Origin: Gammaproteobacteria bacterium
Lineage (GTDB): Bacteria > Pseudomonadota > Gammaproteobacteria > QZLD01
NCBI GenBank assembly: GCA_004796365.1
Contig: QZLE01000147.1
Span: 1 to 39,099 of the forward strand
DNA: 39,099 nucleotides
Direction: 5' to 3'
Part shown: positions 1-39,099 of the stretch, piece after piece
Layout: the number at the start of each line of letters is the position of its first letter
How positions within the stretch are numbered: position 1 is the first letter of the stretch
Program-made: the position numbers and the translations under genes
The notes under the pieces: model-generated
Databases searched by the model: none
What the model saw: the letters and a program-made list of their open reading frames with translations, nothing else
Told to the model about the DNA's origin: nothing

Positions 1-48
1 CTCTTGGTAAGTAGGCTTTTGGTAAATAGGCTCTTGATAAAGAGTAGG
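1..48 (+). repeat. Three imperfect tandem repeats before flgD
   Basis: Three consecutive units of 15, 15 and 18 nt are visible: CTCTTGGTAAGTAGG, CTTTTGGTAAATAGG and CTCTTGATAAAGAGTAGG. The last runs into the flgD ribosome binding site (AGGAGTAGG, start codon at 57). Each unit contains stop codons and an AGG. This is directly seen. It may be slippage-generated leader sequence between flgC (expected just outside the window) and flgD; no function can be assigned. Confidence 0.55.
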
Positions 49-56
49 AGTAGGTT

Positions 57-728
57 ATGACAAGTATTTCAGATGTAGCCAATATCGTAAATCAAGGCTC
101 AACAGCAACAAAAGAGGAAAAAAAATCTAATGATCTCGGTCAGGATGATTTCCTTAAACTGATGACCACGCAGTTACAAAACCAGGATCCCTTCAAACCA
201 ATGGATGATGGGCAATTTATTGCGCAGATGGCTTCTTTTAGTACTGCATCAGGTATTGGTGAGCTACAAGAATCATTTAAAGACTTGGCTTCAGCAATTA
301 ATGGTAATCAGCTACTTCAGTTTTCATCACTAGTTGATAGAGAAGTGATGGTTAACAGTGATACTGGGTTTTATGATGGTTCCAATGAAATGACAGCAAG
401 TATTAATGTGCCAGCATCATCGTCTAGTTTGAGTGTAAATATTTATTCGCAAGCAGGGGTGTTGGTTGATTCGCTTGAGCTTGGCCCGCAGGCTCCGGGT
501 GATGTTAGTTTTGCGTGGGATGGTCTAGATTCAGATGGCAATCAGGTGTCTCCTGGTAAATATGTAATTAAGGCCGAAACCAATTACGGTGGCACGATAA
601 CTGCACTAGATACTAATGTAATGGCAAAGGTGGAAAGTATTAGCATGGGTGTAGGTGGAAGGCCTCCGACACTGAATCTGCAAGGGCTTGGAACAATGAG
701 TACTAGTGGAATTGCTCAGATAAGATAA
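57..728 (+). CDS. flgD: Flagellar hook cap / hook assembly protein FlgD
   Basis: FlgD is the scaffold that sits on the growing rod tip and helps FlgE subunits polymerise into the hook; it is exported by the flagellar type III apparatus and later displaced. The 223-residue product has the FlgD N-terminal signature (residues 28-60, LGQDDFLKLMTTQLQNQDP followed by PMDDGQFIAQMASFS) and a C-terminal FlgD Ig-like/tudor region in which the motif FAWDGLDSDGNQVSPGKY is clear. Length is close to the E. coli protein (about 231). The start at 57 is preceded by AGGAGTAGG. It is the first gene of the visible flagellar block and flgE follows after 100 nt. Confidence 0.96.
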   Translation: MTSISDVANIVNQGSTATKEEKKSNDLGQDDFLKLMTTQLQNQDPFKPMDDGQFIAQMASFSTASGIGELQESFKDLASAINGNQLLQFSSLVDREVMVNSDTGFYDGSNEMTASINVPASSSSLSVNIYSQAGVLVDSLELGPQAPGDVSFAWDGLDSDGNQVSPGKYVIKAETNYGGTITALDTNVMAKVESISMGVGGRPPTLNLQGLGTMSTSGIAQIR

Positions 729-772
729 ACAGGCAAGATAAGTTAGCAAGTTAAAGATTTAGAACAAGAATT

Positions 773-792
773 TTGTAGATATTAATCTACAA
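773..792. other. Perfect 8-bp hairpin between flgD and flgE
   Basis: An inverted repeat TTGTAGAT-ATTA-ATCTACAA lies in the 100-nt flgD-flgE gap. There is no T-run after it, so it does not look like an intrinsic terminator. It could be a processing or stability hairpin separating the low-abundance cap mRNA from the high-demand hook mRNA, but that role is inferred. Confidence 0.5.
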
Positions 793-828
793 ACGAATAA
801 CAAGTAGAAGTTAAATAGGAGAACAGGT

Positions 829-2100
829 ATGGCTTTTGAAACCGCACTCTCAGGATTGAACGCAGCGTCTTCTGATTTGGATATTGTTGGTAATAATATC
901 GCAAACAGTAATACTGCGGGTTTTAAATCATCGCGTGGTGAATTTGCGGATATTTTTGCCGTAAGTAACCTTGGTGTAGCAGGTAATGCGATTGGGCAGG
1001 GTGTTGCCCTTTCTGATGTAAATCAGGAGTTCGCACAGGGGCAATTTGAGTTTACCGGTAGTACGCTCGATATGGCGGTTAACGGTGATGGTTTCTTCCA
1101 ACTTAGTGATGGTCAGGTTGATGTATATACCCGTGCCGGTGCGTTTAAGATGGATCGACAAGGCTACATCGTGAACTCGTCTGGCAAGGTATTGCAGGGT
1201 TTTCCAGTTGATCAAAATGGTGACATTACGTCCAGTACCCCGGAAGATCTGCAGATTAGTTTTGGTGTATCCAATCCGCAAGCAACAACAAGTGTTGAGA
1301 TTGATGCGAATATTGACGCCTCAGAGCCAATAATTAACCCAGCAATCGTATTTGATACAGCGGATCCATCAAGTTATAACCACTCAACCTCTACTACGGT
1401 GTTTGATTCACAAGGTGAATCACATCAGCTGACAACATATTATCGAAAGAATGCCCAGAATACTTGGAATACATATACTTATGTAGATAATACTGTTGTT
1501 CCTCCTGAAAACTATACAGGTGTGGCTCCTGCAACTAATACATTTATGACTCTCAACTTTGATGAGTTTGGTAATCTAGATACGGTTGATGATAATGGAA
1601 CAACTATCAATAATGGTCTTTTAGATTATGGAGCATTTGCCATTGCTGGTAAAGAAGATCTTGAGATTATTATAGATTACAGTGATATGACCCAGTACGG
1701 TGGCGATTTCAGTGTGAACGCACTTTCGCAAGATGGGTTTTCGACTGGTGAGTTTACCAACCTGGATGTTGATGCCGAGGGTAATATCTTTGCTCGATTC
1801 TCTAATGGTCAGGCTTCTACACTAGGTAAAATCACAGTTGTTACTTTCCCGAGCCCTGGCAACCTAAAACAGGCTGGTGATACAACTTGGCAGGAAACAT
1901 TTGCCTCTGGTCTACCGATCGCGAAAGTTCCTGGTGATTCTGGTGCTGGTAGTATTGAATCGGGTGCACTGGAGCAATCAAATGTTAACCTTACCGAGCA
2001 GCTGGTAAAAATGATTACCGCACAGCGGAACTTCCAGGCAAATGCGCAGATGATTAGTACATCTGACCAGGTAACTCAAACTATCATTAACATCCGTTAA
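829..2100 (+). CDS. flgE: Flagellar hook protein FlgE
   Basis: FlgE polymerises into the hook, the flexible joint between rod and filament. The 423-residue protein (E. coli about 402) starts with the axial-protein N-terminal rod motif (ALSGLNAASSDLDIVGNNIANSNTAGFK, residues 6-33), has the hook-basal-body core (GDGFFQLSDG near 85) and ends with the coiled-coil C-terminus SGALEQSNVNLTEQLVKMI and the QRNFQANAQMIST stretch shared by hook/rod proteins. The start at 829 has a strong TAGGAGAACAGGT ribosome binding site. It is separated by 34 nt from flgF. The middle (about residues 150-330) is the variable surface domain. Confidence 0.97.
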   Translation: MAFETALSGLNAASSDLDIVGNNIANSNTAGFKSSRGEFADIFAVSNLGVAGNAIGQGVALSDVNQEFAQGQFEFTGSTLDMAVNGDGFFQLSDGQVDVYTRAGAFKMDRQGYIVNSSGKVLQGFPVDQNGDITSSTPEDLQISFGVSNPQATTSVEIDANIDASEPIINPAIVFDTADPSSYNHSTSTTVFDSQGESHQLTTYYRKNAQNTWNTYTYVDNTVVPPENYTGVAPATNTFMTLNFDEFGNLDTVDDNGTTINNGLLDYGAFAIAGKEDLEIIIDYSDMTQYGGDFSVNALSQDGFSTGEFTNLDVDAEGNIFARFSNGQASTLGKITVVTFPSPGNLKQAGDTTWQETFASGLPIAKVPGDSGAGSIESGALEQSNVNLTEQLVKMITAQRNFQANAQMISTSDQVTQTIINIR

Positions 2101-2134
2101 TAGGTAGCTGGATAAGAAACAGAGGAAAGCCGTT

Positions 2135-2872
2135 ATGGATCGTATGCTCTATCTTGCAATGAATGGCGCCAAGCACATAATGATGGCGCAGCAAAATAAC
2201 TCGAATAATCTGGCAAATGCTAATACTGCCGGTTTTCGTGAAGATCTGGATAATTTCATGAGCATGCCTGTTCAAGGTCCGGGTTATGCAGATAGAACAT
2301 ACGCTGTAGAACAGTCCGTTGGCTCCAATATGAATCCGGGAGCACTTATATCAACTGGTAATGATCTTGATGTAGCAATAAAGGGTGACGGTTGGTTTAC
2401 CGTGCAAAATAACCAGGGTGGAGAAGGTTATACCCGTCGTGGTGACTTTAGAATTTCGAATACTGGCTTTTTAGAAACCGGTGACGGCAAGCTGGTTATG
2501 GGTAATGGAGGTCCGATAACGATTCCACCGGCAGAAAAGGTAGAGATTGGTGTTGATGGTACATTGTCTATTATTCCACTTGGTCAGGATGCCAATACCC
2601 TGGCTGTCATAGATAGATTGAAGTTGGTAAATCCTGTTGATAATGAAATTGAAAAGAGGATCGATGGTCTTTTCTACGCAAAAGATGGAAATATTCTTGA
2701 GGCAGATGCCGCTGTTTCTGTGCATACAGGTGTACTTGAATCTAGTAATGTGAACAGTATTGGCGCTATGGTGAAGATGATTAACCATGCGCGTGCTTAT
2801 GAGATGCAGATTAAGGTAATGAAGGCGGCAGAGGATAATGATTCTGCCAGCTCAAGGTTGCTGCGTTCATAG
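2135..2872 (+). CDS. flgF: Flagellar proximal rod protein FlgF
   Basis: FlgF is one of the rod proteins that span the periplasm. The 245-residue product (E. coli 251) has the rod N-terminal motif (MNGAKHIMMAQQNNSNNLANANTAGFRED), the central segment GDGWFTVQNNQGGEGYTRRGDF, and the C-terminal rod motif ESSNVNSIGAMVKMINHARAYEMQIKVM. The motif MDRMLYLAMNGAK at the start is typical of FlgF rather than FlgG. The ribosome binding site is GAGGAAAG. A clear intrinsic terminator follows 55 nt after the stop, so flgF is the last gene of the upstream transcription unit, at least in part. Confidence 0.95.
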   Translation: MDRMLYLAMNGAKHIMMAQQNNSNNLANANTAGFREDLDNFMSMPVQGPGYADRTYAVEQSVGSNMNPGALISTGNDLDVAIKGDGWFTVQNNQGGEGYTRRGDFRISNTGFLETGDGKLVMGNGGPITIPPAEKVEIGVDGTLSIIPLGQDANTLAVIDRLKLVNPVDNEIEKRIDGLFYAKDGNILEADAAVSVHTGVLESSNVNSIGAMVKMINHARAYEMQIKVMKAAEDNDSASSRLLRS

Positions 2873-2926
2873 CTAATAAACTGATTCAAAAATAATAATA
2901 TCGTTCGTCAAAACGAGGTATGAGTC

Positions 2927-2956
2927 GGGCGTTACTTATGTAGCGCCCATTTTTTT
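2927..2956 (+). terminator. Rho-independent terminator after flgF
   Basis: A 9-bp stem (GGGCGTTAC paired with GTAGCGCCC, one G-U pair) with a TTAT loop is followed by a run of Ts (2950-2956). It sits between flgF and the sigma-54 promoter of flgG, so it likely ends or attenuates transcription of flgDEF. Confidence 0.88.
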
Positions 2957-2969
2957 AATAAAAAACAAT

Positions 2970-2985
2970 TGGCACACCTATTGCT
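2970..2985 (+). promoter_or_regulatory. Sigma-54 (RpoN) promoter for flgG onward
   Basis: The sequence TGGCACACCTATTGCT fits the -24/-12 consensus TGGCAC-N5-TTGCW. The invariant GG (2971-2972) and GC (2983-2984) are exactly 10 bp apart. The predicted transcription start is near 2996, giving a leader of about 85 nt before flgG. RpoN control of mid/late flagellar genes by an FlrC/FleR-type activator is established for polar-flagellated gammaproteobacteria; its use here is inferred from the match. Confidence 0.88.
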
Positions 2986-3009
2986 TCATAAACCACAAGA
3001 GTAAATATA

Positions 3010-3054
3010 TTGCCGCCTTGGGCGAAAACTGTCAAAAAACAGGCTCATCGGCAA
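3010..3054. promoter_or_regulatory. Candidate downstream activator site (TTGCCG / CGGCAA inverted repeat)
   Basis: TTGCCG at 3010-3015 and its reverse complement CGGCAA at 3049-3054 lie about 14-58 nt downstream of the predicted sigma-54 start. Downstream enhancer binding is known for FlrC at the Vibrio cholerae flaA promoter, so the position is suitable for a bacterial enhancer-binding protein. The arms are short and the spacing wide, so this could be chance. Confidence 0.35.
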
Positions 3055-3080
3055 AAGTTAAATGCAATAGGAGAACAGTT

Positions 3081-3866
3081 ATGAATCCGGCACTATGGGT
3101 AGCAAAAACAGGCTTAGATGCGCAGCAGACACGTATGTCTGTCGTAGCGAATAACATGGCTAACTCGAATACAACTGGATTTAAAAAAGACCGGGCTGTA
3201 TTTGAAGATCTTATCTATCAAAACTATCGCCAGGCTGGCGCTTCAAGTTCTGCAACAACTAATATTCCTTCAGGTATCAATATTGGTACCGGTGTTAAGG
3301 TTGTTGCAACTCAAAAAATGCACACGCAGGGAAATATTGCGCATACCGGAAACTCACTGGATATTGCGATTTCCGGTCGCGGTTTTTTCCAGGTACAGAC
3401 CCCTGATGGAGATATCGCATACACCCGTGATGGAAGTTTTCAGGTCAATGAGTCTGGTCAGGTAGTTACTTCCAGTGGCTATCTTCTTGATCCAAATATC
3501 ACAATTCCAGATGGTGCAGTATCAATAACCGTTGGTAATGATGGTACAGTAGAGGCTGTGACTAGCTCGGCATCTGCGCCTACAAATCTAGGAACTATTC
3601 AGCTTGCAGATTTTATCAATCCATCTGGTCTGCAGCCCATGGGTGAGAACCTGTTTCGTGAGACAACAGGAAGTGGATCGCCAACCACTGGTACACCTGG
3701 GCTATCAGGTTTAGGACGATTGAATCAGGGGATGCTGGAAAGTTCCAATGTGAATATTGCTGAAGAGATGGTGAATATGATTGAGACGCAGCGAGCATAT
3801 GAAACCAATGCCAAGGCAATTGCTGCAACAGATCAAATGATGCAGTACGCCAATAACAATCTATAA
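3081..3866 (+). CDS. flgG: Flagellar distal rod protein FlgG
   Basis: FlgG forms the distal rod that crosses the P- and L-rings. The start at 3081 is chosen because it has the ribosome binding site TAGGAGAACAGTT and gives MNPALWVAKTGLDAQQTRM, the normal FlgG N-terminus; a longer frame from 3018 would add 21 atypical residues. The 261-residue length equals that of E. coli (260). Seen motifs are VVANNMANSNTTGFKKDRAVFEDLIYQ, GRGFFQVQTPDGDIAYTRDG and the C-terminal ESSNVNIAEEMVNMIETQRAYETNAKAI. It is the first gene behind the sigma-54 promoter. Confidence 0.97.
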   Translation: MNPALWVAKTGLDAQQTRMSVVANNMANSNTTGFKKDRAVFEDLIYQNYRQAGASSSATTNIPSGINIGTGVKVVATQKMHTQGNIAHTGNSLDIAISGRGFFQVQTPDGDIAYTRDGSFQVNESGQVVTSSGYLLDPNITIPDGAVSITVGNDGTVEAVTSSASAPTNLGTIQLADFINPSGLQPMGENLFRETTGSGSPTTGTPGLSGLGRLNQGMLESSNVNIAEEMVNMIETQRAYETNAKAIAATDQMMQYANNNL

Positions 3867-3916
3867 CGGCAAACTATAAAAGCAGTCTGTAATAGTTAAC
3901 TAAAGGGCAGAACGTC

Positions 3917-4573
3917 ATGAAAAGAATACTTATAGCAATAGCGGTATTATGCCTTTCCGGATGCATGATGGGTGGCAATTACCGTCCGGAACCAAAGGTT
4001 GAAGAACCAAAGGTGAATTGGCCTAAGCCACAGCTTAATGGTTCAATATTTCAGCCTGGACGCAGCATGCTGGTATTTGAAAACAGAACAGCAAAGCATG
4101 TTGGAGATATTGTAACAGTAATCCTGAAAGAAAAAACTACAGCGTCTAAGTCGGCATCATCTAGTACAAGCAAGGATACATCTCATGATATTACTGCCGG
4201 AACTCTATTAGGCAAGTTGCAGTTGGGTGATGGTTTAAGGACTGATGTATCCGGTTCAAAATCATTTGATGGAGAGGGTAGTGCTGATCAAAGCAATAAC
4301 CTGTCAGGTGAAATCAGCTGTATGGTGACTGATGTATTGCCAAACGGCAATCTGATGATTGCTGGTAAGAAGAAGATAGTACTTAACCGGGGCGACGAAT
4401 ATGTAACTATCTCAGGTATTGTGCGCCCGGATGATATCGATGGTGATAACAAGGTTACATCTACCAGAATTGCTAATGTCGACATTGCATATACCGGTAG
4501 TGGAGATATAGCTAATGCCAGTGTAATGGGGTGGCTTTCGAAGTTCTTCTTTAGTCCTCTTTGGCCCTTCTAG
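3917..4573 (+). CDS. flgH: Flagellar L-ring lipoprotein FlgH
   Basis: FlgH forms the outer-membrane L-ring bushing around the rod. The 218-residue protein (E. coli 232) has a lipoprotein signal peptide with lipobox LSGC (Cys16). The FlgH core follows: SIFQPGRSMLVFENRTAKHVGDIVTVILKE, a Ser/Thr-rich strand (residues 75-90), and the C-terminal ISGIVRPDDIDGDNKVTSTRIANVDIAYTGSG, which is highly conserved in FlgH. It is 50 nt after flgG and 67 nt before flgI, in the same unit. Confidence 0.96.
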   Translation: MKRILIAIAVLCLSGCMMGGNYRPEPKVEEPKVNWPKPQLNGSIFQPGRSMLVFENRTAKHVGDIVTVILKEKTTASKSASSSTSKDTSHDITAGTLLGKLQLGDGLRTDVSGSKSFDGEGSADQSNNLSGEISCMVTDVLPNGNLMIAGKKKIVLNRGDEYVTISGIVRPDDIDGDNKVTSTRIANVDIAYTGSGDIANASVMGWLSKFFFSPLWPF

Positions 4574-4640
4574 GATTTGTAGCAGTTAATTATTTATAAG
4601 TTGTGGTAAGTTGCACCTAAACAAGCCAGAGGTATAAGAT

Positions 4641-5750
4641 ATGAAATTAAGATCAATAGCAATGTCCTTGTTAGTCATGATTGGAATAATGGCCGGTTCG
4701 GCTAGTGCAGCCAGAGCGGAAAGGATCAAGGATCTAGCATCTATAGCTGGGGTGCGAGACAACCACCTGGTTGGATATGGGCTGGTAATAGGTCTTGACG
4801 GTACTGGCGATGGAGAAGAATTTACCTCACAAAGTATGAAAAACCTGTTGGCGGCATACGGTATCACTTTGCCAGAAAACATTAAACCTAAGTCTAAGAA
4901 TGTAGCAGCAGTTATGGTTCATGCTGATCTGCCTGCATTTTCCAAAAATGGCCAGAAAATTGACGTGACAGTTGCTTCACTGGGAAGTGCTAAAAGTCTG
5001 CGTGGAGGTAGTTTATTGATTACACCTCTAAAAGGTATTGATGGAAAGATTTATGCAATTGCACAAGGTAATTTGGTTGTAGGCGGATTTGGTGCTGCGG
5101 GATCAGATGGTTCCAAGATCACTGTAAATATTCCAAGCTCTGGCAGAATCCCTAATGGCGCTATAGTTGAACGTTCTGTAGCAAGTCCGTTTGCAATGGG
5201 GACGCATCTTACTCTTAATTTACATTCGCCGGATTTTACCACTGCCAAGAGAATGGCGGAAAAAATAAATACTACACTTGGTCCTGGTTCAGCTAAGGCT
5301 GTTGACGCTGTATCAATAGAAGTTTTGGCACCCCAGAATACTAATCAAAGAGTCAGTTTTGTTTCATTTCTGGAGAATCTTCAGTTTATGCCAGGTGAGG
5401 CAGCAGCAAAAATTATTGTTAATGCTCGCACTGGAACCATTGTAATTGGTGATCATGTGAAAGTGATGCCTGCAGCAGTAACGCACGGTAGTCTTACGGT
5501 AACCATTACTTCAGACCCGATTGTCAGTCAGCCAAATCCACTTTCAGAGGGTGAGACCACAGTGGTGCAGGATGCCGAGATTCAGATAACCGAGACCTCT
5601 GGGCCAATGTTTTTATTTGACTCAGGTGTGGAGCTAAATCAGATTGTTAAGGCAGTGAATCAGGTGGGTGCAGCCCCTGGAGACCTGATTGCAATACTAG
5701 AAGCGCTAAAACAGGCTGGAGCGCTTAGAGCGGAACTGATAATTATCTAA
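4641..5750 (+). CDS. flgI: Flagellar P-ring protein FlgI
   Basis: FlgI is exported to the periplasm by Sec and forms the P-ring in the peptidoglycan layer. The 369-residue protein (E. coli 365) has a cleavable signal peptide (residues 1-24) followed by the family signature [31 protein letters not shown] (from about 28), the [24 protein letters not shown] segment and the C-terminal [34 protein letters not shown]. The start has an upstream AGAGGT. FlgI normally follows FlgH, as here. Confidence 0.97.
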
Positions 5751-5776
5751 AAATAAGTTATTTATCGGAAAAGGTT

Positions 5777-6772
5777 ATGAGTATCAATAGCACATCAAAT
5801 TACTTTGACTACGGAGCTCTTAAAGAGCTCAAACGCGACACAGTTGAAGGAAAAAACGAAGCAATCAAGACAGTTGCTCGTGAATTTGAAAGCATGTTTG
5901 TGCAGCAGGTGCTTAAGAGTATGCGTGATGCCTCAATGGGTGATGACTTATTTGGCAGTAATGCAGAAGACCAGTATCGTGATCTGTTTGATAAACAGAT
6001 TTCTATCGATATCTCTAGCGGAGGTGGTAAAGGGTTTGGTATTGCAGCAATGATTGAAAAGCAGATTATGCAGCAACATGGTCTGGGCAAGCATGACCCG
6101 AATGGCAAATTGAAATTTGATCCGGTGACCTACTTTGGCGCTCCAAAAGGATATGCAATAACAAGGAACCAGTCTAGTGAACTCGAAACAGGGGATAGAT
6201 CGCAATTATCTGCAATGAAAAAAATCGATGGTAATAACGTGGTTTGCAATAATCGTGGTCTACCTGATATTTCAGAAAAAGGTGGCAAGCGTGAGTTATT
6301 TGCCTCTCCTGATGAATTTGTAAAGGAGCTTTTACCGCAGGCCAAAAAAGCTGCTGAAGAGCTTGGAGTTGACCCTAAGGTTCTAGTTGCTCAGGCAGCA
6401 CTAGAAACGGGTTGGGGTAAACACGTTATTCACCAGGATAACGGTGATAAAGGGTTTAATTTTTTTGGTATTAAGTCACATCGGGATTGGAATGGTGATG
6501 CAGTAAAGGTTCCTACACTTGAATTTGAAAGTGGTGTAGCCAAAAGAAAAGTAGATAGTTTCAGAGTATATGAATCGGCAGAACAAAGTTTTAGCGATTA
6601 CATTGATTTTTTAAAGTCAAATCCGCGCTATCGCCAAGCGCTGCAAAACAGTGATGATCCGGATAAATTTACCTCAGGACTACAGGACGCAGGATACGCA
6701 ACTGACCCAGAATATGCGGAAAAAATTATGCGGGTTTACAACAGTGAACAACTAAGAAATATATCAGCTTAA
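5777..6772 (+). CDS. flgJ: Bifunctional rod-assembly / peptidoglycan hydrolase FlgJ
   Basis: FlgJ caps the growing rod and opens the peptidoglycan for it. The 331-residue protein has an N-terminal rod-binding domain (about residues 30-100: AREFESMFVQQVLKSMRDA, EDQYRDLFDKQISIDIS) and a C-terminal glucosaminidase domain (about 175-325). The catalytic glutamate is likely E210 in AALETGWGK, and FNFFGIKSHRDWNG and the QSFSDYIDFLKSNPRY segment are typical. So this is the dual-domain form found in beta/gammaproteobacteria. The linker, residues 105-170, is unconserved. It is 26 nt downstream of flgI. Confidence 0.96.
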   Translation: MSINSTSNYFDYGALKELKRDTVEGKNEAIKTVAREFESMFVQQVLKSMRDASMGDDLFGSNAEDQYRDLFDKQISIDISSGGGKGFGIAAMIEKQIMQQHGLGKHDPNGKLKFDPVTYFGAPKGYAITRNQSSELETGDRSQLSAMKKIDGNNVVCNNRGLPDISEKGGKRELFASPDEFVKELLPQAKKAAEELGVDPKVLVAQAALETGWGKHVIHQDNGDKGFNFFGIKSHRDWNGDAVKVPTLEFESGVAKRKVDSFRVYESAEQSFSDYIDFLKSNPRYRQALQNSDDPDKFTSGLQDAGYATDPEYAEKIMRVYNSEQLRNISA

Positions 6773-6799
6773 TTCTTGGTATTAACAAGGGTTTGAGCT

Positions 6800-6825
6800 T
6801 AAGAAAACACAGTTTCTGCCGCTAT
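6800..6825 (+). promoter_or_regulatory. Possible sigma-28 (FliA) promoter before flgK
   Basis: TAAG at 6800-6803 and GCCGCTAT at 6818-6825 resemble the flagellar sigma-28 pattern TAAA-N15-GCCGATAA (6 of 8 in the -10; spacer 14). A short inverted repeat TCTGCC (6815-6820) / GGCAGA (6836-6841) overlaps it. The 128-nt flgJ-flgK gap is the largest downstream of flgG, and FliA promoters in front of flgKL are known in enterics. The match is imperfect. Confidence 0.35.
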
Positions 6826-6900
6826 ATAAGTAGATGGCAGATTGGAAAAATGTCATATGTGCTTCGTAAGTATTCGGAGTGAAGTTGGAGAGAAGGTTAG

Positions 6901-8850
6901 ATGGCAAACTTATTCGGAATAGCAGTTTCAGGTTTGTATGTTGCTCAGCAAAATTTGACAACAACATCGCATAATATTACTAATGCCAATACCGATGGCT
7001 ATAACCGGCAAAGGGTTGACCAGGAAGCCAGAACACCGATCAGACTTGGTGATAATTATGTTGGTACAGGTGTGGTTGTGACTGATGTTAATCGTTATTA
7101 TAGCGAAGCGCTGGTAAACAGCCTGCGTGATACGTCATCAGAATATGAAAAGTTGAATGCCTATCAGGAGATGACATCAAGACTTGATGGGATTCTTGCA
7201 GATGAAGCTGCAGGTCTGAGCCCAGCAATGCTGAAGTTTTTTGACAGTGTACAGGATCTTTCCAACGATCCATCATCCATCTCAGCAAGACAAGTTGTTA
7301 TAAGTAGCGGCGAATCTCTAGCTGGAACTATGAAATTTATTGATGATCGTATGAATGATATGTATCAGGATATTGATCGTGACTTAGAGGCAGAGGTATC
7401 CGAAGCAAACGAGCTAGCGCAAACTGTTGCAGACCTTAATAAACAAATTACAGTTGTTGGTAACCTGCCTGGCAGTTATCCAAATGACCTGTTAGATAGG
7501 CGTGATCTTGCTATTTCTGAACTTGCACAAAAGTTTGATGTTACAACTGCGCTTCAGGAAGATGGTTCAATCAATGTGTTTATCGGAACTGGTCAGGTAT
7601 TGGTTTATGGTGCAACAGCTAACACCCTGAGTACACAACCAAATCCATTCGATAATTCCAGAAAAGAACTAGCGATAACCACCGGTTATGGAGGAGCATC
7701 GATTCAGATCACCACGTTCTTGGATGGTGGCCGTATCGGTGGGTTGCTGGAATTTAGATCAGAAGTGCTCGATGAGGCACGCAATGAACTGGGCAGGGTA
7801 GCCGTTGTGCTTGCAGACCAGATGAATCAGCAGCACAACAAGGGCTATGACATGGATAATACTCTCGGTATGGACATGTTCAATGTAGCAGCTCCTCAGG
7901 TTAATAATTCGATCAATAATGCCACTTTGTTTTATGATGCAACCGATGTAACCATTGCTGATACTACCCAGCTTACCGGTTCTGACTACAGAATCGATTT
8001 TGATGGTGCAAACTATTCAATTACCAGAATGCTAGACAGTCAGGTGCTTGCAACTAATGCCACAGGTGCATTTACAGTTGATGGCCTAACTATTAACGCT
8101 CCTACAACTGCAGGAACAGTTCCTGGTGAAACCACGGTTATCAGTCCAACTGTAGATGGGGCAAATTTGTTCGAAATGCTGATAACCCAACCTAAGGACA
8201 TTGCTGCATCGGCTCCAATGGTAGCAACTGCAGCAAATGCAAATACAGGAACCGGGATTATTGAATTGGAGCCAATTCCTGATGGATTTGATGCGGCTGG
8301 AGAATATACGGCTGACTTTGCCACAACGGTAACCATTACATTTGATGACCCACCTAATACATTTGATCTAGTGGATCCTGTAAGTGGTACCAATTTGAAT
8401 AATATTCCGTTTACTCCGGGACAGCAGCTTCCATATGTTGGCCCACCAAGTTATGACCCAGGGTTTAGAATCAACCTTACCGGTACTCCTGCTGCAGGCG
8501 ATGTATTTACAATCGAACCAAATATTGACGGTGTTGGCGATAACCGTAACGCTTTGCTTATGGGTGAGGTTGAAACCTCAAACTTTATTCTTGGGCAGGA
8601 ATCATTACAGGATGCCTATAGCCAGCTGGTTTCTGATGTAGGTGCGGTAACGCAAAGAACAAATGTAAATCTAGAAGCCCAGATTGCTATGCGCGATAAT
8701 GCCAGAGAGGTAAAAGATCGACTGTCCGGTGTTAATTTAGATGAAGAAGCGGCAAACTTATTAAAATATGAACAGGCTTACCAGGCATCTGCTCGTTTGA
8801 TTCAGACAGCAGACTCTATGTTTCAAACCATACTGGGAATGCTTGGTTAG
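6901..8850 (+). CDS. flgK: Flagellar hook-filament junction protein FlgK (HAP1)
   Basis: FlgK forms the first junction zone between hook and filament and is exported with FlgN. The 649-residue product (E. coli 547) starts with the HAP1 motif NLFGIAVSGLYVAQQNLTTTSHNITNANTDGYNRQRVD and ends with the FlgK signature SGVNLDEEAANLLKYEQAYQASARLIQTADSMFQTIL. The segment VVLADQMNQQHNKGYDMDNTLG (around 300) is also typical. The extra length lies in the surface-exposed middle, including a module (about 510-545: DPGFRINLTGTPAAGDVFTIEPN, then GVGDNRNA) that recurs in FlgL next door. The ribosome binding site is GGAGAGAAGG. Confidence 0.96.
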   Translation: MANLFGIAVSGLYVAQQNLTTTSHNITNANTDGYNRQRVDQEARTPIRLGDNYVGTGVVVTDVNRYYSEALVNSLRDTSSEYEKLNAYQEMTSRLDGILADEAAGLSPAMLKFFDSVQDLSNDPSSISARQVVISSGESLAGTMKFIDDRMNDMYQDIDRDLEAEVSEANELAQTVADLNKQITVVGNLPGSYPNDLLDRRDLAISELAQKFDVTTALQEDGSINVFIGTGQVLVYGATANTLSTQPNPFDNSRKELAITTGYGGASIQITTFLDGGRIGGLLEFRSEVLDEARNELGRVAVVLADQMNQQHNKGYDMDNTLGMDMFNVAAPQVNNSINNATLFYDATDVTIADTTQLTGSDYRIDFDGANYSITRMLDSQVLATNATGAFTVDGLTINAPTTAGTVPGETTVISPTVDGANLFEMLITQPKDIAASAPMVATAANANTGTGIIELEPIPDGFDAAGEYTADFATTVTITFDDPPNTFDLVDPVSGTNLNNIPFTPGQQLPYVGPPSYDPGFRINLTGTPAAGDVFTIEPNIDGVGDNRNALLMGEVETSNFILGQESLQDAYSQLVSDVGAVTQRTNVNLEAQIAMRDNAREVKDRLSGVNLDEEAANLLKYEQAYQASARLIQTADSMFQTILGMLG

Positions 8851-8869
8851 TAGTTAAAAAGAGGTACAT

Positions 8870-10384
8870 ATGAGAGTATCAACAGCGCTATTACATCAAA
8901 AGGGAACTGAATCATTATTGACTCAGCAAACCAAAACGATGAAGACACAGCTACAGATCGCTAGCGGAAAAAGGATATTAACTCCTGCAGATGATCCTGC
9001 TGGTGCCGCCAAAATTCTTGATCTGGAGCAGGCTATCGGTGTAATTGAGCGTTATCAGGATAATATTGGAGATGTTGAAAGTCGCTTATCACTAGAAGAG
9101 TCGGTACTCAATGGAGTTACAGACCTGATCATACGTATGAAAGAACTGGCTATCCAGGGGGCCAATTCCACTCAATCGCCTGAATCACTAAAAGGTATTC
9201 TAGCAGAGGTAGAGGAACATTCGGAAACATTGCTGCAGCTGGCGAATACAAGTGATGGTAACGAATACCTATTTGCAGGGTACAAAAGTAAGACCATCCC
9301 TTTCACTGAAACCGCTGGTGTGTTCACATACAATGGTGACCAAGGTGTCAGAATGACAAAAGTAGGTCCAGGGCGCCAAATTGCTGAAACCGATTCTGGT
9401 TTCGAAGTATTTATGGACCTGCAGGACGGTAACGGCACATTTACTACAGTTCCTAATGGTACAAATGCAGGAACTGGGCAGATATCAGTCGGAACTGTAA
9501 CCGACAGTACTGCTTGGGTGCCGGATACCTACGAAGTCAATTTTCAGACCGATAGCAGTGGTAATTTGGAGTATTTTGTGGTGCAGGATCCAGGTGGAGT
9601 ACCAGCTCAGGTGTCGCCAACTCCAAATCTGCGGGCATCTGCTGATAGCGGTAATGCAGGTTCTGGTACAATAGCTCTCGACTTTGCCGGTGCCGATGAG
9701 ACAAATGCCAATTACTATACACCTATTGATATTGTATTTACCGCTGCCAATGATTTTAATATTGTCAATGCCAATACCCAAGCTGTCATTGATAGTGTTA
9801 CCGGCTATGTAGCGGGAAATAATATTTTCCCCGCTGATGGTGGCTTTGATCCAGGCTATCAGGCACAGATCTCTAATGCGCCCCAGGCCGGTGATTCGTT
9901 CCGGATCGAGCGAAACGCCACCTCATTTGCTGATGGTGATACCATCTCTTTTAATGGGATAGAATTTAAAATAACTGGTGAGCCGGCAGATGGTGACACA
10001 TTTACCGTAGATGAAAGCACTAATCAGTCGATGTTTGAAACCTTCAAAGCGCTGGCCGATGCCCTGAAAATGCCGCAGGATAATCCGGCAGAACGCTCAA
10101 TATTTACCTCGGCAATGGGTAAGGTGATGAAAGAGCTAGATCTGGCGCTTAGTAGCAATAACAGGGTGCAAGCAGAGATTGGGGCGCGCATGAAAGCGGT
10201 TGAAACTGAATATGAGGCTAATACCGGAGCTGTTCTGGCATTGAAACAGAATCTTTCAGTAGTTCAGGATCTAGATATGGCAGATGCGATAACTAAATAC
10301 GAGATGCAGCTTGTGAGTCTGCAGGCGGCTCAGCAAAGTTTTGCCAAGATCCAAGGATTAAGATTGTTTGATTATATTCAGTAA
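8870..10384 (+). CDS. flgL: Flagellar hook-filament junction protein FlgL (HAP3), long form
   Basis: FlgL links FlgK to the flagellin filament. The 504-residue product is much longer than the E. coli protein (317). The N-terminal D0/D1 part (MRVSTALLHQKGTESLL, ASGKRILTPADDPAGAAKILDLEQ) and C-terminal part (IGARMKAVETEYEANTGAVLALKQNLSVVQDLDMADAITKYEMQLVSLQAAQQSFAKI) are flagellin-like. The extra 150-180 residues lie in the middle (about 190-380) and contain two copies of a G-x-P-x-x-GD-x-F module (NAPQAGDSFRIE and GEPADGDTFTVDE), related to one in FlgK. It lies 19 nt after flgK and closes the flagellar block. Confidence 0.95.
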   Translation: MRVSTALLHQKGTESLLTQQTKTMKTQLQIASGKRILTPADDPAGAAKILDLEQAIGVIERYQDNIGDVESRLSLEESVLNGVTDLIIRMKELAIQGANSTQSPESLKGILAEVEEHSETLLQLANTSDGNEYLFAGYKSKTIPFTETAGVFTYNGDQGVRMTKVGPGRQIAETDSGFEVFMDLQDGNGTFTTVPNGTNAGTGQISVGTVTDSTAWVPDTYEVNFQTDSSGNLEYFVVQDPGGVPAQVSPTPNLRASADSGNAGSGTIALDFAGADETNANYYTPIDIVFTAANDFNIVNANTQAVIDSVTGYVAGNNIFPADGGFDPGYQAQISNAPQAGDSFRIERNATSFADGDTISFNGIEFKITGEPADGDTFTVDESTNQSMFETFKALADALKMPQDNPAERSIFTSAMGKVMKELDLALSSNNRVQAEIGARMKAVETEYEANTGAVLALKQNLSVVQDLDMADAITKYEMQLVSLQAAQQSFAKIQGLRLFDYIQ

Positions 10385-10413
10385 AGATGGGCGGGCACTT
10401 TACGCTATAAGAA

Positions 10414-10785
10414 CTATTTCGAACGTTTTTTCGCGATAAACTTCAGAGCCGCAACACAAATTGCCATCGGAACCGTATATGCAGTACCGGAAAAGTCATT
10501 AATATTGGCAAAATTAATCGTAACTGAATATACCCCATCTTTTTGATTTATATTAAGGTTATTCCAGCCGGCAGGTACCAGAGACATTGCTGCATCAAGG
10601 TTTTGTGAATAAGAGGGACCAAAATAAAAGCCTTCCTCATTGTCGTCTACAAAGATATTGCTTTCATATGCCGAACTGACATTGTTATATGCTTCATTGG
10701 CTTGGGCTTTGTGAACGGCTACATTTAGCATCCAGCCACCGCGATCTGTTGTTTCCAGTTTCTCAATCAGTTCTTTCAATAGCAT
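10414..10785 (-). CDS. Small protein resembling phage 'ABA sandwich' family
   Basis: A 123-residue soluble protein encoded convergently to flgL with only 29 nt between the stops. The layout is a helical start (LLKELIEKLETTDRG), a central segment YSQNLDAAMSLVPAGWNNLNINQ and a C-terminal segment PMAICVAALKFIAKKRS. The LDAAxxLVPxGW motif followed by an alanine-rich ALxxCxAALKA helix is what I recall from the short phage/prophage 'ABA sandwich' proteins (often 90-140 residues). This is recognition by eye and not a search result. There is no signal peptide or membrane segment. No other phage gene is visible nearby, so it may be a domesticated stray. The molecular function of this family is not known to me. 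Confidence 0.6.
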   Translation of the reverse strand: MLLKELIEKLETTDRGGWMLNVAVHKAQANEAYNNVSSAYESNIFVDDNEEGFYFGPSYSQNLDAAMSLVPAGWNNLNINQKDGVYSVTINFANINDFSGTAYTVPMAICVAALKFIAKKRSK

Positions 10786-11074
10786 TATAATAACCTTTAT
10801 AAGTTGTACTATGTGAGGTAATAACTAGTATAGCACTACAAGAAATTGTTAATTGTAGAAACCATCACCTGAAACATAAATATCCTGTATCAGGAACTAT
10901 TTATATGTGTTTTTTTGTTATCTAAGTTTGGAAATCTAAGCAGGAACCATATATTATGTGAATATCGGATGCATGCGGTTTTCTTTGATTTGAACTCCAA
11001 TTGCGATAAAGATTGCACTTATGGGCCAGTCTCTGGTCAAAATGGAAGTGGCAAGAAATACGTGGAAAATCTTA

Positions 11075-13234
11075 ATGTATAATAGATCAATAAACAAAAA
11101 AAGTATGGGCTTTTTTGCCTTAATAATACTTGTTTTTTCAGCTCTTTTTTCTACTCAAATCATTGCAAAAGCCATCAAGCATGAAGAGCTTAAACCGTAT
11201 AACAGTTATTATCAGCAGCTTGCTCCTGAAAAAGAATACAGAGCTACGGCGTTAGAGGTGGTTGCAAGGCTAGGAGTAGGGCACTACAAAGAGATCACCT
11301 TGAATGACAGATTTTCCAGGCAGATCTTTGAAAAAATCTTTGAAGATCTTGATCCAATGCGCATGTTTTTTATACAAAGTGATATAGATGCGCTGCAAAA
11401 ACACAGCGATAAAATTGATGACCATCTGCGCAAAGGCGATACCGGAATTTTCTTTGATATCTATAACCTGTACGCATCTAAAGCAGTTAAAAGATATATC
11501 AAAGTGATTCATGAGATGGATCAAGGTCTGAAGTTTGATTTTAATAAAAAAGAGTTTGTTCAGATCGATAGAGCAGAAGAACCATGGGCTAAGTCGGAAG
11601 CACAGCTTGATGACTTGTGGAGAAAAAGGCTGAAAAATGGCTGGCTTTCTTTGAAACTAGCCGGTAAAGATGATGACAAGATCTATTCTTTATTAAGAAA
11701 GCGCTATATGAATAGCCTTAATCAGGTTAGCCAGGTTAATAAAGGTGATGTATTTGAGATGTCAATAAACTCATATGCATCACTGTTTGATCCTCATACA
11801 CAATACTTTTCCCCGATAAATTCTGAAAATTTCAATATCCGCATGAAGCTTTCTCTTGAAGGGATTGGTGCATTGCTGAAAAAAGAAGACGAATACACAA
11901 AAATTGTAAGATTGATACCTGCAGGACCAGCTGATAAATCCAAGTTGCTCAAGGCAGGGGATAAGGTGATTGGTGTTGCCCAGGACGATGATGAGATGGT
12001 TGATATTATTGGTTGGCGCCTGGATGATGTTGTAAACCTGATTAGGGGAGAGAAGGGAACAACGGTTAGATTAAATGTTATTTCCGGCAATACAGAAGAC
12101 CTTGGTAGCGCAAAGATTATCAGCATAACTAGAGATACAGTAAAGCTAGAAGACAAGGCTGCCAAGAAAAAGATTATTGAGGTAACCCAGGGTGGGCGTA
12201 AATTAAAAGTTGGGGTTATTGATTTGCCAACATTCTATGTAGACTTTAAAGCCTATTATGCAGGTGACCCTGATTACAAAAGCACCACGCGTGATGTAAA
12301 AAGGCTGGTAAATGAGTTAAAACAGGAAGGGATAGACGGGCTGGTTATTGATTTGCGTGATAATGGCGGTGGTTCTCTAACCGAGGCATATACCCTTGCG
12401 GGCCTTTTTATTAAGTCTGGTCCGGTAGTGCAGGTAAAAGACGCGCGCTCAGAAGTTACCAAATATGGTGACTATGACGGCCAGATAACCTATGAAGGGC
12501 CTCTAACGGTTCTGGTAAACCGTCTAAGTGCATCTGCTTCAGAGATTTTTGCTGGTGCCATTCAGGATTATCGTCGCGGTTTGGTAGTTGGTGTGCAAAC
12601 CTTTGGTAAAGGTACGGTACAACATCTGACCCAGCTTGGTAGAGGTCAGCTAAAATATACTCAGGCTAAGTTTTACCGTATCTCTGGTGAAAGCACACAG
12701 AACCAGGGAGTAGTGCCGGATATATCATTTCCAGCACTGTATGATACCTCTGAAATTGGGGAAAGCTCTTTAAAACATGCAATGCCATGGGACTCTATTC
12801 AGCCTGTGCGTTATAGCATGTTTAATGGGTTCGAGCGTTTTATTCCAGAGTTGATACAAAGACATAATACAAGAATGAAATCAAATCCGGAGCTAATTTT
12901 CCTAACAGATCAATTGGACTTGGTGAAACAGGCAAGGGAGAAACAGCAGCTTTCGATAAATGAATCGATTCGCGATAAAGAACGCGCAGAACTTAAGAAG
13001 AACCGCCTGGAGATAGAGAATAAAAAGCGTAAAAGTCTGGGGCAGGAGCTGTTGACCAAACTTGAAGATGATGATGTCGAAGAGGAAGACCAGGAGAAAG
13101 ATCCTCTGCTGGAAGATGAAACGAACAAGTTAGATGAGGATCCACTTCTTGATGAAGCCACTAAAGTGATGGCGGACCTTATCGAGCTTACTGATATTGC
13201 TAATGCCAAAGTTGCTCAAAGAGTGACTAAATAA
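11075..13234 (+). CDS. prc: Carboxy-terminal (tail-specific) periplasmic protease Prc
   Basis: Prc is a periplasmic S41-family serine protease that degrades proteins from their C-termini and in E. coli trims cell-wall hydrolases and other envelope proteins. From the start at 11075 the product has 719 residues (E. coli 682). In order: signal peptide (about 1-32, GFFALIILVFSALFSTQIIAKA), helical N-terminal domain, PDZ domain (about 255-340, with IPAGPADKSKLLKAGDKVIGVA), protease core with IDLRDNGGG (425-433), the serine loop SASASE (485-490) and catalytic lysine K512 in TFGKGTVQ. The Ser-Lys dyad elements are intact. The C-terminus is very acidic (about 655-700) with a short internal repeat (KDPLLEDE / EDPLLDEA). 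In-frame starts at 11021 and 11042 are possible; I prefer 11075 because it gives a normal signal peptide. Confidence 0.93.
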   Translation: MYNRSINKKSMGFFALIILVFSALFSTQIIAKAIKHEELKPYNSYYQQLAPEKEYRATALEVVARLGVGHYKEITLNDRFSRQIFEKIFEDLDPMRMFFIQSDIDALQKHSDKIDDHLRKGDTGIFFDIYNLYASKAVKRYIKVIHEMDQGLKFDFNKKEFVQIDRAEEPWAKSEAQLDDLWRKRLKNGWLSLKLAGKDDDKIYSLLRKRYMNSLNQVSQVNKGDVFEMSINSYASLFDPHTQYFSPINSENFNIRMKLSLEGIGALLKKEDEYTKIVRLIPAGPADKSKLLKAGDKVIGVAQDDDEMVDIIGWRLDDVVNLIRGEKGTTVRLNVISGNTEDLGSAKIISITRDTVKLEDKAAKKKIIEVTQGGRKLKVGVIDLPTFYVDFKAYYAGDPDYKSTTRDVKRLVNELKQEGIDGLVIDLRDNGGGSLTEAYTLAGLFIKSGPVVQVKDARSEVTKYGDYDGQITYEGPLTVLVNRLSASASEIFAGAIQDYRRGLVVGVQTFGKGTVQHLTQLGRGQLKYTQAKFYRISGESTQNQGVVPDISFPALYDTSEIGESSLKHAMPWDSIQPVRYSMFNGFERFIPELIQRHNTRMKSNPELIFLTDQLDLVKQAREKQQLSINESIRDKERAELKKNRLEIENKKRKSLGQELLTKLEDDDVEEEDQEKDPLLEDETNKLDEDPLLDEATKVMADLIELTDIANAKVAQRVTK

Positions 13235-13255
13235 AATTTCATAGAGGCAGATCTA

Positions 13256-13284
13256 TGTGTTCGCCTTTTTTTGGGGGGAACACA
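13256..13284. terminator. Weak hairpin between convergent prc and barrel gene
   Basis: A 7-bp inverted repeat, TGTGTTC (13256-13262) and GAACACA (13278-13284), encloses a T-run and a G-run that can extend the pairing. It lies between two convergent genes and could end transcription from either side, but no clean T-tract follows the stem. Confidence 0.3.
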
Positions 13285-13340
13285 AGGGTTCTCCTCTTAC
13301 GATATGCAACAACCAGTTTTTTGGCAGCCCAGGGGTCAAA

Positions 13341-14234
13341 CTACCACTTTTTCGAAAGGCTTAAATAGATATAGTTACTTGAATATTCATCATTAAAATT
13401 TATATCTCTAAACTTTTCGTGGCCAAGGACTGAAAGCAAAGAAAATTTGCTGCCAATATCCCATGAGCACCCAACTGATACCGATCCTTCTTGAATATCC
13501 AGGACGTTATAAACGCTGTTGGATGTGTTATCAACGGCATAGATACGCTCTCCAAGCATAAGGCTTGCGGTTAAAAAGTTGATTGGCAGGAACTCACCTT
13601 TTTTAAGCCAGTGGGTTACTGAAACCTCTACAGCTTCTGTTGAATCTATTCCCATTGCCCTGTTAGGGTTATCTGGCTTTATAAAGTAAGCGCCTAGACT
13701 TAGCCAGCCCATTTTATTGTTAAATGCCAATCCGAAGCCCGGGGTGATCTGAGTTACTGAAAGGTTATTTTGATAATTTGTGTATGCTGTTCCAAGGTTA
13801 AGTGAATACACACCAGAATAGGGCATGTAGGCAACCTGCGGAGCTATAGCTGACACCTTATCGCTATTGCCGGTAACGTCATCATTATCGATATAGTAAG
13901 CATCGACTTTGGTGACGATTGTCCCTTTTACCTCGTCAGAGAAAAAGTTATATCTACCGCTGAGAAAAAGCGAATTTTGTTCAATGTCATTATATCCGAG
14001 ATTATAGGTAATTAATGAGTTTTTAACACCAACAGAAAACCCATATTTATTAAGGTAATTACCGGAAAATTTAATTCCACCTCCATGGTATGTATTTCTT
14101 ACATATGCCTGGTAATAGTTACCTCCAAGGGCGCTAACCGACGTGGTTTTTTTCCAGTTGTTGGCGGCATCAGCGGCAATAGCGCTACCGGCTAAAATTG
14201 ATAAGGCACTAAGGGCGATTATTTTCTTTATCAT
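13341..14234 (-). CDS. Predicted outer-membrane beta-barrel protein (last gene of the six-gene operon)
   Basis: A 297-residue exported protein with a clear signal peptide (MIKKIIALSALSILAGSAIA, cleavage near residue 20). The mature part is a series of alternating-residue beta strands rich in Gly, Tyr, Ser and Asn (for example NYYQAYVRNTYHGGGIKFSG, GMGWLS-type turns, FGLAFNNKMGWLSLGAYF) and it ends with a C-terminal tryptophan in YLSLSKKW, as outer-membrane barrels often do. I do not recognise a specific family with certainty; a YaiO-type barrel is possible because a TPR gene lies just upstream, as in that group. It begins 28 nt after the TPR gene. Function is unknown; a pore or surface structure for the operon's product would fit. 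Confidence 0.7.
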   Translation of the reverse strand: MIKKIIALSALSILAGSAIAADAANNWKKTTSVSALGGNYYQAYVRNTYHGGGIKFSGNYLNKYGFSVGVKNSLITYNLGYNDIEQNSLFLSGRYNFFSDEVKGTIVTKVDAYYIDNDDVTGNSDKVSAIAPQVAYMPYSGVYSLNLGTAYTNYQNNLSVTQITPGFGLAFNNKMGWLSLGAYFIKPDNPNRAMGIDSTEAVEVSVTHWLKKGEFLPINFLTASLMLGERIYAVDNTSNSVYNVLDIQEGSVSVGCSWDIGSKFSLLSVLGHEKFRDINFNDEYSSNYIYLSLSKKW

Positions 14235-14262
14235 AGTAGTTTCTGTTAGTTAATTAATGGAG

Positions 14263-14862
14263 TTATTGGTTTATGTAGTTTAGTGCTTCGTAATGATCCG
14301 GATAACGAATCAGAACCTTTTTATAGATATCAACAGCGCTATCTGCCTCATCCAGTTTTGCATAAGCTCTGGCAAGAAATACTAAAACTGTTGTATCTGT
14401 TGGGTAATGTTTGGATAGATTGGCTGCATGGTTTTTTAAGGTAGCCCAGCGTTTTTGTGCTTGCTCACATAACATGATTTTCATATGAGCTGTATAGTTC
14501 CATGGCGATACTTCAAGTACCTGTTTGGCATATCGTTTGGTTTTAGAGTAGCTTTGTTTTGCCAGTAATGGCAGGGTGATTCCAAGTTTTGCATCAATTG
14601 ATTCCTGGTTAATGGCAATTGCTTTTTGGTAATTTGCAATTGAGTCATCATAATTGCCCAATAGATAGCTAAGCCAAGCATATCTGATAAGTGCAAATTC
14701 CTTATCGCTTGACCGGTTTAGATTTTTTTCAATAACTGCTGCAGCTTCAAGGTATTTGCCTTCAGCTTCATATTTATATGATTTTGACCAGAAATCTGAA
14801 TTAGCTGCATTTGCTGTATTTGTTATAAAGGTGGTAAAGATCATTAGTATTATTTTTTTCAT
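14263..14862 (-). CDS. Periplasmic TPR-repeat protein
   Basis: A 199-residue protein with a signal peptide (MKKIILMIFTTFITNTANA) followed by tetratricopeptide-like helical repeats: about 25-60 (YKYEAEGKYLEAAAVIEKNLNRSS), 60-95 (AWLSYLLGNYDDSIANYQKAI), 95-130, and 150-190 (VFLARAYAKLDEADSAVDIYKKVLIRYPDHYEAL). TPRs are protein-protein docking modules. The start at 14862 is chosen over an in-frame ATG at 14898 because it has the ribosome binding site AGGCAGGAA and leaves a proper signal peptide; the longer version would overlap the upstream gene. It is probably a periplasmic partner of the barrel protein encoded next; that link is inferred from adjacency. Confidence 0.82.
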   Translation of the reverse strand: MKKIILMIFTTFITNTANAANSDFWSKSYKYEAEGKYLEAAAVIEKNLNRSSDKEFALIRYAWLSYLLGNYDDSIANYQKAIAINQESIDAKLGITLPLLAKQSYSKTKRYAKQVLEVSPWNYTAHMKIMLCEQAQKRWATLKNHAANLSKHYPTDTTVLVFLARAYAKLDEADSAVDIYKKVLIRYPDHYEALNYINQ

Positions 14863-14884
14863 TTTGTTTTCCTGCCTAATTCTG

Positions 14885-17092
14885 TCATGTTTCAGCATCT
14901 TCGCTTAGTTTTGTCCAGTGTTCTACACCGTAATCGCCTCGCTGCTCTGTAGCAAGTAGCGATAAACAGTATTCGTTGGTGCCGATAATTCCATATATGT
15001 GTTTAAATCCATCTATTGAACACAAGGTCACTTCAGTTTTTAGCGTCCATTCGGCTAATGGGAGAACGTTGAGTTTATGGGAGGCTGTTTGTTTCCAGGT
15101 TTGTCTTATCTGATCATACTGCCTGTTGTATCTGCTTCTCAGGCCTGCGCCAAATGGTCGCAAAGCATACAATAAAATTTTTTGTTTTAGATTAAGGGGC
15201 ATGAATTTAGCAGATGGTGAATCTTGCCATGATGTTGCATTATCACTTAGTGGTGTAAGTCCCACACTCAATATCCATACGTCAAATAATGGGTCTTTGG
15301 GGCCTTGGCGGTCGAAGAAGGCGATAATTCCTTCATGCTCTTCAAATGCACAGCTTGCACCCGCCTCAGACTTTATACGAAACTGACCGTTCAGAGTTAA
15401 CTCTACTTCCAGCACAAAAATTTTTTGCAGTTTGGTGTTATCAATTACAGCAGAGTATTGCAGCCTTCTTCCAACAGGTAAGTGCAATGGTTTGGCAAGC
15501 TTTAGCGACTTTTCAGCAGGTTGTACTGTGTCTTTTTCTGACGGAATAGTGTGCAGATAAAACTTAGCTTGCTCAATATCTTCGTTTTGCTTCTTCTCAG
15601 ATTTTGATATAAGTGTTGCCAGGTGAAACGGGTAGGTGGGGCTTCCCATCGTCGCTTCTGTTTGCACATGCATATGGATATGAGGTTGCGGAGATCTGCC
15701 AGAGTTTCCACAGGCGGCTATAACATCACCAGGGATTACATGGTCCCCCTCTTTTACTTTTATGCTGTTTAGTTTGAGATGACATAGTAATACATGCAGG
15801 CCAGATGTAAGCTTGATTAGGATAAAATTGCCCCAGTTGTTTTTAGTGTTTACCTCTCCGGGGGCATTATCTATTAATCCGTTCATTACCCTGACAACAT
15901 AGCCGTGGGCAGGAGATATCACTGGTAAGCCGTAGCTGAAATAGTCTTCAAGTCTTTCCCCGTCGCCCTGGTAACTGTTGCCGTTATCAACCACAAAAAA
16001 ATCTAGTGCATACTTCCATTGTTTCCGGTGGGTATGCGGACCTTCAAAACCCTGATAAACCTGCCACTCTCCGAAGAAAGGGGGTCTTAGTGGAACGCTG
16101 CCAAGCTTACCTGATCTTACCTTTGCCAGTCTGGCGCGTTCATAGTTGTTTTCCGGCAGGTCTGGATTTTCCAAAAGCAGGTGTGGTGATGATAGGGTTA
16201 TTCTTTTGCGTAGTCCGGCCAAAATCGAAAATGTTGTAATTAAGAATGGAATTGCAAATACCGGGATTCCAAATTCACGCAAAAAGTTTTGTGTTGCCGC
16301 AGTAATCAATGCTGCAAGTGCCGCACCTAGCATAGCTAATGCAAAGCTTTTCCAGTCCGGTATGGTAAAAATTCCGCCAATCGCTACAGCAGTAAGGATA
16401 AAATTAAATCCTGTCCAGTCAGCTTGCCCGGAGTATTCAATTCCTGCAAAGAAGGTAAAAAATAGTTTTCCAACAATGTAGCCGCAAACTGCCAATAGTG
16501 CAAGGTAGCGTGATGTTAGCAGCATGCCTGCAAAAAATACTATACCAGCTAGTGGTAATGGGATAAATAAGGTAGATCCAAGGGCAGTAAAAAAGCCATC
16601 AATAACAGGGGTCATTATGGTTTGTGTTGGAGCATATGGTGTCAGGTAGTGGCTTAGGTTGGAGTAGCCACTGGCAGCAAAAGAGACTATAAGTGCAACA
16701 ATGACAAAAGGTACGCTAAGTACCGGCAGTCGTTCCCAGCGCCAAAGAAAGTCGGTAGCAACCGAGGTTACAAAAACTGCCAGAATAGCTCCGCAGATTA
16801 TAAGCAGAGCCAGATATGGATCGAAGTGATAAGTTGCCCCCAGTGTTAGGCCAACCAGTAGGCTGTTGTAGATATACATTCCACTTGCAATATTGGGGAA
16901 TTTAAATAATCTGGCAGTCAGGTAACCACATACTGCAGCCAGCAGGCCGGATACTGCGGCATTGGGTAGCATGAATGTTGCCAGGATATAGACAGCGCCA
17001 ATCCATGGGCTTTGGGTGAACATAATTGCTGCATATGCTCGAAATAGCCCGGCTAATGGTTGGTGTTGTTTTATGCTTGTGCCTACTATCAT
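14885..17092 (-). CDS. Urea-transporter-family channel fused to M23 metallopeptidase
   Basis: A 735-residue two-part protein. Residues 1-297 match the urea transporter (UT) fold: two homologous halves, each with NxxLxGLxLG-type or FNFILTAVAIGG pore segments (about 74-90 and 229-245) and the LPVLSVPFVIVAL segment (122-134). Residues 335-495 are an M23 (LytM-like) domain: HTHRKQWKYALDF (H353/H355 and D364), YGLPVISPAHGYVVRV, LLCHLK (H438) and the HIHMH zinc/active-site motif (471-475), all apparently intact. Residues 500-735 form a further beta-rich domain I do not recognise. UT proteins pass urea or similar small polar solutes; M23 enzymes usually cut peptidoglycan cross-bridges. The start at 17092 lacks a good ribosome binding site; most of the 43-nt gap before it is a dispersed repeat. 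Confidence 0.87.
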   Translation of the reverse strand: MIVGTSIKQHQPLAGLFRAYAAIMFTQSPWIGAVYILATFMLPNAAVSGLLAAVCGYLTARLFKFPNIASGMYIYNSLLVGLTLGATYHFDPYLALLIICGAILAVFVTSVATDFLWRWERLPVLSVPFVIVALIVSFAASGYSNLSHYLTPYAPTQTIMTPVIDGFFTALGSTLFIPLPLAGIVFFAGMLLTSRYLALLAVCGYIVGKLFFTFFAGIEYSGQADWTGFNFILTAVAIGGIFTIPDWKSFALAMLGAALAALITAATQNFLREFGIPVFAIPFLITTFSILAGLRKRITLSSPHLLLENPDLPENNYERARLAKVRSGKLGSVPLRPPFFGEWQVYQGFEGPHTHRKQWKYALDFFVVDNGNSYQGDGERLEDYFSYGLPVISPAHGYVVRVMNGLIDNAPGEVNTKNNWGNFILIKLTSGLHVLLCHLKLNSIKVKEGDHVIPGDVIAACGNSGRSPQPHIHMHVQTEATMGSPTYPFHLATLISKSEKKQNEDIEQAKFYLHTIPSEKDTVQPAEKSLKLAKPLHLPVGRRLQYSAVIDNTKLQKIFVLEVELTLNGQFRIKSEAGASCAFEEHEGIIAFFDRQGPKDPLFDVWILSVGLTPLSDNATSWQDSPSAKFMPLNLKQKILLYALRPFGAGLRSRYNRQYDQIRQTWKQTASHKLNVLPLAEWTLKTEVTLCSIDGFKHIYGIIGTNEYCLSLLATEQRGDYGVEHWTKLSEDAET

Positions 17093-17102
17093 TTTGCTTT
17101 TT

Positions 17103-17128
17103 TGGATTCACGTCTTTGCGGGAATGAC
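17103..17128. repeat. Dispersed ATTCCC-type palindromic repeat inside the operon
   Basis: The segment begins TGGATTCACG and ends GCGGGAATGAC. It is a degenerate version of the widespread ATTCCCGC...GCGGGAAT element (dRS3-like in Neisseria) and closely matches a second copy near 29578-29604 (18 of the first 22 positions). It fills 26 of the 43 nt between the decarboxylase stop and the UT-M23 start, and so separates that start from any obvious ribosome binding site. Confidence 0.5.
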
Positions 17129-17135
17129 TTGATGT

Positions 17136-18524
17136 TTACCTTTTGTCTGTTGTTATTTTGAACGTATTCACCAAGTCTTTCGGTAGCCTTTCCTGAGCAA
17201 TCATAACAGAGAGATCCTCTGCCTCTCTAACCAGATTTACTTCGCCGCTTTCACGTACCATTACTACATTCGGGCGGTACTCAATAAACTGCATCCACTG
17301 GGTGTTGTTATAGGCACCAACCGGACTGAACACCAGCACATCGCCAATATTGACTGGTGGTATTGAGATGTGGTGACGCATTACATCGATATTCATGCAT
17401 AGCGGGCCATATAGCACAACATCTTCTGGAACTCCTGAAAGTTGTCTGATTGGGCGTACATTATGGTTGTACCAGAATGAGGTGAACATAATATTAACAC
17501 CAGCATCCATGACCACAGCCTTTTTACCATCTGGCATTCTTTTATTGGCAACAACGGAAGATGCCAGTACTTCGGTGTCATCAACCACAGATCTGCCAGA
17601 TTCTAGAATCAGTAGCGGACGCTCTTTGCCGTTGGCTTCGCGGTTTTCTGTTGCCTGCAAAAGAGTGTTACAGATAACCTCGGCATACTGATCAAAAGTT
17701 GGCACTACCTGTTCTGGGGGCAGGTAGGTTCCTTGTAGAGAGTTACGTGAACCAAAACCACCGCCGATATCTATGCTTTCTATTGAGGTTCCGGTTTGGA
17801 TCTCAACCGCTTCCATAAAGTTGCACATGATTTGAACCTGTACTGCATAGGCCTGTGGATCTAGTACAAAGGTGCCGATGTGGCTGTGCAGGCCGTTTAG
17901 ATTCAGGTATTCGCTGCTGCCGATGCGTTTGGCAACATCAATAGCCTGTCCTGATTCAATATTAAAACCGAATCTGCTCCAAGGTTCGGTAAAGCCAGTG
18001 TTAAAGTTTAAACGCATGGTGATAGGCACGGTTTTCTGTTTTTCTTTGGCAATCTGCTCAATCAGATATAGCTCGTCCAAATGGTCAACATGGATTTTTG
18101 CACCTTCTTCTATGGCCTGTTCCAGTATTGGTCTTTCTTTGTGGGGGCCATTAAAGATAATGTTTTTGCCTGGAATACCTAGAGCCCTTGCCTTTTGGTA
18201 TTCAAATTCAGAAACAACTTCGGCCCATGAGCCTTGGTCGTGCAGTACGTTACAGATTGCCCCCAGATAGTTGGTCTTGTAGGACCAGCCGTGAATCACC
18301 TTTGGATATCTTGATTTAAAGGCACGGATCAGGTTGCGAGCATTATTTCTTAACTGCTTTTCCGAGATAATAAAAAGTGGAGAACCATATTGGTTAATGA
18401 GGTCTTTATACGCTACGCCATCAATTTTATCGTCATAGGTTTTCATTGCCGCAGCACCGTGCTTATTGGTGATGCCGGCCTGGTGCTGGGTAATTGTTGG
18501 CTTTTGCCATGTTTTTTTTGTCAT
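17136..18524 (-). CDS. Fold-III PLP-dependent decarboxylase (LysA/ODC superfamily), substrate unknown
   Basis: A 462-residue enzyme of the alanine-racemase-like barrel plus beta domain family that decarboxylates diaminopimelate, ornithine, arginine or related amino acids. Visible residues: PLP lysine K83 in GWSYKTNY, HSHIG (213-217), the phosphate-binding GGGF (254-257), ESGRS (308-312, EPGR in most relatives) and catalytic-type Cys376 in GPLCMNID. DAP decarboxylases carry CES at that point; here it is CMN, so LysA activity is doubtful. About 27 extra residues precede the catalytic domain and contain WQKPTITQHQAGITNKHGA, which looks like a RiPP leader tail rather than part of the barrel. It starts 41 nt after the ATP-grasp gene. 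The product is probably a decarboxylated amino-acid or peptide unit; this is inference. Confidence 0.85.
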   Translation of the reverse strand: MTKKTWQKPTITQHQAGITNKHGAAAMKTYDDKIDGVAYKDLINQYGSPLFIISEKQLRNNARNLIRAFKSRYPKVIHGWSYKTNYLGAICNVLHDQGSWAEVVSEFEYQKARALGIPGKNIIFNGPHKERPILEQAIEEGAKIHVDHLDELYLIEQIAKEKQKTVPITMRLNFNTGFTEPWSRFGFNIESGQAIDVAKRIGSSEYLNLNGLHSHIGTFVLDPQAYAVQVQIMCNFMEAVEIQTGTSIESIDIGGGFGSRNSLQGTYLPPEQVVPTFDQYAEVICNTLLQATENREANGKERPLLILESGRSVVDDTEVLASSVVANKRMPDGKKAVVMDAGVNIMFTSFWYNHNVRPIRQLSGVPEDVVLYGPLCMNIDVMRHHISIPPVNIGDVLVFSPVGAYNNTQWMQFIEYRPNVVMVRESGEVNLVREAEDLSVMIAQERLPKDLVNTFKITTDKR

Positions 18525-18565
18525 GATTGCTTACCTGATAATTATTCTTTTATATTGTTCTTCTT

Positions 18566-19639
18566 TTAATTGGCTACACTTTCTTGGTTAAGTGCCAGAA
18601 AACCGTTTATGGCAATGGATTCAAACTCGTCAAGCGAAACGATTAGCTCTTCTGCATAGCGTATAAACAGTTTGCCTATATGGTATTGCTTAAATTCTGG
18701 GTTATCACCCATAATGGTTTGCACTAATGCTGCTGGCAGGTTTCTGCCAACTCCAACGGACAGGTATATCCAGGCTGGAAAGCGGGGGTTGATTTCGATA
18801 AGTTGGTAGTGACCAGCGGTATCAAGCATAACCTCAACTTCAAGCGGGCCGGGCCAGTTTGCTGCCTTGATTAAAGCCGCTGCTGCATCGTATAACTTTT
18901 TGTCGTCAATGCTTATACCAGCCCAGGCCTTGCCTTTGTCGGTAATTGCGCGTTTTTTCATCATGACAGCACCAAGCATATTGCCTCTGCCGTCACCGTA
19001 GGCGGTAAGGTTAACCTCTTCTCCTTCTACAAATTGCTGTACCAGTATAGGCAGCCCCCATTCAGCAGCAATGCTGTGGAATGCAGCTGCTGCCTCATCG
19101 GCGTTGTTGGCAACCTTGGCATCGTAAAACAGACCCTTTACCACCAACGGGTAGTGCCACCCTTCCATGTGGCAGTCATAGAACCATCCGGCAGAGCTGA
19201 CTCTGGTAACGCCCGGGGTTTTGATTCCCGCCATACGCGCCAGTTCGGGGAGGTTATACTTATTTCTTAGTTTTAACTGCTCCTGGTCGGGGATCAGGGT
19301 TTTGATTCCCAACTCTTCAAGTTCAGGTTTGATGCGTGCTACCGCCTGTAGCTCAGCATCAAGGCAAGGAATGAAAATATCAATGTTTTCATGGGCATGA
19401 ATCTCTTTAATTCGGCCTAACAGTGCTTCCTCACCACTTGAGGGGTATGGTAACATATAGGTTGCATTGCAGTAGTGTGGTCGGTATAAGCCGGGATCAA
19501 GAGCGTCATAGCTTAGCCCGATAATTTTACCGGAAAACGATTCAGATTCTTTGATACAACGGGCAACAGCCATTCCTGGACCTGGGTTGTCAGGTTTGGC
19601 GTTCATCCCGGTAATTGCAACTACGGGACGCTTGGCCAT
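18566..19639 (-). CDS. ATP-grasp ligase
   Basis: A 357-residue ATP-grasp protein (carbamoyl-phosphate-synthase large-chain-like and D-Ala-D-Ala-ligase-like fold). These enzymes join a carboxylate to an amine or thiol through an acyl-phosphate. Domains: N-terminal Rossmann-like part (1-110, with VVAITGMNAKPDNPGPGMAVAR), central lid (120-210, K168 in PLVVKGL and QFVEGEEVNL for nucleotide binding) and C-terminal Mg site (LEVEVMLD at 266-273 and IEINPRFPAW at 281-290; E282, N284 and R286 are the expected metal/phosphate residues). The start codon overlaps the stop of the upstream gene (TAATG), showing translational coupling with the PqqD-type protein. Acceptor and donor cannot be read from the sequence; a role in peptide or amino-acid conjugation is suggested by the neighbours. 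Confidence 0.88.
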   Translation of the reverse strand: MAKRPVVAITGMNAKPDNPGPGMAVARCIKESESFSGKIIGLSYDALDPGLYRPHYCNATYMLPYPSSGEEALLGRIKEIHAHENIDIFIPCLDAELQAVARIKPELEELGIKTLIPDQEQLKLRNKYNLPELARMAGIKTPGVTRVSSAGWFYDCHMEGWHYPLVVKGLFYDAKVANNADEAAAAFHSIAAEWGLPILVQQFVEGEEVNLTAYGDGRGNMLGAVMMKKRAITDKGKAWAGISIDDKKLYDAAAALIKAANWPGPLEVEVMLDTAGHYQLIEINPRFPAWIYLSVGVGRNLPAALVQTIMGDNPEFKQYHIGKLFIRYAEELIVSLDEFESIAINGFLALNQESVAN

Positions 19640-20409
19640 TACAATACTCCTCGAAGTCTGCCGGCGAACTCAAGGATATCTCTTTCTACATTTTCGCGGG
19701 TTACTTCATATTCAGTTGTAATCTTGTCTATGATGGTGCTGATATTTGTCGTCTGCTGCAGGATCTTTAAGATGGAAATTGCCGGTTCGTTTGCAGTAAA
19801 ACTTCTGCCACTTACTGGGTCAAATACAAAACCACTTTCACTGGTTGCTAGTCGGGTTAAAATTTCCTGTTCGGGGAACAGATCGCTTTCAGCGCTCCAC
19901 GGAAGGCTGTTGGAAAGGGTTTTGCGTTTTCGGCGCGCTTCCGGATTGTCCAACTCTACAACTTCTTTTACGAAGAAGAGCAACTCGTTATACAGGTCTT
20001 CTGTGGATCTGTCTGCTGGTAAACCATTGAGCTTGGAGATTGACTCTAAAATGGTCTTTTCAAATTGCTTGCGTAGCTTTCTAAGGGTATCGGTTTCAAT
20101 TAACGGGTCTAGAGATCCTGATATCAGTAGAGTTGCCATATAGCCGTTATCTATAAGGGCATTAATTTTTTTTAGTAGCGCTTCTTCAGTAGTTGGAATG
20201 GAGCTGATAAAGTCGTATATTTCAGCTTCCTTTACCTTTAACCATTTGCTGATTACCTTATCCAGCGATGGGATATGACGCAGCATTTTACCTTCTGATA
20301 TTCCTGAGTATCTCGAAATAAGCTGAGTAGAGATATGAGCGATTCTATTTTCAGCGGCAAGCTGATCAATGCCTTTATATATGGCATTTTGTAATTCTTC
20401 TGTTGTCAT
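19639..20409 (-). CDS. TetR-like helical protein fused to a C-terminal PqqD (RRE-like) domain
   Basis: A 256-residue soluble protein. Residues 8-160 look like a TetR-family regulator: a helix-turn-helix-like stretch (about 26-55, ISTQLISRYSGISEGKMLRHIPS, where TetRs have xSKGTLYRHFPS) followed by an all-helical region. Residues 192-256 are PqqD-like: GFVFDPVSGRSFTANEPAISILKIL, then a winged-helix tail ILEFAGRLRGVL. PqqD domains bind leader peptides of ribosomal natural products and hand them to modifying enzymes. A TetR-like body plus PqqD in one chain is unusual. It is the first gene of the operon; its ribosome binding site is CAGGTG and it is coupled (TAATG) to the ATP-grasp gene. It could be regulator, peptide carrier or both. 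Confidence 0.75.
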   Translation of the reverse strand: MTTEELQNAIYKGIDQLAAENRIAHISTQLISRYSGISEGKMLRHIPSLDKVISKWLKVKEAEIYDFISSIPTTEEALLKKINALIDNGYMATLLISGSLDPLIETDTLRKLRKQFEKTILESISKLNGLPADRSTEDLYNELLFFVKEVVELDNPEARRKRKTLSNSLPWSAESDLFPEQEILTRLATSESGFVFDPVSGRSFTANEPAISILKILQQTTNISTIIDKITTEYEVTRENVERDILEFAGRLRGVL

Positions 20410-20410
20410 G

Positions 20411-20464
20411 TTACACCTGAGGAGTAGCTTGAATAATTATTATTTTCCTTATCTGGAAGTTCAT
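20411..20464 (-). CDS. Possible 17-codon leader ORF upstream of the PqqD-type gene
   Basis: An ATG at 20464 opens MNFQIRKIIIIQATPQV and ends in TAA one base before the PqqD-type start codon. The arrangement would allow translational coupling, but there is no clear ribosome binding site and four consecutive isoleucines come from an AT-rich run. It may be chance; it is listed because it lies exactly at the head of the operon. Confidence 0.2.
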   Translation of the reverse strand: MNFQIRKIIIIQATPQV

Positions 20465-20511
20465 AATAGACTAAAGAATTACTGCTGTTTGTTAATTTTT
20501 TTTAAGAAGTG

Positions 20512-21912
20512 TTAAGTTGAATTTATTGGAAGCTGGATAGTTATTTTAAGGCCGCATCTTTCGCTATTATTATCATTGTTACTTTTATTAGTGGCATAAA
20601 TATTTTGAGCTTTTATATCTCCTTGGTGCAGGGTTATTGCTCCATGGGTTATAGCAAGGCCAAGACCAAATCCATCTTTGCTTTGCTGCTTGCCAGACTC
20701 TTTATCATAAACTCTATGAAACGGGGTAAATATCTTTTCAAGGTGATCTTCTGGGATGCCCGGGCCCTGGTCACTAACTTCAATCTTATAATACTCTTGG
20801 TTGTTATTTGTTAACCTAACTTCGATTTTTTCATTTTGTTTAGAGTGCTTTAAGCTATTTCTTATCACATTTTCTATAGCACTGTGCAATAAGTTGCCGG
20901 TGGTTTTAATAGGGAATTGTTGCTCAGTAGGATTAAAGATAATGAGGACATTTTTATTTTGAGCTTCAAATGCGGCATCATCACAAATCGTTATAATTAG
21001 GCTGTTTAGATCAATAGTGTCATCCAAGGTATGTGTGAAGCTTTCACCTAGAGTTGGTAGCTTTAGTATCTGACCAATCAGATCGTTGAGACGAAATATT
21101 TCGGTTTCTATCCTTTCTAATTCTTTGCTGATGGAACCATCTTTTTGCATGGCAAGATCTACAGCTATGCCTGCTCGAGCTAATGGTGAACGTAACTCAT
21201 GAGATATATTGCGTAATAGTTTTTTTTGCTCAGATTGTGTGGCATGCAGTTTATCTGTCATTTTATTAAATATAGTCGCAAGAGAGCCAAGTTCGTCATT
21301 GCGGTTGCAGATTCTTGGGTCGATTTTGGTGTCCAATACACCTTGTACAATGTCATTGGTAGCACTATGTAAAATGGAAATGGGCTTGGTTAAATAAATC
21401 GCTAAAAATAGGCAAATTAGTCCGCATAGAACAATCAAGGCAATAAGTATCATAAGTATCTTATGTGGAGGGTTATTGGAATAGCTCTCGAAATGTTCTT
21501 TTGTAGGCATTCCTACCAGATACCAGGTATTAAGGTTTATATCTTCGATTCGTTTAATTTGCATGAAGTTGGAGATAAGTTCAGCAGATTGCTTATTCTG
21601 AATGAAATTATCAATATCAAACTGGGCCGGAGGAGGAAGGGGACGCTGTGAAATATCACGGCCATTTGCATCAAGCAGATATATCGGCGATATATTCCCA
21701 AGGGGGTTATTACGAATATGATATTTAAACGAATCCGCACCGCCGTTTTTTACAATTCTTTCCCATGAGTCCATGGCCTTTATAACAGGATTTGACTGAG
21801 AATTATAATTCGGTACAAACTGAAAATAGATAAAACCGGAGAAAATACTCAGCACCAAAAATACGGTTCCGAGAAAACCTAAGAAGAATCTAAAGTAAAT
21901 TTTGTTAAGCAT
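20512..21912 (-). CDS. CpxA-like sensor histidine kinase
   Basis: A 466-residue inner-membrane kinase. Two transmembrane helices (about 8-32 and 151-174) bracket a periplasmic sensor of about 115 residues; then HAMP (about 172-225), HisKA with the phospho-accepting His238 in NISHELRSPLAR, and a HATPase domain with N-box NVIRNSLKHSK, G1 DQGPGIP and G2 GFGLGLAI. CpxA senses misfolded envelope proteins in E. coli, and the H-box plus the neighbour RR are CpxA/CpxR-like. The periplasmic sensor does not look obviously like CpxA, so the signal may differ. It begins one base after the stop of the response regulator gene and ends 102 nt before the PqqD-type gene. Confidence 0.9.
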   Translation of the reverse strand: MLNKIYFRFFLGFLGTVFLVLSIFSGFIYFQFVPNYNSQSNPVIKAMDSWERIVKNGGADSFKYHIRNNPLGNISPIYLLDANGRDISQRPLPPPAQFDIDNFIQNKQSAELISNFMQIKRIEDINLNTWYLVGMPTKEHFESYSNNPPHKILMILIALIVLCGLICLFLAIYLTKPISILHSATNDIVQGVLDTKIDPRICNRNDELGSLATIFNKMTDKLHATQSEQKKLLRNISHELRSPLARAGIAVDLAMQKDGSISKELERIETEIFRLNDLIGQILKLPTLGESFTHTLDDTIDLNSLIITICDDAAFEAQNKNVLIIFNPTEQQFPIKTTGNLLHSAIENVIRNSLKHSKQNEKIEVRLTNNNQEYYKIEVSDQGPGIPEDHLEKIFTPFHRVYDKESGKQQSKDGFGLGLAITHGAITLHQGDIKAQNIYATNKSNNDNNSERCGLKITIQLPINST

Positions 21913-21913
21913 A

Positions 21914-22609
21914 CTATTGCTTCGCTATTACTATATAACCAACACTGCGAATATTTTTTACTGTGAGTTTTTCAGCACTTATTGAATCGAGTTTTTTGCG
22001 GATGCTGCTGATATGTACATCAATGCTTCTATCGTAAGGAGTGAGCTTTCTATTCATTGCCAACTCAGAAAGCTTTTCTTTGGAAACAGTCTCTCCATGA
22101 TTAATAAACAAGGTGGATAGGATGCTGTACTCAGCTGACGTCAGGCTTATGTCATTATTATTGAAATAGAATAGTCTGTTGTTTTCGTCCAGAGTTATAT
22201 CGCCAAGGGTTATTTTGCTATCGTGATTGGTATTCGTAGCAGGTTTGTCTTTGCTGCGACGGATATTAGCTTTAATTCGAGCCACTAATTCGCGCGGTCG
22301 GCACGGCTTAGGAACATAATCGTCTGCCCCCATTTCCAGCCCAACTACTAAATCAACCTCATCCCCTTTGGCGGTCAGCATAATAATAGGGGTGTCTTTT
22401 TTCTCCTGAATGCGTTTTAAGACATCATAACCGTTCAGATCGGGAAGCATTACGTCAAGAATTATCAGATCGAAATTGTTCTTAGTGGCAGTGTCAATGC
22501 CTTCTGTTGCATTGTGTACTGCCTCGATATAAAAGCCTTCATTGGTTAGATATTCACTTATCAGATCGCATAGTTCTGTGTCGTCATCTATGAGTAAAAG
22601 TTTATCCAT
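21914..22609 (-). CDS. CpxR-like OmpR-family response regulator
   Basis: A 231-residue transcription factor. The receiver domain (1-118) has the acidic pair IDDD (8-10), phosphorylation site D52 in LDVMLP and the conserved lysine in YVPKPC. The DNA-binding winged helix (about 140-230) contains YSILSTLFINHGETVSKEKL and RSIDVHISSIRKKL...NIRSVGYIV. The receiver sequence MLTAKGDEVDLVVGLEMGADDYVPKP tracks CpxR closely; a Phe common after that lysine is Cys here (PKPCRPREL). It is encoded with its kinase in one unit. Targets are unknown; the two same-strand neighbours (NlpC/P60 gene upstream, PqqD operon downstream) are candidates by position. Confidence 0.92.
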   Translation of the reverse strand: MDKLLLIDDDTELCDLISEYLTNEGFYIEAVHNATEGIDTATKNNFDLIILDVMLPDLNGYDVLKRIQEKKDTPIIMLTAKGDEVDLVVGLEMGADDYVPKPCRPRELVARIKANIRRSKDKPATNTNHDSKITLGDITLDENNRLFYFNNNDISLTSAEYSILSTLFINHGETVSKEKLSELAMNRKLTPYDRSIDVHISSIRKKLDSISAEKLTVKNIRSVGYIVIAKQ

Positions 22610-22708
22610 TATTCTAATAGTTGTTGTTGATTGGTATATAAAGACTACAAATCAATTGGTTGGATTACAAGGTATGGTTGAGTAATTAGCATTAAAAAGA
22701 GTCAACAA

Positions 22709-23251
22709 TCACAAAACCCTTCTTGCCTGCCAGTATCTATTCCTCCAATAATCCAGGCCCATATCAGAGACCATAACCCCCTTGCTTTTGGATGCATGTA
22801 GAAATCTGTTATTCCCGATATATATTCCGGCATGACGCACAGTGCGGCTGGTTTTATATAAAACCAGATCCCCAGGTCTTAGCTGTGATGATCTGATTTT
22901 ACTGCCAGTTGAAGCTAATAATTTGGTTGACCTTGGAACATTGGTATCAAATAGGTCGCGATAGGTTAGATATACAAAGCCGGAACAGTCGATGCCGCGT
23001 TTGCTCAACCCCCCGTATTTATAGGTAACACCTTTCCAGTTGTCATAATGTTCCAGCAGAGTTTCTCTAACATTAGAGTTTGAGTAGCTGCTTTGGGGGA
23101 TAGGTTTTGTGATTGCCATTTTTGTTGGCGGATTGATTTGATTTTTTTTGTGGGGTTGTGGTTGGTCATTAACCGGGGCGGGACGGTAGTTATTTGAAGA
23201 GCAGCCAATGAATAATGTGGCAGTTAAGATTATTATGGCAATTGTTTTCAT
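22709..23251 (-). CDS. NlpC/P60-family cell-wall hydrolase lipoprotein
   Basis: A 180-residue lipoprotein: signal peptide with lipobox FIGC (Cys17), a Pro/Gln/Asn-rich linker (20-60), and an NlpC/P60 cysteine-peptidase domain (62-180). The catalytic triad residues are visible as Cys89 (GIDCSGFV), His140 (RHAGIYIG) and His152 (FLHAS). Members such as E. coli MepS cut D,D- or L,D-type peptide bonds in peptidoglycan and often sit in the outer membrane. The family's usual size is about 150-190 residues. It lies 99 nt upstream of the CpxR-like gene on the same strand, so it may share its promoter or be its target. Confidence 0.93.
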   Translation of the reverse strand: MKTIAIIILTATLFIGCSSNNYRPAPVNDQPQPHKKNQINPPTKMAITKPIPQSSYSNSNVRETLLEHYDNWKGVTYKYGGLSKRGIDCSGFVYLTYRDLFDTNVPRSTKLLASTGSKIRSSQLRPGDLVLYKTSRTVRHAGIYIGNNRFLHASKSKGVMVSDMGLDYWRNRYWQARRVL

Positions 23252-23289
23252 AGATAAGTCCTCGCCACGAGTTCAATGGAGCAGAGTGG

Positions 23290-23338
23290 TTAATTTGATT
23301 CTCCTATGGGTGGAGCCTCTATGCCTGCATCAAATTAA
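23290..23338. other. Long inverted repeat between the EAL and NlpC/P60 genes
   Basis: Perfect 10-bp arms, TTAATTTGAT (23290-23299) and ATCAAATTAA (23329-23338), enclose 29 nt that can form an inner CTCC/GGAG hairpin. It fills most of the 88-nt gap and ends one base before the stop of the EAL gene. No T-run follows on the minus strand, so it may be a terminator aided by other factors, or an mRNA-stability or regulatory element. Confidence 0.5.
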
Positions 23339-23339
23339 A

Positions 23340-25763
23340 CTAAGCAATATCCTTTAGCGGCGTAGGTTTGGCAATCCCGTATCCTTGCGCAAAGTCTACA
23401 CCTATCTCCCTGAGTTTAGCTCCAATGTCATCATTTTCCACAAATTCGGCAATGGTCTTTTTGCCCATTACATGGCCGATATCATTAATTGATTTAACCA
23501 TGGCAGAATCAATAGGGTCTTCTATCATATCCTTAACAAAGCTACCGTCGATCTTTAAGTAATCTACCGGAAAGTTCTTCAGATACTCGAACGATGCCAT
23601 GCCGGTACCAAAATCATCTAACGCAAATCTGCAACCGTATTCGCGCAAAGATTGAATCAGCTCTTTTGCAACATCCGTATTCGCTACCGCCATAGTTTCC
23701 GTAACTTCAAAGCAGATCTTTTCCGGTGGAATGCGGTATTTCTCAAACTGAGTTTCTATATGATTCAGTAGTCCGCTATCGCCAAGTGAACTACCGGAAA
23801 GATTGATAGAACACAGACTAAGTTCTTCCAGATGGTCAGGGTGCTCATGTAGCCATTTAAAGGTGTTTTTGATTACCCAGTAATCTATTTTGGTAATCAT
23901 ATTGTAGCGCTCTGCAGCTCCAAGGAAGATAAACGGAGGTACCAGTTTACCTTCTTCATCTGTCAGTCTTAGAAGAATCTCGTAATGCTTGCCGGTTGAT
24001 TCTCCATCGTTAAGCGGGGCTATGGTCTGGTAGTAGAGTATAAATCTGTCATTATCCAGTGCGTCTTTAAGTTTGGATACCCACTGCATCTCACCATGAC
24101 GATTTGCTATCTCAATATCATCTTCCCGATACAGGTGCAGTTTATTTCTGCCTGAATCTTTGGCCACAAAACATGCGCTATCTGCCTTGCGCAGAACCTC
24201 GGAAACATTTTCCGTTTCATTGTTGATAAGCACAATGCCCATACTAAGCGATATTATAAAGTTCTGCCCACGCCATGAAAAACCCTGCATTTCAATAGTG
24301 GTACGAATGCGGTTGCATGTCATAAGTGCTTGTTCTGCCGTACTGTTACGAAGCAGAATTCCGAACTCGTCTCCTCCAAGTCGGCCGACAATATCTCCCT
24401 GCGGAGATTCTTCCTCTACAACTGGTGCAATTTCCCGCAATAACTGGTCTCCTGCAATATGCCCGCAGGTATCGTTGATTACTTTAAATAGATCAACGTC
24501 TATATAAACCATTGCATGAATCGTGTTTTTCTTTCTTGCGGACTCAATAGACAGTTTTAATCGACGCTCAAATTCACGTCGATTTACCAGGCCGGTAAGC
24601 TCATCATGTGATGATTGATAGCTTATTTGGCGCGTAAGTTGTCTTGCTCCGCTAATGTCACGGAAAACCAATACAGTACCGGTGGTTTCACCATCTGCGT
24701 TGATTATTGGGGTAACAGAATCTTCAATGGATATCTTTTCACCTATTTTCGGAACCAGTAAGTGGCTATGCAGGCCAATGTTTTGGCCTAACTTAATAGC
24801 CTTGGTAACAGGGGATTCAATCTGCTCTTTGCTAAGCTCACTGATGATTTTGTATATTTCAGAGATATGGTTGCCAAGCGCTTCTTCAACTGACCAGCCA
24901 GTTAGCTTTTCTGCCTTAGGATTCATATGGCGGATACTTCCATTATGATCTGTTGTTATAACAGCATCGTTCAGGGCATTTAAGGTTAGTAGGTTTTTTT
25001 GTCTCTCTTCATTTATTTCTTCTTCTGACTCTTTGATCGAGGTGATATCGGTAATGGAGCCGCTGATATAAGGGGGAGAGTTGTCATCACAGCTTTCTAC
25101 CGAAACTCCTTTGGCTAATACCCAGATAAAACCGGCGCTATTATGCTTGACTCGGTGAATGTGCTCAAATGAATCGATATTCCCTTTACAGATTCCACAT
25201 AGCAATTGTTGAAATTCTTCGCGTTCATCGCCAAATATATTATTGATCCAAAGATTAAAGCTGGTTTCTGAATCGGATGGGTTATCAGGAGATTCTATAC
25301 CCATAATGGCGTACCAACGATGGGTGAATTTTGCAGTTTTATCGCCTGGGTTAAAGCTCCAGAAACCATCGTTAGAGGTGTATGTCGAAAGCTGCAGGGC
25401 ATGTTTTTGGGTGGAAAGGTCAGTAAAGAGAGTGCCAAGTTGTTCAATAAGGTCAGATGATTTGGAATTAGTAACGGTTTTTGATCTGCTATTATCAGGA
25501 TTATCTGTAAGAAGCAGTTTATATAGGTTATGTAGTCGTTTTTTGAATGCGGTACTGGCAATTATTATCGCCACCATGGATGAAAGCATGATAGTGGCAA
25601 TAATTATCAAATAGATGGCGATATTTGTCTTGCTGATTAAACTTGCGGAGGTATTATGTTCTGCGGCAATAGCTAAAGTAGTAAAACCAATAATTGAAAA
25701 GATAATTGCTGCTGTATAGCTTATTGATTTAATAAATTGTTTTAAAATAATAATTATTTTCAT
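23340..25763 (-). CDS. Membrane PAS-PAS-GGDEF-EAL cyclic-di-GMP protein
   Basis: From the ATG at 25763 the protein has 807 residues; a GTG at 25772 is an alternative. Two N-terminal hydrophobic segments (about 10-33 and 48-70) are followed by two PAS domains (about 120-245 and 250-370), a GGDEF domain (intact GGDEF at 463-467) and an EAL domain (EIL at 595-597 in the EALLR position; DDFGTG later). Both catalytic cores look intact, so it may make and degrade c-di-GMP, with one activity dominant. The inhibitory RxxD site before GGDEF is not conserved (PQGD). It is transcribed away from the hybrid kinase that starts at 26007. Role is probably motile-to-sessile control, inferred. Confidence 0.93.
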   Translation of the reverse strand: MKIIIILKQFIKSISYTAAIIFSIIGFTTLAIAAEHNTSASLISKTNIAIYLIIIATIMLSSMVAIIIASTAFKKRLHNLYKLLLTDNPDNSRSKTVTNSKSSDLIEQLGTLFTDLSTQKHALQLSTYTSNDGFWSFNPGDKTAKFTHRWYAIMGIESPDNPSDSETSFNLWINNIFGDEREEFQQLLCGICKGNIDSFEHIHRVKHNSAGFIWVLAKGVSVESCDDNSPPYISGSITDITSIKESEEEINEERQKNLLTLNALNDAVITTDHNGSIRHMNPKAEKLTGWSVEEALGNHISEIYKIISELSKEQIESPVTKAIKLGQNIGLHSHLLVPKIGEKISIEDSVTPIINADGETTGTVLVFRDISGARQLTRQISYQSSHDELTGLVNRREFERRLKLSIESARKKNTIHAMVYIDVDLFKVINDTCGHIAGDQLLREIAPVVEEESPQGDIVGRLGGDEFGILLRNSTAEQALMTCNRIRTTIEMQGFSWRGQNFIISLSMGIVLINNETENVSEVLRKADSACFVAKDSGRNKLHLYREDDIEIANRHGEMQWVSKLKDALDNDRFILYYQTIAPLNDGESTGKHYEILLRLTDEEGKLVPPFIFLGAAERYNMITKIDYWVIKNTFKWLHEHPDHLEELSLCSINLSGSSLGDSGLLNHIETQFEKYRIPPEKICFEVTETMAVANTDVAKELIQSLREYGCRFALDDFGTGMASFEYLKNFPVDYLKIDGSFVKDMIEDPIDSAMVKSINDIGHVMGKKTIAEFVENDDIGAKLREIGVDFAQGYGIAKPTPLKDIA

Positions 25764-26006
25764 GACACACACACTTTATTGCGGCAATGACCGGATTGAC
25801 GCTTATTCCCTTGGCACCATTCTCGTATAAAATACTTATGTTGGGTGTGACCTGCTTCCGTTTTAAATCAATTGCCAGAATCTTTGTTATAAAAGTTAGA
25901 ACCCATTGGCAAAAATGAGGTTTTTTTCAGTACATTAGCCGTGCAGAAGCAGTTATTGGACTATCATATAAATAGCTATTTTATTAGCTCCTGGATTTCT
26001 AACCGT

Positions 26007-29000
26007 ATGGATATATTGGTGAAATTGATTAGGCCTTCTATTAAAGCAATCTTTATATTATTTGCAGGGTTGATTGTCTGCAGCGCTGTTTATGCCCAGT
26101 CAGAAATCATTCTTACGGATGATATTGACAGATATGAAATAGGCAAACATATCCAATATCTTGCCGACCAGGACCACAAACTGACTATCGATGATATAGT
26201 GCAAAAAGATAGTGAGTTTATTCAAAGTGAGGATACAATCCCAAATTTTGGGTATACAGATGCATCATATTGGATAAAGGTTAAGTACAAATACAAAACG
26301 GATCTTTTGTTGGAGCCCAAAAGGTATGCCATTGAGATATTTTATCCGCTGCTGGACAATATAGAGGTTTACCAAAAAGATAGGTTTGGTAAGTATAAGG
26401 TTTCACGTAGAGGTGATAGCCTGCCGTTTTATTATCGTTCCCCAATGTATCGCAATCATATTATCAAGTTTGATGCAGCGCCGAATCAATCGGAAACCAT
26501 ATATCTGAAGTTTCAGACACAAGGTTCTATGCGTGTTTCACTGCATGTATTAAGTGATGATCACCTTTTGGAGCATATTAGTAATGTAGAGCTGCTCTAC
26601 GGCATTGGTTTTGGAACACTACTTATGATGGTGGTTTACAACCTGTTCCTGTTTTTTTCGTTGCGGGAAAGCGTTTATCTCAACTATGTTTTTTACACCC
26701 TATCATTTCTGGTGCTTCAGCTAAGTCTCACCGGGTATGCCTTTGAATTTCTTTGGCCATCAAATGTTTGGCTTGCAAACTATGCGATAAGTATTTGGGG
26801 TTCGATATTTATATTTATGTCGTTGATGTTTTTAAGAAGCCTGTTGCAAACCAGTACAAACTTACCAAAGGTTGATAAGTATTTAAAAATATTGGCAGCA
26901 TTGGCTGCAGTGAATATTTTGCTGAGCTTTGTTTTAGATTATGGAACTACGATAAGGTTTTTTTCTGTTCTGAGCGGAATACTTGCAACGATTTTGATAA
27001 CAACCGGTGCAATCGGACTTTATTATAAAATCAGGGCTGCAAAATACTACGTTCTTGGTTGTGGAATCCTATGGGTTGGGATAGTAGTTTACGCACTAAT
27101 GGCAAAAGGGGTAATAGAAAATAATTTCTGGACTGAGAATGGACTATTAATATCCGCGATTATCGAATTATTGATATTTTCATTAGCTCTTGCAGACAGA
27201 ATTAACTCTGAACGTCAGCAAAAGGAGCTTATTCAAAAAGAGTCTCTGGAATATTTAAATGACTATGTCTCTGTTTTTGAGAATGCAGAAGAAGGGCTTT
27301 TTCGCCTATCTCTTAAGGGTAGATTTACCAATATAAATACCTCTCTGGTCAAAATTCTTGGCTGCTCCGGCAAAGAAGAGATAATTGAAAGCCATATCAA
27401 CCCATTGCGTCGCTATTTTACTAGTTTGAATGCCGTAAAAAGGTTTATTAAAATTCTTAGGCAGAATGACAAGGTAGTTGCATTTGAACTTGAATATAAC
27501 AAGGTAGGCAGTAATGAAATTGGTTGGGTTTCTTGCTCTGCCAGGTTGGTACGTGATCAGGATAATATTCCGTTGTACTATGAAGGATCAGTGCTGGATA
27601 TAACGGCTAAAAAAGAAAAAGATCTTACCGAAAAAATGATGGAAGAGGTAAGGGCAGATGCACAGGCCAAAGGGGTATTTTTGGCAAATATGAGCCATGA
27701 AATCCGTACACCAATGAATTCGGTTCTCAGTTTTGTAGAACTGGCTCAGAGGTTGCCTGATCAGACTCCAAAAATGACCGATTATCTAAAAAAGATAAAG
27801 CTCTCATCCAAAAGTCTTTTGCAAATCATTAACGATATTTTGGATCTGTCAAAGATAGAAGCGGGAAAGCTACAGCTGGAAAAAATCAACTTTGATATAT
27901 TATCGGTTGCAACAAATCTGCGCGAAATATTTACTGATGAGGCCGAAAAGAAAGGGCTGCATTTTCAGGTAAATGTAGCAGAAGGGATACCGCACAAACT
28001 TATTGGTGATCCCGTTCGCCTGAATCAGGTCTTAGTTAACCTGATAAGTAATGCCATTAAATTTACAGATAAAGGTTCGGTAACCTTAGATATAACTCAT
28101 AGCTTTACATCGGATAAATATGTCAGTCTTAAGTTTAAGATTACTGACACCGGTGTAGGGATACAGGAAGATCTGCTGCCAACAATGTTTACTCCGTTTA
28201 ATCAGCTTGAAGAATCGGTAAGCCGTAAATATGGAGGTACTGGGCTGGGGCTATCTATATGTTCCCATCTAGTAAGTATGATGCGCGGTAAAATATTTGT
28301 TGAAAGTGAACTTGGAAAAGGATCGTGTTTTACGTTTACTTCGTCATTTAAAAACAGGTCAGTGTTGTCATCTAATGAGCATATTGTGGAGGTTATTGAA
28401 CACAGAAGCAATAAAATAGAAGCTAAAGAGCTGGATGTTAAAAGTGTACTGATTGTTGAAGACAATCCTATGAACCAGGATGTGTTAAAGGAACTGCTTT
28501 CAGATTTTAATGTTGATATTTTTGTTGCAGAGAACGGGCTGGAAGGTGTTGAAGCGATAAAACAGCAGTACTTTGATCTGGTGCTGATGGACATACAAAT
28601 GCCAGTAATGAATGGATATGAAGCTGCAGAAAAAATTCGTGATCATGGATATGAAATGCCTATCATTGCGGTAACTGCAAATGCCCTAAGAGGGGTAAAG
28701 GACCAGTGTTTGCAGGCGGGGATGAATGACTTTATGAGCAAACCAATCGATGTTCCGGCGTTTATGAATAAAGTGAAGTTCTGGTTAAATACCGATGACG
28801 GTGAAGTGGAAGACTCCGAACAGTCTTCATTAGAATTTCAGCTTAAAGAAGATGAGCAGGAAATTTTGGAGGCAATGCAAAGAGCATCAGAAGTGACAGT
28901 TATATCTGCTAACTCAGAATCAGATATAGATTTTTCCGATCCGATATTTTTAGATTCGACAAAAGCAATCATTGATCAGGAAAAAGCATTGGTAAGTATG

Positions 29001-29534
29001 AATGGCAATAGTCAGCTTCTGGTTAAACTCCTAAATGACTTTATAAATAATGAACAGAATTCAGCTGAAGAGTTAGTAAAAATGTTATCAAGTGATAATT
29101 TTACAACCGCACGTATGAAGGTTCACACCATAAAAGGTTTGGCAGGTAGTTTTTGCTGCGAATCCCTGTTCAAGATCAGCCTCATGCTACAGCAAGAAAT
29201 CGATAATGGTAGAACCCAGTACTTGCGCATGTTAATGCAGCGCTACCAGGAACTACTGCAACAGTTTATTGACTCAGCGCAACAGATAATTAAAGCTGAA
29301 AGCCAGAAATCACAGCAGCGAAAAAATAGTAACAAGCAGGCTGAAGCAAAAAGCGAAAAGCTCATCAAGCTTTCAGAGTACCTGGATGAAAATAACCAAC
29401 TTGGACGCGACATCCTTGAAGCCTTAATTAAAACCAGCAAAGACAAGGAAAAAACAAAAATAATGGAACAGATGATAGAAGCGATATCTAGTTTTGATTT
29501 TGGTAGAGCGCGGGAGTTGTTTAAGTCCCTGTAA
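26007..29534 (+). CDS. 7TM-DISM hybrid sensor histidine kinase with PAS, REC and Hpt domains
   Basis: From the ATG at 26007 the protein has 1175 residues; a GTG at 25941 would add 22. A signal peptide (ending VYAQ near 31) precedes a periplasmic 7TMR-DISM extracellular domain (about 35-170), seven transmembrane helices (about 185-395), a PAS domain (about 410-540), HisKA (H564 in FLANMSHEIRTP), HATPase (NQVLVNLISNAIKFT; GTGLGLSICSHL), a receiver domain (D862 in LVLMDIQMP) and an Hpt domain (H1040 in VHTIKGLAGSF). A helical C-terminal region follows. All phosphorelay residues are present, so a His-Asp-His relay is likely. The 7TM-DISM class often senses carbohydrates or related ligands. Its final response regulator is not encoded beside it. 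Confidence 0.94.
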   Translation: MDILVKLIRPSIKAIFILFAGLIVCSAVYAQSEIILTDDIDRYEIGKHIQYLADQDHKLTIDDIVQKDSEFIQSEDTIPNFGYTDASYWIKVKYKYKTDLLLEPKRYAIEIFYPLLDNIEVYQKDRFGKYKVSRRGDSLPFYYRSPMYRNHIIKFDAAPNQSETIYLKFQTQGSMRVSLHVLSDDHLLEHISNVELLYGIGFGTLLMMVVYNLFLFFSLRESVYLNYVFYTLSFLVLQLSLTGYAFEFLWPSNVWLANYAISIWGSIFIFMSLMFLRSLLQTSTNLPKVDKYLKILAALAAVNILLSFVLDYGTTIRFFSVLSGILATILITTGAIGLYYKIRAAKYYVLGCGILWVGIVVYALMAKGVIENNFWTENGLLISAIIELLIFSLALADRINSERQQKELIQKESLEYLNDYVSVFENAEEGLFRLSLKGRFTNINTSLVKILGCSGKEEIIESHINPLRRYFTSLNAVKRFIKILRQNDKVVAFELEYNKVGSNEIGWVSCSARLVRDQDNIPLYYEGSVLDITAKKEKDLTEKMMEEVRADAQAKGVFLANMSHEIRTPMNSVLSFVELAQRLPDQTPKMTDYLKKIKLSSKSLLQIINDILDLSKIEAGKLQLEKINFDILSVATNLREIFTDEAEKKGLHFQVNVAEGIPHKLIGDPVRLNQVLVNLISNAIKFTDKGSVTLDITHSFTSDKYVSLKFKITDTGVGIQEDLLPTMFTPFNQLEESVSRKYGGTGLGLSICSHLVSMMRGKIFVESELGKGSCFTFTSSFKNRSVLSSNEHIVEVIEHRSNKIEAKELDVKSVLIVEDNPMNQDVLKELLSDFNVDIFVAENGLEGVEAIKQQYFDLVLMDIQMPVMNGYEAAEKIRDHGYEMPIIAVTANALRGVKDQCLQAGMNDFMSKPIDVPAFMNKVKFWLNTDDGEVEDSEQSSLEFQLKEDEQEILEAMQRASEVTVISANSESDIDFSDPIFLDSTKAIIDQEKALVSMNGNSQLLVKLLNDFINNEQNSAEELVKMLSSDNFTTARMKVHTIKGLAGSFCCESLFKISLMLQQEIDNGRTQYLRMLMQRYQELLQQFIDSAQQIIKAESQKSQQRKNSNKQAEAKSEKLIKLSEYLDENNQLGRDILEALIKTSKDKEKTKIMEQMIEAISSFDFGRARELFKSL

Positions 29535-29539
29535 CCAGC

Positions 29540-29605
29540 TGTCATGCCAGCTCAGGCTAGTATCCGGTTGTTTAATATGGATTCCCGCCTGTGCTGGAAA
29601 TAACG
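29540..29605. repeat. Two inverted copies of an ATTCCC-type palindromic repeat
   Basis: The gap between the convergent kinase and DUF4340 genes holds a unit starting TGTCATGCCAGC and a second, inverted unit TGGATTCCCGCCTGTGCTGG (29578 onward). The two are imperfect reverse complements. Together they make a REP-doublet-like structure and may act as a bidirectional terminator. A relative lies at 17103-17128. Confidence 0.5.
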
Positions 29606-29617
29606 CAAATAGTAAAA

Positions 29618-30643
29618 TTACTTAGCATTCAACTCCACAATATCCCCAAGCTGCTTATTAAACTTGCCGAAGATGCTGTCGTCGATTGTGTAAACCCATG
29701 GCGAAAATTCTTTTCGGTACTGCTGGGCAAGCTGTGCTGAATTGGATGAGTTGGCAGGTTCCGGGACGGTAAAATCGAAGGTGATTTGTGCGGTTTTGTC
29801 TTCCTTTTGTTTGGAGCAAATCGCTACAATAGTCATACCGTCGAAGGTTTTGTAGATGCGGCTGCTAAAGATATTCTCTTTATTAATTCCACCTTCTCTT
29901 TTTGCAACGTCCACTGGTTTAATTTCATTTATTAGGCGGGCGATATTGTCTACGAAACGCGGGTTTTTGGGGGCAGAACTTTTGCCGCCATGGACTACCT
30001 TGTAACTTTCATTATTTGTATTGCGAGTGATTTTATATGGTGTGTCATCAATCGGCGAGTATTCCACGCTTTTGATGTTGTTTTCATTGATATTAACCAG
30101 GTTTGTATCCAGCCAGTCTAGTGCTCGGCTTTGCACAATAAGTTTGCTCTGTGTCAGCCATGACTGTTTTTCTTTGGCCTTGCGTAGGTAGGTGCCTTTG
30201 TTGATTTTGTAGCGGCCGATAATGATGTCTTCCAACAGTTTTTCTTTGGAGTAGATAGTTACCCTGGAGCCGGAACCTTTTTCTTTGGTTACCTCTTCGA
30301 CACCAAGCTGGATATAGTTTTTCTCCTTGGTGGTTTTGGCTTCAAACAGCTTCGCTTCTGCCAGCTGTGTTAGCAGATCCCTTATAGCTGTGAAATTGGC
30401 CTTGTAGTTGGATTTTTCAGTATGAGCCCATCTGTCGTTTGATTTAGTAAGGATGATTGCTTCATTGCCGGAGTGTTGAATCAGTACCTTATCTACCATA
30501 TTTAGCTTTTCTTTTAGTTCAGGCAAGAATAGTTGCTCAGATGATAGCCCGGTTTCAGGCTGATTTTTAGAGTTAATCACTAATGCTGCAATAATGCAGA
30601 TTACTGCGATTATAGAGATGATGATCAGGTTATTTCGGCTCAT
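29618..30643 (-). CDS. DUF4340 membrane-anchored protein of Gld-type exporter
   Basis: A 341-residue protein with one N-terminal membrane anchor (LIIISIIAVICIIAALVI) and a large soluble periplasmic domain. The motif DRWAHTEKSNYKANFTAIRDLLTQLAEAKLFEAKTT is the hallmark of DUF4340, which in proteobacteria sits at the end of ABC operons with a GldG-like gene. It starts 5 nt after the GldG-type stop, so it is in the same transcript. Function is unknown; it is probably an accessory component of the exporter. Confidence 0.88.
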   Translation of the reverse strand: MSRNNLIIISIIAVICIIAALVINSKNQPETGLSSEQLFLPELKEKLNMVDKVLIQHSGNEAIILTKSNDRWAHTEKSNYKANFTAIRDLLTQLAEAKLFEAKTTKEKNYIQLGVEEVTKEKGSGSRVTIYSKEKLLEDIIIGRYKINKGTYLRKAKEKQSWLTQSKLIVQSRALDWLDTNLVNINENNIKSVEYSPIDDTPYKITRNTNNESYKVVHGGKSSAPKNPRFVDNIARLINEIKPVDVAKREGGINKENIFSSRIYKTFDGMTIVAICSKQKEDKTAQITFDFTVPEPANSSNSAQLAQQYRKEFSPWVYTIDDSIFGKFNKQLGDIVELNAK

Positions 30644-30648
30644 TATTC

Positions 30649-32514
30649 TTATCCTTTATATTTCTTATAACGCCTGTTGGAACGCACAACCGCGACAACA
30701 ATACCAAAGATCGCTACCAGCGCAGGCACAACTAAAATATCTATCCACTTAAGCAGAATGCCAAGGTTTTCAATATCCTTATCCAACTGATGTCTTACCA
30801 CGCGCAGCTCTTTTCTGGTTTCCTCACGCTCTTTGCGGTATTGCTTGATTGCCTGCTCCTGTTCCGGAGTAAATAGCATTGAAGAAGACTGATCACGGGT
30901 TTTCTGGATCTCTTCAATCTTGGCCTTGGCTACATCAAGCTGATTAACAAGTTCCTGTTCCTTTTTTCTGAATCGCTCTTCTGCGTTGAAGCGCAATTCT
31001 TGCACTAATTCAAACGGGCGCGAGTAAGTGCCGCGGCTTCGGATGCTGATAAGATCGGTGCTGCCTGCAAGTTGTTCAACCGCATTGATTACAAAGCTGG
31101 CGTTGTGTGCGATCGGGATAAACTGAGTTTCTCCAAACATCTGTTGTACTCTGGCCCACATACGGTCGTGCAGCATATCACTGTCACCTACAACAATTAC
31201 GTTTATAGGTTGTAGCGATTGGGTGATATGTTCCGGAGTTCCTTCGTGGTTATTTACCGGCTTGGTAAATGCTGATTTGGCATTGCCGGAGATGCGATAT
31301 GCTGCTACATGCTGTTTATCCAGCGGTTGGAATGAGTCAAGTAGCTGTGAAGGATCAACGGTAAATTTAACCTGTTGTGTTGGCAGGGTACCGCTGATTT
31401 TGCTACTGATAATAAGTGGAGTTAGGGTAGTAGTGGCACCTTCGATTGATGATAGCACCGCGCTGTGGGCAATATTGATATTGTTCAGCTCTCTGGTGAT
31501 AGCCTCTTCGCTGTTTAGTGCCTCACCTTCAAAGCCAAGAACTGTAAGATGTGCCTTGGGGCGGTTTTGATAGCTGACAGAAACCGGTAGGGCATAGGTC
31601 TTATCGGCAAGTACCATTTCTGGTTCCTGCTTTACACCCCATGCTGTCATTAGTTTTTCCAGGGAAGAGCTTTTATCGCTTAGGCGATCTTGCATCTGAT
31701 TGCCTGGTACTGCCACTTCTATATCGGAGTGAGCATCGACAAACAGAAGCACACGGCCGCCTTTGAGTACAAACTGGTCTATCGCATACTGCGATTCCTC
31801 CGACATATTCTTCGGGTGGATAATCATCAGGGTGTCGATATCTTCATCGATTTCAGTAAATCCGGTATCAATAAGGCGCATGTCAAATAGCTGTTGCAAA
31901 AACTGGTAGACTCCCCAGCTATCAATGTTCTTGCCAGTTCTTGGGTCGATACGCCCAAAGATCGGCAGTGAAGAAACCACGCCAACTACTGGCTTTTCGG
32001 GGTGCGCAAGTGTGTGGATCATCTTGCTTAGCTCATATTCAAGGAATCTTTCGTTCTCAGGCTGCAAAAAGCCGATGGTTTCCAGATCATCCACAGCATT
32101 AGTAGCTGCGATGCCCATGTAGATGTTGGTCTCCGGTGTCAGTGGAATTGCCTGCAGGCCAAATTCCGCAGCCTTGTCTTCCTCTTCAGAATACGGCTCT
32201 GGGTCAATCACTTTCAGGTTAATTTTGCCACCGGCATAACGCTCATATTCCTCAAGAATTTCCTCAACGCGGCTGGCATAGTTGCGTATATGTGGGATTT
32301 TTTTTGTGAGCTTTTCTGAGTAGTAAAAATATATATTGATCGGTTCATCAATTCCTTTAAGGATCGACTTGGTACCGTCTGACATGGTGTAAAGTTTGTT
32401 TTCTGTTAGGTCAGCTCTTACTCCGGTAAGTCCCAGGTTAACAGCAAGGATAAACGCCAGGTATAAAATTGCGATAAAAAGTAATGCGGTTCCAGATAAA
32501 ATTTTCTTATTCAT
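30649..32514 (-). CDS. GldG-like ABC transport auxiliary protein
   Basis: A 621-residue protein of the ABC_transp_aux (GldG) family: an N-terminal membrane helix (about 10-30), a large periplasmic domain with TENKLYTMSDGTKSILKGIDEPINIYFYYS at about 36-65, a coiled-coil segment (about 530-590) and a second membrane helix near the C-terminus. The start at 32514 is preferred over 32577 because it has a good ribosome binding site (AGGGGA) and follows the permease stop by 10 nt; the longer form would overlap the permease. Exact function of the family is unsettled; it appears with ABC exporters of the gliding-motility (Gld) type but is also common in non-gliding bacteria. Confidence 0.9.
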   Translation of the reverse strand: MNKKILSGTALLFIAILYLAFILAVNLGLTGVRADLTENKLYTMSDGTKSILKGIDEPINIYFYYSEKLTKKIPHIRNYASRVEEILEEYERYAGGKINLKVIDPEPYSEEEDKAAEFGLQAIPLTPETNIYMGIAATNAVDDLETIGFLQPENERFLEYELSKMIHTLAHPEKPVVGVVSSLPIFGRIDPRTGKNIDSWGVYQFLQQLFDMRLIDTGFTEIDEDIDTLMIIHPKNMSEESQYAIDQFVLKGGRVLLFVDAHSDIEVAVPGNQMQDRLSDKSSSLEKLMTAWGVKQEPEMVLADKTYALPVSVSYQNRPKAHLTVLGFEGEALNSEEAITRELNNINIAHSAVLSSIEGATTTLTPLIISSKISGTLPTQQVKFTVDPSQLLDSFQPLDKQHVAAYRISGNAKSAFTKPVNNHEGTPEHITQSLQPINVIVVGDSDMLHDRMWARVQQMFGETQFIPIAHNASFVINAVEQLAGSTDLISIRSRGTYSRPFELVQELRFNAEERFRKKEQELVNQLDVAKAKIEEIQKTRDQSSSMLFTPEQEQAIKQYRKEREETRKELRVVRHQLDKDIENLGILLKWIDILVVPALVAIFGIVVAVVRSNRRYKKYKG

Positions 32515-32524
32515 ATTCGTTCCC

Positions 32525-33259
32525 CTATGATGCCTTTTTAGAGTCGATGATAATTGCGGTTGCATACAGCCAGACAATAATCATAGAGACGAAATAGATA
32601 ATATCGCGCAGGTCAATTACACCTTTGGCCATTGAGTCAAAATGAGTTAGAAAACTAAGCGATGAAACGGCGTCAACCAGCATTTCCGGGGCCCATCCAG
32701 AGAAGGCATCAAGAACGATAGAAAACCCAGCTAGTAGAAGTATAAAGTTGATTGCCAGGGCGATGATAAATGCAATCACCTGATTTTTGGTGGCAGCTGA
32801 GATACAAGAGCCAACTGCAAGCAAGCCACCTGCCATAAGGATAGTGCCGAAATAGCCGCAGATTATTACCCCGTTATCAGGTGAACCGAGGATATTGACT
32901 ATGACCCAGATTGGGAAGGTAAGCATGATTGCAATGGTGGTAAATGCCCAAGCTGCCAGAAACTTGCCCAAAACAGCCTGCCACATCGAGATTGGCAGGG
33001 TCAGTAATAGCTCGATAGTGCCGGTTTTGCGCTCTTCTGACCATAGGCGCATGGTGATTGCCGGAATCAAAAACAGGAACAGCCAGGGGATATATTCAAA
33101 GAACGCCTTTAGACTAGCTTCTTCAATTTCATAAAAATTGCCAAGGTAAAAAGTGAATACACCTGCCAGTACCAGGAAGATAATAATGAATACATAGGCG
33201 ACGGGTGTGGTGAAATAGCTTTTGAATTCACGAGAGAAGATAATCGAAGTCATATTCAT
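32525..33259 (-). CDS. ABC-2 type permease (GldF-like)
   Basis: A 244-residue membrane protein with six predicted helices, about 20-40, 55-75, 103-125, 137-157, 165-185 and 217-240. The sequence IFSREFKSYFTTPVAYVF at the start and RLWSEERKTGTIELLLTLP (about 73-90) are typical of ABC-2 permeases of the GldF/NosY type. The start overlaps the ATPase stop by 4 nt (ATGA), so the two are translationally coupled and should form one transporter. Confidence 0.93.
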   Translation of the reverse strand: MNMTSIIFSREFKSYFTTPVAYVFIIIFLVLAGVFTFYLGNFYEIEEASLKAFFEYIPWLFLFLIPAITMRLWSEERKTGTIELLLTLPISMWQAVLGKFLAAWAFTTIAIMLTFPIWVIVNILGSPDNGVIICGYFGTILMAGGLLAVGSCISAATKNQVIAFIIALAINFILLLAGFSIVLDAFSGWAPEMLVDAVSSLSFLTHFDSMAKGVIDLRDIIYFVSMIIVWLYATAIIIDSKKAS

Positions 33260-34269
33260 TGTTGTGCTCCTTCATCTTGTTTCGCGGGAACTGATGGTTT
33301 ATCTCCACACTGTTCCTCAGTTTTAGATTCCAAGTCACCTGCTGTAACAGAACGGAAGAAATCATCAAAGCGTCCGCGTTCCAGATGGATCTCTTTCACA
33401 TCCCAACCTTTTGACTCGACCAGAGCGGATACCTTATTGAAAAGATCGGTTCCATTTTTTTTATCAGTAGGGAAGGTAGTAAATCTTTCGGTTATTTCAT
33501 CAAATTTAACGGATGTCGCGCCTTCAACCTGTTCCAGGCTGGTAATCACGTCGCTGAAGTCACCATCTTCACTAAAGCTGATGGTTACGGCTCCGTAGTA
33601 TTGTGAGCGTTCTTCTAGTTCATGTGGTTTTCCGTATGCGACAATTGAGCCTTTATCGATCACAATCGCTCTGGAACAGACCGCGCTGACTTCTTCCAGG
33701 ATATGGGTAGAAACAATAATGGTTTTGTCCTCGGCCATAGCCTTGATAAGTTTGCGAACCTCGTATTTCTGATTTGGGTCGAGTCCGTCGGTTGGTTCAT
33801 CTAGGATCAGAATTTTGGGATCGTGAATAATTGCTTGTGCTAGCCCGACGCGGCGTTTGTAACCTTTGGACAGGGTGTCGATAGGTTTGAATAATACATC
33901 TTGGATATGGGTCTGTTTGATAACAGCATCTATGCGCTCTTTGACTTTGCTACCGGTAAGTCCGCGTACCTTGGCGATAAATATGAGGAACTCTTCTGGA
34001 GTCATGTCGCCATAGGCCGGAGCGCCTTCAGGCAGATAGCCAATAATTGACTTGGCTTGTACCGGTTCCTCGGTGATATCGTGGCTCCCAACAGTAATCT
34101 GTCCATCGCTTGGGGTAAGAAAGCCGGTAATCATCTTCATCGTTGTAGACTTTCCAGCACCATTTGGGCCCAGAAAGCCCAGCACTTCGCCTGACTCAAC
34201 AGTAAATGACAGATCATTTACCGCGGTGAAGCTGCCAAACATCTTGGTAATATTTTTCAAACTAATCAT
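33256..34269 (-). CDS. ABC transporter ATPase (GldA-like)
   Basis: A 337-residue nucleotide-binding subunit: Walker A GPNGAGKST (about 34-42), signature LSKGYKRRVGLAQA (about 135-148), Walker B ILILDEPTDGLDP, H-loop histidine in STHILEEV. The C-terminal about 100 residues follow the DUF4162-like extension common in this exporter class. It is the first gene of a four-gene minus-strand operon (ATPase, permease, GldG-like, DUF4340) of an export system. The substrate cannot be inferred. A palindrome lies 48 nt upstream of the start. Confidence 0.95.
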   Translation of the reverse strand: MISLKNITKMFGSFTAVNDLSFTVESGEVLGFLGPNGAGKSTTMKMITGFLTPSDGQITVGSHDITEEPVQAKSIIGYLPEGAPAYGDMTPEEFLIFIAKVRGLTGSKVKERIDAVIKQTHIQDVLFKPIDTLSKGYKRRVGLAQAIIHDPKILILDEPTDGLDPNQKYEVRKLIKAMAEDKTIIVSTHILEEVSAVCSRAIVIDKGSIVAYGKPHELEERSQYYGAVTISFSEDGDFSDVITSLEQVEGATSVKFDEITERFTTFPTDKKNGTDLFNKVSALVESKGWDVKEIHLERGRFDDFFRSVTAGDLESKTEEQCGDKPSVPAKQDEGAQQ

Positions 34270-34317
34270 TTGTTAGCCCTATGCTTAAACTATCAAATTG
34301 CATATTGATAAGGCACC

Positions 34318-34332
34318 TGACACTAGGTGTCA
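34318..34332. promoter_or_regulatory. Palindrome upstream of the Gld-type ABC operon
   Basis: TGACAC (34318-34323), TAG, GTGTCA (34327-34332) is a perfect 6-bp inverted repeat. It lies 48 nt upstream of the ATPase start codon. It could be an operator for a dimeric regulator; no regulator is identified. Confidence 0.35.
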
Positions 34333-34726
34333 AGAGGTGTAAAAGGGATGGGTAAAAAAAGATTTATTAATGGAATCTATACAAATTATTGCTGTCCATA
34401 ATTCTTCGCAGCTATTTTCACTGTTTCCTATCGTGATTTCTGCAGAAGTTGCTTTGATGCATCCCTGATTATTAATTTTGCGCAGCGATAATACCATTTT
34501 ATTGGTGCTAGATTAATAGCAAACAGTGATATATTTTTTATCATATTGATAGGTAATAATATTTTTTTAGTCTTTTGTATTGCGCTTCAGCAGCAGCTTA
34601 ATTTCTGCAAAATATTTAAATATAAAAAGCTGAGCAAAACAGTATGTTGAGGTTTATATATAAAGAATACTTTAATAAAAAAATATAACTGCCTGGTATC
34701 TAAAGTATACGTAATTATATTGAATA

Positions 34727-34761
34727 TTATCCACAGAAGCTGTGGATAACTTTGTGGACAA
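34727..34761. promoter_or_regulatory. Cluster of three DnaA-box 9-mers
   Basis: TTATCCACA (34727-34735) and its exact reverse complement TGTGGATAA (34741-34749) are perfect DnaA boxes in inverted orientation with a 5-nt gap; the inverted repeat is 10 bp per arm. TGTGGACAA (34753-34761) is a one-mismatch box. The site sits in AT-rich sequence between divergent genes. It could be a DnaA-titration or regulatory site, or part of an origin. Confidence 0.55.
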
Positions 34762-35046
34762 AACACAGATAACCGGAAAAAATGCAATAAAAACGTGAAC
34801 TATATCAAATTGGTTAAATTTTAAACAGCCAAAAATACCTAATTAAAACAATAGCATAAAGTGGAGGTATTGATTTTGTTACATTTTTTTGAAACTGGTT
34901 AACGTTTTTTCTAACTTTGTTAACAACTTATGTGGAAGGACAAAACATCAACCATTAAAAAACATATTGTTGCAGCAGCAAGAAAGAGGGAAATTATCGC
35001 TAAAGTTGCTACTCTTATTGTTAAGATAGAGAATGCGGAAAAAACT

Positions 35047-35691
35047 ATGGATGACAGCCCATATACACCACCAGAGTCTGACCTGGAAAATAAAAAACTA
35101 TTACCCAAAGGGTTTAATGAAAAAAACTTAAGTAGCAGAAATCTCTTTCTTGCTGGTTGTATCTCTTTGCTGATGATAATTATTGATATAGCGAGTTATG
35201 CACTTTCAATTTTATCAGCAGGTCCAACATCACCTATGCAAAACGAATATATTGTTATTGCTTTGATCGCTATAGGTCTTAGTATTTATCTTTTAACTGT
35301 ATTAAAAAAGTTTTTAAAACTTAGGCTGTATGCAAAAGGTACTGATGGCTATATAAACATCTTGATTATACTGAATCTTGTTTCGCTGATTTTTCTTTTC
35401 TTTTCGGTTTCAGATATTCAATCACTGAAAACTACTATGGCCATGATCAATATTATTGCTTTATGTCCGATTGGTATTGTTGTTATCTTATTTGGTTTGA
35501 AGCTTAAAAAATTACCGGAGTATCCTGGGTTGAACTTTTATGCTTGGGCCATGATTGCGTCCGGGATAGGGTATGCAACAATAGTTTTGTTTTTTCTAGG
35601 TTTTTTTGTCGGTATTCTTGCCCATATTCCGTATGCATTAATTATGTTTACCGCCTCGGCTGAAGTGGCTAGAATCCCCAAAGCCCCCTAA
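35047..35691 (+). CDS. Small multi-pass membrane protein, unknown function
   Basis: A 214-residue membrane protein. The start at 35047 is chosen because MDDSPYTPPESDLENK matches the polar start (xNPYxPPxSDLE) common in such gammaproteobacterial membrane proteins; a frame from 34930 would add 39 basic residues. There are about six hydrophobic segments: about 30-56, 65-90, 100-122, 130-150, 165-185 and 190-205. No enzymatic motif is seen. It lies upstream of the secreted 662-codon gene on the same strand with a 140-nt gap. Function unknown. Confidence 0.72.
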   Translation: MDDSPYTPPESDLENKKLLPKGFNEKNLSSRNLFLAGCISLLMIIIDIASYALSILSAGPTSPMQNEYIVIALIAIGLSIYLLTVLKKFLKLRLYAKGTDGYINILIILNLVSLIFLFFSVSDIQSLKTTMAMINIIALCPIGIVVILFGLKLKKLPEYPGLNFYAWAMIASGIGYATIVLFFLGFFVGILAHIPYALIMFTASAEVARIPKAP

Positions 35692-35831
35692 ATCTCTAAT
35701 TTAACTCTGGGTTGGTAGGAAAATATCTTTGCTAAGCCTATTTGTTTCATTAAATTTCGTTTATTATCTACTGACCTATCTGTTCTAGGTGGTTTTTTCA
35801 CGGAAGTACAATTTAATCAGGGAGAATGGAC

Positions 35832-37814
35832 ATGCATAACAATTTGCATCGGTTGTTATTTTCATCAATTATTACAGTATTTTCTTTAGCTTTATTCGTT
35901 TCATCAAATGCAGCTATGGCTAAACCGGCGATGGCGTTTGTTCAGGTCAATAAATTTCGCCCAATGCGCACTATTCCTTCAGCAGGCGCAGTAAAAGAGG
36001 TTGGTGGAATTCAGTATGGCAAGCATGTTGATATAAAGCTAAAAGATGGCTCAACTGTTAGATGTTTTCCCGCTGCAACCAAAGATCCGCAAAAAGTATC
36101 TAAGAACTGGTATTACCTACCAACTAATCCGAGAATTTCCACTGATAAAGATGGTACTCCAAAGTTTTCAATGGTACGTTTTGTAACAGATAAGACCAAA
36201 GAACAGGGGGGGGTTGATGGCGCCATTCTTCACTTTATGGTTGAGTATGGCCTGGATAAAAAACAAAAGAGAGAAGTAGCAAAGCTTCTTAAAAAAGAAA
36301 TGAAAGGCGCAAAGCTAAAAGGTGCAGTGCCGCTGGAGCAGGGAGCTGAAGGCAGTTCCTTCCAGGTTGTATCAGCGACCCTAAATGACAAGGGGTTTAG
36401 TTCAACTCTCATTACCAGTGGTAAAGCGCCGGTAATGGAGGGACAGAAGGTTGCAGTTGCAGCTAGATTAGATCAATACGGAGCAACCCTCCTGGCCAAG
36501 AGTATGGAAAATCCAACCACTGATATTTCTGTGGTTTTTGATTTGCAATATGTAGTTAAGCTACCTGCATATGATGTTACTGTTACCATTGATTATGACC
36601 AGTTCCATGTGATATCAAGTGAGTCAGAACAAAATCGTGACAAAATTACTAAGACTAAAAAATACTGGGATCCAAAATTCTGGAATATTTTCCATCACTC
36701 CAAGAAAAAGACTACCACTTTGACAGAAACAGAAAAGACGGAAATTGTGGATTTTCTTCAAGAAACCGGTGTGGTTCAGTTCGACTATATTCAGCATGTC
36801 CCAGATGCAGATAAAGAGATCGTTGAGAGTGGGTTGCATAAGTTGGTTATGGAATCATTCTTTGATATGCAGGACCGCCTTGGAACCCCTCCAGAAGAAG
36901 GTGGAGATGACGAACTAAACGAAGAGGAAAAACAGCGCCGCGAAGAGCGTGCAAAAGCTGCAAGAAAGGTGAATCATTACAGATATACCCAGGCTAAACA
37001 AAAAACCATTACACGTAAGTCTAAGCAGGTGTTGTCACTGAAAAAGGTAATTGCCAGATATGAGCCGCACCAAATGGTTGGCAATATTGGTACCTGGTAT
37101 AACAAATACAAAGATAATCCAAAGTTGTTCAGCGAAGTGAATTTAGACGATCCATTCTTCCAAAGGCGAGAGGTTCGTTTTGTAATCGATAATGAAGCTT
37201 ATGATATCTTTGAGCAGATGGTTAACTATGCAACAGTAAAGGTTAGGGTAAACCGCAAGGGACAGAGGCCATTTCTTGATGAAGTTACCATCGATAAAAA
37301 ATATTTGGAAAACAGTGGACAAACAGCAATGTTATCCTATGCACGCATGGGTGATGATGCGCAAAACTTTGAATATGCAGCACAGTGGAGTTTGCGTGGG
37401 GGCCACCTGTATCCTAAAAAACCTAAATGGAAGAGTGGTGAGTTAATGGCAGTAACCCTTGCAGCTCCAGTTGAACCACAAATCATTGAGGCTGAGGCAG
37501 ATTTGGATGAGCTGGAAGAGATGAATATTGCCCGGGCGACAATCGAGCTAAGGTATAAAAGATTTGGCAAAAAATACGACGACAAAAAAGGGTTTGCTCT
37601 ATCACCAGGAGTAGGTGAGCCAATTGTATCCAAGACTATTTATAATGACAGTGATAATGATCTAATAGAATATCGTGTAATCTATCACCATAAAAAGGCT
37701 GGGAAAGTAAAAGATGATACTTGGAGAACAGTTGATGGTGGTTACATCTATTGTGCTCCAAGCGAAATGATAGTCAACATAATTGCAGATATAATTGAAA
37801 AGTTAGCAAATTAG
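35832..37814 (+). CDS. Large secreted protein of unknown function
   Basis: A 660-residue protein (start at 35832; a start at 35826 adds two residues and has its ribosome binding site too close) with a signal peptide (about 1-32, ending in AAMA). No transmembrane helix follows, so it should be periplasmic, surface or secreted. The middle has a Glu/Arg/Lys-rich stretch (about 360-400, EEEKQRREERAKAARK). A segment reading NPTTDISVVFDLQYVVKLPAYDVTVTIDYDQ looks like a structural domain of uncharacterised exported proteins; I cannot name the family. A strong terminator follows 34 nt after the stop. It is probably transcribed alone or after the membrane gene. Confidence 0.78.
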   Translation: MHNNLHRLLFSSIITVFSLALFVSSNAAMAKPAMAFVQVNKFRPMRTIPSAGAVKEVGGIQYGKHVDIKLKDGSTVRCFPAATKDPQKVSKNWYYLPTNPRISTDKDGTPKFSMVRFVTDKTKEQGGVDGAILHFMVEYGLDKKQKREVAKLLKKEMKGAKLKGAVPLEQGAEGSSFQVVSATLNDKGFSSTLITSGKAPVMEGQKVAVAARLDQYGATLLAKSMENPTTDISVVFDLQYVVKLPAYDVTVTIDYDQFHVISSESEQNRDKITKTKKYWDPKFWNIFHHSKKKTTTLTETEKTEIVDFLQETGVVQFDYIQHVPDADKEIVESGLHKLVMESFFDMQDRLGTPPEEGGDDELNEEEKQRREERAKAARKVNHYRYTQAKQKTITRKSKQVLSLKKVIARYEPHQMVGNIGTWYNKYKDNPKLFSEVNLDDPFFQRREVRFVIDNEAYDIFEQMVNYATVKVRVNRKGQRPFLDEVTIDKKYLENSGQTAMLSYARMGDDAQNFEYAAQWSLRGGHLYPKKPKWKSGELMAVTLAAPVEPQIIEAEADLDELEEMNIARATIELRYKRFGKKYDDKKGFALSPGVGEPIVSKTIYNDSDNDLIEYRVIYHHKKAGKVKDDTWRTVDGGYIYCAPSEMIVNIIADIIEKLAN

Positions 37815-37847
37815 ATTTGTATACATATTACGCTATTGTACTCAGAC

Positions 37848-37874
37848 TGCCCGATTTTATCGGGCATTTTTTTT
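37848..37874 (+). terminator. Rho-independent terminator after the secreted-protein gene
   Basis: A perfect 8-bp stem, TGCCCGAT (37848-37855) and ATCGGGCA (37859-37866), with a TTT loop is followed by eight Ts (37867-37874). It ends transcription of the gene ending at 37814. Confidence 0.92.
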
Positions 37875-37962
37875 ATAACTAAATATGTCTATCATGTCCC
37901 CCCAAGTTTGGTAAATATATACTATTATTTAAAACAACTTACCAAAATTTTATGGCATCATT

Positions 37963-38724
37963 ATGGGCAAAAAAATCCTGCTTATTATTTATATGGTCTT
38001 TTTTGCAAGTTCAATTGCTGCTGCCCAGGAAATAAAGTCCCCTTCTCAGATCATAACTTTTAACATGACCTATGATGGTTACCCACCGTTTATGATTTGT
38101 AATAAGGAGGAAAAAACTTCGTGTGGGATAATGTATGAAGTTTTTACCAAAATAATGGGTAAGTTAGGGTATTTAGTGCGAACAATACACGTACCGAAAA
38201 AAAGAGAAATTGAATTTTTTATATCGGGGAAATTAGATGCACATGCAATGGCAAAGGAATGGGTGGAAAACCCTGAGGATTATGTTTTTAGTGCGCCGAT
38301 CTTAAAAGCTCGAAACCTAATATTTTCAAATGTAAATAATCCTGTTAAATATAGAAGCATCAAAGATTTACTTGGTAAAAGAGCCATAACCAACCTAGGT
38401 TTTGTTTACCCACCTTTAACCAAATATTTTGAGGAAGGAGCTATTAAGAGATTTGATGCCATAGGTGAAAAAGCAATGATGCGAATGGTGTTATATGGGC
38501 GTGGTGATTTTGCAATAGTTAATGAGCATGTTGGTAGGTGGCTTATTAAGAATAATAGCTGGCATAATAAGTTTGTGATTTCTGAAAGAGATATAACAAA
38601 CTATGATTACAGAATTATGTTCACAAAAAAGCTTGAAAAGGTTGTTACAAAATTTAATCAGCACCTTGAAATAATGAAAGAAAACGGGGAGATCGATGAA
38701 ATTATTTCAAGGTATATCAATTAA
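37963..38724 (+). CDS. Family-3 periplasmic solute-binding protein
   Basis: A 253-residue exported protein with signal peptide (about 1-21, ending AAAQ). The mature part has the SBP_bac_3 layout: TYDGYPPFMICNKEEKTSCGIMYEVFTKIMGKLGY, a lobe crossover near SAPILKARNLIFSN, and the hinge GKRAITNLGF. Such proteins usually bind polar amino acids for ABC import or feed receptors. Two cysteines (about 47 and 55) could form a disulfide. No permease or ATPase is adjacent. The start has a weak ribosome binding site. A related gene follows after 9 nt. Confidence 0.85.
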   Translation: MGKKILLIIYMVFFASSIAAAQEIKSPSQIITFNMTYDGYPPFMICNKEEKTSCGIMYEVFTKIMGKLGYLVRTIHVPKKREIEFFISGKLDAHAMAKEWVENPEDYVFSAPILKARNLIFSNVNNPVKYRSIKDLLGKRAITNLGFVYPPLTKYFEEGAIKRFDAIGEKAMMRMVLYGRGDFAIVNEHVGRWLIKNNSWHNKFVISERDITNYDYRIMFTKKLEKVVTKFNQHLEIMKENGEIDEIISRYIN

Positions 38725-38733
38725 GAAAATAAT

Positions 38734-39099
38734 ATGAAGGTACTTGAAACTATTTTCTTATGGTTAAATATTCAAAAAATAGCAATTATTATTATTGCTA
38801 TTTTGATTATTATCTTTTCTGCGCTAAGTCTGGCTGATGAAAAAAAAGTAACTTTAGCATTTGAAGAAGTACCCCCTTATGCCTATTACGAAGATGGAGA
38901 GATAATAGGTTTTTATCCTGATTTACTAAAGGCTATCTATAAAGATAGTGGCTACAAAGTACAAATGAAAATTTTGCCTCCAAAAAGAAGCAATAAATGG
39001 TGTGAACAAGGGATTATAGATGGGGTGGTTGGTATTGCTGATGGTGTTATTACATTTGAAGGAGAAGTGTTTTCTGAAAAAATATATGAAGCTAGTATA
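38734..39099 (+). CDS. Second family-3 solute-binding protein, truncated by window end
   Basis: An open frame runs from the ATG at 38734 to the last base, 122 codons with no stop. It opens with an N-terminal hydrophobic segment (about 17-33, AIIIIAILIIIFSALSLA) that looks like a signal peptide or anchor. The next part, KVTLAFEEVPPYAYYEDGEIIGFYPDLLKAIYKDSGYKVQM, matches the start of SBP_bac_3 domains. It lies 9 nt after the previous gene and is likely co-transcribed with it. The rest of the protein is outside the window. Confidence 0.82.
   Translation, partial: MKVLETIFLWLNIQKIAIIIIAILIIIFSALSLADEKKVTLAFEEVPPYAYYEDGEIIGFYPDLLKAIYKDSGYKVQMKILPPKRSNKWCEQGIIDGVVGIADGVITFEGEVFSEKIYEASI

Follow-up and report, generated by a model that had tools for sequence, protein, structure and literature searches.

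BtrJ of the butirosin pathway is an ATP-grasp ligase. FigC and SbnH are siderophore decarboxylases, and in FigC a Met follows the catalytic Cys, replacing the acidic residue that binds the free side-chain amine (PMC7857480). Peptide-recognition domains (RREs) of the PqqD type bind a W/Y/LxxP/L/I motif (PMC12710340). An ATP-grasp ligase, a decarboxylase and a PqqD-type domain are encoded side by side in the 39,099-nucleotide stretch of DNA analysed here (the window). The initial annotation had described a run of six same-strand genes, and six minus-strand ORFs are indeed present. The spacing it gave is exact, with a 1-nt overlap followed by gaps of 41, 43, 22 and 28 nt. Of these values, 22 nt assumes that the TPR gene begins with the ATG at 14862, which an AGG-rich stretch precedes. 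The span it gave, 13341-20464, contains the gene run; its end takes in 55 nt of upstream DNA, because the first gene starts at 20409. The features are as follows.

21914..22609, minus strand: OmpR/CpxR-type response regulator (Response_reg 6.8e-30, Trans_reg_C 2.3e-17), 1 nt before the kinase gene
20512..21912, minus strand: CpxA-like histidine kinase (HATPase_c 1.6e-22, HAMP, HisKA), 103 nt upstream of the run
19639..20409, minus strand: TetR/PqqD fusion, 256 aa (Pfam PqqD 9e-11 and profile matches)
18566..19639, minus strand: ATP-grasp ligase, 357 aa (ATPgrasp_Ter 1.3e-8)
17136..18524, minus strand: PLP decarboxylase of the alanine-racemase (AR) fold, LysA/FigC type, 462 aa (Orn_Arg_deC_N 1.5e-32)
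18456..18524, minus strand: leader-like N-terminal tail of the decarboxylase, residues 1-23 (W6-x2-P9-x-I11 ... G17 ... N20-K21-H22-G23)
14885..17092, minus strand: urea-transporter (UT)/M23 fusion, 735 aa (Pfam UT 3e-54, Peptidase_M23 3.7e-12)
14263..14862, minus strand: secreted TPR protein, 199 aa (TPR_19 6.6e-11)
13341..14234, minus strand: predicted outer-membrane beta-barrel, 297 aa (signal peptide, beta-type pattern)

The decarboxylase tail and the adjacent two-component genes are not mentioned in the initial annotation. The histidine kinase matches the CpxA model at 3.8e-74, under the cutoff. It occurs with the response regulator in the same order in loci L021 and L031, and 22 of 79 loci have a same-strand two-component gene beside the cassette. 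The kinase is probably a regulator that lies outside the cassette core. A scan for promoters and terminators gave counts close to those of the shuffled control.

The gene set is a conserved cassette, more than a product of chance. A decarboxylase-seeded scan of genome contigs returned 310 relatives, and 80 loci were kept. They span Zeta-, Gamma-, Beta- and Alphaproteobacteria, Magnetococcales, Nitrospirae, Anaeromyxobacter and Obscuribacterales. The core is ordered PqqD, ATP-grasp ligase, PLP decarboxylase and UT-fold/M23 fusion in nearly all of 83 loci, which bears out the earlier suggestion that the families form one functional unit. The ligase and the UT/M23 fusion are each found in 80/83. 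PqqD was detected in 75/83 and two more were found by eye; the remaining PqqD-less loci are contig ends or orphan decarboxylases. The channel is missing from a Legionella MAG locus. TPR homologues (41/83) and the barrel (37/83) each occur in about half of the loci. When 398 genomes were surveyed with the channel as seed, 29 loci were inspected, 27 with this decarboxylase adjoining and two with an unrelated fold-I decarboxylase. Within the class, 276 genomes were compared; nine contain the decarboxylase, the same nine contain the ligase, and all nine have the UT/M23 fusion, so co-occurrence is not rare. The evolutionary distances within each gene family correlate with those of the others (r = 0.74-0.91; permutation maximum 0.34). 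A plasmid search for the UT/M23 fusion returned separate UT or M23 matches only. We rejected a second operon copy as a paralogue in the same genome. Its contig, C114, also carries the prc end in the same arrangement and is therefore the ortholog of this locus, from a sister population within the bin. No description of the cassette was found in the open-access literature searched, and it apparently is previously undescribed.

We tentatively favor a reading in which the cassette is a biosynthesis-and-export unit, making a small amine from amino acids with a tail-docked decarboxylase and exporting it through the UT fold. The tail itself is a constant feature, present in 79 of the 81 loci having the decarboxylase N-terminus. 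Its motif, WxxPx[I/L]...G..NKFG, is near-invariant. In 44 sequences P9 and N20 are found in all and W6 and K21 in 43 each; L026, L104 and L105 have Arg in place of Lys21 or lack the residue. The tail (entropy 1.49 bits) is almost as conserved as the core (1.14), with a variable linker (3.08) between them. In the AlphaFold model the tail is unfolded, residues 11-26 having pLDDT below 50 and the body mostly above 90.

The first protein of the run combines an N-terminal TetR-type (SlmA-like) domain with a C-terminal PqqD-type RRE, at about 19639-19872. Pfam on the single protein identified PqqD and gave no TetR match. A 17-sequence profile recovered both SlmA/TetR structures (SlmA 5haw, 1.7e-8) and the lasso RRE TfuB1 (6jx3, 3e-6), which confirms the fusion initially annotated. 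A PqqD-only profile matched TbiB1 (5.5e-7) and TfuB1 (8e-7), and lasso RREs are the nearest solved relatives of this domain. The TetR fusion occurs in 19/83 loci; elsewhere PqqD is free-standing. The decarboxylase tail fits the motif bound by PqqD-type RREs (PMC12710340). In L089 and L078, the decarboxylase genes lie apart from the cassette genes and the tail Trp is lost. Judged by these sequences, the PqqD-type domain seems to dock the decarboxylase tail rather than a separate peptide. The tail could instead be packed at a dimer interface, an arrangement that a monomer model would not reveal.

A true RiPP pathway would place a short precursor, unannotated or encoded elsewhere, on the PqqD domain. 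The ligase and decarboxylase would modify it, M23 would cut the leader and the channel would export the product. The kinship of the domain with lasso RREs is consistent with this, as is the peptidase fold of M23, and ATP-grasp enzymes and AR-fold decarboxylases (MccE) operate in peptide pathways (PMC7857480). However, a six-frame search of all loci, run with the tail motif and with one of lasso type, gave only chance matches outside the decarboxylase. No small gene recurs among the neighbors of the loci, where clustering covered ORFs of at least 70 aa. Neither the B2 protease nor the asparagine-synthetase-like cyclase is among the recurrent neighbors. Against curated leader-peptide families, the tail gave only a weak lasso match (E 0.12), which we do not count as evidence. 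A UT-type pore is also narrow for a peptide. We consider a RiPP pathway unlikely. The peptide-binding domain proposed earlier is present as an RRE, but these searches found no precursor for it, and the sole conserved leader-like sequence sits on the decarboxylase.

The UT/M23 fusion contains a UT-fold channel (about residues 10-300), an M23/LytM-fold domain (about 333-500) and a new beta-rich C-terminal domain (about 510-735). Its AlphaFold2 model has pLDDT 91 and pTM 0.87. Foldseek matched it to dvUT (TM 0.84) and LytM domains, and its list held no fold match for the C-terminal domain. In dvUT the urea-coordinating residues, one in each half, are Q24 and E187. This Gln/Glu pair is lost here, being A22 and S173, and is mostly S/A/G across 49 sequences. 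The LPxxTxPF motif is also not kept, with S126 and A280 in place of T. The protein thus retains the UT fold, but its residues do not support a role as a strict urea channel.

The M23 zinc and catalytic residues H355, D364, H438, H471 and H473 are invariant in 49/49 sequences, and the first motif is an atypical H-x8-D. UT topology, taken from homology, and charge statistics indicate the cytoplasmic side for M23, with loop 113-122 breaking the positive-inside rule. The domain thus probably faces the cytoplasm, which is unusual for M23, and is then unlikely to be a wall hydrolase. Near relatives are found in haloarchaea, which lack murein, and the closest subfamily also in Thermus. These observations do not support the cell-wall-type peptidase of the initial annotation.

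In the window, the operon has a mepS-like gene and prc at its flanks. A cell-envelope unit would have a periplasmic M23 acting on peptidoglycan or muropeptides, the channel recovering small amides or peptides, the enzymes reworking them, and CpxAR-like control. The intact zinc residues, the two-component genes in 22/79 loci and the wall maintenance that these flanking genes suggest would suit it. However, the predicted inward orientation of M23 and its subfamily in murein-less haloarchaea argue against it, and prc and mepS are not recurrent among the neighbors of cassette loci. Such a unit is improbable.

The nearest solved structure to the decarboxylase is 7kh2, an N-citrylornithine decarboxylase (2e-79). 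K83, H213, E308, C376 and M377 are invariant in 44 sequences, Met following the catalytic Cys in all 44. T348 and Y352 are the counterparts of FigC Thr327 and Tyr331 (neutral specificity helix). The citrate-binding R387 and H357 of FigC are replaced by Q409 and I379, and the curated FigC/FslC model scores 219 bits against a cutoff of 500. The predicted pocket thus resembles that of N-citrylornithine decarboxylase (Cys-Met) without its citrate residues. The ligase matches PylC-like_N (6e-4) and, under the cutoff, PRK12767 (9e-25). Its PDB relatives are 2pn1, CPSase and PylC. Its sequence is too divergent for the substrate to be named.

In a metallophore pathway, the FigC-like decarboxylase would make a chelator of the carboxylate or amine type for export, with iron or copper as the metal. 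FigC and SbnH serve siderophores (PMC7857480), many cassette hosts are iron oxidisers, seven loci have copper-type P-type ATPases no more than 10 kb away, and in L117 one adjoins a UT/M23 gene. However, the citrate-binding residues are replaced, no NIS synthetase or receptor recurs in the neighborhoods, and the ATPase link may be lineage-specific. We give this pathway the same low likelihood as the envelope unit. Quite remote is a RiPP-like scheme in which the precursor is fused to its modifying enzyme. The decarboxylase would be its own precursor, its NKFG region (e.g. Lys21) serving as ATP-grasp substrate or carrier, a group being matured in place, and M23 on the channel clipping or releasing the product for export. 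Covalent attachment at Lys21 would have to allow for the three loci that do not keep this Lys. Ordinary diamino-acid or polyamine metabolism, with a lysA-like gene beside transporter and peptidase genes by chance, is strongly disfavored, since the LysA match (3e-64, 217 bits) is under its cutoff of 297.9, the acidic residue after Cys is absent and other substrate residues differ, another LysA-like gene lies elsewhere in the genome and gene order is conserved across phyla.

In the amine biosynthesis-and-export reading, the ATP-grasp ligase would first acylate or aminoacylate an amino acid at its side-chain nitrogen or at another end group. Judged by its pocket residues, the decarboxylase would then strip the alpha-carboxylate of the conjugate, and the result would be an amine bearing an N-acyl or aminoacyl group. 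By gripping the flexible WxxP...NKFG tail, the PqqD-type domain would hold the decarboxylase in place. A ribosomal-peptide recognition pair would thus tie enzyme to enzyme, no precursor peptide being involved. The amine would exit through the UT-fold channel, which is devoid of urea-binding residues, and the M23-type zinc domain would trim or gate the substrate. In Proteobacteria, the secreted TPR protein and the barrel, or a TolC-family protein in some loci, may finish the exit.

The barrel has no family match and none in the PDB. Among 31 aligned homologues, which share the signal peptide and beta-type pattern, nearly all end in Trp or another aromatic. A TolC-family gene stands directly behind the channel in L069, L079, L081 and L118. 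Three loci, L119, L151 and L152, lack the fold-III enzyme and carry a fold-I decarboxylase downstream of UT/M23 and TPR. Because these are unrelated stand-ins of like function, the swaps fit the earlier idea of synthesis in the cytoplasm followed by outward transport, although import by the channel is possible. As the ATP-grasp ligase is missing from the fold-I loci, what is transported may be a simple diamine or may vary from one variant to another. Given the TetR-fused PqqD and the upstream CpxAR-like pair, the pathway is probably under envelope-signal control in this lineage.

Since the four-gene core has the same arrangement in many groups of Proteobacteria as well as in Nitrospirae and Obscuribacterales, its product would be important to many free-living bacteria. 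Hosts include iron oxidisers, methanotrophs and polyphosphate accumulators. Should PqqD indeed hold the tail of the decarboxylase, the targets of such recognition domains would extend beyond peptide precursors, and genome mining that reads PqqD as the sign of a RiPP cluster would misclassify loci like these. In the UT/M23 fusion, a relative of the urea transporters would have been recruited for a different small molecule.

Like the lasso B1 proteins TbiB1 and TfuB1 and PqqD, the cassette has a PqqD-fold recognition domain and a W/YxxP-type target; unlike in those systems, the target-like sequence sits on an enzyme, with no precursor peptide. Butirosin biosynthesis (BtrI, BtrJ, BtrK) likewise pairs an ATP-grasp enzyme with an AR-fold decarboxylase, BtrK, there acting on a carrier-bound amino acid. 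It uses an acyl-carrier protein where the cassette has a PqqD recognition element, and the exporter is unrelated; no acyl-carrier-type small gene recurs among neighbors of at least 70 aa. In the rhizoferrin (FigA/FigC, FslA/FslC) and SbnH systems, as proposed here, conjugation of the amino acid side chain comes first and AR-fold decarboxylation next, and FigC shares the Met after the catalytic Cys. However, the FigA-type ligase is an NIS synthetase rather than an ATP-grasp enzyme, and these systems have no counterpart to the PqqD domain, tail or UT/M23, while their citrate-binding residues are absent here. M23/LytM endopeptidases share the fold and zinc-site residues of the fusion, whose domain differs in its H-x8-D motif, probable cytoplasmic location and haloarchaeal and Thermus subfamily. 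The bacterial urea transporters dvUT and Yut have the same fold as the channel, but here Ala/Ser/Gly take the place of Gln/Glu, and the channel is fused to M23 and a new C-terminal domain.

The six-gene run lies on the minus strand at 20409-13341, with the gene spacing given in the initial annotation; its outer coordinate of 20464 is corrected to 20409, where the first gene begins. Family searches on the window proteins upheld the assigned domains. The TetR domain is visible only through a profile of 17 relatives (SlmA, 1.7e-8), and the last gene is predicted to encode an outer-membrane barrel, purely from its signal peptide and sequence pattern. Directly upstream of the run are genes for a CpxA-like kinase and an OmpR-type regulator. 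A same-strand two-component gene adjoins the cassette at 22 of 79 loci, across phyla. The TetR-PqqD fusion is found at 19 loci, mostly in Zetaproteobacteria and the window's lineage. The run is flanked by prc (tail-specific protease, 11021-13234) and a mepS-like NlpC/P60 gene (22709-23251), neighbors that are not recurrent at other loci. In E. coli, Prc works with a TPR adaptor to degrade MepS. Flagellar genes (hook, P-ring, FlgK and flagellin; 57-10384) lie ahead of prc, and the opposite flank (23340-34269) contains a PAS-GGDEF-EAL protein, a 7TMR-DISM hybrid kinase and an ABC_transp_aux/DUF4340 set. The same bin (G000) holds a second copy of the entire run, L021 (contig C114, 1-10058), whose channel and decarboxylase are 81-91% identical to those in the window. 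The prc end sits in the same place in both, which argues against a duplication; L021 most likely represents this locus in a sister population.

The run is a conserved cassette. Its description in the initial annotation was right and important, and the interpretation partly right. The decarboxylase alignment was used to scan 84,980 species genomes; 310 relatives were found and 80 loci kept, which together with the window, L021 and L026 were annotated with one profile per gene (n=83). The ATP-grasp gene and the urea-transporter/M23 fusion (UT/M23) are each present at 80 of the 83 loci, and the PqqD domain was detected at 75; visual inspection added a complete one at L091 and, at L048, one truncated where the contig stops. 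Elsewhere, genes are missing at contig ends (L087, L090, L094, L106), beside two solitary decarboxylases (L078, L089) and, for the channel, in a Legionella MAG (L103). Of the 83 loci, 41 carry a TPR gene and 37 a barrel gene. Hosts include Mariprofundaceae, Ghiorsea, Methylococcaceae, Gallionella, Rhodocyclaceae, Accumulibacter, Rhodospirillales, Magnetococcales, one Nitrospirae MAG, Anaeromyxobacter MAGs and many Obscuribacterales. Distances correlate between the cassette gene families at 0.74-0.91, indicating that the genes travel together. In the class, 12 of 276 genomes match the UT/M23 profile, and one common set of nine matches both the decarboxylase and the ATP-grasp profile; in a tenth, G167, the decarboxylase is truncated by a contig end. 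In the phylum, 36 of 398 genomes have a UT/M23 match, and the decarboxylase directly adjoins UT/M23 in 27 of 29 loci inspected from these. The proposal of one functional unit is thus supported. No description of the cassette was found in the open-access literature; an older account in a subscription journal is possible.

The Legionella MAG carries PqqD, ATP-grasp and decarboxylase (L103, 8506-11413) and lacks UT/M23 throughout its genome; these three genes lie between putative Dot/Icm-cluster genes, which on reading resemble icmB on one side and icmF/icmH on the other. A SAM-methyltransferase-like gene (~253 residues) is located 3' of the cassette at L055, L057, L058, L062, L072 and L076, mostly in Methylococcales. 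Genes for copper-type P-type ATPases are close to the cassette or UT/M23 gene at L032, L033, L035, L036, L048, L052, L082 and L117, a link that may be lineage-specific.

Three variant loci, L151 and L152 (the two exceptions among the 29) and additionally L119, contain a different decarboxylase. In each (L119, 71-5812; L151, 7483-13221; L152, 1924-7584), a TPR gene and then a gene for a fold-I Orn/Lys/Arg-type decarboxylase come after UT/M23.
The fold-I enzyme, ~900 residues (OKR_DC_1, 2.7e-72 in L119), replaces PqqD, ATP-grasp and the fold-III decarboxylase. Identity is 43% between L119 and L151, and 87% between L151 and L152. The closest protein of solved structure is mycobacterial, a probable amino-acid decarboxylase whose activity is unknown, and these genomes otherwise contain only ordinary LysA-like genes. 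At L069, L079, L081 and L118, a TolC-family outer-membrane protein gene is directly 3' of UT/M23, and the TPR and barrel genes are missing. Given these replacements, decarboxylation and an outer-membrane exit are retained even with non-orthologous genes. This supports export of a decarboxylation product rather than of any particular compound. The proposed cytoplasmic synthesis and outward transport are supported.

The urea-transporter fold of the channel was confirmed (TM 0.84 to dvUT, a bacterial urea transporter). Positions aligned to the Gln/Glu that bind urea in dvUT are Ala/Ser/Gly in nearly all family members, and the Thr of both LPxxTxPF signatures is replaced by Ser or Ala. Both termini of such transporters are cytoplasmic. 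The most positive segments of the UT/M23 family are the N-terminus (+1.6) and the linker past the last helix (+1.8), suggesting that the M23 domain is probably cytoplasmic; one loop contradicts this charge pattern. Urea transporters have ten helices (PMC10541013). The M23 zinc residues are invariant across the aligned family. Thermus and haloarchaea have the closest M23 relatives, which likewise lie behind membrane helices and an Arg-rich linker. Two loci, from Thermus and haloarchaeal plasmids, carry this subtype:
L111, 2135-3094: same M23 subtype behind N-terminal membrane helices
L112, 1246-2172: same M23 subtype behind N-terminal membrane helices
Murein is absent from haloarchaea. The probable location and these relatives speak against the cell-wall-type peptidase of the initial annotation. 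Searches made with the C-terminal domain found no known relative.

A separate peptide as substrate is not supported. Among the loci searched, no leader-like ORF was found besides residues 1-23 of the decarboxylase itself, W-x2-P-x-[IL]...G...NKFG. In 44 aligned decarboxylases, P9 and N20 of this tail are invariant and W6 and K21 are conserved in 43; mean entropy is 1.49 bits in the tail, 1.14 in the core and 3.08 in the linker between them. The tail is unfolded in the AlphaFold2 model, in which the enzyme body is confident. According to RRE mapping in the literature, a large group of PqqD-type domains binds W/Y/LxxP/L/I (PMC12710340), and the cassette domain is nearest to those of the lasso proteins TbiB1 and TfuB1. 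The tail Trp is lost in both decarboxylases without partner genes, L078 (405-1793) and L089 (4311-5744), and the L089 tail is frame-broken. The tail may possibly serve at a dimer interface instead. We infer that the PqqD domain docks onto the decarboxylase via its tail.

The cassette decarboxylase is closest to FigC (2e-79), the N-citrylornithine decarboxylase of the rhizoferrin branch. LysA, ODC and ADC bind the substrate's side-chain amine through an acidic residue that follows the catalytic Cys; in FigC this residue is Met (PMC7857480), as it is in 44/44 cassette enzymes. Counterparts of FigC Thr327 and Tyr331 are present, whereas the citrate-binding R387 and H357 have none, with Q409 and I379 in the cassette enzyme. 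The simplest reading is that the substrate side chain would bear a group other than citrate. Family and structure comparison place the ATP-grasp protein with PRK12767/PylC-like ligases. Ligation followed by AR-fold decarboxylation is known from rhizoferrin, staphyloferrin B, microcin C (MccE) and butirosin (BtrK) (PMC7857480).
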